This document shows, one piece after another, positions 1-64,000 of a stretch of DNA of 64,000 nucleotides. The translations under genes and the position numbers were made by a program. This DNA comes from Chondrocystis sp. NIES-4102 (GTDB lineage: Bacteria; Cyanobacteriota; Cyanobacteriia; Cyanobacteriales; Xenococcaceae): NCBI GenBank assembly GCA_002368355.1, contig AP018281.1, positions 930,001 to 994,000 of the forward strand, given 5' to 3'. Position 1 is the stretch's first letter, and every line of letters begins with the position of its first letter. Below the pieces are notes generated by a model, which was not told the DNA's origin, ran no database searches, and was given only the letters and a program-made list of their open reading frames with translations.

Positions 1-174
1 TCAGATGAATTACTATTGGAACTTCAGCAGTCGATTATGGCTATTGATTTGGATCAAATAGAAGCAATTATCGAGAAGATCGCTGAAAAAAACGAGCTAC
101 TTGCTCAAACAATTAATCAGCATATAAATAATTTTGAATACGAATATATTTTACAATCATTGCTTCAAAAATAG
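1..174 (+). CDS. C-terminal end of an upstream gene, probably a sensor kinase
   Basis: The window opens inside an open frame that ends at TAG 172-174; 57 residues are visible. They are acidic and helical, with DELLLELQ near the start and YILQSLLQK at the end. This resembles the short helical tail found behind the last domain of many cyanobacterial hybrid histidine kinases. The next gene (receiver plus ATPase) starts 22 bases later on the same strand, so the two are probably co-transcribed parts of one signalling operon. No catalytic motif lies within the window, so the assignment rests on the tail and the neighbour only. Confidence 0.55.
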   Translation, partial: SDELLLELQQSIMAIDLDQIEAIIEKIAEKNELLAQTINQHINNFEYEYILQSLLQK

Positions 175-196
175 AGTTTTATAAGGCAAGGTAATC

Positions 197-1660
197 ATGA
201 AAAAGTTAATGATGGCTCAGGAGTTGAATAATATCTTAGTAGTAGATGACACTCCGCAAAATTTGCATTTACTAGTTGATATTTTAACCAAATATGATTA
301 TAAAGTTAGACCTGTTCCCAATGGTAAATTAGCAATTTCAGCAGCGCAAATAAATCCACCCGATTTAATTTTATTAGATATTATGATGCCAGATTTGGAT
401 GGTTATCAGGTATGTAAGCAGTTGAAAGCTAACCCAATCACCAAAGATATCCCAATTATATTTATTAGTGCGATTAATGAACCTGTAGATAAAGTAAAAG
501 CATTTGCCATTGGTGGAGTTGATTATATTACTAAACCATTTCAGATGCACGAGGTTTTAATTAGGGTTAAACATCAGATTGCTTTAGTTAATTTAAAAAA
601 ACAATTGAAACTAAAAAATGAGCAATTAAATAATACCGTTAAACAACTACAACAAAACCAAAAGAAAATTGTTAAATCAAGTACCTATTCGGCTTTGGAA
701 ACAATTACTTCGGGTTTAATTGAGCAGCTAAACTACCCATTATCAGAAATAAATAGTTGTTTGGCAGAGCTTAAGGAGTATGGTAGTGCTAGTGTCAAAG
801 ATTTACCTAATTTTTTACAACAAATATCGCCAGAAGAGCAAAAATACTTTCAAGCTTTATTAAAACAAGCACAGTCAAATAGGGTAAATACTTTACTTTC
901 ACCTACGGAAAAATCTGAGCTAAAAAGCAAAATTATCAATCAGTTAGTAAGATTGAAACTAGAAAAGACTGCCCAATTAGCTGATATGTTAATTGAATTA
1001 GGTTCAGATGAAGAAATAAATGAGCTTATACCATTACTAACAGGTAATAATTATTTAGAGATTATCGAAAATGCTTGCTTGCTCCATAAATTACAACAAA
1101 ATCTTGATAAAATTACCGAATCTACAACTCGCTTTAGCCATTTAACTAATGGTTTAAAAAACTACGGTGAGAGTCAAAAAACCCAATCAGAAAAACGCCC
1201 CGCCCACTTAGAAAATACCGTGGAAATGGCATTAAAATTAGTAGGAGCAAAGATTACCCCAGGTATTCAAATTATTAAAAACTATAGTAATGTACCTACT
1301 ATTTGTTGCTATCCAGAAAAACTGCAAATAGTTTGGGTAAATCTAATTAAAAATGCCATAGAAGCTATTGGTACTCACGGTATCCTAACCATTAATATCT
1401 ATCAACAGGAGGATAATTTAGCAGTAGATATTATTGATACAGGGGAGGGAATAGAATCAAAAATAGTTACTAAACTTTGTGAGCCTTTTTTCACAACTAA
1501 ACCATCAGGAGAACATACAGGTTTAGGCTTAACTATTGCTAAACAATTTATAGAACAACATGATGGGATAATTTCCATTGCCACACTATCTAGTAAAGCC
1601 ACTTTACCTGGGAATACCAAATTCACCGTGTCCTTACCCTTAAATATATCTAAGATATAA
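197..1660 (+). CDS. Response regulator fused to a histidine-kinase-like ATPase, H-box His missing
   Basis: 487 residues. A receiver domain occupies about residues 11-125, with acidic pair D17/D18, phospho-acceptor D61 (LLDIMMPDLDG) and K113 (ITKPF). A coiled coil follows (130-160), then a dimerisation/H-box-like segment and a GHKL ATPase domain at about 340-485 with N box NLIKNAIEAI, G1 DTGEGI, F box EPFFTTK and G2 TGLGLTIAK. At the H box, where relatives read G-x-A-H-E-I-N-x-P-L, this protein reads GLIEQLNYPL, so Glu176 replaces the phospho-acceptor His while the flanking Asn, Pro and Leu are kept. ATP binding looks intact but ordinary autophosphorylation should be impossible. It may act as an ATP-binding output or scaffold for the upstream kinase. 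AAGGCAAGG lies upstream of the ATG. The 3' end overlaps the convergent fructosamine kinase gene by 11 bases. Confidence 0.85.
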   Translation: MKKLMMAQELNNILVVDDTPQNLHLLVDILTKYDYKVRPVPNGKLAISAAQINPPDLILLDIMMPDLDGYQVCKQLKANPITKDIPIIFISAINEPVDKVKAFAIGGVDYITKPFQMHEVLIRVKHQIALVNLKKQLKLKNEQLNNTVKQLQQNQKKIVKSSTYSALETITSGLIEQLNYPLSEINSCLAELKEYGSASVKDLPNFLQQISPEEQKYFQALLKQAQSNRVNTLLSPTEKSELKSKIINQLVRLKLEKTAQLADMLIELGSDEEINELIPLLTGNNYLEIIENACLLHKLQQNLDKITESTTRFSHLTNGLKNYGESQKTQSEKRPAHLENTVEMALKLVGAKITPGIQIIKNYSNVPTICCYPEKLQIVWVNLIKNAIEAIGTHGILTINIYQQEDNLAVDIIDTGEGIESKIVTKLCEPFFTTKPSGEHTGLGLTIAKQFIEQHDGIISIATLSSKATLPGNTKFTVSLPLNISKI

Positions 1661-2513
1661 TCTGCTTAATCCTTCTTTGAGCGTCTTGAGCATACCCTCC
1701 TCCAAAAAGATTAAAGTGATTTAAAACATGATAGAGATTATAAATACTCTTGCGTTGTTGATAACCACTCTCTAACTCCCAGGCTTCATTGTAACCCTGA
1801 TAAAAAGCTGGTGGAAAACCACCAAACAACTCAGTCATAGCTAGATCAGTTTCGCGATCGCCATAATAGGTTGCAGGGTCTAAAATTACGGGTGTACCAT
1901 CTTTAGCAATAGCTGCATTACCCGACCAAAGATCCCCATGTAACAGAGATGCTGGGGGTTGATGATCAATTAACTTATTTCTAACAGCATTAACTACCAA
2001 ATGGCGGTCTGGAAAATTTCCTCCACGTCGTTTAGCCAAATCTAATTGATAACCGATACGATACTCCGCAAAAAAATCCGCCCAATTATTTGTCCAGGTA
2101 TTAACTTGAGGGGTCGAACCGATAGTATTATTACGCTCCCAACCAAAGCTATCATTAATACCTTGACGGTGCAACAAAGCCAACTGACGACCCATTGCCA
2201 TCCAACTTTGACTATTACCTCTTCCCAAATCTAACCATTGCAACACAAGATAACTTGAATTAGCTGCTATTCCCCAACATACGGGCTGGGGTACAGTAAT
2301 TGTTTTGGTAGCGTTTATTTGCGTTAAGGCGATGCTTTCGGCAACAAACATTTCAATCTGCGAAGCCTGGTTAAGCTTGACAAAATATTCTTGCCCATCA
2401 CCACTAATTTGATACCCTTGATTAATACAACCACCGCTAACAGTTTTACTATGTGCGATCGCGAATTTATTTTTGGTTGTTTGGCTTATTGCTTGAGCTA
2501 TTTGTGTCCACAT
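1650..2513 (-). CDS. Fructosamine kinase family protein
   Basis: 287 residues, normal length for the bacterial fructosamine/ketosamine-3-kinase family. These enzymes phosphorylate sugars attached to amino groups on glycated proteins or small molecules, which makes the adduct unstable (protein repair, cytoplasmic). The APH-like fold is visible: LLHGDLWSGNAA is the catalytic loop with the Asp base, and VILDPATYYGDRETDLAM is the metal-binding motif typical of this family. The N-terminal half carries YFVKLNQ, matching the nucleotide-binding Lys strand. ATG at 2511-2513. The gene is convergent with and overlaps the receiver-ATPase gene. Upstream lies a repeat-rich gap, so it is probably transcribed alone. 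Confidence 0.88.
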   Translation of the reverse strand: MWTQIAQAISQTTKNKFAIAHSKTVSGGCINQGYQISGDGQEYFVKLNQASQIEMFVAESIALTQINATKTITVPQPVCWGIAANSSYLVLQWLDLGRGNSQSWMAMGRQLALLHRQGINDSFGWERNNTIGSTPQVNTWTNNWADFFAEYRIGYQLDLAKRRGGNFPDRHLVVNAVRNKLIDHQPPASLLHGDLWSGNAAIAKDGTPVILDPATYYGDRETDLAMTELFGGFPPAFYQGYNEAWELESGYQQRKSIYNLYHVLNHFNLFGGGYAQDAQRRIKQIIS

Positions 2514-2520
2514 TGGTAGT

Positions 2521-2610
2521 CAGGAGATAGGAGTCAGGGGTCAGCAGACAGGTAGTAGGTAGGGGATAGTAGGTAGGGGGTAGTAGGTAGGGGGTAGTAG
2601 GTAGGAGATC
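2521..2610. repeat. Short tandem repeat tract (period about 14, GGTAGTAGGTAGGG)
   Basis: About four imperfect copies of a GGTAGTAGGTAGGG unit lie at 2551-2607, preceded by GGAGTCAGGGGTCAG-like sequence from 2530. The same purine-rich words recur in other gaps of this window (near 4190, 26790) and as their pyrimidine complement (7570, 29200, 32440, 41730). They look like cyanobacterial short tandem repeated repetitive sequence rather than a CRISPR, as there are no unique spacers. Confidence 0.8.
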
Positions 2611-2684
2611 AAAAGCTAAGAAGCTCACAGATCATAACTACCAATATTAATAATAGGTCATACTCGATAGGCAATAACGCCAAT

Positions 2685-3599
2685 CTAAGGATTATTATTA
2701 GGAACTCGCTGTGTAAAATCAAGTAGCAACTGCATATTATCAATCATAATCAGGCGTAAATCATCAGTTAGAGGTAAGACACCCTGTGCGCCAAACCAAC
2801 GTTCAAATATTTCCACATATTCAGGTTGATCTGCTAAATAGCCCTGCATATATTTAGCTAGAGTATAATTTACCGCATTAAGTAATTGAGAATTATTTTC
2901 TGCCACCATACAAGCAATACCTTCACGGGAATATTCCCCGAAAATTTGAAAATCTTGGGGGTTAGAAATATTTTGTAACCAGCTTTCTAAGAGGATACCA
3001 TCGTCAGCAAAAGCATCAATTTTTCCCTGATCTAAAGCCTGATAAGCAGCAGCACGATCTTTAAAAATTACAATCTCAGCCGAGGGTTGAGCGAGTCTAA
3101 TGGCTTTTTCATTGGTTGTTTTAGCTAAAGCCCCAATACGTTTACCTGCAAAAGATGTATCATACCGATAATTGCTGTCACTTTTAGCTAATAGTCTCGT
3201 ACCTGTAGAACTATAACTGAGAGAAAAATCAATCAAGCGATCGCGTTGCCAAGTAAAACTACTAGCATCACAAACTATATCCACACTACCATCTCTTAAC
3301 TTGGGAATCCTTTGTTTGGGTTGGAGTGGTACTAATTCTAATTCAAGATCTTGTTTTAAATCTGTTTCTAGTTGCTGAGTAATTAACTCTAAAATATCTA
3401 TCGAATAACCAATTAACTCACCCTGTTCATTGCGATAGGCAAACGGGATGGCATCCTTACTCGTACCTGCGGTTATTTTACCTGTGCGGGCAATCTTTTC
3501 TATTACTGTTTCCCCATAAGCAGTAGCAGTTGTCAGTAACAGCATACTTAAGCTTACAAGTGAAATGACTGTTTGTTTTTTCCACCAGGACTTTAACAT
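2685..3599 (-). CDS. Periplasmic solute-binding protein, amino-acid type (SBP_bac_3)
   Basis: 304 residues. An N-terminal signal peptide is evident: basic MLKSWWKKQ, a hydrophobic run, and a likely cleavage after ATAYG or ATAYGE. The mature part follows the type II periplasmic binding protein pattern for polar amino acids: TGKITAGTSKDAIPFAY, GELIGYSIDILELI, DIVCDASSFTWQRDRLIDFSLSY and DAFADDGILL. Such proteins deliver ligand to an ABC importer or act as sensors. No permease or ATPase gene is adjacent, so it is an orphan here and the ligand cannot be assigned. The C-terminal tail (after ERWFGAQGV) is about 30 residues longer than the core fold. Confidence 0.82.
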   Translation of the reverse strand: MLKSWWKKQTVISLVSLSMLLLTTATAYGETVIEKIARTGKITAGTSKDAIPFAYRNEQGELIGYSIDILELITQQLETDLKQDLELELVPLQPKQRIPKLRDGSVDIVCDASSFTWQRDRLIDFSLSYSSTGTRLLAKSDSNYRYDTSFAGKRIGALAKTTNEKAIRLAQPSAEIVIFKDRAAAYQALDQGKIDAFADDGILLESWLQNISNPQDFQIFGEYSREGIACMVAENNSQLLNAVNYTLAKYMQGYLADQPEYVEIFERWFGAQGVLPLTDDLRLIMIDNMQLLLDFTQRVPNNNP

Positions 3600-3740
3600 A
3601 GATAAAACCGCTCTTTAAATTAAATGTAAATTAGTTACTGTGTTAAAGCAAAAAAATTAAATTAACTAGTTTGATCACTGTTATTTAACAATTTCAAATA
3701 AAAATACTATTATCTTGGAATAACAACAAAGAATTAAATC

Positions 3741-4118
3741 GTGACTCAAATCTTTTTAGCGATCGCAGGGATATTAGGTGGTTTATCAGTAATTTTGGGA
3801 TCTTTTGCTAGTCATGCCCTTAAAGGCAAATTAAGCGATTACGCCTTAGAAATCTGGGAAACAGCAACTAAATATCAAATGTATCACGCCTTAGCTTTAA
3901 TGTTAGTCGCCCTACTGTTAAGTCGCTTAACCACTACTTCCTTACCCTTAACCATTGCTGGTTATGCCTTTATAGCGGGAATACTTTTGTTTTCAGGTAG
4001 TCTTTATGCTTTAAGTTTAAGCGGGATAAAATCGCTGGGTGCAATTACTCCTTTAGGTGGTATAGCTTTTATCTTGGGCTGGGGATGCTTAGTGGTTGCA
4101 GCTTGGGGATATGAATAG
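3741..4118 (+). CDS. DUF423 family small membrane protein
   Basis: 125 residues with four predicted transmembrane helices covering almost the whole protein. The pattern ILGGLSVILGSFASHALKG near the N terminus, then WETATKYQMYHALALM and a Gly-rich last helix (TPLGGIAFILGWG), matches the DUF423 (YgdD/YwdK) family, whose function is not established. The start is GTG at 3741; the reading frame begins with T-Q-I-F directly before the first helix, which fits the family's N terminus. Transcribed alone, divergent from the solute-binding protein gene. Confidence 0.87.
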   Translation: MTQIFLAIAGILGGLSVILGSFASHALKGKLSDYALEIWETATKYQMYHALALMLVALLLSRLTTTSLPLTIAGYAFIAGILLFSGSLYALSLSGIKSLGAITPLGGIAFILGWGCLVVAAWGYE

Positions 4119-4483
<365 letters not shown>

Positions 4484-5620
4484 ATGCGTGTTGCCTTATT
4501 TACAGAAACCTTTTTACCTAAAGTTGATGGAATTGTGACTCGTTTGCGTCATACAATTGAACATCTCGAACGTAATGGCGATCGCGTTTTAATAGTTGCT
4601 CCCCAAGGAGGTTTGACAGAATACAAAGGGGCGAAAGTATATGGTGTTCCAGGTGTACCTCTACCTCTATATCCTGAATTAAAATTAGCTCTACCCCCTA
4701 TTGGCACAAGAAATGCTATTGAAGAGTTTCAACCAGATTTAATTCATGTAGTAAATCCAGCGTTTTTAGGCGTGGGAGGGATTTATTACGCTAAAACAAT
4801 GAATATTCCCCTGGTTGCTTCGTATCATACCCATTTACCTCAATATCTACAGCATTATGGACTGGGGGCGTTGGAAGGATTACTCTGGGAACTTTTGAAA
4901 GCTGCTCATAATCAGGCAAAATTAAATCTTTGCACTTCTACTGCAATGGTTAAAGAATTGGTAGATCACGGGATCAAAAGAGTGGATTTATGGCAAAGAG
5001 GGGTAGATACAGAAATGTTCCAACCCCATTTAGCCTCAGTTCAAATGCGATCGCGTCTATCTCAAGGTCATCCTGATGCACCATTACTACTTTATGTAGG
5101 TAGAGTCTCAGCAGAAAAACAGATTGATCAAATTAAACCAGTATTAGAAGCAATTCCCGAAGCTCGTTTAGCAATTGTGGGGGATGGCCCAAATCGTGAG
5201 GCTTTAAAAGCACATTTCGCAGATACCAATACGAATTTTGTAGGTTATCTACAAGGACTAGAATTAGCTTCTGCCTATGCCTCGGCGGATGCCTTTATCT
5301 TCCCTTCACGCACCGAAACTTTAGGTTTAGTCTTATTAGAAGCAATGGCTGCGGGCTGTCCTGTAGTGGCTGCGCGATCGGGTGGTATTCCAGATATTGT
5401 GACCGATGGTGTTAATGGATATCTCTTCTCGCCAGATGATCCCGATGGTGCAATTACCGCTACCAAATCATTGTTAGAGGCAAAACAGATTCGAGAACAA
5501 TTACGTTACAATGCTCGCGAGGAAGCAGAACAATGGGGTTGGGCATCTGCTACAAGGCAACTTCAAGCGTATTATCGTCAGGTGTTAAATGCTCAATGTA
5601 ATTTATCTTCTGCTGCTTAA
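4484..5620 (+). CDS. sqdX: UDP-sulfoquinovose:diacylglycerol sulfoquinovosyltransferase
   Basis: 378 residues, the usual length of cyanobacterial SqdX. It is a GT4-family, GT-B-fold glycosyltransferase that transfers sulfoquinovose from UDP-sulfoquinovose to diacylglycerol, the last step of SQDG thylakoid lipid synthesis, at the membrane surface. Seen: N-terminal FTETFLPKVDGIVTRL, acceptor-side SYHTHLPQYL, and in the C-terminal half LLYVGRVSAEKQ and the sugar-nucleotide-binding region FPSRTETLGLVLLEAMA (E-x7-E motif) followed by GCPVVAARSGG. The partner sqdB is not next to it, which is common. The ATG is preceded by an AT-rich leader without a strong ribosome-binding site. Confidence 0.9.
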   Translation: MRVALFTETFLPKVDGIVTRLRHTIEHLERNGDRVLIVAPQGGLTEYKGAKVYGVPGVPLPLYPELKLALPPIGTRNAIEEFQPDLIHVVNPAFLGVGGIYYAKTMNIPLVASYHTHLPQYLQHYGLGALEGLLWELLKAAHNQAKLNLCTSTAMVKELVDHGIKRVDLWQRGVDTEMFQPHLASVQMRSRLSQGHPDAPLLLYVGRVSAEKQIDQIKPVLEAIPEARLAIVGDGPNREALKAHFADTNTNFVGYLQGLELASAYASADAFIFPSRTETLGLVLLEAMAAGCPVVAARSGGIPDIVTDGVNGYLFSPDDPDGAITATKSLLEAKQIREQLRYNAREEAEQWGWASATRQLQAYYRQVLNAQCNLSSAA

Positions 5621-5697
5621 GAGTTACTAACACTTATGGCGGAAAAATCTAGCTGGTTTTATCATCCTAATAAGTAAGAAAGTAATCTGAAACAGCG

Positions 5698-7461
5698 ATG
5701 AAAAAACTAATGCTGCTGTGCCTGTTCACTTTAGGGATTGGGTTTGCCCTACTTAATTTCAAAGGAATGGCGCAACGAGGGGAATATAGCTCTATTATTT
5801 TAGATTTTAAAGAAGATGTAGCGATCGCTAAAATAAGTGAGGAGATACAAGGGCTATCTAAGAAATATAACCAGCAAGTCAGTCTCAATAGTATATTTTC
5901 GATTAATGATCGTATTTATATTGTTGAAGGAGATAAAAAGGTACTCAAGGAATTAAAGCGATCGCCCTTGAAGAAAGACACGGAATATATCGAACCTAAT
6001 TATCTCTATCATGCTTTCGATACTCCCAATGATCCCGAATATAGCAAGCAATGGAACTTTCGCGATATTAATATCGAACCTGCTTGGGATGAAACTAAAG
6101 GCGAAGGTGTAACTGTAGCTGTAATTGATACAGGTGTAGCTCAAGTACCAGATTTAAAACTCACCAAGTTTGTTAAAGGGTACGATTTTGTTAACAATAA
6201 AGATGATGCCATTGACGATAATGGACATGGAACTCATATAGCAGGAACTATTGCTCAATCTACCAATAATGGTTATGGTGTGGCTGGTATTGCCTATCAA
6301 GCTAGCATTATGCCTTTAAAAGTCCTATCGGGCAGTGGTGGTGGCACAGTTGCTGATATTGCCGAAGCTATAAAATTTGCTGCTGATAATGGTGCAAGCG
6401 TTATCAATTTAAGTTTAGGTGGTGGCGAGCCTAGCAATATCTTAGAAGAAGCCGTAAAATATGCTCATAATAAAGGGGTAGTTGTTGTTGCTGCTGCTGG
6501 TAACGAAGCTCGTAATGCTGCATCCTATCCAGCGCGTTACCCTGATGTTATTAGTGTCTCTGCTACCGATGCTGCGGGAGGTAAAGCTGATTATTCCAAT
6601 TTTGGTGCAGGAGTTGATATTTCTGCCCCTGGAGGTAGCGAAACTGGTAAAATTCTGCAAAATACCCTCGATCCTAGTACAGGAGAATCAGTATTTGTTG
6701 GTTTTCAAGGAACTAGTATGGCTGCTCCCCATGTAGCTGGTGTGGCTGCTTTGATTAGGGCAACTGGGATAGAAGATCCTAGTGAAGTCTCGGCAATTAT
6801 TAAACAGTCTGCACGCAAGGAACAACAAGACCATCTAAATCATTTTGGTGCAGGACATTTAGATGCTGGGGCAGCAGTTAAATTAGCTCTAAAAGGTCAG
6901 ATTACTGTTAATGATTTTCTGCGTTGGCTGCGTAAGAGTGGTTATCTTAACCCAGGTTTTTGGCTAGATGGTGGTGCAGTCGCTTTATTACCTAAATTAG
7001 GAATGGTCATTGGTTCATATTTACTAGCTTGGTTTTTACGCAACTATTTACCTTTTAGTTTTGGTTTAAACAGTGGCTTAATTTTTGGTAGTTCGGGGCT
7101 ATTTTTCCTTCAAGGATTATATATCTTTGATTTACCTCAATGGCCGATGCGTCTATTTGGTAGTTCAATTCCTGAATTAGGGAATGTTATTTTAGGCAAA
7201 TCTAGCCTTAATCCTTTATTTGCTAGCGTAGCAATTCCTTTGGTTTTAACTATCTTTCTATTAGGACATCCCAGTTTAAAATGGTTTGCCATTGGTTCTA
7301 GTATTGGAGTGGCAGCTTGTTTGGGAGTAAGTGCTATTGCTGAACCGAATATGTGGCTTTTAGGTAGTGGCGCGATCGCTCGTGGTTATTTGATGATTAA
7401 TGCGCTATTGTGTCTTGGTTTGGCTTATTTGGCTGCATTAAAGGAAAAACGCCGAGCCTGA
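5698..7461 (+). CDS. S8 family subtilisin-like serine protease with C-terminal membrane domain
   Basis: 587 residues. A signal peptide (KKLMLLCLFTLGIGFALL) is followed by a propeptide-like region (about 25-105) and the subtilase domain (about 120-400). The catalytic triad is visible: D144 (VIDTG), H177 (GHGTHIAG) and S340 (GTSMAAPHVAG), with the oxyanion Asn in AAAGNEA. After a linker with RWLRKSGYL the last 170 residues form about five hydrophobic helices, an unusual tail for a secreted subtilase. This suggests a protease tethered to a membrane with its catalytic domain outside the cytoplasm. The gene begins 77 bases after sqdX. ATG 5698 is chosen because the signal peptide begins there. Confidence 0.9.
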   Translation: MKKLMLLCLFTLGIGFALLNFKGMAQRGEYSSIILDFKEDVAIAKISEEIQGLSKKYNQQVSLNSIFSINDRIYIVEGDKKVLKELKRSPLKKDTEYIEPNYLYHAFDTPNDPEYSKQWNFRDINIEPAWDETKGEGVTVAVIDTGVAQVPDLKLTKFVKGYDFVNNKDDAIDDNGHGTHIAGTIAQSTNNGYGVAGIAYQASIMPLKVLSGSGGGTVADIAEAIKFAADNGASVINLSLGGGEPSNILEEAVKYAHNKGVVVVAAAGNEARNAASYPARYPDVISVSATDAAGGKADYSNFGAGVDISAPGGSETGKILQNTLDPSTGESVFVGFQGTSMAAPHVAGVAALIRATGIEDPSEVSAIIKQSARKEQQDHLNHFGAGHLDAGAAVKLALKGQITVNDFLRWLRKSGYLNPGFWLDGGAVALLPKLGMVIGSYLLAWFLRNYLPFSFGLNSGLIFGSSGLFFLQGLYIFDLPQWPMRLFGSSIPELGNVILGKSSLNPLFASVAIPLVLTIFLLGHPSLKWFAIGSSIGVAACLGVSAIAEPNMWLLGSGAIARGYLMINALLCLGLAYLAALKEKRRA

Positions 7462-7666
7462 TCTAAAGATCTCTTATGGGGGAAAGGATTTATTAATGGT
7501 ATAGCTTTGTATATGTTGGAGTTGTGGTAATTAGTTTTTTAACTATTGACAGACTCGTTACTCGTTATTCCTAATCCCTACCCCCTACCTATTACTAGCT
7601 ATTAGCTTCTCTGTATTCGTTACTCGTTACTCTTTACTCCCAGAAAGATCGAGGCGTACTAAAAGT
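7462..7666. repeat. Repeat-bearing intergenic spacer
   Basis: This gap between convergent genes holds pyrimidine-rich repeats: TTACTCGTTA words at 7558 and 7619-7632, and CCCTACCCCCTACCTATTAC near 7577. These are the complement of the GTAGGTAGGGG repeats elsewhere in the window. No gene is seen. Confidence 0.65.
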
Positions 7667-8845
7667 TTAAAACTGTAAAATTTCTAACTGATAATTATCG
7701 GGAGTAGGTTCAATTTCCCAAACTAGACATTCACCAGGATCTAAATCCACTTCCAAAAATAGTTGAGCAACAGGTTCGGTGGCAATATCCTCATTATCTG
7801 GAAAACTCTGTAAATCTGCATCAAGTAATCTCAACTTATACCCAACAGGAATCATGCAACCAGGAGTAATACAACTGAGTTCAAACCGCCAAGAACCTAT
7901 TTCCTCAAGAGGCAAAATTTTTAATTCATAAGCAACCCCTGCGATCGCAATTTGTTTAGCTAACCCTGAATCTGGAATAGTATTATTAGTTACTTCTGGT
8001 GTGGCTACCCCCCTAGATCCAATAGCATTAGGAGTCATTTGTATTTGTCTCCAACCTAATTCGGTGGCTAAATTATCTATTCCTTGTTGTAACCATTGCA
8101 ATACGGGAGTTTTTACACTGACACCACGGCGAGTTTGCGCCAAACGACGACAACAGTTAGGATTTTGAATTAAGGCTGCCCAACTGGCAAAAGGAACAGC
8201 TAATCTGGGTAATAATTGTGTTTTACTACCTAAACGTTCAATCAAATTATCTGCTTGAGTATTGGAGATAGTGGGAATAGGAGTAATGGCGGTTTTAGTA
8301 ATTTCCTGGGGACATAACTCTCTGGCTACCCAGAAGACATTAAGATCGGTAATTAAATCCTGCTCGTCTATAGTATAAGTGCGATCGCGATCATTTAAAC
8401 TACCTTTATGCTTAACCTGTTGATGAGTTGTATAACCCCAAACGTTAAGATAACCAGCGTCCACATTTACTTCAACTGCTAAATAATAATCTGCTACCCA
8501 CTCAGGAATATCTACCCACTCTTGGGGAATACGTAATTCACTATGATCTATTGCTTCGGTAGGAATCACAACTATTTTGCTATCTTGGAGATTAATAACA
8601 CTACCGTTAACCACTTCCCAAATATCAGCCTGATAAGTTGCATTTAACCCAACAGAAGCTGTCTCGTCTTCTTCGGTTTGTATCCAGGCTAAAAGACTAT
8701 CCAATGCCAACCGATTTAAATAACTCTGCCAACGACTAGAATTATTACTAGCACCTTGAGTTTTCGACCAAGCTTGTTCTAGCTGGGTAGTACTTAATTC
8801 TATAACTAAGTCAGTAGGGTTAAATAAAATTGAGTCGGCTGTCAT
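7667..8845 (-). CDS. DUF1822 family protein
   Basis: 392 residues. The N-terminal two thirds match the cyanobacterial DUF1822 family: NPTDLVIELS at the start, WQSYLNRLALDSLLAWIQ, then WEVVNGSVINL, VVIPTEAID, RIPQEWVDIPEWVADYYLAVEV and WGYTTHQQVK. The C-terminal part is acidic and beta-rich, ending in WEIEPTPDNYQLEILQF. The biochemical role is unknown. It lies 33 bases downstream of the sigma factor gene on the same strand; this sigma/DUF1822 pairing recurs in cyanobacteria and suggests they work together, perhaps in sigma-factor control (inference). Confidence 0.88.
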   Translation of the reverse strand: MTADSILFNPTDLVIELSTTQLEQAWSKTQGASNNSSRWQSYLNRLALDSLLAWIQTEEDETASVGLNATYQADIWEVVNGSVINLQDSKIVVIPTEAIDHSELRIPQEWVDIPEWVADYYLAVEVNVDAGYLNVWGYTTHQQVKHKGSLNDRDRTYTIDEQDLITDLNVFWVARELCPQEITKTAITPIPTISNTQADNLIERLGSKTQLLPRLAVPFASWAALIQNPNCCRRLAQTRRGVSVKTPVLQWLQQGIDNLATELGWRQIQMTPNAIGSRGVATPEVTNNTIPDSGLAKQIAIAGVAYELKILPLEEIGSWRFELSCITPGCMIPVGYKLRLLDADLQSFPDNEDIATEPVAQLFLEVDLDPGECLVWEIEPTPDNYQLEILQF

Positions 8846-8878
8846 GGGAGTACTCCTAGATAATATAGATTTAATTGT

Positions 8879-10069
8879 TTATTGGTTGCCGTAATGACTA
8901 CTCAACCATTCTTCTAATAATGAGCTTATGTTCTCGAGTACGTCCGATGTCAGAGATATATGCATCTTTTCCTGAGTCCATTGTGCTAAAGATTTTAGCA
9001 ATTGTTTCCTGGTTTTAGATAATTTACGTGAGATTGTATACTGTTGAGTATTGAGGGCTTGGGCTATTTCTGCCTGTTTGAGTTGTTGAGCATAATATAG
9101 TTCGAGGAGTTTTTGTTCATCAGCCTTAAGAGTACTAATGGTCTTAGTTAGAAAGCCATGAATATCTGTTTGTTGCTGACTGCGTTGCTGTGCATCTTCT
9201 GCAACAATTATTTCCGTCAATAAAGATTCCTCGATATCCCCCACTAAAGAATCAACTATTTCTCCAGAATCATATCCAGGCTTGGGTTGATTAATAGAAG
9301 TGACACTAGGAAATAAATCAGTACGAGCAGCTTTGACACAAATTGATAGCCATTTTTCGATATTTTCAGGGGTGGCTTGATTTCCAGGTTGCTTTAACTG
9401 AGTTTGACGCTCTTGATTATAAAGAAGTGCGATCGCTATCCAAGTTTCTGCTTCTGGTTTAGGTAGCCTACGAGTCGCACCCTCTCGTTCTGGAACATAG
9501 ATAGTTTTCCAGCAATTCCAAGCTAAAATATAGCTATCGACTACCCTAGAATCTAAGCCTGCACCCATTAAAGCTTCACCCATTCTCTTTTGACTAAGTT
9601 TACGCAACAACGACCAGTCTGAACAGATATCTATTTCGCGTTTTTGTCTCAATAGTTCCCTAATCAAATTGCCAAAAGTGATACTGGCATAGCTTTTAAG
9701 ATTAAATCCCCGTTCGGGATCAAAACCTTTGAGAACTTTATCAATTCCTGCGATCGCTAGTTGAAAACAATCGGAAACAGTATACTGTGAACTATTAAAA
9801 CCACCAATAGTTTTTTGGGCTGACCAAAAACAAACTTCTTGGAGATAAGCAGCTAAATGTCCTTTAGCTATACTTGTAGGTTGTACTTGCCAAATTTGAT
9901 GCCAATATAAAGCCCAGAAATTATCAGAGTTTACTGTATTATCTGTCTGTGCCAATGACTGCTTAATACTACGACGCAAGCGTGCATCAGTCGCCCAATT
10001 ACTAAAGCGATCATAATCAAATTGGATAAATGTAGAGAAAATCTCAACAGTGTCTTTACGAGGGAGCAT
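8879..10069 (-). CDS. Sigma-70 family RNA polymerase sigma factor (cyanobacterial, DUF1822-linked)
   Basis: 396 residues. A region-2-like core is visible at FDPERGFNLKSYASITFGNLIRELL, the -10-binding helix pattern of sigma-70 proteins. At the C terminus a region-4 helix-turn-helix is clear: LKADEQKLLELYYAQQLKQAEIAQAL followed by QYTISRKLSKTRKQLLKSL. The middle segment is longer than in ECF sigma factors and of the type found in cyanobacterial sigma factors that sit upstream of DUF1822 genes. It is divergent from the FHA-FHA-ABC transporter gene across a 178-base gap, so the two may share control. Confidence 0.87.
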   Translation of the reverse strand: MLPRKDTVEIFSTFIQFDYDRFSNWATDARLRRSIKQSLAQTDNTVNSDNFWALYWHQIWQVQPTSIAKGHLAAYLQEVCFWSAQKTIGGFNSSQYTVSDCFQLAIAGIDKVLKGFDPERGFNLKSYASITFGNLIRELLRQKREIDICSDWSLLRKLSQKRMGEALMGAGLDSRVVDSYILAWNCWKTIYVPEREGATRRLPKPEAETWIAIALLYNQERQTQLKQPGNQATPENIEKWLSICVKAARTDLFPSVTSINQPKPGYDSGEIVDSLVGDIEESLLTEIIVAEDAQQRSQQQTDIHGFLTKTISTLKADEQKLLELYYAQQLKQAEIAQALNTQQYTISRKLSKTRKQLLKSLAQWTQEKMHISLTSDVLENISSLLEEWLSSHYGNQ

Positions 10070-10247
10070 TAATCGACCCTAGGATAAAAATTGTAATTCT
10101 GTTATGTTAACTAGATGTTAGTTTACCGCGATTTTTTGCTCCTGCCCTACCATTTTTAATTAATAAAACAAAATCATCACTGAGTTAAAAGTGATAGATT
10201 AACCTTTATTTTAATAATTCTGACGCTTTAAAAAAAATTAGATCTCT

Positions 10248-12710
10248 ATGACTGGTAACTTCTCTAGAGAAACAGTATCCACAACAATCATTGCCGAGCC
10301 TTATCTCGAATTAGATAATCAAGGTCAAAAAAAAATACTACCCCTGACGCGCGAGATTAATTATTTAGGCAGAGATCCAGACTGGGCTAATCTAGCTGCC
10401 CCTAAAGATTGGAATATTATCTCTCGCAAACAGGCAATTATTGAAAAAGAAGGTAGTAATTTTCGGATTTATGACGGCGATCGCCATAATCAAAAACCTA
10501 GTGGTAATGGGATTTTTCTCAATCAATCACGCATCAACCTCAGTGAAGGACACCTTCTACAAAATGGAGAACGGTTACATATAGGTCAAGATCCTCGTCA
10601 ACAGATAACTTTAACTTATTTTAATCCTAAACGCGGTGAAATGAATTTGCCGAGTGTGCGACAACTTAATTTCAAAGGTTTACAGAATTGGCCAGTTGAA
10701 TTAGGACGATCGCCAAATAGTACCGCTTGTATGGAATTGGATGCTCCCACTGTCTCTCGTTTACACGCAACTATTGTTCCTGACGGTAAAGGTAATTATA
10801 TTCTGCATGACCGTAGTAGTAATGGTACTTTTGTAAATGGGACTCGTGTAGATAAGTCTCAGATTCTTCAAAAAGGAAATACGGTGCAGATCGGCCCCTA
10901 TGTTTTGCTGTTTACTGGGGAATCTTTGGAATTAACCAACGCCAATAATCAGATTCGCTTAGATGCTCACAATTTAACTCTCAATGTCAAAGATAAAAAG
11001 GGTGAATCCTTTACCATCCTTAATAATATCAATTTGGTACTTGAACCTGGGCAATTAGTTGCTTTTGTAGGTGGTAGTGGTGCGGGTAAATCCACTTTGA
11101 TGAAAGCTCTATTGGGCATTAATCCCATTAATAGTGGTAGTGTTTATCTCAATGGTGATAATCTGCGAAAAAACTGGTCGATTTATCGTTCTCAGGTGGG
11201 TTATGTTCCCCAGGATGATATTATTCATCGTGAATTAACCGTAGAAGAGGTTTTACACTGCGCCTGTCAATTACGCCTACCTCCAGATACTAATATAGCT
11301 GAGGTTATTACTCAAACTTTAGAACAAATTAAACTATCTCACGTTCGCAATACCCTGATCTCTAAATTGAGTGGTGGTCAACGTAAACGAGTAAGTATTG
11401 GTGTTGAATTACTCGCTGATCCAAAATTATTTTTCCTCGATGAACCTACTTCGGGTTTAGATCCAGGCTTAGATAAGGAGATGATGCAACTATTACGGGA
11501 GCAAGCAGATCAGGGTAGAACTATTGCGTTAGTAACCCATGCAACAGATAACATTGATATTTGCGATCGCATTGCCTTTATGGGATTAGGTGGTAATCTT
11601 TGTTATTATGGCCCTCCTACTCAAGCCCTATCCTTCTTTCAAAAAGGTTCTGGTCATTTCCCCGAAGAAAGGTTTGCTGATTTTGCAGATATCTATATAG
11701 AACTTAATAAAGGTAAAAATAAAACCGCGATCGCCGAAAGGGTTGCTTATTGGTCTGAAAAATACGCTACTTCCTCAGAATATCAAACCTATATCGGTAA
11801 TTATCTTAGTCCAGGCAAAGAAAACCAACTGACAAAAACTAAAAATTCTAAAGCAGGTATTTCTCCCTTTGCTCAATTATTATTACTCTGTCGCCGTTAT
11901 TGGAAATTAGTTAGTCGAGATGTCACGACCGTAATCTTAACCCTGCTTGCTGGCCCAATTACCATCGCCTTAACCGCCCTCCCATTACGCGATGAACAAC
12001 CCTTAAGTGTTGTAGATTCCCCAAGTATTACTCAAGCTTCCTTGGCGTTGCGTCTACTATTTATTTTTAGTAGTGTGGCTATCTGGATCGGTTTATCTAA
12101 TTCTATTGGTGAGATAGTTAAGGAAACTGCGATCTATTTTCGCGAAAGACTTCTAAACTTGCGTTTGATCCCTTATTTTACCTCTAAATTATTGATTCGA
12201 GGTGGACTAGCGATCGCCCAAACTATTTTAATTACCATTGTAGTCTTAATAGTTTTTCAAGCACCTAAATCTAATTTAATATCTTGGTCTTGGGGTTTTG
12301 CTATTACTACTTTTTTAACTTTGCTAGCTAGTACTAGCTTGAGTTTAATGCTTTCCGCTTTAGTGAAAACTGAAAATGAAGGTAATGGAATATTACCTCT
12401 AATTATGATTCCGCAAATCATTTTTTCAGGAGTTTTATTCACTCTAAAAGGATGGTCAAGTAAACTTTCTTGGTTAATGTTAAGTCGTTGGTCTATTGGT
12501 GCTTATGGTGCTTTAGCAGATGTTAACGGTATGAGTGCGCAACCTAATTCTATTTTAAATCAGCAAATGATTAACGAAATATTTGAACCCAGTCCTGTAT
12601 ATGATGCTACATGGTCAAATTTGAGTCTGAATTGGGGAATACTAATAGCTCATACTTTAATTTATGCAATTATTGCTCTAATCATTCAACGCCGTAAAGA
12701 TATTTTTTAA
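10248..12710 (+). CDS. ABC transporter with two N-terminal FHA domains, ATPase and permease fused
   Basis: 820 residues. Two FHA domains (about 35-105 and 150-205) show the phosphothreonine-binding pattern, the second as LGRSPNSTACMELDAPTVSRLHATI with RSSNGTFVNGTRV. The ABC ATPase follows with Walker A GGSGAGKST (about 275), signature LSGGQRKRVSIG (about 374), Walker B LFFLDEPTSGLD and switch His (LVTHAT). The C-terminal part (about 540-815) is an ABC-2/ABCG-type permease with six helices. The architecture is that of Rv1747-like half-transporters, regulated when a Ser/Thr kinase phosphorylates a partner or the protein itself. Substrate unknown; lipid or glycan export is a plausible guess. The exopolysaccharide locus starts 344 bases downstream. 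Confidence 0.93.
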   Translation: MTGNFSRETVSTTIIAEPYLELDNQGQKKILPLTREINYLGRDPDWANLAAPKDWNIISRKQAIIEKEGSNFRIYDGDRHNQKPSGNGIFLNQSRINLSEGHLLQNGERLHIGQDPRQQITLTYFNPKRGEMNLPSVRQLNFKGLQNWPVELGRSPNSTACMELDAPTVSRLHATIVPDGKGNYILHDRSSNGTFVNGTRVDKSQILQKGNTVQIGPYVLLFTGESLELTNANNQIRLDAHNLTLNVKDKKGESFTILNNINLVLEPGQLVAFVGGSGAGKSTLMKALLGINPINSGSVYLNGDNLRKNWSIYRSQVGYVPQDDIIHRELTVEEVLHCACQLRLPPDTNIAEVITQTLEQIKLSHVRNTLISKLSGGQRKRVSIGVELLADPKLFFLDEPTSGLDPGLDKEMMQLLREQADQGRTIALVTHATDNIDICDRIAFMGLGGNLCYYGPPTQALSFFQKGSGHFPEERFADFADIYIELNKGKNKTAIAERVAYWSEKYATSSEYQTYIGNYLSPGKENQLTKTKNSKAGISPFAQLLLLCRRYWKLVSRDVTTVILTLLAGPITIALTALPLRDEQPLSVVDSPSITQASLALRLLFIFSSVAIWIGLSNSIGEIVKETAIYFRERLLNLRLIPYFTSKLLIRGGLAIAQTILITIVVLIVFQAPKSNLISWSWGFAITTFLTLLASTSLSLMLSALVKTENEGNGILPLIMIPQIIFSGVLFTLKGWSSKLSWLMLSRWSIGAYGALADVNGMSAQPNSILNQQMINEIFEPSPVYDATWSNLSLNWGILIAHTLIYAIIALIIQRRKDIF

Positions 12711-13054
12711 GTATGTATTTTCTACTAGAATTTTTTACTTTTGTCTGCTTATTGAATAAAGTTAATGTAAAGTAATTGACAGCGTTCTAAGAGGTAGGTT
12801 ATACATTAAGTAGAATTTAAGTGTTTTCCCGTAAATGAAAATACTTAGGTTGATATTCAGGCAAACATTTTATTATTAATATAGTTTTTTGTAATCTTAA
12901 TTGTATAAATCCAAGTCGTGATCAAATCGTAAAAATAATGTTTGAGAGTTTGTGTCTGATTGTTGTCAAAGAGGGTTAGTAAAATTACTTAGATAAATAT
13001 CCTGGCCTAATTAAGAACTTCAGAACCGAGTGAACGAAATCAAAAAAGTAAATT
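12711..13054. other. AT-rich leader region of the exopolysaccharide locus
   Basis: No open frame is supported in these 344 bases. The position, directly before the first exopolysaccharide gene and after a convergent-free boundary, makes it the likely promoter and leader of that locus. I see no clear operator, riboswitch or terminator hairpin. Confidence 0.4.
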
Positions 13055-14539
13055 ATGTTAGACAAGTTTTCCAGTACTCCCAACTATATAGTAGGCAAAA
13101 ACTATTTAGCTAATGAAATGGCTAAAAATCGTAAGGATCTACGTTCTCCAGGATATCTAAAGTTAGCGGCAAAAGAATTACCTTACAGACTGAAAATCAT
13201 CGTTTTGGTGGTGTTAGACAGTTTGTCACTGGCATTAGGATGGGCGATAGCTTTGGCAGCTTCTGGAGATGAATTCGGTTTATCTTTAATTCAACAGAAT
13301 CCTGAGATGAACTGTTTATTTCTAACTGTATTGGGCTTTATGATTTTCCTTTCTGGTGCTGGGGATTTATACCGAAAAGGCGATCGCAGTAGAAATATTT
13401 TTAATTCTATTAAAGCAGTTGTTTTAGCTCATGTCTCTATATTACCAATTATTTTTAGATTTTATGATGCTAATGTCGTCTACTTACTAACAGCAGCAGC
13501 CTTGGTTACTAGCGTCATCGTCACGTTACACCGTCTTACTCTCAACTGGGTTTGGTCTTATGTGCGTCAAAAACACTCTCCTTTAAGACAAAAAATACTT
13601 TTAATCGGCAACAAGCAAGAATTAGAAGACTCCAAATCATTGTTAGAAAACAGTGAGGTTTTTCAAGTAGTAGGACAATTGGATTTATCAGACTTTGAGG
13701 ATGACGAATCGTTATTTTTAGCTTTAGATCGAATCAACTACAAAGACTTGGATGAAATTTTTATTTGTTCTTGGGAAGCAATTGAAGATTCAGCCAATTT
13801 ATATTGGCAACTGAGAACTACTGGCGTAGATTGGCGGATTCTACCCGTTAAGATCAAACTACCTGATCGACCAGCAGAAGTAGCCACAATTTTAGGAGTC
13901 CCTACTATTAGAATTGCCTCTTCGGCGATTGTGGGGATAGATTTTTTTAGTAAGCGTATTTTCGATATAGTGGTTTCTTTAATGCTTTTGATGGTCATCG
14001 GCTTACCGATGTTATTAATTGCAGCTTTAATTAAACTAGACTCACCAGGGCCGATACTATATAAGCAAACAAGAGTAGGTTTAAAAGGAAATCACTTTAA
14101 AATCTGGAAATTTCGCACTATGGTAGAAAATGCCAGTGACCTGCAACAGCAATTAGAAGCACAAAACGAAGTAGAAGGCGGAATTCTCTTTAAAATTAAG
14201 GATGATCCTCGCATAACTAGAGTTGGCAAGTTTCTACGTCGTTACAGCCTTGATGAATTGCCTCAATTATTCAATATTTTAAGAGGAGAAATGAGTTTAG
14301 TAGGGCCCCGACCTCTACCAGTTAGAGATGTTGCTAAATTTGCTCAAAAACATTTCTTCCGCCAAGAAGTATTACCAGGTATCACAGGGTTGTGGCAAGT
14401 AAGTGGTCGTTCTGATACAGCTTCAGAAGGAGTATTTAATTTAGACTTTGAATATATAGAAAATTGGTCTTTGTCTTTGGATTTTAAGATCTTGTTGCAA
14501 ACAGTTCAAGTTGTTTTTCGCGCTAAAGGTGCGTACTAA
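13055..14539 (+). CDS. Polyprenyl-phosphate sugar-1-phosphate transferase initiating exopolysaccharide synthesis
   Basis: 494 residues. About four N-terminal transmembrane helices (45-170) precede a soluble CoA-binding-like segment (175-290) and the C-terminal bacterial sugar transferase domain. That domain shows its hallmark stretch: a fifth helix (FDIVVSLMLLMVIGLPMLLI), SPGPILYKQTRVGL, FKIWKFRTM, DDPRITRVGKFLRR, SLDELPQLFNIL and GEMSLVGPRPLP. Such WbaP/PssY-type enzymes load the first sugar phosphate onto undecaprenyl phosphate at the inner membrane. Which sugar is used cannot be read. It is the first gene of a five-gene + strand locus running to 20906. Confidence 0.92.
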   Translation: MLDKFSSTPNYIVGKNYLANEMAKNRKDLRSPGYLKLAAKELPYRLKIIVLVVLDSLSLALGWAIALAASGDEFGLSLIQQNPEMNCLFLTVLGFMIFLSGAGDLYRKGDRSRNIFNSIKAVVLAHVSILPIIFRFYDANVVYLLTAAALVTSVIVTLHRLTLNWVWSYVRQKHSPLRQKILLIGNKQELEDSKSLLENSEVFQVVGQLDLSDFEDDESLFLALDRINYKDLDEIFICSWEAIEDSANLYWQLRTTGVDWRILPVKIKLPDRPAEVATILGVPTIRIASSAIVGIDFFSKRIFDIVVSLMLLMVIGLPMLLIAALIKLDSPGPILYKQTRVGLKGNHFKIWKFRTMVENASDLQQQLEAQNEVEGGILFKIKDDPRITRVGKFLRRYSLDELPQLFNILRGEMSLVGPRPLPVRDVAKFAQKHFFRQEVLPGITGLWQVSGRSDTASEGVFNLDFEYIENWSLSLDFKILLQTVQVVFRAKGAY

Positions 14540-14614
14540 ATTATCAAGCAATATTGCTTACCCAAATTTTTAACAAAATAAGATTCAATACAGTAAGTTC
14601 ATCATTTAAAATTC

Positions 14615-16795
14615 ATGGATTCTAACTTACATTTAGAGGAATATATAGACTTTAATAAATATTGGCAAGTTTTAAAACGTCGTTGGCTACCAGCAACAGC
14701 AACATTTACGGGAGTAGTTTTATTATCCTTAATTGCTGCTTTATCTTCCCAAAAAGTTTATGAAGCAGAAGCCCAATTATTAATCAAACCAGACCGAACT
14801 TCTAAACTGATTGGTATAGATACTAATCCCGAAGAAATAAAAGGCTTAACCCAAGATAAAGATCCAATCGAAACGGAAGCAAAAATTCTACAATCTCGAC
14901 CAATTGTTGAAAGATTAATTAAAGAATTAGAACTAAAAAATGATGATGGTGAGCCTCTAACCTATAAAAGTGTTTCTACGGCTTTAAGTGTTGAACCAAT
15001 TATCGGTACGGATTTATTAAAAATAACTTTTACAGATCAAGATCCCGAAGTGGCATTAGCTTTTGTTAATCGAGCCATAGAATTATATTCTGAAGATTAC
15101 GCTTCTTATAACCGTAGTGAAACCGCATCAGCTAGGGATTTTATTGCCAAACAATTACCCAAAGCTGAAGAAAATGTAAGAGAGGCAGAAGCTAATTTAC
15201 GTATATTTAAAAATCGCAACCGTACTATTAATTTAGATGAAGAAACGGCAAGCACCATCGAATCTATCTCCACAATCGAAAACCAAATAGACCAAGTAGA
15301 AGCAGAGTTAAGCGATATAAATGCCCGCTACAGTAGACTGCAAAGTCAATTAGGGATGAATTGGCGAGAAGCGTCGGCAGTGAGTGCTTTAAGTCAATCC
15401 CCAGGGGTTCAACGAGCATTAAGTCAATTGCAAGACGTTAAGGTAGCTTTGGCTCAAAAGCAAGCTTTTTTATCAAATAATGCTCCGCAAATAGTTAGTT
15501 TAAAACAAGAAGAAGCAGATTTAACCTCTCTTTTAGAACAGCAAATAGCTAGTACTCTAGGCCCAGGACAACAAGGCTTAGTTAATAGCGTTAATATTGC
15601 CAGTTTAGGAGAATTAAAACAGTCCCAGCTTGCAGAATTTGCGGAATTAGGGTTGCAGAAAGAAGGGTTAGATAAGAGACTGGCATCTTTAAGAAGCAAT
15701 TATAATAACTACCAACAAAGATCAGATAATTTACCGCAGCTACAAGAACAACAAAGAGAGTTACAAAGGCGAGTTGATGCAACTCAGTCTACTTATAAAA
15801 CCCTACTTGCCAAACTACAAGAAGCGGAAATCATTGAACAAAGAAATACAGGTAAAGTAAGAGTAACTGCGCCTGCTGCTATAGCAGAAGATCCTGTTAA
15901 CCCTGATAAGAAAGTTATCGTGGCTGCTGGGGCAATGATGGGTGCTTTATTTGGCATGGCTCTAGCTTTCTTACTCGATTTAAAAGACAACACCATTAAA
16001 AATACTCAGGAAGTAGAGAATTTATTTGCTTATCCTCTGCATGGAGTAGTACCCAACCTCAATTTAACTGGAGAGCGCAAACAGCTTCAACTACCAGGCA
16101 ATAGCACAGCTAACCTACCTGAGCAAGTTACAACCGATGCTTCCATGTTGCCTTTAAAAGAAGCATACCAAAACATTCAGGTAAATCTGAAACTTTTAGG
16201 TGCAAATGTCGAGACTAAGACAATTGCCGTTACAAGTTCAGTACCTCAAGAAGGTAAATCTTCAGTCTCAGCTAATTTAGCCGTAGCTCGCGCTCAATGT
16301 GGTCAGAAAGTTTTATTGGTAGATGCTGATATGCGTCGCCCCACTCAACATCGTATTTGGGAAATTACTAATGAGATAGGATTAAGTAATGTTCTCAAGC
16401 ATGAAGTGCAATGGGCAGATGTAGTACATAAAGTGATGCCCAATCTCGATGTTTTAACTTCGGGTATTGTGCCAGAACATCCGATTTCCCTGTTAGATTC
16501 GGAAGTTATGAAAGATTTTGTAAATAATGTTTCTCAACATTACGATCAGATTATCTTTGATACACCACCACTTTTAGGGATTGCCGACACTAAAATTATT
16601 GGTAATTTAGTTAATGGTTTTCTGTTTGTTGTACGTCCTGGAGTTGCCGATTACAATAGTGCCACATCAGCTAGAAAAGTACTAAATAGTACTAATCAAA
16701 AAGTATTAGGTGTAATAGTTAATGGGGCAGATATGAGTCAAGAAGGATCATCGTACTATAAAAATTACTATTATAGTCAGCGAAGCGATGATTAA
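14615..16795 (+). CDS. Wzc-like polysaccharide co-polymerase / tyrosine autokinase
   Basis: 726 residues. An N-terminal Wzz domain with a first transmembrane helix (about 25-50), a long periplasmic coiled-coil region (150-400), a second helix (about 430-455) and a cytoplasmic BY-kinase domain. The kinase has Walker A SSVPQEGKSSVSAN (about 541), Walker A' VLLVDADMRRPTQH and Walker B QIIFDTPPLLG. The C terminus carries a Tyr cluster (SSYYKNYYYSQ), the usual autophosphorylation tail. It regulates chain length and export in Wzy-dependent polysaccharide assembly. It is 75 bases after the sugar transferase and before the polymerase and flippase, which fits exactly. Confidence 0.94.
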   Translation: MDSNLHLEEYIDFNKYWQVLKRRWLPATATFTGVVLLSLIAALSSQKVYEAEAQLLIKPDRTSKLIGIDTNPEEIKGLTQDKDPIETEAKILQSRPIVERLIKELELKNDDGEPLTYKSVSTALSVEPIIGTDLLKITFTDQDPEVALAFVNRAIELYSEDYASYNRSETASARDFIAKQLPKAEENVREAEANLRIFKNRNRTINLDEETASTIESISTIENQIDQVEAELSDINARYSRLQSQLGMNWREASAVSALSQSPGVQRALSQLQDVKVALAQKQAFLSNNAPQIVSLKQEEADLTSLLEQQIASTLGPGQQGLVNSVNIASLGELKQSQLAEFAELGLQKEGLDKRLASLRSNYNNYQQRSDNLPQLQEQQRELQRRVDATQSTYKTLLAKLQEAEIIEQRNTGKVRVTAPAAIAEDPVNPDKKVIVAAGAMMGALFGMALAFLLDLKDNTIKNTQEVENLFAYPLHGVVPNLNLTGERKQLQLPGNSTANLPEQVTTDASMLPLKEAYQNIQVNLKLLGANVETKTIAVTSSVPQEGKSSVSANLAVARAQCGQKVLLVDADMRRPTQHRIWEITNEIGLSNVLKHEVQWADVVHKVMPNLDVLTSGIVPEHPISLLDSEVMKDFVNNVSQHYDQIIFDTPPLLGIADTKIIGNLVNGFLFVVRPGVADYNSATSARKVLNSTNQKVLGVIVNGADMSQEGSSYYKNYYYSQRSDD

Positions 16796-16899
16796 ATTAT
16801 TGGTACTTTAAGCGTTGCTAACTAGATAGTTGAAGATTAAAATTCAGCAACGCCATATTTAAATAATTACAGACAAATTATAAAATAAACCAATTTGAT

Positions 16900-16949
16900 G
16901 AATCCTAAATTTGCTTTGATTTATTAGTTATTTAGGGTTCTATTTTTTC
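16900..16949 (+). terminator. Probable intrinsic terminator or attenuator after the wzc-like gene
   Basis: GAATCCTAAAT (16900-16910) pairs with ATTTAGGGTTC (16930-16940) over 11 positions with one G-U pair, followed by TATTTTTT. This has the form of a Rho-independent terminator. It lies between the tyrosine kinase and the polymerase genes, so it could lower read-through into the second half of the locus. An additional 8-base inverted repeat, GCGTTGCT/AGCAACGC, lies at 16812-16853 without a T tract. Confidence 0.5.
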
Positions 16950-17009
16950 GATTAACTATAATTAAGGAAAAAAAGGTATAAATAGAATTAATTATTTGCA
17001 ACTAAGATA

Positions 17010-18263
17010 ATGAAGCAATCAATCTCTCCTCTTGAAAAAATATTTGCAGTAATTTCATTAATACTTTTTTCACAAGGGTTTTTTCCAATTATTATAGGCG
17101 GTGATAATTTTGAAGGGGGAGATATAGATAGCCCTTTATTGCGAATTATTTTTATTTTAATTTACGCTATTACTATTTTTTTATTAACTTTTCGCTGGCA
17201 AAGAACCATAGCTTTTTTAGGTACTAATGTATGGTTTTTATTTTTAATTTGTCTAGCAATTATTTCCGTATCATGGTCTTCTATTCCTGATATCGCCTTC
17301 CGTAAAATGGTTGCTTTAGTGGGGACAACTATTTTTGGGATTTATATTGCCTCTAGCTATGACTATGAAGAACAATTAAAAGTATACTGTTGGGTTTTTG
17401 GTTTTTCTATTATATTTAGTTTGTTATTTGTAATTGCAGCCCCACAATATGGAATTATGAATACTGCTGCTATTAGTGGTGCTTGGCGAGGTATTTATCC
17501 CCATAAGAATGGTTTGGGTGCGAGTATGTTTATTAGCTTTATGGCTTTCTATTTTTTGTCTAAGGAGCAAAAAAAATACCGACTTCTATTACAAATATTT
17601 TGTCTGCTTTCGGTTATCTTAACTTATTTTTCAGAATCAGCTACATCGCTGATGAGTATCTTATTTATTTTTGCTTTATCTCAAGGTTTAAAACATCTAT
17701 CTTTGAGAGATAAACGCAGTGTATTGCTAATTTTGCTATTTTTAATTGTTATTTTCTCAGTACAGTTTCTTCTTTTAATTAATTTTAATACCTTTTTAAG
17801 TGTGAACGATAAGGATGTAACCTTGTCGGGAAGGACTGTATTATGGAAATCTCTATGGCAATTTATTCAACAAAAACCTATTCTTGGTTATGGGTATGGG
17901 AGCTTTTTCTCTGGTGTACATCGGCAAACAGACCTACTTTGGAAAGTACATAATTGGTCTCCTGTTCATGCTCATAACGGCTATATTCAAGTATTATTAC
18001 ATTTCGGATTTGTCGGCTTAATTCCTTTGGTTGTAGGATATATATATTCTTTATTTACTTCTTTATATAAATATTTAGCTTATAAATCCAGTCAAATGCT
18101 GTGGATCTTTTTATATTTATTTTACACAGTTTGCTTGAATTTTACAGAAGTATCTTTCTTTTCAACTAATAGTATTACCTGGATTGTGACCGTTGCTTCG
18201 ATATATTCTCTAAAAAATAAAATAGTAGCCCCAAAACCCAAGGTAGCCACATCTACCAGTTAA
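17010..18263 (+). CDS. O-antigen ligase/Wzy family polymerase, polytopic membrane protein
   Basis: 417 residues with about ten to twelve hydrophobic helices. The Wzy_C-type signature lies in the second half: a large periplasmic loop with TLSGRTVLWKSLWQFIQQKPILGYGYGS and then HAHNGYIQVLLHFGFVGLIPL, in which the Arg and His residues are characteristic of the O-antigen ligase/polymerase fold. Together with the neighbouring flippase it should polymerise lipid-linked repeat units on the periplasmic face. Sequence is markedly AT-rich and hydrophobic, normal for this family. Three bases separate it from the flippase gene, so the two are co-transcribed. Confidence 0.88.
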   Translation: MKQSISPLEKIFAVISLILFSQGFFPIIIGGDNFEGGDIDSPLLRIIFILIYAITIFLLTFRWQRTIAFLGTNVWFLFLICLAIISVSWSSIPDIAFRKMVALVGTTIFGIYIASSYDYEEQLKVYCWVFGFSIIFSLLFVIAAPQYGIMNTAAISGAWRGIYPHKNGLGASMFISFMAFYFLSKEQKKYRLLLQIFCLLSVILTYFSESATSLMSILFIFALSQGLKHLSLRDKRSVLLILLFLIVIFSVQFLLLINFNTFLSVNDKDVTLSGRTVLWKSLWQFIQQKPILGYGYGSFFSGVHRQTDLLWKVHNWSPVHAHNGYIQVLLHFGFVGLIPLVVGYIYSLFTSLYKYLAYKSSQMLWIFLYLFYTVCLNFTEVSFFSTNSITWIVTVASIYSLKNKIVAPKPKVATSTS

Positions 18264-18266
18264 TTT

Positions 18267-19535
18267 ATGTTCAAAGAATTTAAGAAACTACTTAATAAGG
18301 TCAAGCAAAACAATTTTATTAAAAACTCTTTTGCGATTTTCCAATCATTAATCTTAAGAATTGTAGTACAAATATTATACTTTATTCTTCTAGCCCGTAC
18401 CTTTGGAGTAGAAAAATATGGTTATTACACTGGTATAGTGGCTTTTGTTTCCATTTTTATTCCCTTTGCCAGTTGGGGAAGTGGTGAAATATTAATTCAG
18501 AAAGTAGCACGCGATCGCGATTTATTTCAAGAATACTGGGGAACTACTATTCTCAAAACTTTATTTTTTAGTTCAATTTTTACGAGCATAATTTTAATAG
18601 TTTATAGTCTTTATCCCGTTCCCAACATTTCCATCTACTCAGTATTTTTTGTCGCCCTAGGTAATCTAATTTTCCTCAAACTTAATGATGCTACCAGAGA
18701 TGCTTTTATCGCTGTGGGTAAACTAGATTATACGGCAAAGACTATTGTTTTAGTTTCCATCAGTCGAGTTATCGTAGCGATATTATTTGTTTTCTTATTT
18801 GAAGAACATAGCGTTTTAAGCTGGTGTATATTATACGCGATCGCAACTTTGGCTTCAGCAGTAATGTCTACATATTTAGTAGTCCAACAAGTTAGTTATC
18901 CTAAGTTTAATTTTCGGCATATTAAACAGGATTTAAAACTTGGTTTTTCCTACGCTATTAGTGTTTCTGCTCAAAATGTCTACAATGATTTGGATAAAGT
19001 TATGCTGACTAAAATGTCCACTTCAGCAGCTAACGGTATTTATACAACAGCCTATCAGGTATTAACAGTAGCTTTTACACCAATACAATCTTTAGCCTTA
19101 GCAGCATTTAGAAAGTTTTTTCAACAGGGGGCTTCAGGAATTAAAGGCAGTTTACAACTATGCAAAAAAATCTTACCTTTATCTGTAGGATATTCCTTAT
19201 TAGCAGTATTAGGTTTAATTATTTGCGCCCCTTTATTACCGATAATCTTAGGTTCAGAATATCAGGAATCTGTTCGGGCGTTATTGTGGCTTTCTCCAAC
19301 TATTGTTATTAAAACAATTCATTTCTTTGCAGCCGATGCCCTTACAGGAGCTAATTATCAAAGTACTAGAGGTACTGCTCAAGTATTAGTAGCGGTAATT
19401 AATGGGGTATTAAATTATTGGTTAATTCCTATTTATGGTCTTTATGGTGCTATTTGGGCAACTTTAGCTTCTGAATTCTTATTAATGATTTTTCTTTGGA
19501 GTTTTATATATATATATTATAAAAAATCTGCTTAA
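18267..19535 (+). CDS. Wzx-like oligosaccharide flippase (MOP superfamily)
   Basis: 422 residues, about twelve transmembrane helices. The N-terminal pattern with a basic start and ILYFILLARTFGVEKYGYYTGIVAFVSIF is typical of polysaccharide_synt flippases, as is the mid-protein stretch YNDLDKVMLTKMSTSAANGIYTTAYQV. It should move undecaprenyl-linked repeat units across the inner membrane for the adjacent polymerase. It starts three bases after the polymerase stop, showing tight coupling. Confidence 0.9.
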   Translation: MFKEFKKLLNKVKQNNFIKNSFAIFQSLILRIVVQILYFILLARTFGVEKYGYYTGIVAFVSIFIPFASWGSGEILIQKVARDRDLFQEYWGTTILKTLFFSSIFTSIILIVYSLYPVPNISIYSVFFVALGNLIFLKLNDATRDAFIAVGKLDYTAKTIVLVSISRVIVAILFVFLFEEHSVLSWCILYAIATLASAVMSTYLVVQQVSYPKFNFRHIKQDLKLGFSYAISVSAQNVYNDLDKVMLTKMSTSAANGIYTTAYQVLTVAFTPIQSLALAAFRKFFQQGASGIKGSLQLCKKILPLSVGYSLLAVLGLIICAPLLPIILGSEYQESVRALLWLSPTIVIKTIHFFAADALTGANYQSTRGTAQVLVAVINGVLNYWLIPIYGLYGAIWATLASEFLLMIFLWSFIYIYYKKSA

Positions 19536-19658
19536 TTCCTATGCTTAAATTGCCATAGCTAAAACATAGTATAGATAATTTTACAGAGGTTAATAGTAAT
19601 AAAGAAAAGATATATTTGGAAAGTACCAAATTCATCTTAAAAGTCAGAAATAGCTGCT

Positions 19659-20906
19659 ATGACTAATAAAAAAATTACTAATACTAGACGTTCATTCCTA
19701 TTAGGATTAACGGGATTTTGTGGCGCAAATTTAATACATAATGCTCAATCTTCTGCTGTAAAAGCCAATACATTAGAATCCTATATCAATAGTGTAATTC
19801 AAAATACACAAAAAGGCACAGGCTTAACTTTACGCCAAATAGCTGCTTCTAAAGGCATAACTTATGGTGGATATACCCAAAGATCTTCGACAGAATTACC
19901 CAATGATTTATCTTTTCAAAAAACCTTTGCCAGGGAATACAGTTTAGTAGTTGGTGGTTTTTTTGGAGTGACTGTCGGCCCGTTTGATAGTAATTATAGA
20001 TACGATTTCCGACAAACCGATGTGTTCTATAATATGGCAACGCAAAATAACTTAACTTTTCGCGGTCATCCTTTAATCTGGACTGAATTTAATTCACCCT
20101 GGCTAGTTGAAAAATTTAAATCTTCTAGTACATCGCGGGCTGAAATTGACAAAATCTTTATTAACCATATTACGACCTTAGCTAAACGTCATGCAGGCAA
20201 AGTTCATTCTTGGGATGTAGTTAATGAAGCAATTAATGTAGATGATGGTAGACCTGATGGGTTAAAAGATACCACTATAAGTGGTGTAAGGGGAGAAAAA
20301 TATAATTTCCCAACCTGGCTTAATTTTCTTGGCCCAGAATACATCGAAAGAGCGTTTAGAATTGCAGCAGAGGCTGATCCCAAGGCAATTTTAACCTATA
20401 ACGATAATGGAATCGAGTATAGCAATCCCTATGGCAGTAGCTGGGAAGAAAAACGTCGTGTAGCTCTTTTAAAACTGCTAGAAAACTTAAAAGCAAAAGG
20501 CACGCCTATCCATGCTTTAGGAATTCAAAGCCATTTACAAGGTCATCGCAACAAAGACTTCGATGAAAATAAATTTCGCAAATTTTTAAGTGATGTAGCA
20601 AGTTTGGGGTTAAAAATTATTATCTCCGAATTAGACGTAATGGATCATGAATTACCACAAGACATTACTACTCGCGATCGCATGGTGGCGGATAGCTACT
20701 ATCAATACCTATCAGTAGTTTTAGATGAGCGTGCGGTTACTACTGTTGTTAACTGGGGGTTAAGCGATCGCTATACCTGGTTAAGTAGTTTTGCCCCCAG
20801 AGCCGATGGTGCTAAAGTTCGTCCCCTTCTACTAGATGAAAATTACCAACGTAAGCCAGCCTGGAAAGCAGTAGCTAAAGCTTTAAGCGAAGCCCCTACA
20901 AGATAA
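19659..20906 (+). CDS. GH10 family glycoside hydrolase (endo-1,4-beta-xylanase type), Tat-exported
   Basis: 415 residues. The N terminus has a twin-arginine signal (TNTRRSFLLGLTGF) ahead of a hydrophobic stretch. The GH10 barrel follows from about residue 60: RGHPLIWTEFNSPWLV, acid/base E190 in WDVVNEAIN, TYNDNGIEY, GIQSHLQGH and nucleophile E324 in IISELDVMD, then VVNWGLSDRYTWL. All catalytic residues are present, so the enzyme should be active on beta-1,4-linked xylan-like backbones. As the last gene of the exopolysaccharide locus it more likely trims or releases the organism's own polymer than digests plant material (inference). Confidence 0.92.
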   Translation: MTNKKITNTRRSFLLGLTGFCGANLIHNAQSSAVKANTLESYINSVIQNTQKGTGLTLRQIAASKGITYGGYTQRSSTELPNDLSFQKTFAREYSLVVGGFFGVTVGPFDSNYRYDFRQTDVFYNMATQNNLTFRGHPLIWTEFNSPWLVEKFKSSSTSRAEIDKIFINHITTLAKRHAGKVHSWDVVNEAINVDDGRPDGLKDTTISGVRGEKYNFPTWLNFLGPEYIERAFRIAAEADPKAILTYNDNGIEYSNPYGSSWEEKRRVALLKLLENLKAKGTPIHALGIQSHLQGHRNKDFDENKFRKFLSDVASLGLKIIISELDVMDHELPQDITTRDRMVADSYYQYLSVVLDERAVTTVVNWGLSDRYTWLSSFAPRADGAKVRPLLLDENYQRKPAWKAVAKALSEAPTR

Positions 20907-20921
20907 TTAAATATCCTTTCT

Positions 20922-21662
20922 CTATAAGCGTTGTAGTAAGTTTAACCCGTGACTGTCAGTGCCACAAGTACTATAAAGATTATATTTAGTGGCTAATTTT
21001 AGAACCTTTTGGGTTTGAGCAGGGCTAGGAGTCCAAATTTCAGGATTATTATAAGCATAATAGGTTTCGACTCCATCAATTCCTAAATCAGCAGCAGCAG
21101 GTATTAACTGGCTTGCAGAGCGACGATAACGTTCAGGATGTGCCAAAACTACTAAACCACCAGCGCGATGAATACTATCAATTACCCGTTTGGCTGATGC
21201 TTCTTTTCCTTGAGGTTTAGATCCTTGCAAATATGTTTTTATAGCTGAATGTTGAGGATCGAACCCATAACCTAATATATGTACCTCAACTTCCAATAGC
21301 TGCGAAGTAATTTCTACCCCTGTCCATAAATAGGGTAGTTTTTTTGTTGTCTTCTCCAGACTTAATTGATCAAAATATTGTTCAACTTTTTGATACCCTG
21401 CAACAGAATGATGATCCGTTAGGGCGAAACCCTCAAGTCCGATGGAGATCGCTTGCTGCGCCAAGTTTAAAGGCTTTAACTTACCATCAGAAGCTGTACT
21501 GTGCATATGGAAGTTATACACATTTGGGCAACTAGTAAAATCAATAGTTTGCCAAACACTTTTTAAATATCTAGTGTCTTGTGCTTTTGGTTTTAGTGAA
21601 TGTGTGACAACCATAGGCAGCAGTGGGGAGGAAAAAATATTGCTAATTGTTACAAATACCAT
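20922..21662 (-). CDS. PHP domain metal-dependent phosphoesterase
   Basis: 246 residues by the longest frame. The PHP signature is clear: FHMHSTASDGKLKP (first metal motif H-x-H), ALTDHHSVAGY, GVEI, VLAHPERY and CGTDSHG near the C terminus. PHP proteins of this stand-alone type hydrolyse phosphoesters such as nucleotides or phospho-oligoribonucleotides; the substrate here is unknown. The start is uncertain: an in-frame ATG at 21614 gives MVVTHSLKPK..., which looks more like the start of cyanobacterial relatives than the hydrophobic stretch before it. Convergent with the GH10 gene, 15 bases apart. Confidence 0.87.
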   Translation of the reverse strand: MVFVTISNIFSSPLLPMVVTHSLKPKAQDTRYLKSVWQTIDFTSCPNVYNFHMHSTASDGKLKPLNLAQQAISIGLEGFALTDHHSVAGYQKVEQYFDQLSLEKTTKKLPYLWTGVEITSQLLEVEVHILGYGFDPQHSAIKTYLQGSKPQGKEASAKRVIDSIHRAGGLVVLAHPERYRRSASQLIPAAADLGIDGVETYYAYNNPEIWTPSPAQTQKVLKLATKYNLYSTCGTDSHGLNLLQRL

Positions 21663-21823
21663 AACAAAATAAAAACCTGACTGGGGAGTTTAATTTTTAG
21701 GTATCTTTGAAAGACAGATGTTAAGAATAGCTTAAAGCCCTTGACACTTATACATAGTAAACCATAAACCACGATACTATACCACTCCTAAAGAGGGATA
21801 TTAAAATATCTGATAACTATCAT

Positions 21824-22720
21824 ATGACAAGCTTACTACCTGCTGTTTTACCAGTGGGTTTAATTATTCTAATTGGCTTTATTGTCGGACGGACGTTATC
21901 CTTAGAGCGTTCTACATTGTCTCAATTAACCTTATATGTTCTCTCGCCAGCTTTGGTAGTTGATAGTTTATATCGCAGTCAGTTATCTGTTTTAAACTCC
22001 TTTAAATTATTGTTAGGTTTTGCTGTAATTTCCTGCATAATATATAGCTTGAGTTGGATTGTTAGTAAATTTTTTGGTTGGGATGGCGTTTTAACTAGAG
22101 CAATTACTGCGGTGGTGTTATTTCCCAATACGGGTAATATGGGTTTACCTGTAGCAACTTTTGCCTTGGGATCAGCAGGTTTAGAGCGCGCGATCGTCTA
22201 TCTTTTAGGATCAAGTGTACTGATGTTTTGTTTCGGCCCAGCAATTATTCAGGGTAAAGGTATAAAATCAGGTCTAAAGCTAACATTACGCTTACCTTTA
22301 TTTTGGGCAATTATCCTAGGCTTAAGTTTGCGTGTGTTGGGGATCACCCTACCTTGGGGTTTAGACAAAGGCATTAGGCAACTAGGGGCAGCAGCTATCC
22401 CTGTAGATTTAGTTTTATTAGGAATGCAGCTTGCAGCGACTCGTTTTCAATTCGGTATTAAAGAACTTCTTACTGCTACGGCGCGTTTAGCTATTGCACC
22501 GATAATTGCTTATCTAGTTGGCAACTGTTTACGGTTAGAAACTTTAGATCTACAGGTATTAATGTTACAAAGTGCTATGCCCACGGCGGTTAGTTCTCTA
22601 GTACTGGTAAGTGAATTTGGTGGAGATAAAAATTTAGTAGCAAGAGCGATCGTTACTTCAACTTTAATGAGTTTTATTACCCTGCCTGTATGGCTATCAT
22701 TTTTAACTTTACTACATTGA
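21824..22720 (+). CDS. AEC (auxin efflux carrier) family transporter
   Basis: 298 residues with about ten transmembrane helices in two five-helix halves. The family pattern is seen in GRTLSLERSTLSQLTLYVLSPALVVDSLYR, VLFPNTGNMGLPVATFALG (conserved N-x-G-x-x-G-x-P) and AMPTAVSSLVLVSEFGGD in the last quarter. AEC carriers export or import organic acids and related solutes; the substrate is not predictable here. Transcribed away from the PHP gene across a 161-base gap. Confidence 0.88.
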   Translation: MTSLLPAVLPVGLIILIGFIVGRTLSLERSTLSQLTLYVLSPALVVDSLYRSQLSVLNSFKLLLGFAVISCIIYSLSWIVSKFFGWDGVLTRAITAVVLFPNTGNMGLPVATFALGSAGLERAIVYLLGSSVLMFCFGPAIIQGKGIKSGLKLTLRLPLFWAIILGLSLRVLGITLPWGLDKGIRQLGAAAIPVDLVLLGMQLAATRFQFGIKELLTATARLAIAPIIAYLVGNCLRLETLDLQVLMLQSAMPTAVSSLVLVSEFGGDKNLVARAIVTSTLMSFITLPVWLSFLTLLH

Positions 22721-22775
22721 AGTTAAAGAATTAATTATCAAATAGTAATTCTCTAGAACACAAACTTTTTTTAAG

Positions 22776-23400
22776 TTATTGAACATCAAAAATGCCAATT
22801 AAAGCAGCACCTTGTTATTTCTTTTCTGCTAATAACTCAACTACAACTTGACGATTAATATAATTATTAGCTGATGTAGGTTCATCTAACAAAAGAATAG
22901 GATAATCAACAGCTAAAGCACGAGCAATATTTACTCTTTGTTTTGCTCTATATGAAAAGGTAGTGGGGGACAATTGCCATAACTTCTCTTTTAATTTTGT
23001 CATAAGCAGTATCAATATTTGTTCCCAATTTTAATAAAGATTCGGCTGCCACATCTAAAGCGGGTACACGAGGAATTGCGCGTAAAAATTGACTAATCTA
23101 CCTAATAGTTTTTTGTCTTATTTCTATGATCTCGTGGGGTAATAATTGTACTAAATCCACCCAAGAATTATGATGTTTTATGCAAATTTCACCGCTATTA
23201 ATAATATAATATAATTACCATACAAAGCTTTCATTAAAGTAGATTTACCAGATCCCGATATTACTTTTTTAAGCTACACCTTTACCTGTCTTTACTTCTA
23301 AACTGACATCTTCCTTGATTGTGTAAAATAAACTCCTTGAGGCAATGCCTGTTGCAGATAAGAGAGTGTCGGGAGAAAGATTAATAGTTACTATAGCAGA
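22776..23400 (-). pseudogene. phnL: Decayed phnL, C-P lyase complex ABC subunit
   Basis: Reading the minus strand across several frames recovers PhnL from end to end: EDVSLEVKTGKGV, Walker A GSGKSTLMKALYGNY (near 23220-23260), SWVDLVQLLPHEI, ISQFLRAIPRVPALDVAAESLLKLG, then QRVNIARALAVDYPILLLDEPTSAN (22860-22960) and, past an in-frame TAA, QGAALIGIFDVQ with the stop at 22776-22778. There are several frameshifts and stops, and the ABC signature reads FSYRAKQ instead of FSGGEQ. The gene cannot make a working ATPase. The intact family member belongs to the phosphonate C-P lyase operon, of which phnK lies decayed at 24190. Confidence 0.85.
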
Positions 23401-23701
23401 TAAAATTTATAGATTGAGTAGATAAAAATATCTCAGTTAATCTTTATATAAAAAATTTAACGACTGATTAAAACAATTGGCAATATCTCACTTTACAAAT
23501 ATATAGTAAATTATTTGTATGTAAGATTATAATTACAGTTGCCAGTAGGTAATTTAGTATTTTTCACTGAAAATGACAGATTATAATTCTTAATTATGGA
23601 AACAGCTAGATTAACTAATAGGTACAGAGTAGATACTTAATTGTGTTTAGTCATTTATAAAGTATAGATAATAATTAAGGGTAATTAAGCTAGAGATTCA
23701 G

Positions 23702-24172
23702 ATGCAAAAAATTAGATATACCGATAATCGAGAACACAGATTTGTAATTTTTCAACCAAGAATGGACGACCCAATCTTAGTTGTTTGTCCTAGATGTAAT
23801 TCTAAAGCTTTAATATTCCCTCACCTTGAAAACACAGTAAAATGTATATGTACAAAATGCACTTTTTATAACTATAAATCCCCTAAAATTCGCTATTTTC
23901 AATGGCATAAAGAAAACCCAACAGACGGATATTTTAGTTTCCCTCTCTGGTTACAAATTAAATGTTGTGGCAATTCACTATGGGCATTTAATCAAAAACA
24001 TCTAAATATTTTGGATCTATATGTGCAAGCTGCTTTAAGAGAACATAAGACAGTTAAAAATGAATGGTGTTGCAATTCGTCAGTAGTTGCAAAACTTCCT
24101 AAATGGATTAAATCTTATAAAAATAGAGATCAAATTATTAAAGCAATTCAAAAATTAAGAGAAAAGTTATAG
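23702..24172 (+). CDS. Uncharacterised zinc-ribbon protein
   Basis: 156 residues, intact. Residues about 29-54 carry two Cys pairs, CPRC and CICTKC, that should bind zinc as a ribbon. Downstream are conserved-looking Trp/aromatic blocks (RYFQWHKENPTDGYFSFPLWLQ, LWAFNQKHLNIL) and a basic tail (LPKWIKSYKNRDQIIKAIQKL). I recall a bacterial family with this layout (an N-terminal DNR-x-x-R motif, a zinc ribbon and WHxENPTDG) but no established function. It lies on the opposite strand between the decayed phnK and phnL genes, which are normally adjacent, so it probably arrived by insertion. Its frame is uninterrupted although everything around it is decayed. Confidence 0.75.
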   Translation: MQKIRYTDNREHRFVIFQPRMDDPILVVCPRCNSKALIFPHLENTVKCICTKCTFYNYKSPKIRYFQWHKENPTDGYFSFPLWLQIKCCGNSLWAFNQKHLNILDLYVQAALREHKTVKNEWCCNSSVVAKLPKWIKSYKNRDQIIKAIQKLREKL

Positions 24173-24189
24173 TTGTTTATCGGCAATTA

Positions 24190-24690
24190 CTAATTAACTA
24201 ACACAGAATTAACTAACTGTTGAGTATCGTCTAATACTTTATCGGTTAAACCAGACTCTACAATAAAGCCATTTTGCATTACTAATAATTGAGGGGCTAA
24301 TAATCTTACAATACCAAGATCATGAGTAACTAAAATCACACTAAAATTAAGATTTCTGAATCAAGTAGGTAATAAATATAATAGTTTTGCTTGTACAGAA
24401 ATATCTAAACCTCCTGTAAGTTCGTCCAGAAAAATTAAACCAGATTTAGTAAGCAAAACTATAGTAAATTGTAAACGCTGTTCCATTCCTCCAGAAAAAC
24501 TATGAGGAAAACTATCAATTCTATTAACATTAATCTCGACTTGTTCTAAATCTTGCGCTATTGCTGCTATTTCTTCCCATATTTCTTTGCCTTTAAAGCC
24601 CGATATACTAAAATGCGATCGACATAGCTTTATGTTCCTTATAAATACAAGTTAAACCATAGCCTCTGATAAATAGTTTGTTACCTTTAA
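24190..24690 (-). pseudogene. phnK: Decayed phnK, C-P lyase complex ABC subunit
   Basis: Minus-strand translation gives LFIRGYGLTCIYKEHKAM near 24690-24630 (the PhnK N terminus), then jumps to KEIWEEIAAIAQDLEQVEIN, RIDSFPHSFSGGMEQRLQF, SGLIFLDELTGGLDISVQAKLL, a stop, VILVTHDLGIVRLLAPQLLVMQNG and IVESGLTDKVLDD, ending at 24190. The Walker A region is missing (internal deletion), at least one stop interrupts the frame, and the Walker B Pro is Leu. The SGLTDKVLDD tail is characteristic of PhnK. This is a dead gene of the phosphonate C-P lyase operon. Confidence 0.85.
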
Positions 24691-25480
24691 ATTGATTTAT
24701 TATCTCAACTTCGGTAACTTGAATATCTGCGATCGCAATTTCAAAATCCAACTTTTCAGTTTCAATAATTTATCTTTACCTCTGCGACTCTAATCTTTCA
24801 TAAAAAGGGATGATTGCTACTGTATACTCTCTGTTTAGAACAAGATAATTCTAATAAAAAACCCTCATTAGTTTGAACTAATTTTAATAATATTGCGCCT
24901 CTATTTTTAGAAGTATAGAATAATTGTATACTAAGGTCAACTGCTTCATTATAACTCTGCAATTTGATAATTGTTATGCTTATTAATACCCCTTTCAAGT
25001 ACTAAATATTAATGGTCTTATGGTAATAATTTAAAATCTAATAAACGATGAAATTCATCATATATAGAACCTAATTTTTGTACTCATGGAGCTATTTAAT
25101 ATAATATAATTTGGGCAGGCTGATTATATAAGCACGTACTAAAAAAATTCCTTTAACTAAATCACCCCAAGCTTATTTAATTGCTAAAGCAGTTAGATAT
25201 CACTCCTATAAAGTTTTAGTATTTCTTTAGCAGGCGCGATATGGCGAGCATAAATTTTATCAATCTTTAAGCTTTAAACAACATGGTTGGAGTTTTAGCT
25301 ATCAACTTTTTAGGTGATCAACTACGTACTTTATCTTATTTGTTAATTCTTAGTTTTTAAATAATACTGACTGCTAACTATCAAAACCCCCACTACCTTT
25401 AAGCTTATCGCCCTAATTGTCATAAACTAAATTTCAAAGGGATATAGTATAGTGCGCAATTTTAGAGGAAAAACAATCAT
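24691..25480. other. Decayed, non-coding stretch upstream of the phnK remnant
   Basis: No intact gene is supported in these 790 bases. The minus strand still shows protein-like stretches broken by stops (for example GSIYDEFHRLLDFKLLP near 25070-25020 and a 66-residue open piece at 24798-24998), and the plus strand has SPQAYLIAKAVRYHSYKVL near 25170-25220. I cannot match either to phnJ or another named family. They are best read as remnants of one or two lost genes. The last 60 bases hold the leader of the MATE gene. Confidence 0.5.
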
Positions 25481-26776
25481 TTGAGAGAAACAATAGATCT
25501 AGGTCGTTTTTGGCGGTTGGCAGCAGTCAACGTTATCTCCAATTTAATGGTGCCATTAGCAAGTTTAGTAGATATAGCCTTTTTGGGGCATCTTGCAGAA
25601 ATTCATTACCTAGCTGGAGTAGCGATCGCCACGGTTTTATTTAATTATCTCTATTGGACTTTTGGTTTTTTACGGATGGCAACTACAGGTTTAACCGCTC
25701 AAGCACAAGGAAGAGGGGAAAGAGAGCAAGTTATAATAATTCTGCTGCGTAATATAGCGATCGCTTCTTTGATTGGCACGATAATTATAATTTTACAGCA
25801 CCCAATTCGGGAAATAGGTTTTACTATACTTCAGGCAGAACCAGATGTAATTGAGGCTGGAAGAGCTTATTACAACGCCTTAATTTATGGCGCACCTGCA
25901 ACGCTGGTTAATTTCGTTTTGTTTGGTTGGTTTTTAGGCAAAGAACAAGCAAAAGAAGTTCTTATCATCTCACTGGTCAATAAAGGTGCAAACATTATAT
26001 TAGATTACTTGTTTATCGTCCGTTGGGATTTATCCAGTGGTGGTGCAGGTTTGGCAACCGCCATTAGTCAGGTAATCACCATGATAGTAGGATTATTTCT
26101 AGTAAGTCGGCAACTCCCTTGGCACACATGGGGACAATACAAAACCAGTTTATTCAAACTATCAGCTTTAAAAGCTATATTTACCCTCAATCGTGATATT
26201 CTAATCCGTACTCTAGCTCTTGTCTCCACCTTTGCCATCTTTACTAATCTCAGTGCTACTTTGGGAACTAAAATTTTAGCTGCCAATACCCTATTACTAG
26301 AAGTAGTTACCCTAGCTGCCTACTTTATCGATGGTATTGCTTTTGCAACCGAGAGTGTTGCAGGAAACCTACAAGGACAAGGAAAGGAAAAACAGTTAAT
26401 ACCTTTACTTAAAATAGCAGGTGGTACTAGCTTGTTGGCTGGCTTAAGTTTTGCTACTATCTTCTGCTTATTTCCCCAAGCACTATTCAATTTATTAACC
26501 AATCACTCAGCAGTAATTATGCAAGTAAGTAATAATGTCTGGTGGTTATTTCCTATTTTAGGATTTGGATCATTAGCCTATATGTTAGATGGGTATTTCC
26601 TAGGTTTAACCGCAGGTAAAATTCTACGTCAATCCACTTTAATAGCTGCTACAGTTGGTTTTGCGCCGATGGCGATCGCTGCTTGGTATTGGCAAGCTAA
26701 TCATCTTCTTTGGCTAGCACTGGCTTTATTTATGGCAACCAGAAGCGTTACTTTAGGATTGAAAACCTTGGATTAA
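25481..26776 (+). CDS. MATE family efflux transporter (DinF-like)
   Basis: 431 residues with about twelve transmembrane helices. The start is TTG at 25481, supported by AGAGGAA ten bases upstream and because the conserved N terminus (RFWRLAAVNVISNLMVPLASLVDIAFLGHL) follows at once. Internal features match the DinF subgroup: TTGLTAQAQGRGE in the first half, KGANIILDYLFIV, and ATESVAGNLQGQGKEKQL in the second half. MATE proteins export cationic drugs or metabolites using Na+ or H+ gradients. The gene is intact, in contrast to the decayed region before it. Confidence 0.9.
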   Translation: MRETIDLGRFWRLAAVNVISNLMVPLASLVDIAFLGHLAEIHYLAGVAIATVLFNYLYWTFGFLRMATTGLTAQAQGRGEREQVIIILLRNIAIASLIGTIIIILQHPIREIGFTILQAEPDVIEAGRAYYNALIYGAPATLVNFVLFGWFLGKEQAKEVLIISLVNKGANIILDYLFIVRWDLSSGGAGLATAISQVITMIVGLFLVSRQLPWHTWGQYKTSLFKLSALKAIFTLNRDILIRTLALVSTFAIFTNLSATLGTKILAANTLLLEVVTLAAYFIDGIAFATESVAGNLQGQGKEKQLIPLLKIAGGTSLLAGLSFATIFCLFPQALFNLLTNHSAVIMQVSNNVWWLFPILGFGSLAYMLDGYFLGLTAGKILRQSTLIAATVGFAPMAIAAWYWQANHLLWLALALFMATRSVTLGLKTLD

Positions 26777-26865
26777 TTAGGTAGTGGGTAGGGGAGACAG
26801 GAGACAGGTAGGGGGTAGTAGGTAGTAGGTAGGGGAGACTGAGTTACTAACTAAGAAGCCCAAAG
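26777..26865. repeat. GTAGGTAGGGG-type repeat tract
   Basis: Copies of GGTAGGGG, GGAGACAGG and GTAGTAGGTAG lie directly behind the MATE stop codon. They are the same words as at 2530-2607 and 4188-4222, so this is another member of the dispersed short repeat family. It separates the convergent MATE and YetF-domain genes. Confidence 0.7.
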
Positions 26866-26900
26866 CTAATAGATAACAAACAATTGTGGCAATTATCTAC

Positions 26901-27422
26901 TTACATCCGTGGTGGGTAATTCCTAACACCATTTAAAACGCTACTGCTCGATTCAGAACTACGGGGAATCACACTAAAACTACCATCCGTTTCTAAAATT
27001 ACAGCCTCAACCTCGCTCAATTGCCCAATGCCTTGATTGCGAATTGCCCCCTTAACCTCCCCAGCAGTAACCCTTTGAGAACGAAGCGCGCCGTTCAACA
27101 TATTACCTTGGAAAAATAATAGGGTTGGTTCTGATTTAACTATATTTTCAATTATTGGGAAACGCACCGATGACCAAGCAACTACAAACTGAAGACAAAT
27201 TAAGAGCAATAAGGCAAACAAGCCTTCAGCTAGAGGAACATCCTTAGACAGAATCAAACTGGCAAAAGTTGAACCCAAAGCCACGGTAATTATCAAATCA
27301 AAGGCATTCATCTTAGAAAGAGTACGTTTACCAGAAATTCGCAACACCGTAATTAAACCAATGTATCCCAATATACCTACTACAGCTATGCGCCAAATTC
27401 CATACCAACTTTCAAAAAACAT
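26901..27422 (-). CDS. DUF421/YetF-domain membrane protein
   Basis: 173 residues from ATG at 27422. The open frame extends further upstream, but the conserved part begins MFFESWYGIWRIAVVGILGY, and the extra 36 codons overlap the upstream DOMON gene, so the shorter start is preferred. Three transmembrane helices (residues 8-90) contain the family pattern LRISGKRTLSKMNAFDLIITVALGS, followed by a small soluble domain with NGALRSQRVTAGEVKGAIRNQGI and VEAVILETDGSFSVIP. The role of YetF-type proteins is not established. Last gene of a three-gene minus-strand operon. Confidence 0.87.
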   Translation of the reverse strand: MFFESWYGIWRIAVVGILGYIGLITVLRISGKRTLSKMNAFDLIITVALGSTFASLILSKDVPLAEGLFALLLLICLQFVVAWSSVRFPIIENIVKSEPTLLFFQGNMLNGALRSQRVTAGEVKGAIRNQGIGQLSEVEAVILETDGSFSVIPRSSESSSSVLNGVRNYPPRM

Positions 27423-27460
27423 ATTAATTTCTTTAATTGCGCAGTGATATATATTATCAG

Positions 27461-28000
27461 TTACAACCTGATCATCCAAGTATCTCGCTGATGAAAGTCG
27501 GGTTCGGAGGCTGGATGTTGCAAACCCCAATAACTAAGCTGCTGATCCTGGTTTTCAACGACGCTAGTAATTCCTACTTCTAGGTTTTGTGTAGCGGAAA
27601 TAATAGGATTTAGATCAAGTTCGAGATTAAGTTGCATCGAGTCAGTAGACTGCAAGACTGTAAAAGGAAGCGAAGTTATTACCATTTCTTCCGCCAGATC
27701 TTGACGATAATCTTTAAGATGGAAAACATTCCAATTTCCTGCGGGGGAAAGATTAAATTCCCAATAAGCTGTTGTGTCTTCCAGCCCTAAAAAGAATTCT
27801 AAACAAGTATGTTCCCAAAGATCGTATTGACGAGTTGGTGCTGTCTTAGCAGGTGGTGGGATGATGATTGTGGCTAAGTCACCTGTAAATAAATACTCTA
27901 TATTTAATTGGTGATCTTGACGGGATATAGTTCCAGTAATTTCGATAGTAGGCGCGGTCTTAGAATCAAAAGGAATTAGAGCAAAATCTAGTTTTTTCAT
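27461..28000 (-). CDS. DOMON-like domain protein
   Basis: 179 residues, no signal peptide. The sequence DLWEHTCLEFFLGLEDTTAYWEFNLSPAGNWNVFHLKDYR is the hallmark of the bacterial DOMON-like (carbohydrate or heme-binding beta-sandwich) family. WGLQHPASEPDFHQRDTWMIRL closes the fold. Binding partner unknown. Its start codon overlaps the stop of the upstream kinase-like gene by four bases (ATGA type), so they are translationally coupled, and both may act on a sugar-like ligand (inference). Confidence 0.85.
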   Translation of the reverse strand: MKKLDFALIPFDSKTAPTIEITGTISRQDHQLNIEYLFTGDLATIIIPPPAKTAPTRQYDLWEHTCLEFFLGLEDTTAYWEFNLSPAGNWNVFHLKDYRQDLAEEMVITSLPFTVLQSTDSMQLNLELDLNPIISATQNLEVGITSVVENQDQQLSYWGLQHPASEPDFHQRDTWMIRL

Positions 28001-29094
28001 GTTAAATCTTGAATTATCTGCTTAATTAATCTTGATTGCTGTTCAATACTTGCAGTTAATTTAAATTGAACCAAAGCTCTGGCTAAATTATGTTCAGGAT
28101 GAGCAACTTTAAAATAAATATTACCTGCTAAATAATCAGTAAAAAATCGCAAACCCAATTCAAAAGCTAACAGACGAATAGCAGGGTAGATATATTGATA
28201 ATCATTAACTGTTAAAAAATCTTGAGAGACGGCTAAATAACCTTGCATGATAGCTTGAGCAAGTTCAGGTTCAAAAGTAACTTGTTCCCAATTTTCGGTT
28301 TCCTCAGACAAAAGATTACAACCCGATCGCAAACAATCACCTAAATCATAATGAATTAAACCAGGTTTTACCGTATCTAAGTCTATCATTGCCACCGCCT
28401 GTTGTGTTTGGCAATCGAGCATAATATTATTAATTTTAGGATCACCGTGGATAATTCTTTGCGGTAGTGTTCCTGTTTCTTTAGCAGTTTCTAAAATATA
28501 AGGTAAATCAGGGCGATCGCTGATAAACTTATGACAGTAATTAACTTCAGGGGATGAGTTGCAGTTACTATTGGCAACCACTTGTTGATAATGCTTTAAA
28601 TAACCTGGGGTGATATGAAACCCTACTAAAGTATCAGCTAGTTTTTCAATAGGCAGATCATTAATTAAATAATGAAATTTACCCAGGGCGTAACCTATTT
28701 CCTGTCCATGTTGGATATTTTTAATAGTGTCAAAAGATTGAGAATTGGGAATAAAACTCATAGCCCGCCAAAAAGATCCATCCTCCCCCAGATAATGGTG
28801 CTGTTGCTGAGGAGTTAATAACACTTGAGGCATTAACCAAGGGCGATCGTCTTGTGAATTAGATAACTTTTGCTTAATATAATCTAAAAGAATACAAATA
28901 TTATTCATCACCAATTCAGGTTGAGAAAATACCGTTGTATTTAAAGATTGCAAAATAAATGATGGTTGGTTATCCAGTTGAACCAAGAAAGTATTATTAA
29001 TATTGCCATTACCATAAGGTTGAATATCAATAATCGTACTATTTATTGAAAATTGCCCAGCAACCTCTCGCAAACTCGGCGACTTGTCTGCCAT
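27997..29094 (-). CDS. APH-fold phosphotransferase, N-acetylhexosamine-kinase-like
   Basis: 365 residues. The aminoglycoside-phosphotransferase fold is shown by RIIHGDPKINNIMLD (catalytic loop with base Asp) and AVAMIDLDTVKPGLIHYDLGD (metal-binding motif). The exact wording D-L-D-T-V-x-P-G-L and GDCLRSGCN resembles the NahK group, which phosphorylates GlcNAc/GalNAc at C1. A sugar or sugar-like substrate is therefore likely but not proven. First gene of an operon with the DOMON-like and YetF-domain genes. Confidence 0.83.
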   Translation of the reverse strand: MADKSPSLREVAGQFSINSTIIDIQPYGNGNINNTFLVQLDNQPSFILQSLNTTVFSQPELVMNNICILLDYIKQKLSNSQDDRPWLMPQVLLTPQQQHHYLGEDGSFWRAMSFIPNSQSFDTIKNIQHGQEIGYALGKFHYLINDLPIEKLADTLVGFHITPGYLKHYQQVVANSNCNSSPEVNYCHKFISDRPDLPYILETAKETGTLPQRIIHGDPKINNIMLDCQTQQAVAMIDLDTVKPGLIHYDLGDCLRSGCNLLSEETENWEQVTFEPELAQAIMQGYLAVSQDFLTVNDYQYIYPAIRLLAFELGLRFFTDYLAGNIYFKVAHPEHNLARALVQFKLTASIEQQSRLIKQIIQDLT

Positions 29095-29179
29095 TTCCCT
29101 CCTATGATAATTTTTAGACCATTTTATTCATAACAATATTAGAACGTTTTTTTACTACTAGCTTTTAGGTTTTGATATT

Positions 29180-29335
29180 TTAGCTTTTATCTTCTTAGCT
29201 TCCTACCTACTACCCAAACCCCCACTACCTACTATCGTCACGTTCGCGCTTTGGCGACCTCAAGAGCGTGCGTGACGACGCTTTCCGCGCCTACTACCTC
29301 CCCCCTCCCCTCTCCTGTCTCCACTACCGCTAACT
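29180..29335. repeat. Pyrimidine-rich repeats with an embedded palindromic element
   Basis: CTTCCTACCTACTACCC, CCCACTACCTACTA and CTCCCCTCTCCTGTCTCCACTACC are complements of the GTAGGTAGGGG repeats. Between them, TCGTCACG (29235-29242) and CGTGACGA (29271-29278) are an exact inverted repeat around CGCGCTTTGGCG-like sequence, so a small hairpin element is inserted inside the tract. The rest of the gap 29095-29460 is AT-rich and should hold the promoter of the kinase operon. Confidence 0.65.
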
Positions 29336-29460
29336 AATTAGACGATCTATATAAACTAATCAAAAAACTAACGAAATAAGCCTTAATATAAAAAAAACTA
29401 AGTTTGGAAATACCTTCTTATATGTACACATCGAATAAGTATTGTTGAGGAGTTAGGTGC

Positions 29461-30471
29461 ATGGATGTATCTACCAGGGTTAATGGGGTACTAAGTCCTG
29501 GTGCTGTTTTAGCAGGTGGTGAATATCTGATTAAGCAACCCCTAGGACAAGGAGGTTTTGGCATTACCTACAAGGGCGTAGACACAAGGTTAAATCGTCC
29601 CGTAGCTGTAAAAGAATTTTTTCCCGAAGGTTGTTGGCGAGAGGGTGCAACTGTAGTCTCAGCAGGAAGATGGAATTCTGATACTTATAGTAATGCCAAG
29701 CAAAAGTTTTTAGTGGAAGGTCAAACTTTAGGACAGTTTAATCATCCTGGTATTGTACAAGTGTTTTACTACTTTGAAGAAAACAATACCGCTTATATGG
29801 TGATGGAATATCTAAAGGGAATAACCCTAGCAGAATTGCTCAAACAGCGTCAGGGTAAGTTGAGTGAAAAAAATGCCTTGATGTATATTTGTAAGGTGGC
29901 AGAAGCTTTAGAAGTTTTACACCAAGCCCAATACTTACATCGAGATATCAAGCCAGATAACATTATGCTAGCCAATGATGGCAGAGTAGTTTTAATTGAT
30001 TTTGGTGCAGCTAGAGACTTTGCCAGTGATAGTACCACGCGCTACACTACTATGTTAACCCCAGGATATGCCCCTTTAGAGCAATATGGACGTGCTTTAA
30101 AGTATGGAGCTTTTACAGATATTTATGCCTTGGGTTCAACTTTATATCATGTGTTAACGGGGTTTGCCCCTGTCTCCGCAATTGAAAGAGCAGCAGGAGT
30201 GGCATTACCAAAAGTTAAAGAAATTGCGCCCCAGATTAGTCTTCATGTGAGTGAGGCAATATCCAAAGCGATGATTATGGACGTAGATAAGCGCATCCAT
30301 TCAGTAAGGGAATTTTTAACTTTATTGCATTTAGATATTACTCAATTGCCAACTTCCATTGAGCAAACTAAATTTTATTATGCAGTTAAAGATCCTTGGA
30401 ATGCCTTCACTCCACCAGAGATAAATTCTAAACCCAAATCGCCAAATAATAATACAAATCAATGGTTTTAA
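29461..30471 (+). CDS. Hanks-type serine/threonine protein kinase
   Basis: 336 residues. Kinase domain about residues 22-290: Gly loop LGQGGFGITYKG, catalytic Lys in VAVKEFFPEG, HRDIKPDNIML (HRD), DFGAARDF (DFG) and activation-loop end TPGYAPLEQYG. All catalytic residues are present. The EFFPEG stretch after the Lys is typical of a cyanobacterial subgroup. The tail is short, Asn/Pro-rich and has no transmembrane helix, so the kinase is probably cytoplasmic. Its stop codon overlaps the downstream GTPase frame, and the third gene also overlaps, so the three form one translationally coupled operon and the GTPase and third protein are candidate substrates or effectors. Confidence 0.92.
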   Translation: MDVSTRVNGVLSPGAVLAGGEYLIKQPLGQGGFGITYKGVDTRLNRPVAVKEFFPEGCWREGATVVSAGRWNSDTYSNAKQKFLVEGQTLGQFNHPGIVQVFYYFEENNTAYMVMEYLKGITLAELLKQRQGKLSEKNALMYICKVAEALEVLHQAQYLHRDIKPDNIMLANDGRVVLIDFGAARDFASDSTTRYTTMLTPGYAPLEQYGRALKYGAFTDIYALGSTLYHVLTGFAPVSAIERAAGVALPKVKEIAPQISLHVSEAISKAMIMDVDKRIHSVREFLTLLHLDITQLPTSIEQTKFYYAVKDPWNAFTPPEINSKPKSPNNNTNQWF

Positions 30472-31454
30472 AGTCCATGCAACTAGAACAAATTAAAATT
30501 ACCATGTTGGGTACAACTGGGGCTGGCAAAACCAGTTATTTATTAGGAATGTATGCTGTTATGCAAACAGGTATCCAAGGATTTACCTTAGCAGCCAAAG
30601 ATATGGACTTAGATTTAGAATTAACCCAAAGATGGGAAAAATTAATTTGTCTGCAAGGAGAAGATCGTTGGCCGACTCCCAACGCAGCAGCAATGGAGTA
30701 TTATGGTTTTGACTTTAGTTATGGTTTTCGTCCTATTATTGGCTTTGAATGGCTAGATTATCGTGGTTTAGCCCTCAGCGATCGCTCTACAGAGCAAGAT
30801 GTTACAGATTTGGTTCAGTATCTTAAGTCCTCTCAATGTCTATTTTTGTGTATTTCTGGCGAATACCTAACTCACGAAATTACCCCAGGGACAGTGCGCG
30901 ATCTTAAAAGCGATCGCATGAATCAGTTTATTCAGCAATACGTTAGTACTCAAAAACAGCCCAATCCTCAAAATCCCTTCCCTGTAGCAATTGTGATTAC
31001 TAAATATGATTTGTGTCACCATCGAGACAGAAATGAAATTATTGCCGATGTTAAAAAACTATTTCAAGCCTTGTTTACTCCCAATTCAGGGTGGCTAGTA
31101 ATGATTTGTCCTGTAAGCCTGGGTAGAGAATTATGTAACGATCTCGATAATGCCAAAATTGTACCTGTGAATGTCCATTTACCTGTAGTTTTTGCTGTAT
31201 ATGCCCAGTTAAGAGCCTACGGAATCAGACTAAAAGCCCAACGTGAGCGAAGAAATCAAGCGATCGACACCATTAAGCAAAGAAATCCTTTAATTCAAAT
31301 CTTCAAAAACTCGCAATTACAGGCACATTTTAGTCAACTTAAACTTTGCGAAACCGAAATTACCGCTATTGAAGAAAATATGAAGTTGCTATCCCAAGAA
31401 TTACAACAAGCTTCTTTATATTTTAGTGGTAGTGAGGTGACAGCAGATGTCTAG
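30462..31454 (+). CDS. P-loop GTPase-like protein in the kinase operon
   Basis: 330 residues, cytoplasmic. P-loop GTTGAGKTS at residues 17-25, a G3-like DYRG in EWLDYRG, and a G4-like TKYD in AIVITKYDLCHH are present, so GTP binding is likely. A coiled-coil segment follows near the C terminus (KLCETEITAIEENMKLLSQEL). The start is ambiguous: ATG 30462 overlaps the kinase stop, while ATG 30477 (MQLEQIKIT) starts just before the first strand. The layout recalls the double-GTPase and GTPase-associated proteins described in bacterial conflict and signalling operons, but I cannot confirm membership. The next gene overlaps by eight bases. Confidence 0.75.
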   Translation: MVLKSMQLEQIKITMLGTTGAGKTSYLLGMYAVMQTGIQGFTLAAKDMDLDLELTQRWEKLICLQGEDRWPTPNAAAMEYYGFDFSYGFRPIIGFEWLDYRGLALSDRSTEQDVTDLVQYLKSSQCLFLCISGEYLTHEITPGTVRDLKSDRMNQFIQQYVSTQKQPNPQNPFPVAIVITKYDLCHHRDRNEIIADVKKLFQALFTPNSGWLVMICPVSLGRELCNDLDNAKIVPVNVHLPVVFAVYAQLRAYGIRLKAQRERRNQAIDTIKQRNPLIQIFKNSQLQAHFSQLKLCETEITAIEENMKLLSQELQQASLYFSGSEVTADV

Positions 31455-32424
31455 ACAACAATGGGCTGCAATTGTTTACGGACGCAGTTATCATTTAGAT
31501 TTTCGCTTTATTACCATTCCCCATAACTTTACAGAAAAAGATCTAACCTGGGCATTACAACATATCTTATCCACAACTCACCAAGCGCGTCATCTTTGTG
31601 ATCATCCCCGTTGGTCATTATTTAAAAATAATCTTTATTGTGTCGTTGGTGTAACTTGTATGGTGCGAGATTTAATCTCAGAAGTTAAAGCCAAAGATGA
31701 TCAAGGTAGACCTTTATATGTTTTCCTCGGTTATGCTACTCCCCTACAAAGTGAGCAAACCTTATTAGATATTCCTCCCTATACAGGAAATCAGCTAGCA
31801 AATTTTGAGCCATTGTATCAACAAGTTGAAAAAGTTTGGCTAGTCAAAGATTATCAAGCCAACAGTAAAAACCCTTCTAAAAGTCAATATCAAGCTGTAA
31901 CATCTTTTATCAAGCTAAATCAAGATCTGCAAAATAACTATACTTGCCAATTAAATCATCAAGATAAACACCCCGATAAAACTTATCTTTGGTCAAATAC
32001 CCATAAGCAGAATAATCAACTCTGGCTTGCATCCGCTCAATGTTCTCAAGCTACCTCTATCTGTCTTAATATTAAAGATAAATCATTACCAGCTAGCCCT
32101 TTTCTCAATCAAACTGTTAGCCAATTAGAGCAATTTACGATTAGACAAAGAATACCAACCTCTAACAAAGCTTTAGATCAATTACCAAAATCCAGCTTAT
32201 CCTTATCTCAGAAGATTTCGACTCGTGCGCAGGAAGATATTAATGTAACCTTGCAACAAGCTGCCAAAGTAACAGCAGCCAGCCAAGAATTAATTAACAA
32301 CTTGAGTAATTGGTCTCATCAACCAGATCACAAACATCCCCACACTCATCCATCTGAGCTTGAAAGCTTCGGTTTTAAAACTAAAAATACCGCTACGAAT
32401 CAAACTGAAGAAGATTGGTTTTAA
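31447..32424 (+). CDS. Uncharacterised protein of the kinase-GTPase operon
   Basis: 325 residues, no signal peptide and no transmembrane helix. The first 150 residues look like a folded domain (QWAAIVYGRSYHLDFRF, ARHLCDHPRWSLFKNNLYCVVGVTCMV, RPLYVFLGYATP). The remainder is Gln/Asn/Ser-rich and probably disordered, ending in an EDWF motif. I do not recognise the family. Its overlap with the GTPase gene (start inside the last codons) suggests the two proteins act together; a GTPase-associated or adaptor role is a guess. Confidence 0.7.
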   Translation: MSRQQWAAIVYGRSYHLDFRFITIPHNFTEKDLTWALQHILSTTHQARHLCDHPRWSLFKNNLYCVVGVTCMVRDLISEVKAKDDQGRPLYVFLGYATPLQSEQTLLDIPPYTGNQLANFEPLYQQVEKVWLVKDYQANSKNPSKSQYQAVTSFIKLNQDLQNNYTCQLNHQDKHPDKTYLWSNTHKQNNQLWLASAQCSQATSICLNIKDKSLPASPFLNQTVSQLEQFTIRQRIPTSNKALDQLPKSSLSLSQKISTRAQEDINVTLQQAAKVTAASQELINNLSNWSHQPDHKHPHTHPSELESFGFKTKNTATNQTEEDWF

Positions 32425-32477
32425 ATTTATTTTAGCTTTTAGCTCCTGACTCCTGTCTCCTAACTCATAACTACCAT

Positions 32478-32879
32478 TCACGCCATATTGTGCGGACAAT
32501 AACCTAACCTTTCCACTATTTGATCGCGAAAAATTTCAATTTCTTCCCTTTCAGGTTTACCACAAGTTACAACTACTACCTGATAAAGATTCATAATCTT
32601 AGTTGGTGATTCTCCTGCTTCCAACTTCTCTATCACTTCACTAATTTTCGCAGAAGGTTGATAAACAATACCCATTTCCTGCCAAAAAGCTTGTATATTT
32701 CGAGTCAAATCTAAGGCAAGATGAGAATTAAATTTAGCTTTTACCAGCCAACAATCAATGAGATTAATGACTATTACAGATTCTAATTTCGATTGATAGT
32801 TATTGCGTAAATGTTCAATAATTTTCAGAGTAATGCTAGCATTAGCAAAGGAATAAAGATACTCGGTGCAAGGTTTCAT
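32478..32879 (-). CDS. Hypothetical protein
   Basis: 133 residues, soluble, mixed alpha/beta. No catalytic or binding motif is recognised; visible stretches are LESVIVINLIDCWLVKAKF, IQAFWQEMGIVYQ and NLYQVVVVTCGKPEREEIEIFRDQI. The gene lies ten bases downstream of a DUF2949 gene and on the same strand, so they form a small operon. Coding quality looks normal (no rare start, clear helix/strand alternation). Function unknown. Confidence 0.65.
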   Translation of the reverse strand: MKPCTEYLYSFANASITLKIIEHLRNNYQSKLESVIVINLIDCWLVKAKFNSHLALDLTRNIQAFWQEMGIVYQPSAKISEVIEKLEAGESPTKIMNLYQVVVVTCGKPEREEIEIFRDQIVERLGYCPHNMA

Positions 32880-32888
32880 GGTTTTCTA

Positions 32889-33068
32889 CTAGGCTATTTC
32901 TAGCCAATCAAATACATAATCTAGTTGGTGAGTACTAAGCAGTCCATATTGCCACAAAATTATAGGTAAGGTGTGTGGCTCGATAATCTCAGTCTTTTGC
33001 GCTAAGGAAATCGCATCAGCAGATACCTCCAGATCTGATTGTAAAAAATTGATTAATTGCTCCAACAT
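32889..33068 (-). CDS. DUF2949 small protein
   Basis: 59 residues, start ATG at 33066-33068 and stop at 32889-32891. The sequence reads MLEQLINFLQSDLEVSADAI at the start, then LPIILWQYGLLSTHQLDYVFDWLE, which is the signature of the cyanobacterial DUF2949 family. These short proteins are common in cyanobacteria and of unknown function. It precedes the hypothetical gene at 32478 by ten bases. Confidence 0.8.
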   Translation of the reverse strand: MLEQLINFLQSDLEVSADAISLAQKTEIIEPHTLPIILWQYGLLSTHQLDYVFDWLEIA

Positions 33069-33222
33069 TTGAAATATCTAAAAATTGTCTCAAGATATGG
33101 ATTACTATTATCAATTAAATTTAGATGAGCAATTTGAGGAAGTTGTGAAGAATCAGTGATAATAGAGATATTTATCTTAACTGTTTGATTGTAAATTCTA
33201 ATACTTAGGCAGAAATTAGCCA

Positions 33223-36075
33223 GTGGATATTGATCAGTGTTTACAACCTAATCCGATAACTGTCACCCCAGAAACTTTGCTATCTGAGGCGATCGCTTTG
33301 ATGGCTTTAGAACAATCAAAGGATTTACCTGCCTGTATTTTAATCGTAGAAGTAACTAAAATTTTGGGTATCCTAACTGCAAGGGATGTGGTGAGATTGT
33401 TAGCTTTAAAAGTAAACTTTGAAACTACCACCATTGGGACAGTTATGACTTGTCCAGTGATTACTCTACAAAACAGTTTAGTCTGTGAACAGGAATATAT
33501 TTTATCATTACTGCAACAACACAATATTAGCTTTTTACCGATTGTTAAGGGTGAGCAACAAATATTAGGCATCCTAGATACTAAAAGTTTATTTCAAGCT
33601 TGGGAAACTACCCCCCTTCAACAGCGACAGGTTTGGAATCAATTAAAACATCAGTATCAACAAACTAAATTACTGGCAGAAATTACCCGTAAAATTCGGA
33701 TGTCAATTAACCTCGATGATATCTTACAAACTGCCGTTAAAGAGGTACAAAATTTATTAGCTTGCGATCGCGTTTTAATTGTCAAAGTTCGCTTTAATAG
33801 TACTGCTATACCAATTAGTGAGGCAATAGTACCTAATTTACCCTCAATGTTAGGGTATGAAATTACTGATCCTTTGTTAATTGGAGATAATTTAGCTAAA
33901 TATCATCAGGGAGAATTTTTAGCTATTAGTGATCTAACCTTAGCGGGAATTGCGCTAGAAATTCAAACACTATTAAAGCAATTTGAAATTAAAGCCAAGT
34001 TAGTTGTCCCAATTTTGTCTCAAACTGAATTAAAGGCTCTTTTAGTTGTGCATCAGTGTCGCAGCCCCAGATCGTGGCAAAGCAAGGAGATCGAGTTATT
34101 ACAACAGCTAGCGGATCAAATTGGTGTGGCATTATCCCAGGCTCAATTACTCAATCATCTAGAAGAACTTGTTTTAGAACGTACTATTGAATTGACAACC
34201 ACCAATCAACTTTTAGAAGCAGAAATATTAGAGCGCAAGCAAACAGAAATAGCTTTACGGGAAAATCAGCAAAAGTTAACAGGTATTTTAGATCACGCGG
34301 ACGAAGCAATTATTACTATTAATGAACAGCAGCAAATTCAATTATTCAATCAAGGTGCAGAAAAAATCTTTGGTTATCAAGTCCACGAAATAATTGGCAA
34401 ACCTTTAGACATCCTCCTACCAGATACTTATCACCAGATACATCGTCAGCACGTCAATCAATTTAATCAATCACCAGATAAAGCCCACGTTATGACAGAA
34501 CGCAACTGTAATATATATGGTAGGCGTAAAAATGGTGCAGAATTTCCCGCCGAAGCTTCAATTGCCAAGTTGCAAACCAGTGAGGGAGTCTTGCTAACAG
34601 TAATGCTCAAAGATATTACCGAAAGACAACAGTCCGCAGCCAAATTACAAGCATCTAAAACATTACTCGCTAAAGCTGAAAAAATTGCCAAAATTGGGAG
34701 TTGGGAATATAACCCTGCAACTCAACAATTAACTTGGTCGGAAGAATTATATGAGATTTTAGATTTTCCCCAAATGCAGAACCTACCTACTTGTGCTGCA
34801 GTTGTGGCTCGTATCCATCCAGAAGACTATCTAATGGTTAAAAAAGCTCTAAAACAAGGACATCGTGAGGGGAAGGCGTGGCAATTTACCTATCGCTGGA
34901 TCTTAGAAGATGAGCAGGTAAAATATTTAGAAAGCCGAGGTGAACCTACTTTAGATAGCGAAGGAAAAGTTATTAAGGTTTGGGGGACAGTTATGGATAT
35001 TAGCGATCGCATTCGGGCGGAGAAGTCTGTCCAACGTAGCGAAGAACAGTTAAGGTTAATCACTGATGCTTTACCTATTTTGATTGCCTATATAGATAAT
35101 CATAAGCGTTACCGCTATATCAATCGTACCTATGAAACTTGGTTTGGTAGACCACGCTCAACTTTACTCGGACTGCATATTCAAGAGGTGGTAGGGTTGG
35201 ATAACTATCGTCATATGTTGCCATATATTGAAACAGTCTTAGCTGGTAGACCTGTCATCTATGAAAATCAAGCCACGGATGAAGATGGTAATTGCTATTG
35301 GATCTGTGGTACTTATATTCCCAATTTTGATTCCCAAGGGGCAGTTAAAGGCTTTTTCTCAATGGTAGATGATATTACCGAGCGCAAAGAAATTGAACGA
35401 CTAAAAAGCGAATTTATTTCTGTTGCTAGTCATGAAATGCGTACCCCCCTAACTTCTATTCATGGTGTGCTGGAATTACTTTGTGCTGGTCGTTTGGGTC
35501 ATCTGACCTCTTCAGGGCAAACAATGGCAAATATAGCCTTGAAAAATAGCGATCGCTTAGTACGTTTGGTTAATGATCTCCTAGATTTAGAACGCATGAC
35601 CTCGGGTAGAGATAAAATTGTAAAATCCGCCTGCGACAGTCTTGAATTAATTAATCAGGCGATCGAAACCTTACAATCCCAAGCTCAACAACAACAGATT
35701 ATCCTCGAAACTCAACCACAATCTTTCAAATTATTTGCCGAGCGCGATCGCATTGTGCAAACTTTAATTAATCTTATCAATAATGCGATTAAGTTTTCTG
35801 AACCTAATGATCATGTCTGGGTAACTGCTCAACAACGTCAGACAGATATTTTATTTACAGTTAAAGATCAAGGTCGGGGTATTCCCAAAGGTAAAATAGA
35901 TACTATCTTTGAGCGATTTCAACAGGTTGATGCCTCAGATTCTAGAGATAAAGGTGGCACAGGTTTAGGTTTGGCTATTTGCCGTCAAATCGTTGAACAA
36001 CATCAAGGTAAAATCTGGGTAGAAAGTGTCTACGGTCAAGGATGTACTTTTTACTTTACAATACCCCAACAATAA
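33223..36075 (+). CDS. CBS-GAF-PAS sensor histidine kinase
   Basis: 950 residues, no transmembrane helix. Order: two CBS motifs (1-130; LTARDVVRLLALKV, IGTVMTCPVITL, ILGILDTKSLF), a GAF domain (about 155-315; ACDRVLIVKVRFN, KAKLVVPILSQTELKALLVVHQ), a coiled coil, three PAS domains (about 350-470, 480-605, 610-735), then HisKA with SEFISVASHEMRTPLTSIHG (active His) and HATPase with NLINNAIKFSEPND, DQGRGIP, IFERFQQ and GGTGLGLAICRQIVE. All kinase boxes are intact. The start is GTG at 33223, directly ahead of the first CBS strand. A receiver gene follows 148 bases later and is the likely partner. Confidence 0.92.
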   Translation: MDIDQCLQPNPITVTPETLLSEAIALMALEQSKDLPACILIVEVTKILGILTARDVVRLLALKVNFETTTIGTVMTCPVITLQNSLVCEQEYILSLLQQHNISFLPIVKGEQQILGILDTKSLFQAWETTPLQQRQVWNQLKHQYQQTKLLAEITRKIRMSINLDDILQTAVKEVQNLLACDRVLIVKVRFNSTAIPISEAIVPNLPSMLGYEITDPLLIGDNLAKYHQGEFLAISDLTLAGIALEIQTLLKQFEIKAKLVVPILSQTELKALLVVHQCRSPRSWQSKEIELLQQLADQIGVALSQAQLLNHLEELVLERTIELTTTNQLLEAEILERKQTEIALRENQQKLTGILDHADEAIITINEQQQIQLFNQGAEKIFGYQVHEIIGKPLDILLPDTYHQIHRQHVNQFNQSPDKAHVMTERNCNIYGRRKNGAEFPAEASIAKLQTSEGVLLTVMLKDITERQQSAAKLQASKTLLAKAEKIAKIGSWEYNPATQQLTWSEELYEILDFPQMQNLPTCAAVVARIHPEDYLMVKKALKQGHREGKAWQFTYRWILEDEQVKYLESRGEPTLDSEGKVIKVWGTVMDISDRIRAEKSVQRSEEQLRLITDALPILIAYIDNHKRYRYINRTYETWFGRPRSTLLGLHIQEVVGLDNYRHMLPYIETVLAGRPVIYENQATDEDGNCYWICGTYIPNFDSQGAVKGFFSMVDDITERKEIERLKSEFISVASHEMRTPLTSIHGVLELLCAGRLGHLTSSGQTMANIALKNSDRLVRLVNDLLDLERMTSGRDKIVKSACDSLELINQAIETLQSQAQQQQIILETQPQSFKLFAERDRIVQTLINLINNAIKFSEPNDHVWVTAQQRQTDILFTVKDQGRGIPKGKIDTIFERFQQVDASDSRDKGGTGLGLAICRQIVEQHQGKIWVESVYGQGCTFYFTIPQQ

Positions 36076-36222
36076 GAATAATTAAATATATAGTTAAAGA
36101 TGCCTGAAAAATTGCTCAAATGCTAAATAGCATAATGTTAAAACTCAGGAGTTTTGTCTAACACATTTAATACTGAATTTGAGGGAGGAAAGTCTAGCCT
36201 GGTATATTTATACTTTAATCCT

Positions 36223-36606
36223 ATGAATTGCAAACGTATTTTATTTATTGACGACGAAGAAGATATTAGAATCTTGGCAAGCTTTTGTTTAGAATCAGAA
36301 GCAGGTTGGGAAGTAATTAGTGCCTCCAATGCCTTAGAAGGTATTGCGATCGCTGAAAATATACAACCCGATGCTATCTTGCTAGATGCGATGATGCCAG
36401 AAATAGACGGGTTAGAAACCTTAGCTCAACTAAGACTTAACCCTAAAACTAAGCATATTCCCACTATTTTTATTACCGCTAAATCCCAAGCCAGCGATCG
36501 CCGTCGATTTTATAGTGCAGGTGCTAAAGGCGTAATTAACAAACCTTTTGATTCCCTAACTTTGGCAAGTCAGATTTCTGGGTTTCTCGGTTGGCACGTG
36601 GATTAA
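36223..36606 (+). CDS. Stand-alone receiver (CheY-like) response regulator
   Basis: 127 residues from ATG 36223, which begins MNCKRILFIDDEEDIRILAS. A longer frame opens at TTG 36154, but the receiver fold starts right after the ATG, so the shorter start is preferred. Phospho-acceptor Asp in ILLDAMMPEIDG, Thr in FITAK and Lys in INKPFDS are all present. No output domain. It lies downstream of the CBS-GAF-PAS kinase on the same strand and probably receives phosphate from it. Confidence 0.88.
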   Translation: MNCKRILFIDDEEDIRILASFCLESEAGWEVISASNALEGIAIAENIQPDAILLDAMMPEIDGLETLAQLRLNPKTKHIPTIFITAKSQASDRRRFYSAGAKGVINKPFDSLTLASQISGFLGWHVD

Positions 36607-36612
36607 TAAAAG

Positions 36613-37404
36613 TTAATTTTTTTTGGCTGCATTGGCTGGTTTTTCGATTACATTAACTCGATGTGTAATCATTGTTATTCCATCACCTCGGACGACAATT
36701 GCGGATAACCAATTACTATCAGGTAGTAAAGAGGCGGTGGCGGTTTTAAAAATTCCTCCTGCTGGCAATGGCTCTAATTCTAAAGCTGTGGGGTTTAAAT
36801 AAAGGTTACTAGCAGTCTTTTCTTCTTGCACTGCTCCAAGTAAAATATTCCTGTCTAAAGGCTGCTCGACAACTACATCAAAATTATATTTTTCTCCTGT
36901 ATTTACCGTTTCTGGTGCAATTACTTGTACTTGCGGTGGATTTTCTCCCGATGTTAATTGGGATTTTTCACTCAATATTTCTTGTCTAATTAGTTTTTGC
37001 TGTTGAAAATATTGCCGAGATTTAATGGTGGAATTTAAGCGGATCATTCTTCCCTGACTGTTTTGCACCCCAGTAATATTTGTAGTCGTCTGTGCTACCA
37101 ATTTCTCACCTTCATTTGACCAGGAATCAATAGTAGTCGTATACTTTAGTTGAGGATAATCTTGCCACATCTGTTTGATGGCTTCACTTAAGGAATCTGA
37201 GGTTAAACCATCGTTATTAGTAAAGTCGGGACTATAATACTCCAGCATCCCAGAGAGATTTTTTTCATTGGCAGATGCTTCGATCGCTGCAATAGTTTCT
37301 TTTAATTCCACTGGTGCGGTGGCTGCACTTTCTGCTTGAACTATTTTAGTTAAACCACCTGAAATTGAAAAACTGATTAGAAAAATAGCCGTAAATCTTT
37401 TCAT
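36613..37404 (-). CDS. Secreted protein with an NTF2-like domain, function unknown
   Basis: 263 residues from ATG 37404, chosen because MKRFTAIFLISFSISGG is a typical signal peptide (cleavage near VQAES). The open frame reaches 37476, where an AAGGA lies upstream, so a longer form is possible. Residues about 50-160 (IAAIEASANEKNLSGMLEYYSPDF, WQDYPQLKYTTTIDSW) fit an NTF2/SnoaL-like fold of the kind used as a small accessory domain. The second half is beta-rich. Convergent with the receiver gene, six bases apart. Confidence 0.7.
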   Translation of the reverse strand: MKRFTAIFLISFSISGGLTKIVQAESAATAPVELKETIAAIEASANEKNLSGMLEYYSPDFTNNDGLTSDSLSEAIKQMWQDYPQLKYTTTIDSWSNEGEKLVAQTTTNITGVQNSQGRMIRLNSTIKSRQYFQQQKLIRQEILSEKSQLTSGENPPQVQVIAPETVNTGEKYNFDVVVEQPLDRNILLGAVQEEKTASNLYLNPTALELEPLPAGGIFKTATASLLPDSNWLSAIVVRGDGITMITHRVNVIEKPANAAKKN

Positions 37405-37720
37405 AGATGTGATTTTATTTAATTTATTGTACATACCTGGAATGGGAATGGTTTTTTCTGCTTCTCTAATTCCCATATCATCTTATCCTTAACCCCAAGC
37501 TCTGCAAATCTTTATTCGATCTTTAATTGTTGGCATAAATAAGCAACTGACAATAAAATAGTAAAGAAAGTAAAAAACTCGATAAGACTTTTAATTATTA
37601 GTGTCTTTCTAAAGAGTTACATGGTTACATTAAACCTAAGCACTTAAATATCATAGTTTTAGGTTAAATCTTGCAAAAAATTAATAATTAACAACTTTTT
37701 TTGTTACCCCCTAAATATGA
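37405..37720. other. Divergent intergenic region, no gene seen
   Basis: The stretch between the two divergent secreted-protein genes is AT-rich and must hold both promoters. No repeat, hairpin terminator or RNA gene is apparent. Its first 72 bases may be coding if the longer start of the minus-strand gene at 37476 is used. Confidence 0.35.
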
Positions 37721-39085
37721 ATGAAAGCTATTGTAGCAAACGTCCTCTTGGGTGGCATATTTGGCTGTCTGAGTTGGGCTAATTCAGCAGAGGCTCATAC
37801 TCTGAGCGTTAGTCAACCTGCATCAATTATCTCCTTCAAATTTTCACCAGAAAAGTTGCCAGTGATGCCAAAGTTGGCAGACTTTTTATCAGATATATTA
37901 AAGGTAGATAAATTAAAAATTGAACCAGAGAAACAATATATTTGGCGTGATAACTTAGATTATCAGATAATTCCTCAACAGGAAAACTTTGACCTGGGCA
38001 AGGGGTATTATATATATGAAAAAGACAAAAGTAAAATTATTTTAGGTTTACAAGATACATTTTGGTCAACTGAAAAAAAACAGCAATATTGGGGGATAAC
38101 TACAATAAGACAGTGGGGTAAAAATAGTGATATAAAAGTTAATTTATCTAGGTTAAATTATCTAAAGTCAGCACCAATTTTAGCTGCGGGTAGTTCAGCT
38201 TTAACAATTTCGGGAGGAGGAGAAAAAAACCTGACTAAAAGATCAGATTATACCCAAGAAATAAAACAATTGCGTGGTGGGATTACCTATCATCGGGGCA
38301 TAGTCAAGCAGGTAACTATGGGAGTAGGGGTGATTTACGACGATTTCCTAACAGCTTTTACCCAATTAACCTACAAAAGTGATCGCTTGCCCATTGAAAC
38401 GACACTTTCTTTATTGGCTAAAGATTCTCAAGTAAACTTTTACTCTCATATTCGTTATAAACCAACCCAAAATATAATTTTAAACTATTACTACAATCAG
38501 CAAAAAAAACAGCAGTTTGATTTTAGTTGGAAGGTAATTTCAGGTTTAACTTTTACCGCCAAAGGTAATACTAAAAATGATTCACTAACCACAGGTGTCA
38601 AAGTAGCAATAAATAATCCATATCTAAATATTTCTGCTAATGCTGCTGTAGATAATAACAATAATGTCCAGTGGAATTTAAAGTCGCAGATTGGCTCTTT
38701 ACAATTAATCTATAACAGTACCCAGCAACAAAGAACTTCTGAACTAAATATTAAGCTAATCAATTCTCAAACATTAAAAATACAATGTGTTGCTTTCATC
38801 AAATATGACGATCAAATCATACCTAATCAGCAAGACTTTACAGTTTGGGGTGGTAAATTCCAATCAATTAATAAAAAAGATCACCAATGGTCTGTAGAAT
38901 TAGGAATAGGTTCTGGTTCTTATGGTCAAGGATTAATTGCCAGTGGTTATATTGCCCTCAAACCAAACTTAGATCTTCGGCTAACTTATCAAGGCATATC
39001 AGCGATTTCTGATGAAACTAAGTTTAAACTACAATTAAAATCCAAAAACCACCACAATAATTATCCCACGAGCGAAAATAGCTGA
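37721..39085 (+). CDS. Putative outer-membrane beta-barrel-like secreted protein
   Basis: 454 residues. Signal peptide MKAIVANVLLGGIFGCLSWANSAEAHT. The mature part is a long series of alternating polar/hydrophobic strands (SRLNYLKSAPILAAG, GVGVIYDDFLTAFTQLTY, NIILNYYYNQQ, LDLRLTYQGISAIS) without cysteines, which suggests a beta-barrel or a large beta-sandwich at the outer membrane. No porin, TonB or autotransporter motif is seen, and the last residues are polar. I do not recognise a family. The start ATG follows an AT-rich leader. Confidence 0.65.
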   Translation: MKAIVANVLLGGIFGCLSWANSAEAHTLSVSQPASIISFKFSPEKLPVMPKLADFLSDILKVDKLKIEPEKQYIWRDNLDYQIIPQQENFDLGKGYYIYEKDKSKIILGLQDTFWSTEKKQQYWGITTIRQWGKNSDIKVNLSRLNYLKSAPILAAGSSALTISGGGEKNLTKRSDYTQEIKQLRGGITYHRGIVKQVTMGVGVIYDDFLTAFTQLTYKSDRLPIETTLSLLAKDSQVNFYSHIRYKPTQNIILNYYYNQQKKQQFDFSWKVISGLTFTAKGNTKNDSLTTGVKVAINNPYLNISANAAVDNNNNVQWNLKSQIGSLQLIYNSTQQQRTSELNIKLINSQTLKIQCVAFIKYDDQIIPNQQDFTVWGGKFQSINKKDHQWSVELGIGSGSYGQGLIASGYIALKPNLDLRLTYQGISAISDETKFKLQLKSKNHHNNYPTSENS

Positions 39086-39150
39086 CAATTTTCCAATACC
39101 ACGCACCATGTCAGTTAAAATAATTTAATGACTAGAGAACTACAAAAACC

Positions 39151-39783
39151 ATGAAATTTCAATATATTCGTAATAGCGATGAAATTTATCGTCAATCCTT
39201 TGCTATTATTCGCGAAACTGCCAATTTAGCCAATATAACCCCAGATCAAGCTCAAATAGTGGTGCGTTTAATTCATGCCTGTGGGATGGTAGATATAGTT
39301 AAAGATATCGAGGCAACAGAGAAGGCTGTAACCATTGGAAGAAAAGCGTTAGCAGCAGGGGCAAAAATACTCTGTGATTCCCAGATGGTAGCAAATGGCA
39401 TTACCCGTAGTCGTCTAGCTGCCAATAACCCAATAATTTGTACCCTCCAAGATCCTCAAGTACCAGAAATTGCTCGTAAAATAAATAATACTCGATCCGC
39501 AGCAGCGTTAGAATTGTGGAGAGAACATCTAGAAGGTGCTGTAATTGCCATAGGAAATGCACCTACAGCCTTATTTCACCTACTCGAAATGTTAGAAGCA
39601 GGTGCGCCTAAACCAGCCTTAATTTTGGGTTTTCCTGTGGGTTTTGTTGGTGCTGCCGAATCAAAAACTGCTTTAGCCACAGATAGTTGCAATGTACCTT
39701 TTATAACTTTACACGGTAGACGTGGGGGAAGTGCGATCGCAGTAGCTGCAATCAACGCGCTAGCGACGGAAAAAGAAATATGA
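39151..39783 (+). CDS. cobH: Precorrin-8X methylmutase
   Basis: 210 residues, normal for CobH/CbiC. The enzyme moves the C11 methyl to C12 to give hydrogenobyrinate (or cobyrinate in the cobalt-early route) in corrin synthesis. Seen: RLIHACGMVDIV with the catalytic His, LCDSQMVANGI, GNAPTALFHLLEM and GFPVGFVGAAESK, which together define the family. Its stop overlaps the next cobalamin gene by four bases. Whether the oxygen-dependent or cobalt-early name applies cannot be decided from this gene (cbiC is the alternative symbol). Confidence 0.93.
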   Translation: MKFQYIRNSDEIYRQSFAIIRETANLANITPDQAQIVVRLIHACGMVDIVKDIEATEKAVTIGRKALAAGAKILCDSQMVANGITRSRLAANNPIICTLQDPQVPEIARKINNTRSAAALELWREHLEGAVIAIGNAPTALFHLLEMLEAGAPKPALILGFPVGFVGAAESKTALATDSCNVPFITLHGRRGGSAIAVAAINALATEKEI

Positions 39784-40505
39784 CAGAATCTGTAGGTAGT
39801 CTTTACGGTTTGGGTATAGGACCTGGAGACCCTGAATTAATTACAGTTAAAGCTTTACGATTATTGCGCTCGGCTGATATAGTTGCATATCCAGTTGCTG
39901 ATCGAAACAAGGAAGGTTTTGCCTATTCGATTGTGAAAGGATATCTTACACCAGAACAAACCCAAGTTCCTCTTTATTTCCCTTTTAAACTAGAGCAGTC
40001 TTCCCAACCATATTACGACCTAGCAGCCCAAACTCTCGCCCAATACCTAGAGATAGGATGGAATGTAGCGGTGCTATGTGAAGGTGATCCCTTTTTCTAT
40101 GGGACGTTTATGTATATTTATGAGCGTTTATCATCTCAGTTTCCCACCGAGGTAGTACCTGGAATTTCTTCGATCATGGCGAGTGCTGCTGCTTTGGGAG
40201 TACCTTTAACCTATCGCAATGATGTTTATCTAGTGCTATCGGCGATTTTACCAGCATCGGTTTTAAAAGCTAAATTGGCGGTTGCTGATGCTGCGGTAAT
40301 TATCAAGCTAGGAAGACATTTTAGTAAAGTAGTAGAAGTATTACAAGAATTAGGACTATATGAGCGAGCTAAATATATCGAAAACGCCACCACATCCGAG
40401 CAAAGAATTATCGCGATCGCTGATGTTAATATTCAAGAAGTTCCCTATTTTTCCATGATTATTATACCCAGTCAGTGGCAAGGATCTAATATAGATGAAA
40501 TATAG
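39780..40505 (+). CDS. cobI: Precorrin-2 C20-methyltransferase
   Basis: 241 residues. SAM-dependent tetrapyrrole methylase fold: GLGIGPGDPELITVKALRLL at the start, NVAVLCEGDPFFYGTFMYIY and VPGISSIMASAAALGVPL. It methylates C20 of precorrin-2 (or cobalt-precorrin-2, CbiL). ATGA overlap with cobH shows translational coupling. The C-terminal part (KLGRHFSKVVEVLQELG, YFSMIIIP) matches the CobI/CbiL subgroup rather than CobJ or CobM. Confidence 0.92.
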   Translation: MTESVGSLYGLGIGPGDPELITVKALRLLRSADIVAYPVADRNKEGFAYSIVKGYLTPEQTQVPLYFPFKLEQSSQPYYDLAAQTLAQYLEIGWNVAVLCEGDPFFYGTFMYIYERLSSQFPTEVVPGISSIMASAAALGVPLTYRNDVYLVLSAILPASVLKAKLAVADAAVIIKLGRHFSKVVEVLQELGLYERAKYIENATTSEQRIIAIADVNIQEVPYFSMIIIPSQWQGSNIDEI

Positions 40506-40610
40506 GCAAGAATGATTAAATAGCTATAAGCTTATTGTCCCCTCAGGACGAGGATCTAGGCTCTAGGTCTGATCCGAGTCTGAGACAAGGGTTTAAAAAG
40601 AAGCTTATTT

Positions 40611-40676
40611 GTAGGAGGGGTTCAATCCCCTGTCTTTAAAAAGCGTGCCTTCGGCGTGCCTAATACAAGCGTGCCT
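40611..40676. repeat. Short hairpin and GCGTGCCT direct repeats between cob genes
   Basis: AGGGG (40616-40620) and CCCCT (40627-40631) form a short stem around TTCAAT, followed by three copies of GCGTGCCT at 40643, 40654 and 40669. The loop resembles a tRNA T-loop but the stem is too short and no other tRNA arm is seen. No cobalamin riboswitch (B12 box) is visible in this 218-base gap. Confidence 0.55.
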
Positions 40677-40723
40677 ATGAATAGTTATTAAGGGTTTATA
40701 GCAAACATTTGGGTCTTCAATAA

Positions 40724-41455
40724 ATGCGAATTTTGATTTTAGGTGGTACAGAAGAAGCATCCCAATTAGCGATCAAAGCTTCAGCTATATCTGGAATAGA
40801 AGTAATAACTTCCTTAGCAGGCAGAACTATTGAACCTAAAAAAATTGCCACAAGATCGAGGATAGGGGGTTTTGGTGGGGCTTGTGGATTAGTAAAATAT
40901 CTACAAGATAATAAAATTGATCGCCTTATCGATGCGACCCATCCTTTTGCTACTCAAATTTCCCATAATGCAGCCATTGCAGCTAAAGTTTGCCATCTTC
41001 CCCATTTAATTTTAACCCGTCGACCCTGGCAACCAACAAAGAGCGATCGCTGGATAGAAGTATCGGATCTAAAAGCTGCTGCGGATATACTTCCCACTGT
41101 TGCTCAACGAGTCTTTTTAACTATTGGTAGACAAGAATTAGCTACTTTTACTCACTTAAAAGATCTTTGGTTTTTGATGCGTATGATCGACCATCCCCAA
41201 ATAGATGCAGCTATCCCTAACGGTAAAGTAATACTACAGAAAGGGCCGTTTTCCTTAGTAGAAGAAGAACAATTATTAATTAAATACCAAATTGAGGCTA
41301 TTGTTAGCAAAAATAGTGGTGGTGAGGCGACTTATGCCAAAATACTGGCTGCACGGGCATTAAACTTACCTGTGATTATGGTACAACGTCCCTTATTAGC
41401 AACGGGGAAAAGCGTTAGTGATGTTGAAAGTGCTTTAAACTGGATTTCCCACTAG
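40724..41455 (+). CDS. cobK: Precorrin-6A reductase
   Basis: 243 residues. The NADPH-dependent reductase of corrin synthesis (CobK/CbiJ). N-terminal ILILGGTEEASQLA is the nucleotide-binding start; DATHPFATQISHNAAIAA and WLEV-like DRWIEV motifs, RVFLTIGRQELATF, and the C-terminal SKNSGGEATYAKILAARALNLPVIMVQRP complete the family pattern. Transcribed in the same direction as cobH-cobI but after a 218-base repeat-bearing gap, so it may have its own promoter. Confidence 0.9.
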   Translation: MRILILGGTEEASQLAIKASAISGIEVITSLAGRTIEPKKIATRSRIGGFGGACGLVKYLQDNKIDRLIDATHPFATQISHNAAIAAKVCHLPHLILTRRPWQPTKSDRWIEVSDLKAAADILPTVAQRVFLTIGRQELATFTHLKDLWFLMRMIDHPQIDAAIPNGKVILQKGPFSLVEEEQLLIKYQIEAIVSKNSGGEATYAKILAARALNLPVIMVQRPLLATGKSVSDVESALNWISH

Positions 41456-41487
41456 ACATAATTTAGATTTTACACAATATCCGCAAC

Positions 41488-41693
41488 TTAACAGTGGCAG
41501 TTAGATAAACAGACAAAAGTTATTAAATTGATTGTCCAGTCTTCATCTTTTAGTTTTTTCTCGAAGGCGTGCAAAATTTCAGGATCATCATAATCTTCAA
41601 ACTTTTAAACTAAAGATTCTCAATCACCATTTAATAAGATAAGAGCCATTAAGTTACAGCCGTTTTTAGTTGAATAGACTGCGTATTCAATTA
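41488..41693 (-). pseudogene. Short decayed gene remnant, unidentified
   Basis: One minus-strand frame of about 68 codons reads LIEYAVYSTKNGCNLMALILL, a TGA, a TAA, then KFEDYDDPEILHAFEKKLKD and EDWTINLITFVCLSNCHC before the final TAA at 41488. Protein-like composition continues across two internal stops, so this is more likely a decayed small gene than chance. I do not recognise the family. Confidence 0.45.
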
Positions 41694-41699
41694 ACTAGT

Positions 41700-41925
41700 T
41701 CGTAGCTATTAGCTATATAGTTATTAGCCTTTAGCTTACTACCTACTACCTACATTGTCCCCTTGTGGGATTTGCTTTATCTTATCCTTTAGGGCTACCC
41801 ACTACCTCCTGTCTTCTGTCTTCAGGAGTGCATATGCGAAGCGGTATCCTTGATTGATTCGCTCAAGGCATGGAGACCGTACCGTTAGCACAGCACCGCT
41901 CCTGTCTCCCAACTCCTATATTTGT
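41700..41925. repeat. Dispersed repeat cluster
   Basis: The tract holds AGCTATTAGCTATATAG-like words, TTACTACCTACTACCTAC (complement of GTAGGTAGTAGGTAA), CCTGTCTTCTGTCTTCAGG and an element reading GTGCATATGCGAAGCGGTATCC with CTGTCTCCCAACTCC. These are the same short-repeat families as elsewhere in the window. From here to 42134 no gene is seen. Confidence 0.6.
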
Positions 41926-42134
41926 CGCCAAACTAATAAAGTTAGGACGGGTTTTTAGAATTATCGCTATAAAAATCTGAGATAGTCGTAAGTATTTTAT
42001 TGATAGCTATTGTATTGATGCTGCTTATATTCCACAACAAAAGCAGGTGCATAAGTTCTTCGCTTCACACCGTATTTTAAAGCAATAGTTTGTTTAACAC
42101 TGCTTCAAAGCAATATTAAAGTAGGAGATATAAA

Positions 42135-42329
42135 GTGAGTTGGACTTGGGAACTTTATCAAAATATTAATGGAGAAATACCAAAAGAGTTGTTGGCTTTT
42201 TTCATTCGACTTATATCAGATGAAGAAAAGCTCAATAATTCCCTAAAACCAATTGTTAGTGCAGCAGAAAGTAAGCGTCTCCAAATTAATCTCAGGTATT
42301 TGAGAAATTCATCGCAGGAATTACAGTAG
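42135..42329 (+). CDS. Small hypothetical ORF (GTG start), uncertain
   Basis: 64 codons from GTG 42135, preceded by TAGGAGATATAAA, a plausible ribosome-binding site (AGGAG) at good spacing. The product (WTWELYQNINGEIPKELLAFF, LNNSLKPIVSAAESKRLQ) is amphipathic and soluble. No family recognised. Its 3' part overlaps the sequence that should encode the missing 5' end of the monooxygenase gene in another frame, so it may be an accident of that decay. Confidence 0.35.
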   Translation: MSWTWELYQNINGEIPKELLAFFIRLISDEEKLNNSLKPIVSAAESKRLQINLRYLRNSSQELQ

Positions 42330-42766
42330 CATCCATGACCTTTGAGGGACATTTAGGAGCTAATATTTTTCGCCCTAGTACCCCAGGCGACACAGAATAT
42401 AGAATTATTTTCAAATTTGACCGTAAAAGCAATCTAGAACGTTGGCAAAAATCAGAATGTTGTCGTCAATGGTTAGCTCGTGGAGATAGTCTAATTTTAG
42501 TACAACCAGTAGTTGAAGTAATTACAGGTTTAGAAACTTGGTTCACCATAGCCTTATCTAAACCAATTGTGCTACCACCACGGCATAAAATGGCTGTAGT
42601 AACTTTTTTAGCTATTTTTCCCCTAATTCAACTAGTAAATTTCGCGATCGCGCCTCTTTTAAAGTCATTTGCACCATTATTTGGCAGTTTTTTGTTAACC
42701 GCCTTAATTGTCTTGCTTATGACATACATAGTTATGCCTCGGATGACCAAGCTTTTTACCAGGTGA
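42290..42766 (+). pseudogene. Antibiotic-biosynthesis-monooxygenase-domain membrane protein, 5' end lost
   Basis: The frame starting at ATG 42335 (143 residues) holds the ABM half (GHLGANIFRPSTPGDTEYRIIFKF, LERWQKSECCRQWLARG, VVEVITGLETWFT) followed by two to three transmembrane helices ending VMPRMTKLFTR, as in cyanobacterial ABM proteins of about 170-200 residues. Upstream of the ATG the same frame still reads VFEKFIAGITVAS, which is conserved sequence of the family, before a TAA at 42287. The first 20-30 codons are therefore missing or shifted, and the gene is probably inactive or makes a shortened protein. Confidence 0.6.
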
Positions 42767-42914
42767 CTTGATCCACAAACCAAAAAAAGAAACAAAAATT
42801 AGTCTCAATTCCCGTATCAAACAGCACCGACAAAGAAATTACTTAAGTTGTAATCTGTTGAGAAAACAGGGCAAAAATTTTTTTGTTTGTTCCTTACCTG
42901 TTGATCGTTAATTT

Positions 42915-44015
42915 ATGACTACCCTAAACTTGAGTCTGGTTCAAAATACTGCTGCAAGCAAACCTAAGACTAATAGCTATTCAGAGTTAAATGATTTTCT
43001 AGATATCTTACAAAACCTAATTCGAGAACCCTCTGTAGTCGGGTGCGAAGAATCTTTTTTTCGCGTGCTTCGCCGAGAATTAGAAGAAATTAATTTAAAA
43101 GTAGAATACTATTATGGCGTTCTGGTGGTTCAAGGAAACAAACCCCACGATTTAATTATCTCCGCCCATATAGACCGTCACGGCTTACTTTGCACTGGAG
43201 CAAATGAATTTCAGTATGCAGCGTTTATTTCCAGTAACCGAGGGGATTTAACAGGGGATTCTGTTTCTGAACAGATGATGAACACCATAGAAAATCGCTT
43301 TGGGGGACAGCAAGTACAAGCTCATCTTCCCTACACAGGCACTTATTTAGGTCAAGGATACATTACTAACTCCTATATTTGCCCTGTAAGAAATAACTTG
43401 ATTTTTGAATTAGATGGCTTAGACTTCTTGCAACCAGGAACACCAGTATCATTTTTAGACCGCTTAAAAATAGAAAACGATTGTATTTCTGCTCAAATAG
43501 ATAATGTAGTTAGTGCAGCAATGATCATTCACTTGTTTCGTTGTGGTTTTCAAGGTACAGCTTTATTTACCGCTCAAGAAGAAGCAGGCAAAAGTTGGCG
43601 TTATGCTCTCTCTTGGTTTCAGCGTCAACGCTTAAGTACTCAACGGCTTTTGGTGTTAGATACTAGCCCTTACCCTAATCGTCAAGCAGCCGAACAACAA
43701 CAAGTAGTATTGCGTCGCCGAGATGCTAGTGGTTGTTTTGCTACAGAATTAACTAACGAGTTAGCCCAAAAATGTGATGCAATGGGAATCACTTATTCCT
43801 ATAAAGATGCTTATATTGAAGCTCAAAACAAAGAACACAACAAGTCTTATTCTTTGGGGAGAACAGAATTAGGTCGATTAGTCACAGCAACCAACGGACA
43901 AATAAATGGTACTACTTTACAAATTCCCACTACGGAGTACCATACCCCTAATGAAACTGCTGCTTTGTCCTCTATTAGTGCGATTAGGCAATTACTACTG
44001 TCTTATGTACTTTAA
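42915..44015 (+). CDS. M42-family metallopeptidase
   Basis: 366 residues. The N-terminal third has LIREPSVVGCEESFFRVLRR and the metal-binding ISAHIDRHGLL (about residues 81-91). The metal/catalytic Glu pair is in TAQEEAGKSWRYAL (about residue 221), and the C-terminal part shows the last ligand region in IPTTEYHTPNE. These features fit M42 glutamyl aminopeptidase/cellulase-like enzymes, dinuclear aminopeptidases of the cytoplasm. The frame is intact. It is followed by a decayed puuE-amidohydrolase fusion, so it may once have belonged to a nitrogen-salvage cluster, though this is only positional. Confidence 0.85.
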   Translation: MTTLNLSLVQNTAASKPKTNSYSELNDFLDILQNLIREPSVVGCEESFFRVLRRELEEINLKVEYYYGVLVVQGNKPHDLIISAHIDRHGLLCTGANEFQYAAFISSNRGDLTGDSVSEQMMNTIENRFGGQQVQAHLPYTGTYLGQGYITNSYICPVRNNLIFELDGLDFLQPGTPVSFLDRLKIENDCISAQIDNVVSAAMIIHLFRCGFQGTALFTAQEEAGKSWRYALSWFQRQRLSTQRLLVLDTSPYPNRQAAEQQQVVLRRRDASGCFATELTNELAQKCDAMGITYSYKDAYIEAQNKEHNKSYSLGRTELGRLVTATNGQINGTTLQIPTTEYHTPNETAALSSISAIRQLLLSYVL

Positions 44016-44200
44016 AAAAAGCTCAAACTTGATTCCGTAAGCACTACTTAGGTTTTTACTCATCTGGATCAACTTTTCTGTAGTTTAAGTATCGGTTGTT
44101 TTAGAAGAATTAGAGGCAAGATTTGCTTCAACTCCGTAGGCTTGAGTAAGGTACTGACTGAATTTAATTAAGCGATCGCTATAGCTAATTCAATTATCTT

Positions 44201-45089
44201 AAATTTATATCTTATCCGAGAGATTTAATCCCTTATGGTGGCAATCCGCCCCATCCTTAATGGGCAAATCAAGCACGAATTGCTTTACAGTTTGTCATAA
44301 ATTACGAAGAAGGCGGAGAAAATTATATTTTACACGGAGATACAACCTCAGAAGCTTTTCTTTCTCAAATAATCGGTGCAGAACCCTTACCAGGGACTAG
44401 GCACATGAATATTGAATCGATGTATAAATATGGTAGTCGTGCAGGTTTTTGGCGACTTGATCGTTTATTTGTTGGGCGAGGTATACCTGTCAAAGGTAGT
44501 GCCAATCATGCAGGTACAACACCCATCCACCTACGCCAAGATGCTTAGAGTGGCTGCTGCTAAAGTGGTATTAGCTGTTAACCAAATTGCCAATACTCCA
44601 GGGCAACAGGTGGCTACTGTAGGTAAGATGAAGGTTTTTCCTAATGCTGCTAATGTCGTACCTGGGGAGGTTGAGATGAGCTTAGATATTCGAGATTTAT
44701 CTGATTTACACATTGATAGTTTACTCAGTCAACTACGATTAAATTTAGAAGAAATTGCCACAGAAACAAAAACTCAGATTTATCTTACTTCTTGCTTATC
44801 TAACCAACCTGCTTTAGCGAAAACTCATATTAAAGGCGCGATCGCCTCTGTTTGCCAAGATTTAGAATTAAGTTATACCCACCTCCCTAGCAGTGCCAGT
44901 CATGATGCTCAGGAATTAGCGCAAATTACCGATATGGGGATGATTTTTGTCCCCAGTAAACTAGGAGTTTCTCATGATGCGACAAAATATACTTCGCCAG
45001 ATCAATGTATTCAAGGAGCAAATATTTTATTAAAAACCTTATGGGAATTAGATATGTTCTACAGTAAGATGCAAGGCTTTATAGGTTAA
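44201..45089 (+). pseudogene. Deletion fusion of allantoinase (puuE) and an M20 amidohydrolase, inactive
   Basis: From 44213 one frame reads YPRDLIPYGGNPPHP, a TAA, then RIALQFVINYEEGGENY, LHGDTTSEAFLSQIIG and MYKYGSRAGFWRLDRLF, the start of the PuuE-type allantoinase (polysaccharide-deacetylase fold). At RGIPV (about 44490) it passes without a break into KGSANHAGTTPIHLRQDA, a motif of M20 amidohydrolases (allantoate or N-carbamoyl amino-acid hydrolases), then stops (TAG 44547). The remainder of that enzyme, VAAAKVVLAVNQIANTPG to the end (SHDAQELAQITDMGMIF, ATKYTSPDQC), continues in the +1 frame to 45089. So most of puuE's 3' part and the amidohydrolase 5' part were deleted, and a stop and a frameshift followed. 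Confidence 0.85.
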
Positions 45090-45173
45090 ATTGGGTTTAA
45101 TGGCAATCATTTATTTTACGCTTTAAAACCATTAAATTAGTAAGTACAGTTTATCAGATAAGGATCATCCGAT

Positions 45174-45833
45174 TTGAATTCCTCTTTAAGGTCAATTCCT
45201 AGAGCCAAATCTCTACAAGAACAAACTTATTTAGCATTACGAGCCAGCATTTTATCTGGGGAAATTCTTCCTGGAGAGAAATTAGTAGAAACTCAACTAG
45301 CTAAAAAATTAGAAGTAAGTAGAACCCCTATCCGCGAAGCAATTAGACAATTACAAAGGGAAAATTTATTAACTGCCGACACAAGCGGTGGTGTTAAAGT
45401 AACGGTGATTTCTGCAATTGATGCTGAACAACTTTATGATTGTCGTATTGCTTTGGAGGAATTGGCTGTTAGAGAAGCCTGCACTCAAGCAACCTTAGCA
45501 CAAATTCAGAAAATTAATAAGTGGGTTCGTTTAGCAGAACAATTATTAGAAAGCGGATTTCAGGAAAAAAGTGCCGAAATGCTAGAAATAGATTATCAAT
45601 TCTATTTGGCAATTGTGGAAAGTAGCAGTAATAAATGGTTGATTTATTTGCTCGATCAAGTGTTTGACAAAATGAAATTACTCAGAGTGCAGACGACTAA
45701 AAGTAACCGCAGAGTCTTAGAAATTCGAGAAGAACATAGTCAAGTAGCTCAAGCGATCGCCAAAAGAGATACGGAAACGGCTGTGCAATTGATCCGCACC
45801 CACTTATTAGCCAGTAAAGAGCGAGTAATTTAA
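45174..45833 (+). CDS. GntR/FadR-family transcriptional regulator (FCD domain)
   Basis: 219 residues. N-terminal winged helix (about 15-80): LREQTYLALRASILSG-like start, GEKLVETQLAKKLEVSRTPIREAIRQLQRENLL, the classic GntR helix-turn-helix. The C-terminal FCD domain (about 90-215) has DCRIALEELAVREAC and EIREEHSQVAQAIAKRDTETAVQLIRTHL with the metal-binding His. Start TTG 45174 with AAGGA nine bases upstream. FCD regulators often control catabolism of amino or ureide compounds, and the decayed puuE/amidohydrolase fusion lies directly upstream, so its original target was probably that operon. Confidence 0.88.
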   Translation: MNSSLRSIPRAKSLQEQTYLALRASILSGEILPGEKLVETQLAKKLEVSRTPIREAIRQLQRENLLTADTSGGVKVTVISAIDAEQLYDCRIALEELAVREACTQATLAQIQKINKWVRLAEQLLESGFQEKSAEMLEIDYQFYLAIVESSSNKWLIYLLDQVFDKMKLLRVQTTKSNRRVLEIREEHSQVAQAIAKRDTETAVQLIRTHLLASKERVI

Positions 45834-45884
45834 GAACTACAAAATATTACTGCGTGATATATGTAAGTTGAGACAAATTAATTA

Positions 45885-46262
45885 TCAATTATTGAATAAG
45901 GTTTGATTAGGACTCTGGCGAGCGCCTAAAGCGTTTTCCCAGTTGGAATGATAGATATTACCAATGGGTTGAGAAATAAAATGACAGCGACACCATCTAC
46001 ATTCAATACCGATTTACCAGTTTGACAAGAGCGATCGCTCTTAAGGATAATTTGATTTTAGAGGAAACAAGGGATTGATCGCTTCAAAGAATTCTCAGTC
46101 AGTTGTACTCATGTTAGGCAATTCTTGTTTTACCGCATTAATCCATAAATAAACACTATCAGGTAGTTCTTGGCGCAAAGCTGCACTAAAAGACACATTA
46201 CGGCGATTTAATTCTAAACATTGAGATAAATAGCGATCGCTCTCCCTATTACTCCGATTTTA
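45885..46262 (-). pseudogene. Decayed gene remnant upstream of the NRPS cluster, unidentified
   Basis: A single minus-strand frame runs RYLSQCLELNRRNVSFSAAL, RQELPDSVYLWINAVKQELP, then TGA, EFFEAINPLFPLKSNYP, TAA, ERSLLSNW, TAA, IGIECRWCRCHFISQPIGNI, YHSNWENALGARQSPNQTLF and ends at TGA 45885. The frame is kept over about 125 codons with three stops and no frameshift, so this is a recently disabled gene. The Cys-rich ECRWCRC stretch could bind metal. Family not recognised. The 191 bases between it and the FAAL-NRPS gene hold no gene. Confidence 0.55.
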
Positions 46263-46453
46263 GCTACGAAAACTATATAGCTGAATCTGAGTCATCTACA
46301 ATAATTTTTAATAGGAATTATTTGCATTAAATTATAAAAGCAGGTAAAGTGAAGATCGCCGAATATAATAGAAAGCCATTGATAGATAGAAGTGTTTGAC
46401 CGTTGGTCTAAAAGCAATAAGCTCCAGGTACTTCTAGATAATCATTTTAAAAA

Positions 46454-49400
46454 ATGAATAAAATTATCAATAAATATACATCAGTAATCCAGCTATTGAG
46501 CGATCGCGCAGTCAAACAACCTAACGCTACTGCTTTTACCTTTTTAGAAGATGGAGAAAACAGAGAAACGACAGTTACATATCAACAGTTAGATCTGCGT
46601 AGTCGGCAAATTGCAACAAAACTACAAGCCCTAGGGTTAGAGGGAGAAAGAGCCTTATTACTTTATCCTTCAGGGTTAGATTATTTAGCAGCCTTTTTTG
46701 GTTGTTTATACGCAGGAGTAATAGCTGTTCCTGCCTATCCGCCTCAAAATTCTCGTAAAACTCCCAGAATTAAAGCAATTATAGAGGATTCCCAAAGTGC
46801 GCTCGCCCTAACTACCCAGGCACTATTACCAAAGATGCAACCTTTACTAGAGGGTTTACAGTGGCTAGCGACGGATGATTTAACGGGTATTGATGGTAAT
46901 TGGCGAAAACCTGTTGTAGATAGAGAGACAATTGCTTTTCTACAATATACATCGGGTTCAACTGGCACACCTAAAGGGGTGATGGTAACTCACGGGAATC
47001 TACTGCACAATGGGGCTATGACTTATCGTTGGATGAAACATTCCCCTCAAAGTAAGTTTATCTCTTGGTTGCCGATTTATCATGACATGGGTTTAGTGGG
47101 AGGAATTATACAACCTCTTTATGGTGGTTTTCCTTGTGTTTTGATGTCGCCAACGGCTTTTTTACAACGCCCCTATCGTTGGTTACAAGCTATTTCTCGT
47201 TACGGTGGTACTACTAGCGGTGCGCCTAATTTTGCTTACGATTTATGTGTGCAAAAGATTACAGATGAACAAAAGGCAACTCTCGATCTTAGTAGTTGGC
47301 AGGTGGCGTTTAATGGGGCTGAACCTATTCGTTATGAGACTTTAGAGGGTTTTACTCAGGCTTTTGCTAAGTGTGGTTTTCGGCGCGAGGCTTTTTATCC
47401 TTGTTACGGGATGGCAGAGGCGACTTTGTTGGTGGCTGGAGGTGATCAGGAAACTGAGTATGAATTTAAGCGAGTAGATAAATTGGCTTTGGCTGAAAAT
47501 CGAATTGTAGCAGCTTCAGGGGAATCTGACAGTCAGGTTTTAGTAGGTTGTGGTAGGAGTATTGGTGATCAGGAGATTATTATTGTTAATCCTAAAACTT
47601 TAATTGGTTGTGAAGATAATCAGGTTGGGGAGATTTGGGTAAGAGGGGAGAGTGTTGCTAAGGGTTATTGGCAGAGGGTGGAAGAGACGCAAGCAACCTT
47701 TCACGCCAAGGGCAGCGATGGGGAGTATTTACGTACTGGTGATTTGGGTTTTTTGGATGAAGCAGGGGAGTTATTTATTACTGGTAGGCTCAAGGATTTG
47801 ATTGTTATTCGGGGGCGCAATCTTTATCCGCAAGATATTGAGTTGACGGCGCAAAGGAGTCATTGGGCTTTACGTTTGGATAGTAATGCTGCTTTTACGC
47901 AAGAGGTGGGGAATGAGGAAAGGTTAGTAGTGGTAGTTGAGTTGGAGTTTCGGGTAAAACCTGATTTTGAAGAGGTAATTGTTGCTATTCGTCAGGGGGT
48001 AACGGAGGTACACGAAGTTGAAGTTTATGGGGTGGTTTTGATTAAGCCTGGGAGTATTCCCAAAACTTCTAGTGGTAAGATTCAGCGTGGGGAAACTCGC
48101 AAGCGGTTTATTGAGGGGAAATTAGATGTAGTTGCCAGTAGTGTTATAGAGCCTCAATTTAATGATCGAATTGTTGAATTGACGAGGGAAAAACTGTTAC
48201 AGTATCCGCCAAAGGAAGTTCAGTTAGTTTTAGAAAGTTATTTGCATTCTCATCTGGCTCGCCTTTTACAAAGCTCGGATCAAAGTATTGAGTTAGATAG
48301 ATCTTTGACTGCTTTGGGGATGGATTCGATAAAAGTATTTGAATTAAAAAATCAATTAGAAGCGGATTTAGGTGTGGATATTGCGATCGCTGATTTGTTT
48401 TCGGAATTAACTTTGCGATCGCTCGTATCTCAGATCTTGGCTCAAAAGGTTACTGAATCGATATCTCTTAAACCAGTTATTAGTAGTAGTAATATTCATC
48501 CTGTTTCTTTTGCTCAAGCTAGACTTTGGTTTTTAGATCGTCTGCAACCTGGTAATGTTGCTTATAATATTTCCTTTGCCCTAGAAATTGAGGGAAAATT
48601 AGATGTAGCTCGTTTAGGTAGTTGTATTAATCTGGTTATCTCCAGACACGAAATTCTGAGAACTTCTTTTACTATAGTTGAGGGTAAACCAGTACAGGTA
48701 ATTCATCCACAGTTGCAAGTAAGTTTATCGGTAGTGGATGTATTAGAATCAGAAGCTCAAGGAATTACTACCCAAAAGCATCAATATCCTTTTGATCTGA
48801 CTCAATTACCCCTATTAAGACTGTCTTTACTTAAATTGCGATCGCAACACCATATATTATTGTTGACGATGCACCATATTATTGCTGATGGTTTATCTGC
48901 AGAGGTATTTGTAAGTGAAGTTGCTCAGTTGTATCGAGGTGTAAGGCAAGAGGAATTAACTATACAGTATAAGGATGTAGTCTATTGGCAACAGCAATTA
49001 AAACGTGAAGATATATTAATTGATTATTGGCAACGACAGCTAAAGGGCGCACCACCCCTATTACAATTACCTACAGATCAACCTCGACCAGCAGTACAAA
49101 ATTATCAAGGTTGCAGTCAGTCGTGGGAAATATCTAGTAGTTTAACCCAACAGTTGCGAACTTTGGCGCAAAATCAAGGGGTGACTTTATTTATGTTGTT
49201 ACTCGCAGCATTTAAGACGTTACTCTATCGCTATACTGGAGAAGAAGATTTAGTAGTAGGTTCACCTATTGCTAATCGCAACCATAAGCAATTAAAGGGT
49301 TTAATCGGCTTTTTTGTTAATACTGTAGTCTTACGCAGTCAGATAACAGGTAATTTAGGTTTTTGCGAGTTTTTATCTCAAATACGCCAGGTAGCCAGGG

Positions 49401-51685
49401 AAGCTTACGCCCATCAAGATTTACCCTTTGATCAGGTGGTAGAAGTCTTACAACCTACAAGAGACTTGAGTTATACGCCCCTGTTTCAGGTGATGTTTAG
49501 TTTACAAGATGCTGTTAATTTAGCAACCATTCCTGGCTTGAGTTTAAAGGAATTTAAAGTAGATCCTAAAATAGCTCAATTTGATTTGACTCTTAGTATT
49601 GAAAATCGGGAAAAACAGCTTGTTGCTACTTTTGAATATAACAGCAATTTATTTGATGATCACACAATTACTAGAATGTTGGATCATTATCAGAATTTAT
49701 TAACAGGGATTATTATTAATCCTAATGCTCAAATTTCTGAGTTACCTTTATTATCCCAGGCAGAGAAACAACAATTATTAGTTGATTGGAATCCTAATTT
49801 AATTAATAATACTTCCCTTTCACTTGTGGAAATATTTCAAGATCAAGTAAAGAAAAATCCTGAAGCTATAGCCCTAGTTTGTGATCATCAACAATTAACT
49901 TATCAAGAATTAAATCAACAAGCTAATCAATTGGCAAGTTATTTAAGGGAAATTGGGGTGAAACCTGAAGTATTAGTTGGGGTTTATTTAGAACGTTCCC
50001 TTGCTGTTTTTATAGCTATTTTGGCAATTATTAAAGCAGGTGGTGCTTATTTACCCCTAGATCCCAAATATCCGCCAGTTAGAATTGCTTGGATGTTGGA
50101 AGATGCCCAACCTTTAGTAATTTTAGCGACACAAAATCTTAAAGCAGCCCTACCAGTTACCACAGCTAAGGTTATTTATTTAGATACTATTGGGGATAAT
50201 TTGGAGCAAAAAAGTAAAGAAAATTTACCCATTCAAACAATACAAAATAATGCTTTATATACAATTTATACATCAGGTTCTACAGGCAAACCTAAAGGAG
50301 TTGTATGTACTTATGGCGGTTTAGTTAATAGTTATTTGGCTTGGCAGCAGGGTAATTTATTACCCCAAGGAGATAATAATTGTTATCTACAAATGGCAAG
50401 TTTTTCCTTTGATGTTTTTACTGGGGATTTAATTAAAGCTCTAGGTTCTGGGTCTAAATTGGTTATTTGTCCGCAACAATTACTTTTAGAACCTCAAAAG
50501 TTATATCAATTTATGGTGCAAGAAAAGATAACTTGTGCTGATTTTGTACCTGCGGTATTAATTAATTTGCTTGACTATTTGGAGACAAGTAAGCTGAATT
50601 TACATTTTATGAAATTAATAATTGTCGGTTCAGATAGTTGGTATGTTAGAGATTATCAGCGAGTTAAAAGGTTAGCTGGTTTAACTACTAAAGTAATTAA
50701 TGCTTATGGAGTGAGTGAAGCAACTATTGATAGTAGTTTTTTTGCAGCAGAAGAATTAAATTTAGCTAAAGAACAGCTTGTCCCTATAGGTCGTCCTTTT
50801 GCTAACACTCAAGTTTATTTATTAGATAATAATTTACAACCAGTACCGATTGGGGTTTGGGGTGAAATTTATCTTGGTGGTAGTAGTTTGGCAAGAGGAT
50901 ATTTAAATCAGCCTCAGTTAACGGCAGAAAGATTTATTAATAATCCTTTTATCAGTAAGTCCCTACTTTATAAGACAGGAGATCAAGCTCGTTATCTTGC
51001 TGATGGAAATTTACAATTTTTAGCCAGAACTGATAATCAAGTAAAAATTCGTGGTTTTAGGATTGAAATTGCGGAAATTGAGATAGTAATTAGGCAGCAT
51101 CCAGGAGTAAGGCAAGGGGTAGTTATTGTTAAAGAGGATATTAAGGGAAATAAATATTTGGTGGCTTTTATAGTAGTAAAGGAAACTGCAATAAATACTG
51201 CCTTGGTAATAGAAGAAGTGAAAAAATACCTCAAGCAAAAACTACCAGACTATCTTATACCCGTTGCTTGGGAAGTAATAGCAGAAATACCTATAACAGT
51301 TAATGGCAAGATAGATCGGCTGAGTTTAAGGGATAAGAAAACTTCTATGACTGTAGCCATTTCAGCACCCAATAAGCAGGAAAGAATAATTTTAGAAATT
51401 TGGCAAACACTTCTACAAAGAGAGAATATTACGGTTAATGATAACTTTTTTGATGTTGGTGGACATTCCCTACTGCTTGCCCAACTACAAGCAAAACTAG
51501 AACAATCTTTGGCAATAAAAATAGCTATTACTGATTTATTTAAATATCCTACTGTTAGTTCCTTGGCTAACTATTTAACAGGAGAAATAAAATTACCAAC
51601 TAATAAAATAATAAGCGATCGCGTCGCTAAACAAAAAGCAGCTATAGCCCGCCAAAAGCAATTAAAAGGAGCAAGAAAAATATGA
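46454..51685 (+). CDS. FAAL-ACP-C-A-PCP nonribosomal peptide synthetase loading protein
   Basis: 1743 residues. Order: fatty-acyl-AMP ligase (about 10-585; YTSGSTGTPKGVMVTHGN, WLPIYHDMGLVGGI, CYGMAEATLLVAGG), ACP with Ser in LGMDSIKVFEL (about 625), condensation domain (about 676-1115; MHHIIADG at about 807), adenylation domain (about 1130-1640; YTSGSTGKPKG, RPFANTQVYLL, YKTGDQARYL) and PCP with Ser in FFDVGGHSLL (about 1672). Substrate-pocket residues by motif alignment are D, V, G, D, I, G, A, I, D, close to the ornithine code DVGEIGSIDK, so a basic amino acid is likely. It should load a fatty acid and amide-link it to this residue. Stop overlaps the PKS start by four bases. Confidence 0.93.
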   Translation: MNKIINKYTSVIQLLSDRAVKQPNATAFTFLEDGENRETTVTYQQLDLRSRQIATKLQALGLEGERALLLYPSGLDYLAAFFGCLYAGVIAVPAYPPQNSRKTPRIKAIIEDSQSALALTTQALLPKMQPLLEGLQWLATDDLTGIDGNWRKPVVDRETIAFLQYTSGSTGTPKGVMVTHGNLLHNGAMTYRWMKHSPQSKFISWLPIYHDMGLVGGIIQPLYGGFPCVLMSPTAFLQRPYRWLQAISRYGGTTSGAPNFAYDLCVQKITDEQKATLDLSSWQVAFNGAEPIRYETLEGFTQAFAKCGFRREAFYPCYGMAEATLLVAGGDQETEYEFKRVDKLALAENRIVAASGESDSQVLVGCGRSIGDQEIIIVNPKTLIGCEDNQVGEIWVRGESVAKGYWQRVEETQATFHAKGSDGEYLRTGDLGFLDEAGELFITGRLKDLIVIRGRNLYPQDIELTAQRSHWALRLDSNAAFTQEVGNEERLVVVVELEFRVKPDFEEVIVAIRQGVTEVHEVEVYGVVLIKPGSIPKTSSGKIQRGETRKRFIEGKLDVVASSVIEPQFNDRIVELTREKLLQYPPKEVQLVLESYLHSHLARLLQSSDQSIELDRSLTALGMDSIKVFELKNQLEADLGVDIAIADLFSELTLRSLVSQILAQKVTESISLKPVISSSNIHPVSFAQARLWFLDRLQPGNVAYNISFALEIEGKLDVARLGSCINLVISRHEILRTSFTIVEGKPVQVIHPQLQVSLSVVDVLESEAQGITTQKHQYPFDLTQLPLLRLSLLKLRSQHHILLLTMHHIIADGLSAEVFVSEVAQLYRGVRQEELTIQYKDVVYWQQQLKREDILIDYWQRQLKGAPPLLQLPTDQPRPAVQNYQGCSQSWEISSSLTQQLRTLAQNQGVTLFMLLLAAFKTLLYRYTGEEDLVVGSPIANRNHKQLKGLIGFFVNTVVLRSQITGNLGFCEFLSQIRQVAREAYAHQDLPFDQVVEVLQPTRDLSYTPLFQVMFSLQDAVNLATIPGLSLKEFKVDPKIAQFDLTLSIENREKQLVATFEYNSNLFDDHTITRMLDHYQNLLTGIIINPNAQISELPLLSQAEKQQLLVDWNPNLINNTSLSLVEIFQDQVKKNPEAIALVCDHQQLTYQELNQQANQLASYLREIGVKPEVLVGVYLERSLAVFIAILAIIKAGGAYLPLDPKYPPVRIAWMLEDAQPLVILATQNLKAALPVTTAKVIYLDTIGDNLEQKSKENLPIQTIQNNALYTIYTSGSTGKPKGVVCTYGGLVNSYLAWQQGNLLPQGDNNCYLQMASFSFDVFTGDLIKALGSGSKLVICPQQLLLEPQKLYQFMVQEKITCADFVPAVLINLLDYLETSKLNLHFMKLIIVGSDSWYVRDYQRVKRLAGLTTKVINAYGVSEATIDSSFFAAEELNLAKEQLVPIGRPFANTQVYLLDNNLQPVPIGVWGEIYLGGSSLARGYLNQPQLTAERFINNPFISKSLLYKTGDQARYLADGNLQFLARTDNQVKIRGFRIEIAEIEIVIRQHPGVRQGVVIVKEDIKGNKYLVAFIVVKETAINTALVIEEVKKYLKQKLPDYLIPVAWEVIAEIPITVNGKIDRLSLRDKKTSMTVAISAPNKQERIILEIWQTLLQRENITVNDNFFDVGGHSLLLAQLQAKLEQSLAIKIAITDLFKYPTVSSLANYLTGEIKLPTNKIISDRVAKQKAAIARQKQLKGARKI

Positions 51686-54600
51686 ACAATCTAACTAATT
51701 TAAATCTGGAAGATGCCATTGCCATCATCGGTATGGATGGTCGTTTTCCTGGGGCAAAAAATATTACTGAGTTTTGGGATAATCTTAAACATGGTCGTGA
51801 ATCAATTACTCATTTAAGCGAGCAGGAATTATTACATAGTGGGGTAGATAAAAAAACAATTAATAACCCAAACTATGTAAAGGCAGGCGCATTTCTAGAC
51901 GATATAGATCGCTTTGATGCTAGCTTTTTTGGCTATAATCCTCAAACCGCTTCCTCACTCGATCCACAACATCGTTTATTTCTAGAATCTGCTTATAATG
52001 CTTTAGAAAATGCTGGTTATAATCCCGATAACTACCCTGGGAAAATTGGAATTTTTGCAGGAGTTGGTTGGAATAATTATTTACTATCTAATCTCAAGGG
52101 CGATGAGGATTTCTGGCAAACAGCCTTGGGTTATCAAACAGTAATAGGTAACGATAAAGATTTTCTCACTACTCGTATTTCCTATCTCTTAAATCTCAAA
52201 GGCATTAGTTTAGATATCCAAACCGCTTGTTCTACTTCCTTGGTGGCTACCGCTATGGGTTGTCAAAGTCTACTTACCTATCAATCTGATATGGTTTTAG
52301 CAGGAGGGGTGAGTATTGCTAGTCTTAAAAAAATAGGCTATCTCTATCAAACAGGGGGAATTCTCTCTCCTGATGGACATTGTCGCGCTTTTGATGCCCA
52401 AGCACAAGGAACTGTACCTGGTAGTGGTGTTGGGGTGGTTGTCTTAAAACGTCTGGAAGATGCGATCGCTGATGGGGATTGCATCCATGCTATTATCCGT
52501 GCTTCGGCAATTAATAATGATGGTGGTGATAAGGTTGGGTACACAGCCCCAAGCGTTGCAGGGCAAGCAGAGGTTATCGCCTCCGCTTTGGCTTTAGCTG
52601 CCGTTGCCCCCGAAACTATTACTTATATTGAAACCCACGGCACAGGTACGGTTTTAGGTGATCCTATTGAAATTGCAGCCCTACATCAGGTTTTTGGCGA
52701 TAATGGCAAAATTGCCCTAGGTTCGGTTAAAACTAATATTGGGCATTTGGACGCAGCAGCAGGGATTGCAGGGCTAATTAAAACGGTTTTGGCACTCAAA
52801 CACCAGCAGATTCCCCCAAGCTTACATTTTCAACATCCTAACCCCAAAATTGATTTTGCTAATAGTCCTTTTTACGTTAATACGCAGTTGCAAGCATGGG
52901 CGAAGGGTGAATATCCCAGACGGGCAGGTGTTAGTTCTTTTGGGATTGGGGGTACAAATGTACATCTGGTATTGGAAGAAGCACCCTTAACTAGGCAGCA
53001 GCTAGCCACACGACAGGAGGAATTATTAGTAATCTCGGCAAAAACAGAAACTGCTTTGGAAACAGCAACCACTAATTTAGCTGCATATCTATCCCAGCAC
53101 CCAGAATTGGATTTGGCAGATGTGGCTTATACTCTACAGGTGGGGCGCAAGGAATATAATTATCGTCGCTTGATTGTAGGTAAAGATCTTCAGGAAATGG
53201 CGATCGCTCTTGCCAACCTAGATCCACAACGGGTTTTAACTCATTGTACCTCCCAGCAGCGTCAGGGAATAACTTTTATGTTCCCAGGTCAAGGTTCACA
53301 ATATTTTCAGATGGGTAAGGAATTATACGCCACTCAACCTGTATTCCGTCAGTGTATCGATCGCTGTGGGGAAATTCTCCAAGCTTATTTAGATCTCCCT
53401 TTATTGGAAGTTTTGGGGTTTGTCTCTGCCACATCCCCTAATTATATAAATCAAACTCAATACGCTCAACCAGCCATCTTTACTATTGAATATGCCTTGG
53501 CGCAATTATGGATCTCTTGGGGCGTTAAACCACAAGCTGCTATTGGGCATAGTATTGGCGAATACGTAGCTGCTACCATTGCTGGGGTTTTTTCCCTCGA
53601 AACTGCCCTATATATAGTCGCCCAACGGGGTAAGTTAGTGGCTCAAATGCCCACAGGTTCAATGTTGGCTGTATCTTTATCCCCAACAGCAGTAAAACAA
53701 ATACTCGATGATCGTTTATCCCTCGCTGCTATTAATGCCCCCAACCTCTGTGTTATTGCAGGTGAGGATCAGGCGATCGCACTTTGCGCCAAACAATTAC
53801 AACAATGTCGTCATCTCCATACCTCCCATGCCTTCCATTCCCCAATGATGGATGGGGCGATCGCACCCTTGGCAGAAATCTTAGCCCAGGTTGAATTACA
53901 TCCTCCCCAAATGCCCTTTATCTCTTGTGTTACGGGGACTTGGATCACCTCAGCCCAGGCAACAGATCCCGATTATTGGGCAAAACATCTACGTCAAACC
54001 GTTTGCTTTGCTCATGGAGTTACAGAATTACTACAAGATCCTGACTGTATTTTATTAGAAGTGGGTGCGGGTAGAACTTTATCTACCTTCGTCCGACATA
54101 ACCCGAATCAAGCTACAGGGCAAATTGTCTTATCTTCTTTACCCCATCCCCAAGAAGCAATTGGCGATATGGCTTTTATCCTTAATATGTTGGGGAGATT
54201 ATGGTTAGCAGGAGTAGCAATAGATTGGGTTAATTTTTCAGCCCCCCAAGCCCACGCTAGAATACCTCTGCCTACCTATCCTTTTGAGCGTCAGCGTTAT
54301 TGGTTATCGAAGGAAAATGTAGTTAAGAAAAAAGATCTTGCTGATTGGTTTTATCTTCCAGTTTGGCAAGCATTACCCTTATTTCCAACCCCTAAGCAAC
54401 CCTTAGATCCCTATTTGGTTTTTGCCGATCAATCTTCCTTATCTAAAGAAATACTTCAACAGTTGGGCAACAAGGCAATATCTGTATATCAGGGAGAAGA
54501 ATATAGCTTTAATAACCATCAATATACAATCGATCCTGAAAACCCAGCCGACTATCAAACACTATTGGGTGCGATCGCGAAGCGTAGCCCCGAAGGGCTA

Positions 54601-56058
54601 ATCGCCAATTTAGATAGTCTCCCAACTAAAATTATCTATTTATGGAGTGTGGATTATCAAGGAGAGCAAAATTTTTGGCATCTGATTTATCTCGCCCAAG
54701 CTATCCCACAACCACCCAAGCACCAGATAGAAATAATTGTTGTTACTGATAACTTCTACGACGTGATCGGCAATGAAACCCTATCTTATACCCCAGCCAC
54801 CCTCTTAGGTGCGATCGTTGTTATTCCTCAAGAGTATAATTACCTCAGTTGTCGTCAGATAGATCTAAATCAAGCTGAATCTATTACTTTAGAACAACTC
54901 ATCACCGAATTTACGACAGATACAACCGCGCAATTTATCGCCTATCGCCATCGTCGTCGTTGGGTACAAAGTTTTGAACCTGTTTCCCTCAATACCCCGT
55001 CAAACTCCAAATTAAGACAAGCAGGTGTTTATCTTATTACTGGGGGAATGGGTGGTATCGGTTTAACTTTAGCTAAATATTTGGCTCGTCGGGTACAAGC
55101 TAAACTTATTTTGATCGGGCGATCGCCATTATCTTCTACCCAGAAGCTACAGGATTTAGAGGCTTTGGGGGCTGAGGTTTTAACCTTGAGTGCCGATGTC
55201 TGCAACTATGATTCCATGCAGCAAGCCATAGCTCAAACTGTATCCCGTTTTGGTACGATTAATGGTGTGATTCATTGTGCTGGTATCCCTGGGGGTGGCA
55301 TGATTGATTTGAAAACCCCAGATCTGGCTTATCGGGTTTTTGCTCCTAAAGTTACAGGTACATTAGTTCTAAAAGAGGTATTATCAGGTTTTAATTTAGA
55401 TTTTTTGCTGCTTTGCTCTTCCCTAACTTCGATTGTGGGGGGGTTAGGACAAGCTGACTATTGTGGTGCTAATGCCTTTTTGGATGCTTTTGCTCGTAGT
55501 AGGGATCATCATTACCCAACCATAGCTATTAATTGGGATACTTGGCAGCAAGTGGGGATGGCTTACAATACTAATGTTCCTCAACAGCATGGTTTATTAC
55601 CAGATGAAGCAGTAGAGGTGTTTGAGCGCGTGATTAATAGTGGGTTATCTCAAGTTATTGTTTCCACTCAAGATTTAACCAGTGCAATCGCTCAATCTAA
55701 TGATTTCTTGGCTACCTATCAAAATCAAACCGTTTCTACTTCAGATCAAAGTGTTAATGATTATGTTGCTCCTAGTAACGAAATTCAATTAACTATTGCA
55801 AAAATATGGCAAGAAGTGATAGGGTTAGAAAAGATTGGCATCTATGACAACTTCTTTGACTTAGGTGGGCATTCTCTACTAGCTGTACAGGTTACTTCTC
55901 GCCTTCGAGAAACCTTTAATTTAGATTTACCCCTACGCACAGTATTGTTGGAAACTCCTACTATTGCTCAATTAGCTGAGGTAATAGAAGCTAAAATACT
56001 AGCGGAAATAGAAAGTCTTTCTGCTGAGGAAATCACTCGACAATTGGCACAAGAGTAA
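51682..56058 (+). CDS. Type I PKS module KS-AT-KR-ACP
   Basis: 1458 residues. KS (10-430): catalytic Cys183 in QTACSTSLV, HGTGT (about 319) and KTNIGHLDAAAG (about 355). AT (530-830): GQGSQ, active Ser in GHSIGEY and HAFHSP at about 717, the motif of malonyl-CoA-specific ATs. KR (930-1290): NADPH site TGGMGGIG at about 1120, SSLTSIVGG and DYCGANAF with Ser and Tyr. ACP Ser in DLGGHSLLAV (about 1397). No DH, ER or methyltransferase is seen. Downstream of an amino-acid-loading module this should give a beta-hydroxy, gamma-amino (statine-like) extension. Confidence 0.93.
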   Translation: MNNLTNLNLEDAIAIIGMDGRFPGAKNITEFWDNLKHGRESITHLSEQELLHSGVDKKTINNPNYVKAGAFLDDIDRFDASFFGYNPQTASSLDPQHRLFLESAYNALENAGYNPDNYPGKIGIFAGVGWNNYLLSNLKGDEDFWQTALGYQTVIGNDKDFLTTRISYLLNLKGISLDIQTACSTSLVATAMGCQSLLTYQSDMVLAGGVSIASLKKIGYLYQTGGILSPDGHCRAFDAQAQGTVPGSGVGVVVLKRLEDAIADGDCIHAIIRASAINNDGGDKVGYTAPSVAGQAEVIASALALAAVAPETITYIETHGTGTVLGDPIEIAALHQVFGDNGKIALGSVKTNIGHLDAAAGIAGLIKTVLALKHQQIPPSLHFQHPNPKIDFANSPFYVNTQLQAWAKGEYPRRAGVSSFGIGGTNVHLVLEEAPLTRQQLATRQEELLVISAKTETALETATTNLAAYLSQHPELDLADVAYTLQVGRKEYNYRRLIVGKDLQEMAIALANLDPQRVLTHCTSQQRQGITFMFPGQGSQYFQMGKELYATQPVFRQCIDRCGEILQAYLDLPLLEVLGFVSATSPNYINQTQYAQPAIFTIEYALAQLWISWGVKPQAAIGHSIGEYVAATIAGVFSLETALYIVAQRGKLVAQMPTGSMLAVSLSPTAVKQILDDRLSLAAINAPNLCVIAGEDQAIALCAKQLQQCRHLHTSHAFHSPMMDGAIAPLAEILAQVELHPPQMPFISCVTGTWITSAQATDPDYWAKHLRQTVCFAHGVTELLQDPDCILLEVGAGRTLSTFVRHNPNQATGQIVLSSLPHPQEAIGDMAFILNMLGRLWLAGVAIDWVNFSAPQAHARIPLPTYPFERQRYWLSKENVVKKKDLADWFYLPVWQALPLFPTPKQPLDPYLVFADQSSLSKEILQQLGNKAISVYQGEEYSFNNHQYTIDPENPADYQTLLGAIAKRSPEGLIANLDSLPTKIIYLWSVDYQGEQNFWHLIYLAQAIPQPPKHQIEIIVVTDNFYDVIGNETLSYTPATLLGAIVVIPQEYNYLSCRQIDLNQAESITLEQLITEFTTDTTAQFIAYRHRRRWVQSFEPVSLNTPSNSKLRQAGVYLITGGMGGIGLTLAKYLARRVQAKLILIGRSPLSSTQKLQDLEALGAEVLTLSADVCNYDSMQQAIAQTVSRFGTINGVIHCAGIPGGGMIDLKTPDLAYRVFAPKVTGTLVLKEVLSGFNLDFLLLCSSLTSIVGGLGQADYCGANAFLDAFARSRDHHYPTIAINWDTWQQVGMAYNTNVPQQHGLLPDEAVEVFERVINSGLSQVIVSTQDLTSAIAQSNDFLATYQNQTVSTSDQSVNDYVAPSNEIQLTIAKIWQEVIGLEKIGIYDNFFDLGGHSLLAVQVTSRLRETFNLDLPLRTVLLETPTIAQLAEVIEAKILAEIESLSAEEITRQLAQE
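54571..54605. repeat. HIP1-linked palindromic element inside the PKS gene
   Basis: GCGAT (54571) and ATCGC (54601-54605) flank a perfect stem AGCCC-CGAA-GGGCT (54586-54599). The element is in frame, encodes AIAKRSPEGLIA and lies in the linker before the KR catalytic part. Similar gcgaagcg/gtagcccc words occur in cyanobacterial intergenic repeats. Confidence 0.6.
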
Positions 56059-56112
56059 TTTATTTATTTTGATATTTATTGCAAAAGATTCTTAACTATC
56101 CTAAATATTGCT

Positions 56113-57177
56113 ATGGAATTTAGCCTACTATACTTTTCTGGCGATGGTTCGACAACCAGAAGGGATAAATACAATCTACTATTGGAGACAGCCAAATACG
56201 CAGATCGTCATGGTTTTAAGGCGATATGGACTCCTGAGCGTCATTTTCATCCTTTTGGGGGGCTATACCCCAACCCCTCAGTGATAGCTGCTGCCTTGGC
56301 AACTATTACCGAAAATATCCAATTGCGATCGGGAAGTGTGGTATTACCTTTACAAAATCCTGTGAGGGTTGCGGAAGAATGGGCAGTAGTAGATAATTTA
56401 TCTCATGGTAGGGTGGGTATTTCCTTTGCTTCGGGTTGGCACGCGGATGATTTTTTACTGCAACCCCATAATTACCCTAAGCGTAAACAAGCGATGTGGC
56501 AAGGGATAGAGGTTTTTCAACAGTTATGGCGTGGCGAAGCAGTAGAATTTTTAGGTGGTACACAAAAACCAGTTGCAATTCAAACTTTTCCTCGACCAAT
56601 TCAGCGACAAGTACCTATATGGATTACTTGTGGGACGGATGAAACTTTTAGGCGTGCAGGGGAAATTGGGGCAAATGTTTTAACTTCTTTGTTGTATGAA
56701 ACTTGCGATAATTTAGCAAGGCAAATAGCCATCTATCGAGATTCTTTAGCAGAACATGGTTATCACCCTAGGGAGGGAAAAGTAGCTTTAATGCTGCATA
56801 CTTTTATTGGGGATGAGCAAGAATTGATTAGAAGGCAAGTTAAAGAACCATTTTGTAATTATATAAAAACCCATTTTGGTTTAGTAGAAAGGTTGGCAAG
56901 GCAAATAGATTTTGAGGTAGATCCTGAAAGTTTTAATGAGAGCGATCGCGCCAGTTTATTTGATTTTGCTTTTGAACGTTATTTGAGGGGGCGAGTGATG
57001 ATTGGCACGCCAGAAACTTGTAATCAGACGATTGCATCTATGGAAAAGATTGGGGTAGATGAAATTGCTTGTTTGATTGATTTTGGCTTGGATTTTGAGT
57101 TAGTTATGGCAAGTTTGGTCAAGCTGGAAAAGATTAAAGCAGCATGGAGTGGGTATTCTGCTTTGAGTTATTTTTAA
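56113..57177 (+). CDS. MupA/Atu3640-type luciferase-like flavin monooxygenase
   Basis: 354 residues. Bacterial-luciferase (TIM-barrel) fold: FSLLYFSGDG at the start, HGFKAIWTPERHFHPFGGLYPNPSV, LRSGSVVLPLQNPVRVAEEWAVVDNLSHGRVGISFASGW and VPIWITCGTDETFRRAGEIGANVLTSLL. This exact wording marks the subgroup that sits within NRPS/PKS assembly lines, where it uses FMNH2 and O2 to hydroxylate a carrier-bound intermediate. Here it is a separate protein between the PKS and the sulfotransferase genes. Its substrate is probably the statine-like intermediate or the acyl chain (inference). 54 bases after the PKS. Confidence 0.9.
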   Translation: MEFSLLYFSGDGSTTRRDKYNLLLETAKYADRHGFKAIWTPERHFHPFGGLYPNPSVIAAALATITENIQLRSGSVVLPLQNPVRVAEEWAVVDNLSHGRVGISFASGWHADDFLLQPHNYPKRKQAMWQGIEVFQQLWRGEAVEFLGGTQKPVAIQTFPRPIQRQVPIWITCGTDETFRRAGEIGANVLTSLLYETCDNLARQIAIYRDSLAEHGYHPREGKVALMLHTFIGDEQELIRRQVKEPFCNYIKTHFGLVERLARQIDFEVDPESFNESDRASLFDFAFERYLRGRVMIGTPETCNQTIASMEKIGVDEIACLIDFGLDFELVMASLVKLEKIKAAWSGYSALSYF

Positions 57178-57187
57178 GGGAATTAGA

Positions 57188-58099
57188 ATGAGTAATATCT
57201 CCACATTTCAAGAAGTTTTAGCAACAGCCTCACCTGAAACTCAGGAATTTTATCAGTATTTACTGGAGCAAGATTGTTCTTTAAGTAAAAAAGAAAGGAT
57301 TGTTTTAGGGGTAAAAGGTAATTATTATGCCTGGAAAAATAGAGCCTATTGGCAAGGGTTTGATCAGGTAAATAGTTACTGTAGTTTTATTGGTTGTGGT
57401 CGCACGGGTCATAGTTTAATTGGTTCAGTAATTGATGCCCATCCAGATATGGTGATGTCTGATGAATTAAACGTGATGACTTTAATTGAAAATGGGTTTA
57501 GTAAGAGACAAATTTATGCCTTAATTATTGCCCAATCCCAAAAGCAAGCGAAAACTGGGCGAGAAGTTACAGGATATTCTTATTTAGTACCTAATCAATG
57601 GCAAGGTAGGTTTAGGAAGTTAAAAGTAATTGGGGATAAATTTTCTACTACTACTACTGCGATTATGCAGCAAAAACCTCACCTTTTAAAGCAGTTAAAT
57701 CGGCAATTTCAAACTGATATAAAGTTTATTCATGTAACTAGAAATCCCTTTGATATTATTAAAACTTTTACTACAAGAGAAGGGATAGAATTAAAAACTG
57801 CTATTCAACTATACTATTTAGCTGCATCTGCGATCGCTGAAGTAAAAGAGCAGATTAATCATGATAATTTATTGGAATTTTCCCACGAGGCTTTTATTGC
57901 TCATCCCTCGGCATATCTTACTATGATTTGTGATTTTTTAGGCGTAGAAAGTACCCCTGAGTATTTAGCAGCTTGCAGCAGTATTGTATATCAAACCCCC
58001 CATAAAAGTCGTTATGAAATTGATTGGGATATGGCATCAATTGATTTAATTGATCAGATGATTAATAAATTTTCCTTTCTTAAAAACTATTCCTTTTAA
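57188..58099 (+). CDS. Sulfotransferase family protein
   Basis: 303 residues. The PAPS 5'-phosphosulfate loop is visible as FIGCGRTGHSLIGSVIDAHPD and the 3'-phosphate motif as FIHVTRNPFDIIKTF, both typical of the sulfotransferase_3 type fold. No signal peptide or transmembrane helix. It should transfer sulfate from PAPS to a hydroxyl of a small molecule, and because it is enclosed by cluster genes (10 bases after the monooxygenase, 2 before the NRPS) the product is likely a sulfated lipopeptide. Alternatively sulfation of a beta-hydroxyl could be followed by elimination, as known in curacin-type loading, although no SGNH/TE partner is seen. Confidence 0.85.
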   Translation: MSNISTFQEVLATASPETQEFYQYLLEQDCSLSKKERIVLGVKGNYYAWKNRAYWQGFDQVNSYCSFIGCGRTGHSLIGSVIDAHPDMVMSDELNVMTLIENGFSKRQIYALIIAQSQKQAKTGREVTGYSYLVPNQWQGRFRKLKVIGDKFSTTTTAIMQQKPHLLKQLNRQFQTDIKFIHVTRNPFDIIKTFTTREGIELKTAIQLYYLAASAIAEVKEQINHDNLLEFSHEAFIAHPSAYLTMICDFLGVESTPEYLAACSSIVYQTPHKSRYEIDWDMASIDLIDQMINKFSFLKNYSF

Positions 58100-58101
58100 A
58101 G

Positions 58102-61100
58102 ATGAGTAATATATCAGAAAGAATTGCAGCACTCTCTTTAGAACAAAGAAAATTATTAGAGTTGCGTTTAAAGCAAAAACAAACTTTATCTATTCCTGCA
58201 GCAACGGCATCGGCTACTTTTCCTTTATCTTCGATGCAGCAGGGTTTATGGTTGGCAAATCAATTATACCCAGACTTGCCTTTATATAATGAGTCGAGTT
58301 TATTTAAGCTTACAGGGATAGTTAAGATTGACACTATTGTTAAAAGTATTAATAAAATAGTTGCTCGTCATGATATTTTACGTACAACTTTTGAAGTAGA
58401 TGGGGAAAAAGTAACCCAGGTTATTAAACCGCATTTAGATATTTCTCTGACTATAATAGATAATATAGAATCGAACTCAACAGAAATTCAAAACTCGATT
58501 AATTATTATGCAGCTTTACCTTTTGATTTAAAAGAATTACCTCTATTAAGATGTATTATTTTTAAGTTATCTCAACAGGAACACTTACTCTTAATTACCA
58601 TGCACCACCTAATATCTGATGGTTGGTCTTGGGGGGTTTTTTGTCAGGAATTGGCAGCTTTCTATCAAGGTTTAAGTTTACCTGATTTAGCAATTCAATA
58701 TGGTAATTTTACCCTATGGCAGCAACAAAATTTACCCAATAAAATTACATCTCAGTTAAACTATTGGCTACAAAAGTTAAAAGCTGCCCCAACTATTTTA
58801 GAATTAGCAACAGATTATCTTCGTCCTCTTAATCCTAGTTTTAAGGGGAAGCGAGAAACCTTTATTATTTCTAAATCCCTAACAAAACAGTTAAAAGTAC
58901 TAGGCAAAGAAGCCCAGGTAACAACTTTTATGTTATTATTGGCTGCCTTTAAAACTTTACTTTATCGTTATACTCAACAAACAGATATTATAGTTGGTAC
59001 TCCCATTGCTAACCGCGATCGCTTGGAATTTGAAGGTTTAATTGGCTGTTTTATTAATACTTTGGTTTTAAGAAGTGATTTGGGTGGTGATCCGAGTTTT
59101 CGCGACTTATTACAACAAATAAAAACTACTACCCTCGAAGCTTATCAACATCAGGATCTACCTTTAGAGGAATTATTAAAAGCCTTAAAAATAGAGCGAT
59201 TACCAGGTATTAATCCTTTATTTCAAGTGATGTTTGTTTATCAGCCAGCACCTTTACTTGATTTTACTTTACCAGATTTAACTATTACTTCTTTACCCCT
59301 AGATAATGGTATTGCTAAATTCGATCTCACTCTCTATATTGAAGATACTCAAGATGAATTACTGGGTTTTTTAGAATATAGCAGCGATTTATTTACTGCA
59401 GAAACCATTACTCGGATGTTGGCAAACTTCCAAACTTTGTTAACAGCAATTGTTAGTCATCCTGATGATCATATTTCTTCCCTCCCTCTATTAACCCCCG
59501 CAGAAAAAAACAAACTTCTGGTTGAATGGAATAATACCCAAGCAAGTTATCCCTTAGATATTTGTCTACATCAATTATTTGAGCAACAAGTAACTAAAAC
59601 TCCCGATGCTGTCGCCGTAATATTTGAAACCCAAATTACCTATACTCAATTAAATCAGCAAGCAAATAAATTAGCCCACTACCTACAACACTTGGGTGTA
59701 GAAAAAGATGTTTTAGTCGGTATTTGTTTAGAGCGATCGCTTTATATGGTGGTGGGACTTTTAGCTATCCTCAAAGCAGGTGGTGCTTATGTACCTATCG
59801 ATCCTAGTTATCCTAAAACACGAAGAGACTTGATTATCCTTGATGCAGGGTTGCAGATAATTCTGACGCAACAACATCTACGCTCAAGTTTATCAAATCA
59901 TACAGCACAATTAATTTGTTTAGATACAGAGTGGGACAAGGATCATCCTTTATCGAACCAAGACAGCCCGATCAGTAATTCCACCCCAGACTCCCTGGCT
60001 TATGTGATCTATACCTCTGGATCTACAGGTACACCTAAAGGGGCGATGAATACCCATCGAGGTATTTGTAACCGTCTTCAATGGATGCAGGAAACCTATC
60101 AGTTAACCCCCGACGATGCAGTATTGCAGAAAACCCCTTTTAGTTTTGATGTTTCAGTTTGGGAATTCTTCTGGACTTTGATTACGGGCGCACGTTTAAT
60201 TATTGCTGTGCCTGGAGGACATTTAGATAGCAGGTATCTAGTCAAGACAATATCCCATCATAACATCACTATTATACATTTTGTGCCTTCAATGTTGCAA
60301 GTCTTTTTAGAAGATCCAGAAATAGCAACTTTAACTTCCTTAAGACAGGTTATTTGTAGCGGAGAAGCCTTACCAGTCAGTTTACAAACCAAATTCTTTA
60401 CCCAACTGTCAGCCAAACTAGATAACCTTTATGGCCCAACTGAAGCAGCGATCGATGTTACCTATTGGCAATGTCAACCAGATAGTAATTTAACCACAGT
60501 CCCTATTGGTCGTCCCATTGCGAATACACAAATATATATCCTAGATAAACACCTGCAACCTTTACCCATTGGCGTAACTGGGGAATTATATATAGCTGGG
60601 GTGGGTGTCGCTCGTGGATATTTAAATCGTCCTCAATTAAGTTGCGAGAAATTTATTCAAGTCCCAGGTAAATTTGTTTCCCCCTTATATAAAACAGGAG
60701 ATTTAGCCCGATACCTTAGCGATGGCAATATTGAGTATCGAGGGCGTATAGATAACCAGATAAAGCTACGAGGCTTTCGCATTGAGTTGGGGGAAATAGA
60801 AGCGGTACTTAGTAATTATCCTGGGGTAAGAGAAGCGGTGGTGATAGTTAAGGAATTATCCCAATCATTAATTGCCTATCTTGTACTCGCTCACCCTAAG
60901 ACAACAATTGAAAAGATACGTTGCCAGCTTAAACAGCAGCTACCAGAATACATGATTCCTAATGCTTTTGTGGTATTAGAGGCTTTACCTTTAACTAGTA
61001 ATGGGAAGGTTAACCGTCTGGCGTTAGGGGATCTAGATTTAGAAGTAAGTAGTTATTTAGCACCTAGTACACCTGTACAAGAAATCCTCACAGGAATTTG

Positions 61101-62652
61101 GAGTGTAATTTTAAATGTAGAGGGAGTAGGCATTGAAGATAACTTTTTTGAATTGGGAGGGCATTCTTTATTAGCAACTCAAGTAATTTCTCAAGTTAGG
61201 CAGATTTGGGGTGTGGAGATAGCTTTAAAAGAGATCTTTAGCGCGCCTACAATTGCGCAGTTTTCTTTATTAATTGAAAATGCTAGAAATAGTTGGCAAC
61301 ACTTACCTATAAAAGCCTCTAATAGGGATAGAAATATACCCCTTTCCTTTGCACAACAAAGATTATGGTTTCTCCAACAATTAGAGCCTGATTCTATTGC
61401 GTATAATGGCTCAAATTTAATTTTAATCACAGGGCTACTCAATGTGGAGGCTCTGGAAAAAAGTATTAATGAAATTGCCAGAAGACATGAAATATTGCGG
61501 ACAAGTTTTATCTTTAGAGATAATCAAGCTGTGCAGGAAATAGCGGAGGAATTATTCATCCCGTTAGAAATTATCGATCTAGAGAATTTATCTAAGATAG
61601 AGCAACAAACAGCAATAAAAAGAATAATAGCAGCCAGTAGTAATCAGCCATTTAAACTTACCCAAGCCCCCTTATTTAGAGTAAGTTTAATTAAGTTAAA
61701 GTCAGACAAACAACTTTTATTATTAACCATACATCATATAATTTCTGATGCTTGGTCGGCAGGTATATTTATTAAAGAAATATCCGCCCTGTATGCAGCT
61801 TTTTCTACAGGTAAACAATCACCATTACCAGAATTACCAATTCAATATGCCGACTTTGCCCTATGGCAGAGAGAATGGTTACAAGGGGAATTTTTAGAGC
61901 GTCAATTAAGTTATTGGCAACAACAATTAGAAAACGCTAATAGTAATTTAAAACTACCTAGAGATATATCCTGTAAACAAGTTAGTGCTATAGGTAAGCA
62001 ACATCATTTCTCCCTACCGAGTGAATTATCTCAACAATTAACTAGTTTTAGTCAACAACAAGGAGTGACATTATTTATGACTTTGTTGACGATTTATAAT
62101 ACCTTACTTTATAGCTATAACCAACAGGAAGACATCTCAATAGGTTCTCCTATTGCTAATCGTAACCGCAGCGAAATAGAAGGTTTAATTGGCTTTTTTG
62201 TTAACACTTTAGTTTTACGGACAAATTTAGCTAATAATCCAACTTTTACACAATTACTACAAAGAGTAAGAACCACTGCTTTAGATGCTTATGCCCATCA
62301 AGATGTTCCTTTTGAAAAGATAGTAGCAGCTTTAAAACCAGTAAGAGATAAGGGTAAGCGATCGCCTTTATTTCAGGTTTGGTTCGTATTACAAAATGCC
62401 CCGACACCCACACTTCAATTAGCAGGATTGGATTTAAGTTTAATTGATGTGGAAACGGGGATAGTTCGTCATGATTTGAAGTTGGATTTAACTAAAACTG
62501 AGTCGGGTATTCAGGGTTTTTTTGAATATAAACAAGATTTGTTTTCAGAAGAAGTTATTGCCCACCTCACCCAGCGTTTTATCACAATTAGTAGTTTGAT
62601 TGTTAGAGATTCTGAAATCAAGTTAAAGGAATTAGTAGAATGTTTGATATAA
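58102..62652 (+). CDS. NRPS C-A-PCP-C
   Basis: 1516 residues. A short N-terminal helix (ERIAALSLEQRKLLELRL) resembles a docking helix. C1 (about 38-465; MHHLISDG), A (about 485-990; YTSGSTGTPKGA, FDVSVWEFFW, NLYGPTEAAIDVTYW), PCP (FFELGGHSLLATQ, Ser about 1021) and a C-terminal C domain (about 1070-1500; HHIISDA, so the last Gly is Ala). Pocket residues by alignment are D, V, W, H, I, S, L, I, D, which is the serine code (DVWHLSLIDK) with one conservative change. The terminal C domain has no downstream A/PCP on the same protein, and the next NRPS protein also begins with a C domain, so this one may be an interface or non-condensing domain. Confidence 0.92.
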   Translation: MSNISERIAALSLEQRKLLELRLKQKQTLSIPAATASATFPLSSMQQGLWLANQLYPDLPLYNESSLFKLTGIVKIDTIVKSINKIVARHDILRTTFEVDGEKVTQVIKPHLDISLTIIDNIESNSTEIQNSINYYAALPFDLKELPLLRCIIFKLSQQEHLLLITMHHLISDGWSWGVFCQELAAFYQGLSLPDLAIQYGNFTLWQQQNLPNKITSQLNYWLQKLKAAPTILELATDYLRPLNPSFKGKRETFIISKSLTKQLKVLGKEAQVTTFMLLLAAFKTLLYRYTQQTDIIVGTPIANRDRLEFEGLIGCFINTLVLRSDLGGDPSFRDLLQQIKTTTLEAYQHQDLPLEELLKALKIERLPGINPLFQVMFVYQPAPLLDFTLPDLTITSLPLDNGIAKFDLTLYIEDTQDELLGFLEYSSDLFTAETITRMLANFQTLLTAIVSHPDDHISSLPLLTPAEKNKLLVEWNNTQASYPLDICLHQLFEQQVTKTPDAVAVIFETQITYTQLNQQANKLAHYLQHLGVEKDVLVGICLERSLYMVVGLLAILKAGGAYVPIDPSYPKTRRDLIILDAGLQIILTQQHLRSSLSNHTAQLICLDTEWDKDHPLSNQDSPISNSTPDSLAYVIYTSGSTGTPKGAMNTHRGICNRLQWMQETYQLTPDDAVLQKTPFSFDVSVWEFFWTLITGARLIIAVPGGHLDSRYLVKTISHHNITIIHFVPSMLQVFLEDPEIATLTSLRQVICSGEALPVSLQTKFFTQLSAKLDNLYGPTEAAIDVTYWQCQPDSNLTTVPIGRPIANTQIYILDKHLQPLPIGVTGELYIAGVGVARGYLNRPQLSCEKFIQVPGKFVSPLYKTGDLARYLSDGNIEYRGRIDNQIKLRGFRIELGEIEAVLSNYPGVREAVVIVKELSQSLIAYLVLAHPKTTIEKIRCQLKQQLPEYMIPNAFVVLEALPLTSNGKVNRLALGDLDLEVSSYLAPSTPVQEILTGIWSVILNVEGVGIEDNFFELGGHSLLATQVISQVRQIWGVEIALKEIFSAPTIAQFSLLIENARNSWQHLPIKASNRDRNIPLSFAQQRLWFLQQLEPDSIAYNGSNLILITGLLNVEALEKSINEIARRHEILRTSFIFRDNQAVQEIAEELFIPLEIIDLENLSKIEQQTAIKRIIAASSNQPFKLTQAPLFRVSLIKLKSDKQLLLLTIHHIISDAWSAGIFIKEISALYAAFSTGKQSPLPELPIQYADFALWQREWLQGEFLERQLSYWQQQLENANSNLKLPRDISCKQVSAIGKQHHFSLPSELSQQLTSFSQQQGVTLFMTLLTIYNTLLYSYNQQEDISIGSPIANRNRSEIEGLIGFFVNTLVLRTNLANNPTFTQLLQRVRTTALDAYAHQDVPFEKIVAALKPVRDKGKRSPLFQVWFVLQNAPTPTLQLAGLDLSLIDVETGIVRHDLKLDLTKTESGIQGFFEYKQDLFSEEVIAHLTQRFITISSLIVRDSEIKLKELVECLI

Positions 62653-63632
62653 AAAGTATTAAAAGGAAATCAATAGTAATTGAGGGAGAGGATTTAATTA
62701 AGACGGAGTTGCTTAATCCCCACAAGCGATCGCCTTTAGTAATTAAGCCAAATATGGCTGGGATAAATTTAATTAATTGGGCAACTAATTATCGGGATTG
62801 GATTGATAAGAATTTATTGGAATATGGTGCTTTATTATTGCGTGATTTTGCCATAAAACCAACAACATTTGAACCATTTATAAGAGCGATCGCAGGGGAA
62901 TTATTGGATTATTCTTATCGTTCTACTCCCCGTACTTTAGTTAACGGTAAAATATATACTTCTACGGAATATCCGCCGCAACAGTTTATTCCTCTACACA
63001 ATGAAATGTCCTACGCTCGTTATTGGGCTAGTAAAATTTGGTTTTATTGTGTTCAACCAGCAAAAGAAGGTGGCGAAACACCAATTGCTGATAGTCGTCA
63101 AATATTTAAGCTTATTCCCACTAAAATTAGGGAAAAGTTTATTGCTAAACAAGTTATGTATGTCCGTAATTATGGGCAGGGTTTAGATTTAGATTGGCAA
63201 ACAGTCTTTCAAACAGATAATAAGCAGGTGGTAGAAGATTATTGTGATCAAGTAGGAATTGATTGGCAATGGTTGAATGAAAATCACCTGAGAACTCGTC
63301 AGGTTTGTCCTGCTATTACTACCCATCCTATAACTAAAGAGGTTGTGTGGTTTAATCAAGCTCATTTATTTCATGTTTCCATGTTACCTAATAATCTTCG
63401 TGAATCCTTATTATCTTTACTTCCTTTAGATGATTTACCTCGTAATAGTTTTTATGGCGATGGTACGGTAATAGAAGATGGGGTGATTGAGGAAATAAAT
63501 AATATTTATCTACAGGAAATGTTTACTTTTCCTTGGCAAGCAGGGGATATTTTAATGTTGGATAATCTCCTATTTGCCCACGGGAGAAATCCCTTTTTGG
63601 GAACAAGAAAAGTTTTAGTGGGAATGGCTTAA
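62640..63632 (+). CDS. SyrP/AsnO-like Fe(II)/2-oxoglutarate-dependent hydroxylase
   Basis: 330 residues of the TauD/clavaminate-synthase-like family. Iron ligands: H120 and E122 in PLHNEMSY (the H-x-E variant normal for AsnO/SyrP and clavaminate synthase) and distal H314 in NLLFAHGRNPF; the 2-oxoglutarate-binding Arg is probably R323 in GTRKVLVGMA. CVQPAKEGGETPIADSRQIF is typical of hydroxylases that act on PCP-bound or free amino acids in NRPS pathways. Its start overlaps the NRPS stop by 13 bases. It should hydroxylate the serine or the next residue at the beta carbon, most likely after recruitment by the preceding C-like domain (inference). Confidence 0.9.
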   Translation: MFDIKSIKRKSIVIEGEDLIKTELLNPHKRSPLVIKPNMAGINLINWATNYRDWIDKNLLEYGALLLRDFAIKPTTFEPFIRAIAGELLDYSYRSTPRTLVNGKIYTSTEYPPQQFIPLHNEMSYARYWASKIWFYCVQPAKEGGETPIADSRQIFKLIPTKIREKFIAKQVMYVRNYGQGLDLDWQTVFQTDNKQVVEDYCDQVGIDWQWLNENHLRTRQVCPAITTHPITKEVVWFNQAHLFHVSMLPNNLRESLLSLLPLDDLPRNSFYGDGTVIEDGVIEEINNIYLQEMFTFPWQAGDILMLDNLLFAHGRNPFLGTRKVLVGMA

Positions 63633-63640
63633 TATTGAAG

Positions 63641-64000
63641 ATGGAAAAATTAACTAATAACGGTTTTGCAATATCTCCTCAACAGCAGAATATTTGGTTA
63701 TCCTCTACGCCAGATATCAGGCAAAAATTGCAAGTAACAGGCACAATTTTACTCTCAGGGGAATTAGATCTAGTAACTTTAGAAAAGGTTATTAAGCAGG
63801 TAATTAATAAACATGAAATATTGCGGACTAAATTATCCGCGATCGCAGCTTTGGATATTCCGATGCAAGTTATTGATCACCATGATAATTTTTCCCTAGA
63901 TATTGGGGAAATAGATGATCAAGGGGAATTTAATTTAGAAGAAGGTATTTTTTATGCCCGTTTAATCAAGATAAAACCCAAGTCAAATATTCTGGCGATC
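63641..64000 (+). CDS. NRPS, start of a condensation domain (truncated by the window end)
   Basis: 120 codons from ATG 63641, eight bases after the hydroxylase stop, open to the last base. It begins NNGFAISPQQQNIWL, the first condensation motif, and continues GELDLVTLEKVIKQVINKHEILRTKL, the second. Active-site HHxxxDG lies beyond the window. It is the next NRPS of the cluster; number of modules unknown. Confidence 0.88.
   Translation, partial: MEKLTNNGFAISPQQQNIWLSSTPDIRQKLQVTGTILLSGELDLVTLEKVIKQVINKHEILRTKLSAIAALDIPMQVIDHHDNFSLDIGEIDDQGEFNLEEGIFYARLIKIKPKSNILAI

Follow-up and report, generated by a model that had tools for sequence, protein, structure and literature searches.

The window analysed here, a stretch of 64,000 nucleotides (C1:930001-994000) of a 5.0 Mb genome, closes with a dense run of biosynthetic genes, and the question it raises is what kind of product these genes make. 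A sequence-only reading of positions 46454 to 64000 had predicted a sulfated, multiply hydroxylated lipopeptide with some microginin-type logic. We consider it highly probable that these genes make up the first half of a siderophore cluster of the cyanochelin kind, a cyanobacterial type based on beta-hydroxyaspartate (beta-OH-Asp); the siderophore type itself is known, and this version of it, with its probable finishing steps, is predicted from sequence.

All of the cluster genes between 46454 and 64000 are present on the plus strand and nearly contiguous (gaps of -13 to +54 bp), and their coordinates, Pfam and NCBIfam domain assignments and motifs bear out the gene and domain order first read from the window, including the FAAL start (g1) and the hydroxylating enzymes (g3, an LLM oxygenase, and g6, a TauD protein). 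The right edge of the window bisects the cluster. Extension to the right border, which had been suggested as a check, was carried out, and the run continues unbroken to C1:1016843 (window coordinate 86843); the whole cluster measures about 40 kb (C1 976454-1016843), and pilin-like genes come after its last gene. Since the window ends in mid-cluster, the kind of cluster was misjudged in the sequence-only reading, and the aminotransferase that it found lacking is in fact present beyond the window edge (g11). The best outside protein matches of the genome are cyanobacterial. The genes, in window coordinates, are as follows.

g1, 46454-51685, plus strand: FAAL-ACP-C-A-PCP.
g2, 51682-56058, plus strand: PKS module, KS-AT-KR-ACP.
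g3, 56113-57177, plus strand: LLM oxygenase, a MupA/Atu3671-type FMN luciferase-like monooxygenase (TIGR04020, 500 bits, cut-off 244).
g4, 57188-58099, plus strand: stand-alone sulfotransferase (PF13469, 41.4 bits, cut-off 27).
g5, 58102-62652, plus strand: NRPS, C-A-PCP-C.
g6, 62640-63632, plus strand: TauD-family hydroxylase (PF02668, 150 bits).
g7, 63635-68062, plus strand: degenerate C-A-PCP-E, with its first 122 amino acids inside the window.
g8, 68065-71289: C-A-PCP.
g9, 71329-75963: C-A-PCP-E.
g10, 75963-80231: C-A-PCP-TD.
g11, 80138-81637: class-III aminotransferase, GSA-aminomutase-like, 16 kb beyond the window edge.
g12, 81651-82454: Cupin_8 oxygenase, JMJD5/FIH-like.
g13, 82454-83434: periplasmic iron-siderophore binding protein (SBP), FecB/FepB-like.
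g14, 83438-84751: MFS exporter with likeness to EntS.
g15, 84684-86843: acylase of the penicillin-amidase/PvdQ family.

The evidence for a siderophore begins at g6 and g7. The stand-alone TauD protein g6, labelled "SyrP-like" in the earlier reading, has both its HxE motif and the distal His. The "C..." domain at which the earlier reading broke off (position 63635) is indeed C-like, but it is weak (135.8 bits) and HHxxxDG was not found within the first 440 residues of g7, so it is probably an interface-type domain. The A code that follows, DLTKIGHIGK, differs by a single V/I swap from DLTKIGHVGK, which both Asp modules of the cyanochelin B cluster share (AP017310, from Leptolyngbya sp. NIES-3755), and the predicted Asp specificity of g7 is anchored to that code. 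The combination of a stand-alone TauD protein with an Asp-type A domain and a C-like domain that lacks HHxxxDG marks a beta-OH-Asp siderophore; in a metallophore-mining study (PMC12971057), cyanobacterial TauD clades are likewise markers of beta-OH-Asp clusters, and the hydroxylase models CyanoBH_Asp and IBH_Asp are published there. In addition, the cluster encodes a FAAL-primed PKS/NRPS line with TD release, as well as a siderophore-type binding protein and exporter (g13, g14). The g6/g7 signature, taken with these transport genes, points to cyanochelin/pyoverdine/myxochelin-like logic rather than to the microginin-like logic first suggested. Only one of the six amino-acid A domains has an Asp-type code, so the two beta-OH-Asp residues of cyanochelin B are not both encoded, which we count against the siderophore reading: full six-coordinate iron binding would need the alpha-hydroxy unit, the product of the Cupin_8 enzyme, or both.

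The motifs looked for in the assembly line are present: the active sites of g2 are intact (KS Cys and HGTGT, AT GHSxG with HAFH, KR Tyr), carrier Ser and C-domain HHxxxD motifs were found, and E domains (TIGR01720) are present in g7 and g9. The remaining A codes are DVGDIGAIDK (g1), DVWHISLIDK (g5), DVGEIGSIDK (g8), DAWQFGLIDK (g9) and DAEDIGTVVK (g10). We take the g1 code to specify a basic residue (Orn/Lys/Arg-like) and that of g5 to specify Ser, while from code tables g8, g9 and g10 presumably select Orn, Gln and Lys; by the HAFH rule, the AT of g2 is presumably of the malonyl type. FAAL would then load a fatty acid, and the g1 module would couple it as an amide to the basic amino acid. A C2 unit would come from the PKS and its beta-hydroxyl from the KR, and g3 probably alpha-hydroxylates this extended unit, by analogy with the Ox enzyme of cyanochelin B, to give a dihydroxylated, statine-like unit. 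Ser would be added by g5, whose last C domain probably acts for the Asp module downstream, which has no C domain of its own; Asp loaded on g7 would be beta-hydroxylated by g6 and epimerised, and Orn-, D-Gln- and Lys-type residues would be added by g8, g9 and g10. Finally, the TD domain would free the chain reductively and g11 would convert the aldehyde into an amine, in the manner of myxochelin B. The predicted product is thus fatty acyl-basic residue-(alpha,beta-dihydroxy C2 unit)-Ser-D-beta-OH-Asp-Orn-D-Gln-Lys, TD-released and aminated. What the sequence shows directly is the genes with their order, domains, motifs, A codes and conservation; all the reactions, the product, its binding of iron and its loss of the acyl chain are predictions.

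Two genomes of the same genus (G466 and G498) carry g1-g3 and g5-g15 in the same order, 14 genes at 53-85% identity; they differ from the present cluster in having no sulfotransferase and, in some modules, other A codes. In a fourth cluster of this genus (G543), FAAL, PKS, TauD and acylase are laid out differently, and no match to the LLM gene, Cupin_8 or the sulfotransferase was found.

Whether the fatty acid stays on the product is the point on which the word "lipopeptide" turns. The acylase g15 has a GSN motif and a hydrophobic, signal-like N-terminus (by eye); it scores 235.7 bits against the NCBIfam PvdQ equivalog cut-off of 950 bits, which it does not reach. An N-acyl amino acid start combined with an Ntn acylase with a signal-like N-terminus is the arrangement of pyoverdine-like maturation, in which PvdQ strips the acyl chain in the periplasm (PMC6206403). 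By this close analogy, g15 would act beyond the cytoplasm to take off the fatty acid, and we regard maturation of the pyoverdine type as a plausible hypothesis for cyanobacteria. Since a PvdQ-like acylase is part of the cluster, "lipopeptide" may describe the precursor only. In the literature as far as it was accessible (including parts of PMC12628792, PMC11837247 and PMC12971057), we found no published statement on an acylase in cyanobacterial siderophore pathways, which is no proof of absence.

The distribution of the acylase bears on this point. Among 388 sampled genomes of the order, TauD is matched in 131 (at E 1e-20) and the acylase in 140 (at E 1e-60). The matches listed comprise 150 TauD places in 92 genomes and 149 acylase places in 138 genomes, with 80 genomes in common; among these matches, both genes lie on the same contig in 53 of the 80 genomes and on different contigs in 27, and the acylase is at most 60 kb from TauD in 51 of the 53. 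Short contigs favour such a count; on contigs known to exceed 1 Mb nearness still holds for 18 of 20 (by hand, among the matches listed). It fails in G143 and in G099, although in G099 the two genes may still be close if counted through the origin, the chromosome being a single contig. All 51 have a FAAL match at most 80 kb from the acylase, and in each of the 13 FAAL regions read among them, which were picked to span protein sizes, a C domain comes next after FAAL. For nine more (our own genome, G466, G498, G074, G441, G477, G627, G389 and G543), the alignment with g1 covers FAAL, C and A. Nine other genomes are more varied: there is no FAAL match in G487 and G515 and no FAAL near the TauD of G143; FAAL is on another contig in G546, stands alone in G172 and lies beside the acylase in G099; G481 and G557 have FAAL near TauD, again followed by C, with no acylase among the matches listed; and in G463 TauD is unplaced. 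Gloeothece citriformis PCC 7424 carries the acylase on its siderophore plasmid.

Alternatively, g15 could be an AHL acylase that serves quorum quenching and is next to the cluster by chance, and the final siderophore would stay lipidated and amphiphilic like the cyanochelins. The family of g15 does include AHL acylases, PvdQ acts on both kinds of substrate (PMC6206403), and cyanochelin B keeps its chain. However, a chance neighbour fits poorly with an acylase near the cluster in nearly all same-contig genomes among the matches listed and with FAAL-to-C starters in every region read; cyanochelin B, for its part, has FAAL-to-KS and thus no cleavable amide, and no acylase was matched in AP017310 1-60000 and 65000-98206. 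We therefore regard a lipidated end product as rather unlikely, and prefer removal of the fatty acid by g15.

The sulfation that was predicted earlier holds up as probable. The sulfotransferase g4 carries GRTGxSL and RNPxDxxxT, which we take to be PAPS-binding motifs, and it would sulfate one hydroxyl of the product, probably in the dihydroxylated unit. In a sample of the phylum, 17 of 386 genomes have a match at E 1e-3, only three of them (our own included) at E below 1e-60, and within the genus 6 of 13 genomes have a match, two of which besides our own are strong (G454 and G554). The nearest relatives found are 39-43% identical and stand-alone. Those of G454 and G554 sit among apparent glycosyltransferases and flippases, in loci that look glycan-like by eye. 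A scan of genome contigs with the sulfotransferase gave no relative, and in the sulfotransferase neighbourhoods of G187 and G159 (55 and 20 kb) no other cluster protein was matched at E 1e-10. In G466 the slot is empty, with about 65 bp separating the LLM gene from the NRPS, and in G498 it holds a 414-amino-acid GT1/UGT-like glycosyltransferase. A relative of this enzyme in G074, 42% identical, is encoded between g1 and g2. The sulfotransferase is missing from every relative's cluster examined and is thus an optional decoration rather than a defining part, and the decoration slot looks exchangeable. In the accessible literature on sulfated siderophores only the term "sulfonated siderophore" was met, once, which does not prove that none has been published.

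A different role for g4 would be that known from olefin synthase (OLS) and curacin CurM, where the beta-hydroxyl made by the PKS is activated and then eliminated, which would leave a double bond and no sulfate in the product. The best solved-structure matches of g4 are OLS/CurM-type sulfotransferases (4gox, presumably the OLS enzyme, E 2.6e-6, and 4gbm, E 0.016), and it is located behind KS-AT-KR-ACP; yet no thioesterase comes after it and the chain continues into the NRPS, its closest relatives are the stand-alone proteins described above, two of them in glycan-like loci, and a glycosyltransferase in the same slot of G498 fits a decorated hydroxyl. An exchangeable slot makes a lasting sulfate on a hydroxyl likelier than OLS-type elimination, which we hold to be improbable. 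The ST-TE chain termination of the OLS and curacin systems was also considered as a model for the locus; g4 is followed by C-A-PCP-C, and no ST-TE chain end was found.

For transport, the EntS-like MFS protein g14 would export the siderophore, and the recovery of iron would run through a TonB receptor, g13 as binding protein and a FecCD permease encoded far away. The TonB receptor and the FecCD permease both lie outside the cluster, and we count this against the siderophore reading: the single TonB plug match of the genome is 1 Mb away (C1:2028946-2031477), and a strong FecCD pair is at C1:841710-843711. The receptor is 72.2% and 74.9% identical to those of G466 and G498, where it sits, with an AraC-like regulator (by eye), directly behind the acylase; since its kin adjoin the cluster there, the receptor here has probably been displaced. 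A simple 19-base match upstream of g1 gave no Fur-box-like site above background, a further point against. That the locus instead makes a bioactive, sulfated and multiply hydroxylated lipopeptide that keeps its fatty acid and is no siderophore is very unlikely, for although FAAL, hydroxylases and a sulfotransferase are present and, as anticipated, the comparison with characterised clusters turned up none of close similarity (the proteins of cyanochelin B are 35-53% identical), a siderophore binding protein and an EntS-like exporter are in the same gene run, a TonB receptor adjoins the cluster in G466 and G498 and, on its upstream side, in G074, the Asp code is that of the cyanochelin B beta-OH-Asp modules, and an acylase is present.

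Within the siderophore reading, the Cupin_8 enzyme g12 suggests a further finishing step. It resembles JMJD5 and FIH, and its HxD motif and distal His are invariant in all seven sequences aligned. The tight clade to which it belongs (50-77% identity) is represented in 8 of the 388 sampled genomes, our own included; in each of the seven genomes in which both are placed, its member is found 19-22 kb behind TauD. Named loci numbered seven in a scan of genome contigs with the Cupin_8 alignment, five from Nostoc and one each from Aliterella and Chlorogloea. We compared 13 clusters that carry Cupin_8 (those of the eight order genomes, of PCC 7424, and L140, L141, L144 and L145). Ten of them (our own, G466, G498, G074, G308, G522, G636, L140, L141 and L144) have the Gln-type code DAWQFGLIDK in their penultimate module, and the last residue varies. 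The other three are PCC 7424, with DFWHFGQVDK in the penultimate module; Nostoc UCD121 (L145), with an Orn-like module at the place read, where the sequence covered ends upstream; and G553, which is the same contig as L142 and too short. DAWQFGLIDK was not among the codes read in ten clusters without Cupin_8, several of which are cut by contig ends and have some codes misaligned or missed. These correlations suggest that g12 may hydroxylate the Gln residue; Cupin_8 and the Gln module were perhaps inherited as a block, so we treat Gln hydroxylation as a lead and not as a result.

The most far-reaching reading would be a large group of cyanobacterial beta-OH-Asp siderophores built, like pyoverdine, on a temporary fatty-acid anchor removed by a cluster-encoded Ntn acylase, with Cupin_8 Gln hydroxylation in one subgroup and an exchangeable slot that would yield sulfation in our strain and glycosylation in its sister, so that the product here would be both sulfated and de-acylated; as a whole we offer this picture tentatively, as quite possible rather than probable. 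Cyanobacterial iron scavengers shape access to iron in light-exposed communities, and few of their structures are known. The present cluster belongs to a mosaic family and can be read well; the testable finishing steps that follow from it are removal of the acyl chain, hydroxylation of Gln, a choice between sulfate and sugar at a single slot, and release as an amine. Should acylases indeed strip these peptides of their fatty acid, screening such strains for "lipopeptide" masses would overlook the true siderophores. Two leads, the acylase and Cupin_8, extend beyond this strain.

How, then, does the cluster compare with known systems? Kinship with microginin, in which an aminotransferase-bearing PKS makes a beta-amino fatty acid, was considered and set aside, the PKS here being only KS-AT-KR-ACP and the aminotransferase a separate gene behind the TD module. 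Salicylate-type clusters were also considered, along with the literature on fatuamide and lusichelin; the PKS-LLM pair is common to them (Pseudanabaena ABRG5-3), and g4, g6, g11, g12 and g15 were unmatched there. With myxochelin, in which MxcL is the aminotransferase, the cluster shares a Lys-type A domain with TD (as in MxcG) followed by a GSA-aminomutase-like aminotransferase; it differs in missing the NCBIfam MxcG cut-off (843 versus 2300 bits) and in that the module is here the last of a longer line. The likeness to pyoverdine (PvdL, PvdQ) lies in the acyl-amide start module and in the Ntn-type acylase with a hydrophobic N-terminus; the chelators here are others, and no chromophore genes were seen.

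The siderophore-type cluster on plasmid pP742401 of PCC 7424 (NC_011738) has a FAAL-ACP-C-A NRPS, TauD, A-PCP-E, C-A-PCP, C-A-PCP-E and C-A-PCP-TD, together with aminotransferase, Cupin_8, SBP, TonB receptor and acylase, at 44-58% identity (SBP 36%) and with other residues; the PKS module, the LLM gene and the sulfotransferase had no match in this locus (L034). In cyanochelin B, beta-OH-Asp residues are established by NMR and MS, and the PKS part has an alpha-oxygenated unit and a monooxygenase (PMC12628792). It differs from the present cluster in that FAAL is followed here by C-A-PCP (amide) before the PKS and there directly by KS, in having two Asp modules where there is one here, and in its cyclisation module, which is absent here; the sulfotransferase, class-III aminotransferase and Cupin_8, like the acylase, were not matched in the stretches of AP017310 given above. 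The two have in common a FAAL start, a KR-bearing PKS with an alpha-hydroxylating monooxygenase, a stand-alone TauD protein that would serve an epimerised Asp module, TD release, SBP and MFS exporter; identity is 41-53% for g2, g3, g5-g10 and g14 and 35% for g13, and g6 is 53% identical to the stand-alone hydroxylase BAU16062 of cyanochelin B.

Parts of this cluster recur in other cyanobacteria. A PvdQ-like acylase is often a close neighbour of siderophore-type clusters that bear a TauD hydroxylase gene (51 genomes of the order, among the matches listed), and the pair of PKS with KR and LLM oxygenase is again present in further plasmid-borne clusters of cyanobacteria that include siderophore genes (loci L012, L013 and L014), one of which is a salicylate-type cluster of Pseudanabaena ABRG5-3. 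In three genomes whose clusters carry a Cupin_8 gene (G308, G522 and G636; loci L112, L115 and L117/L118), the module after the TauD gene has the code DSALIAEVWK and not the Asp code; since we take DSALIAEVWK to be His-like, its position behind TauD suggests beta-hydroxyhistidine as the residue of that module.

The surroundings of the cluster and of the receptor comprise (C1, the contig; L138, its stretch around the receptor):

window 44412-45833, 5' of g1: by eye, an M20-type hydrolase (C-terminal fragment) and a GntR-like regulator
window 86880-92048, past the window's right edge, immediately 3' of the cluster: pilin-like genes, two with N-terminal methylation motifs
C1:2020650-2024093 (L138:8650-12093): small NRPS (half-size C domain, A, PCP, TE)
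C1:2028946-2031477 (L138:16946-19477): TonB-dependent receptor, the sole one detected in the genome

The small NRPS lies near the receptor, which is 1 Mb from the cluster. In the same-genus genomes G466 and G498, by contrast, receptor relatives (72-75% identity) adjoin the cluster, and a regulator and the related receptor occupy the position held in NIES-4102 by the pilin-like genes.
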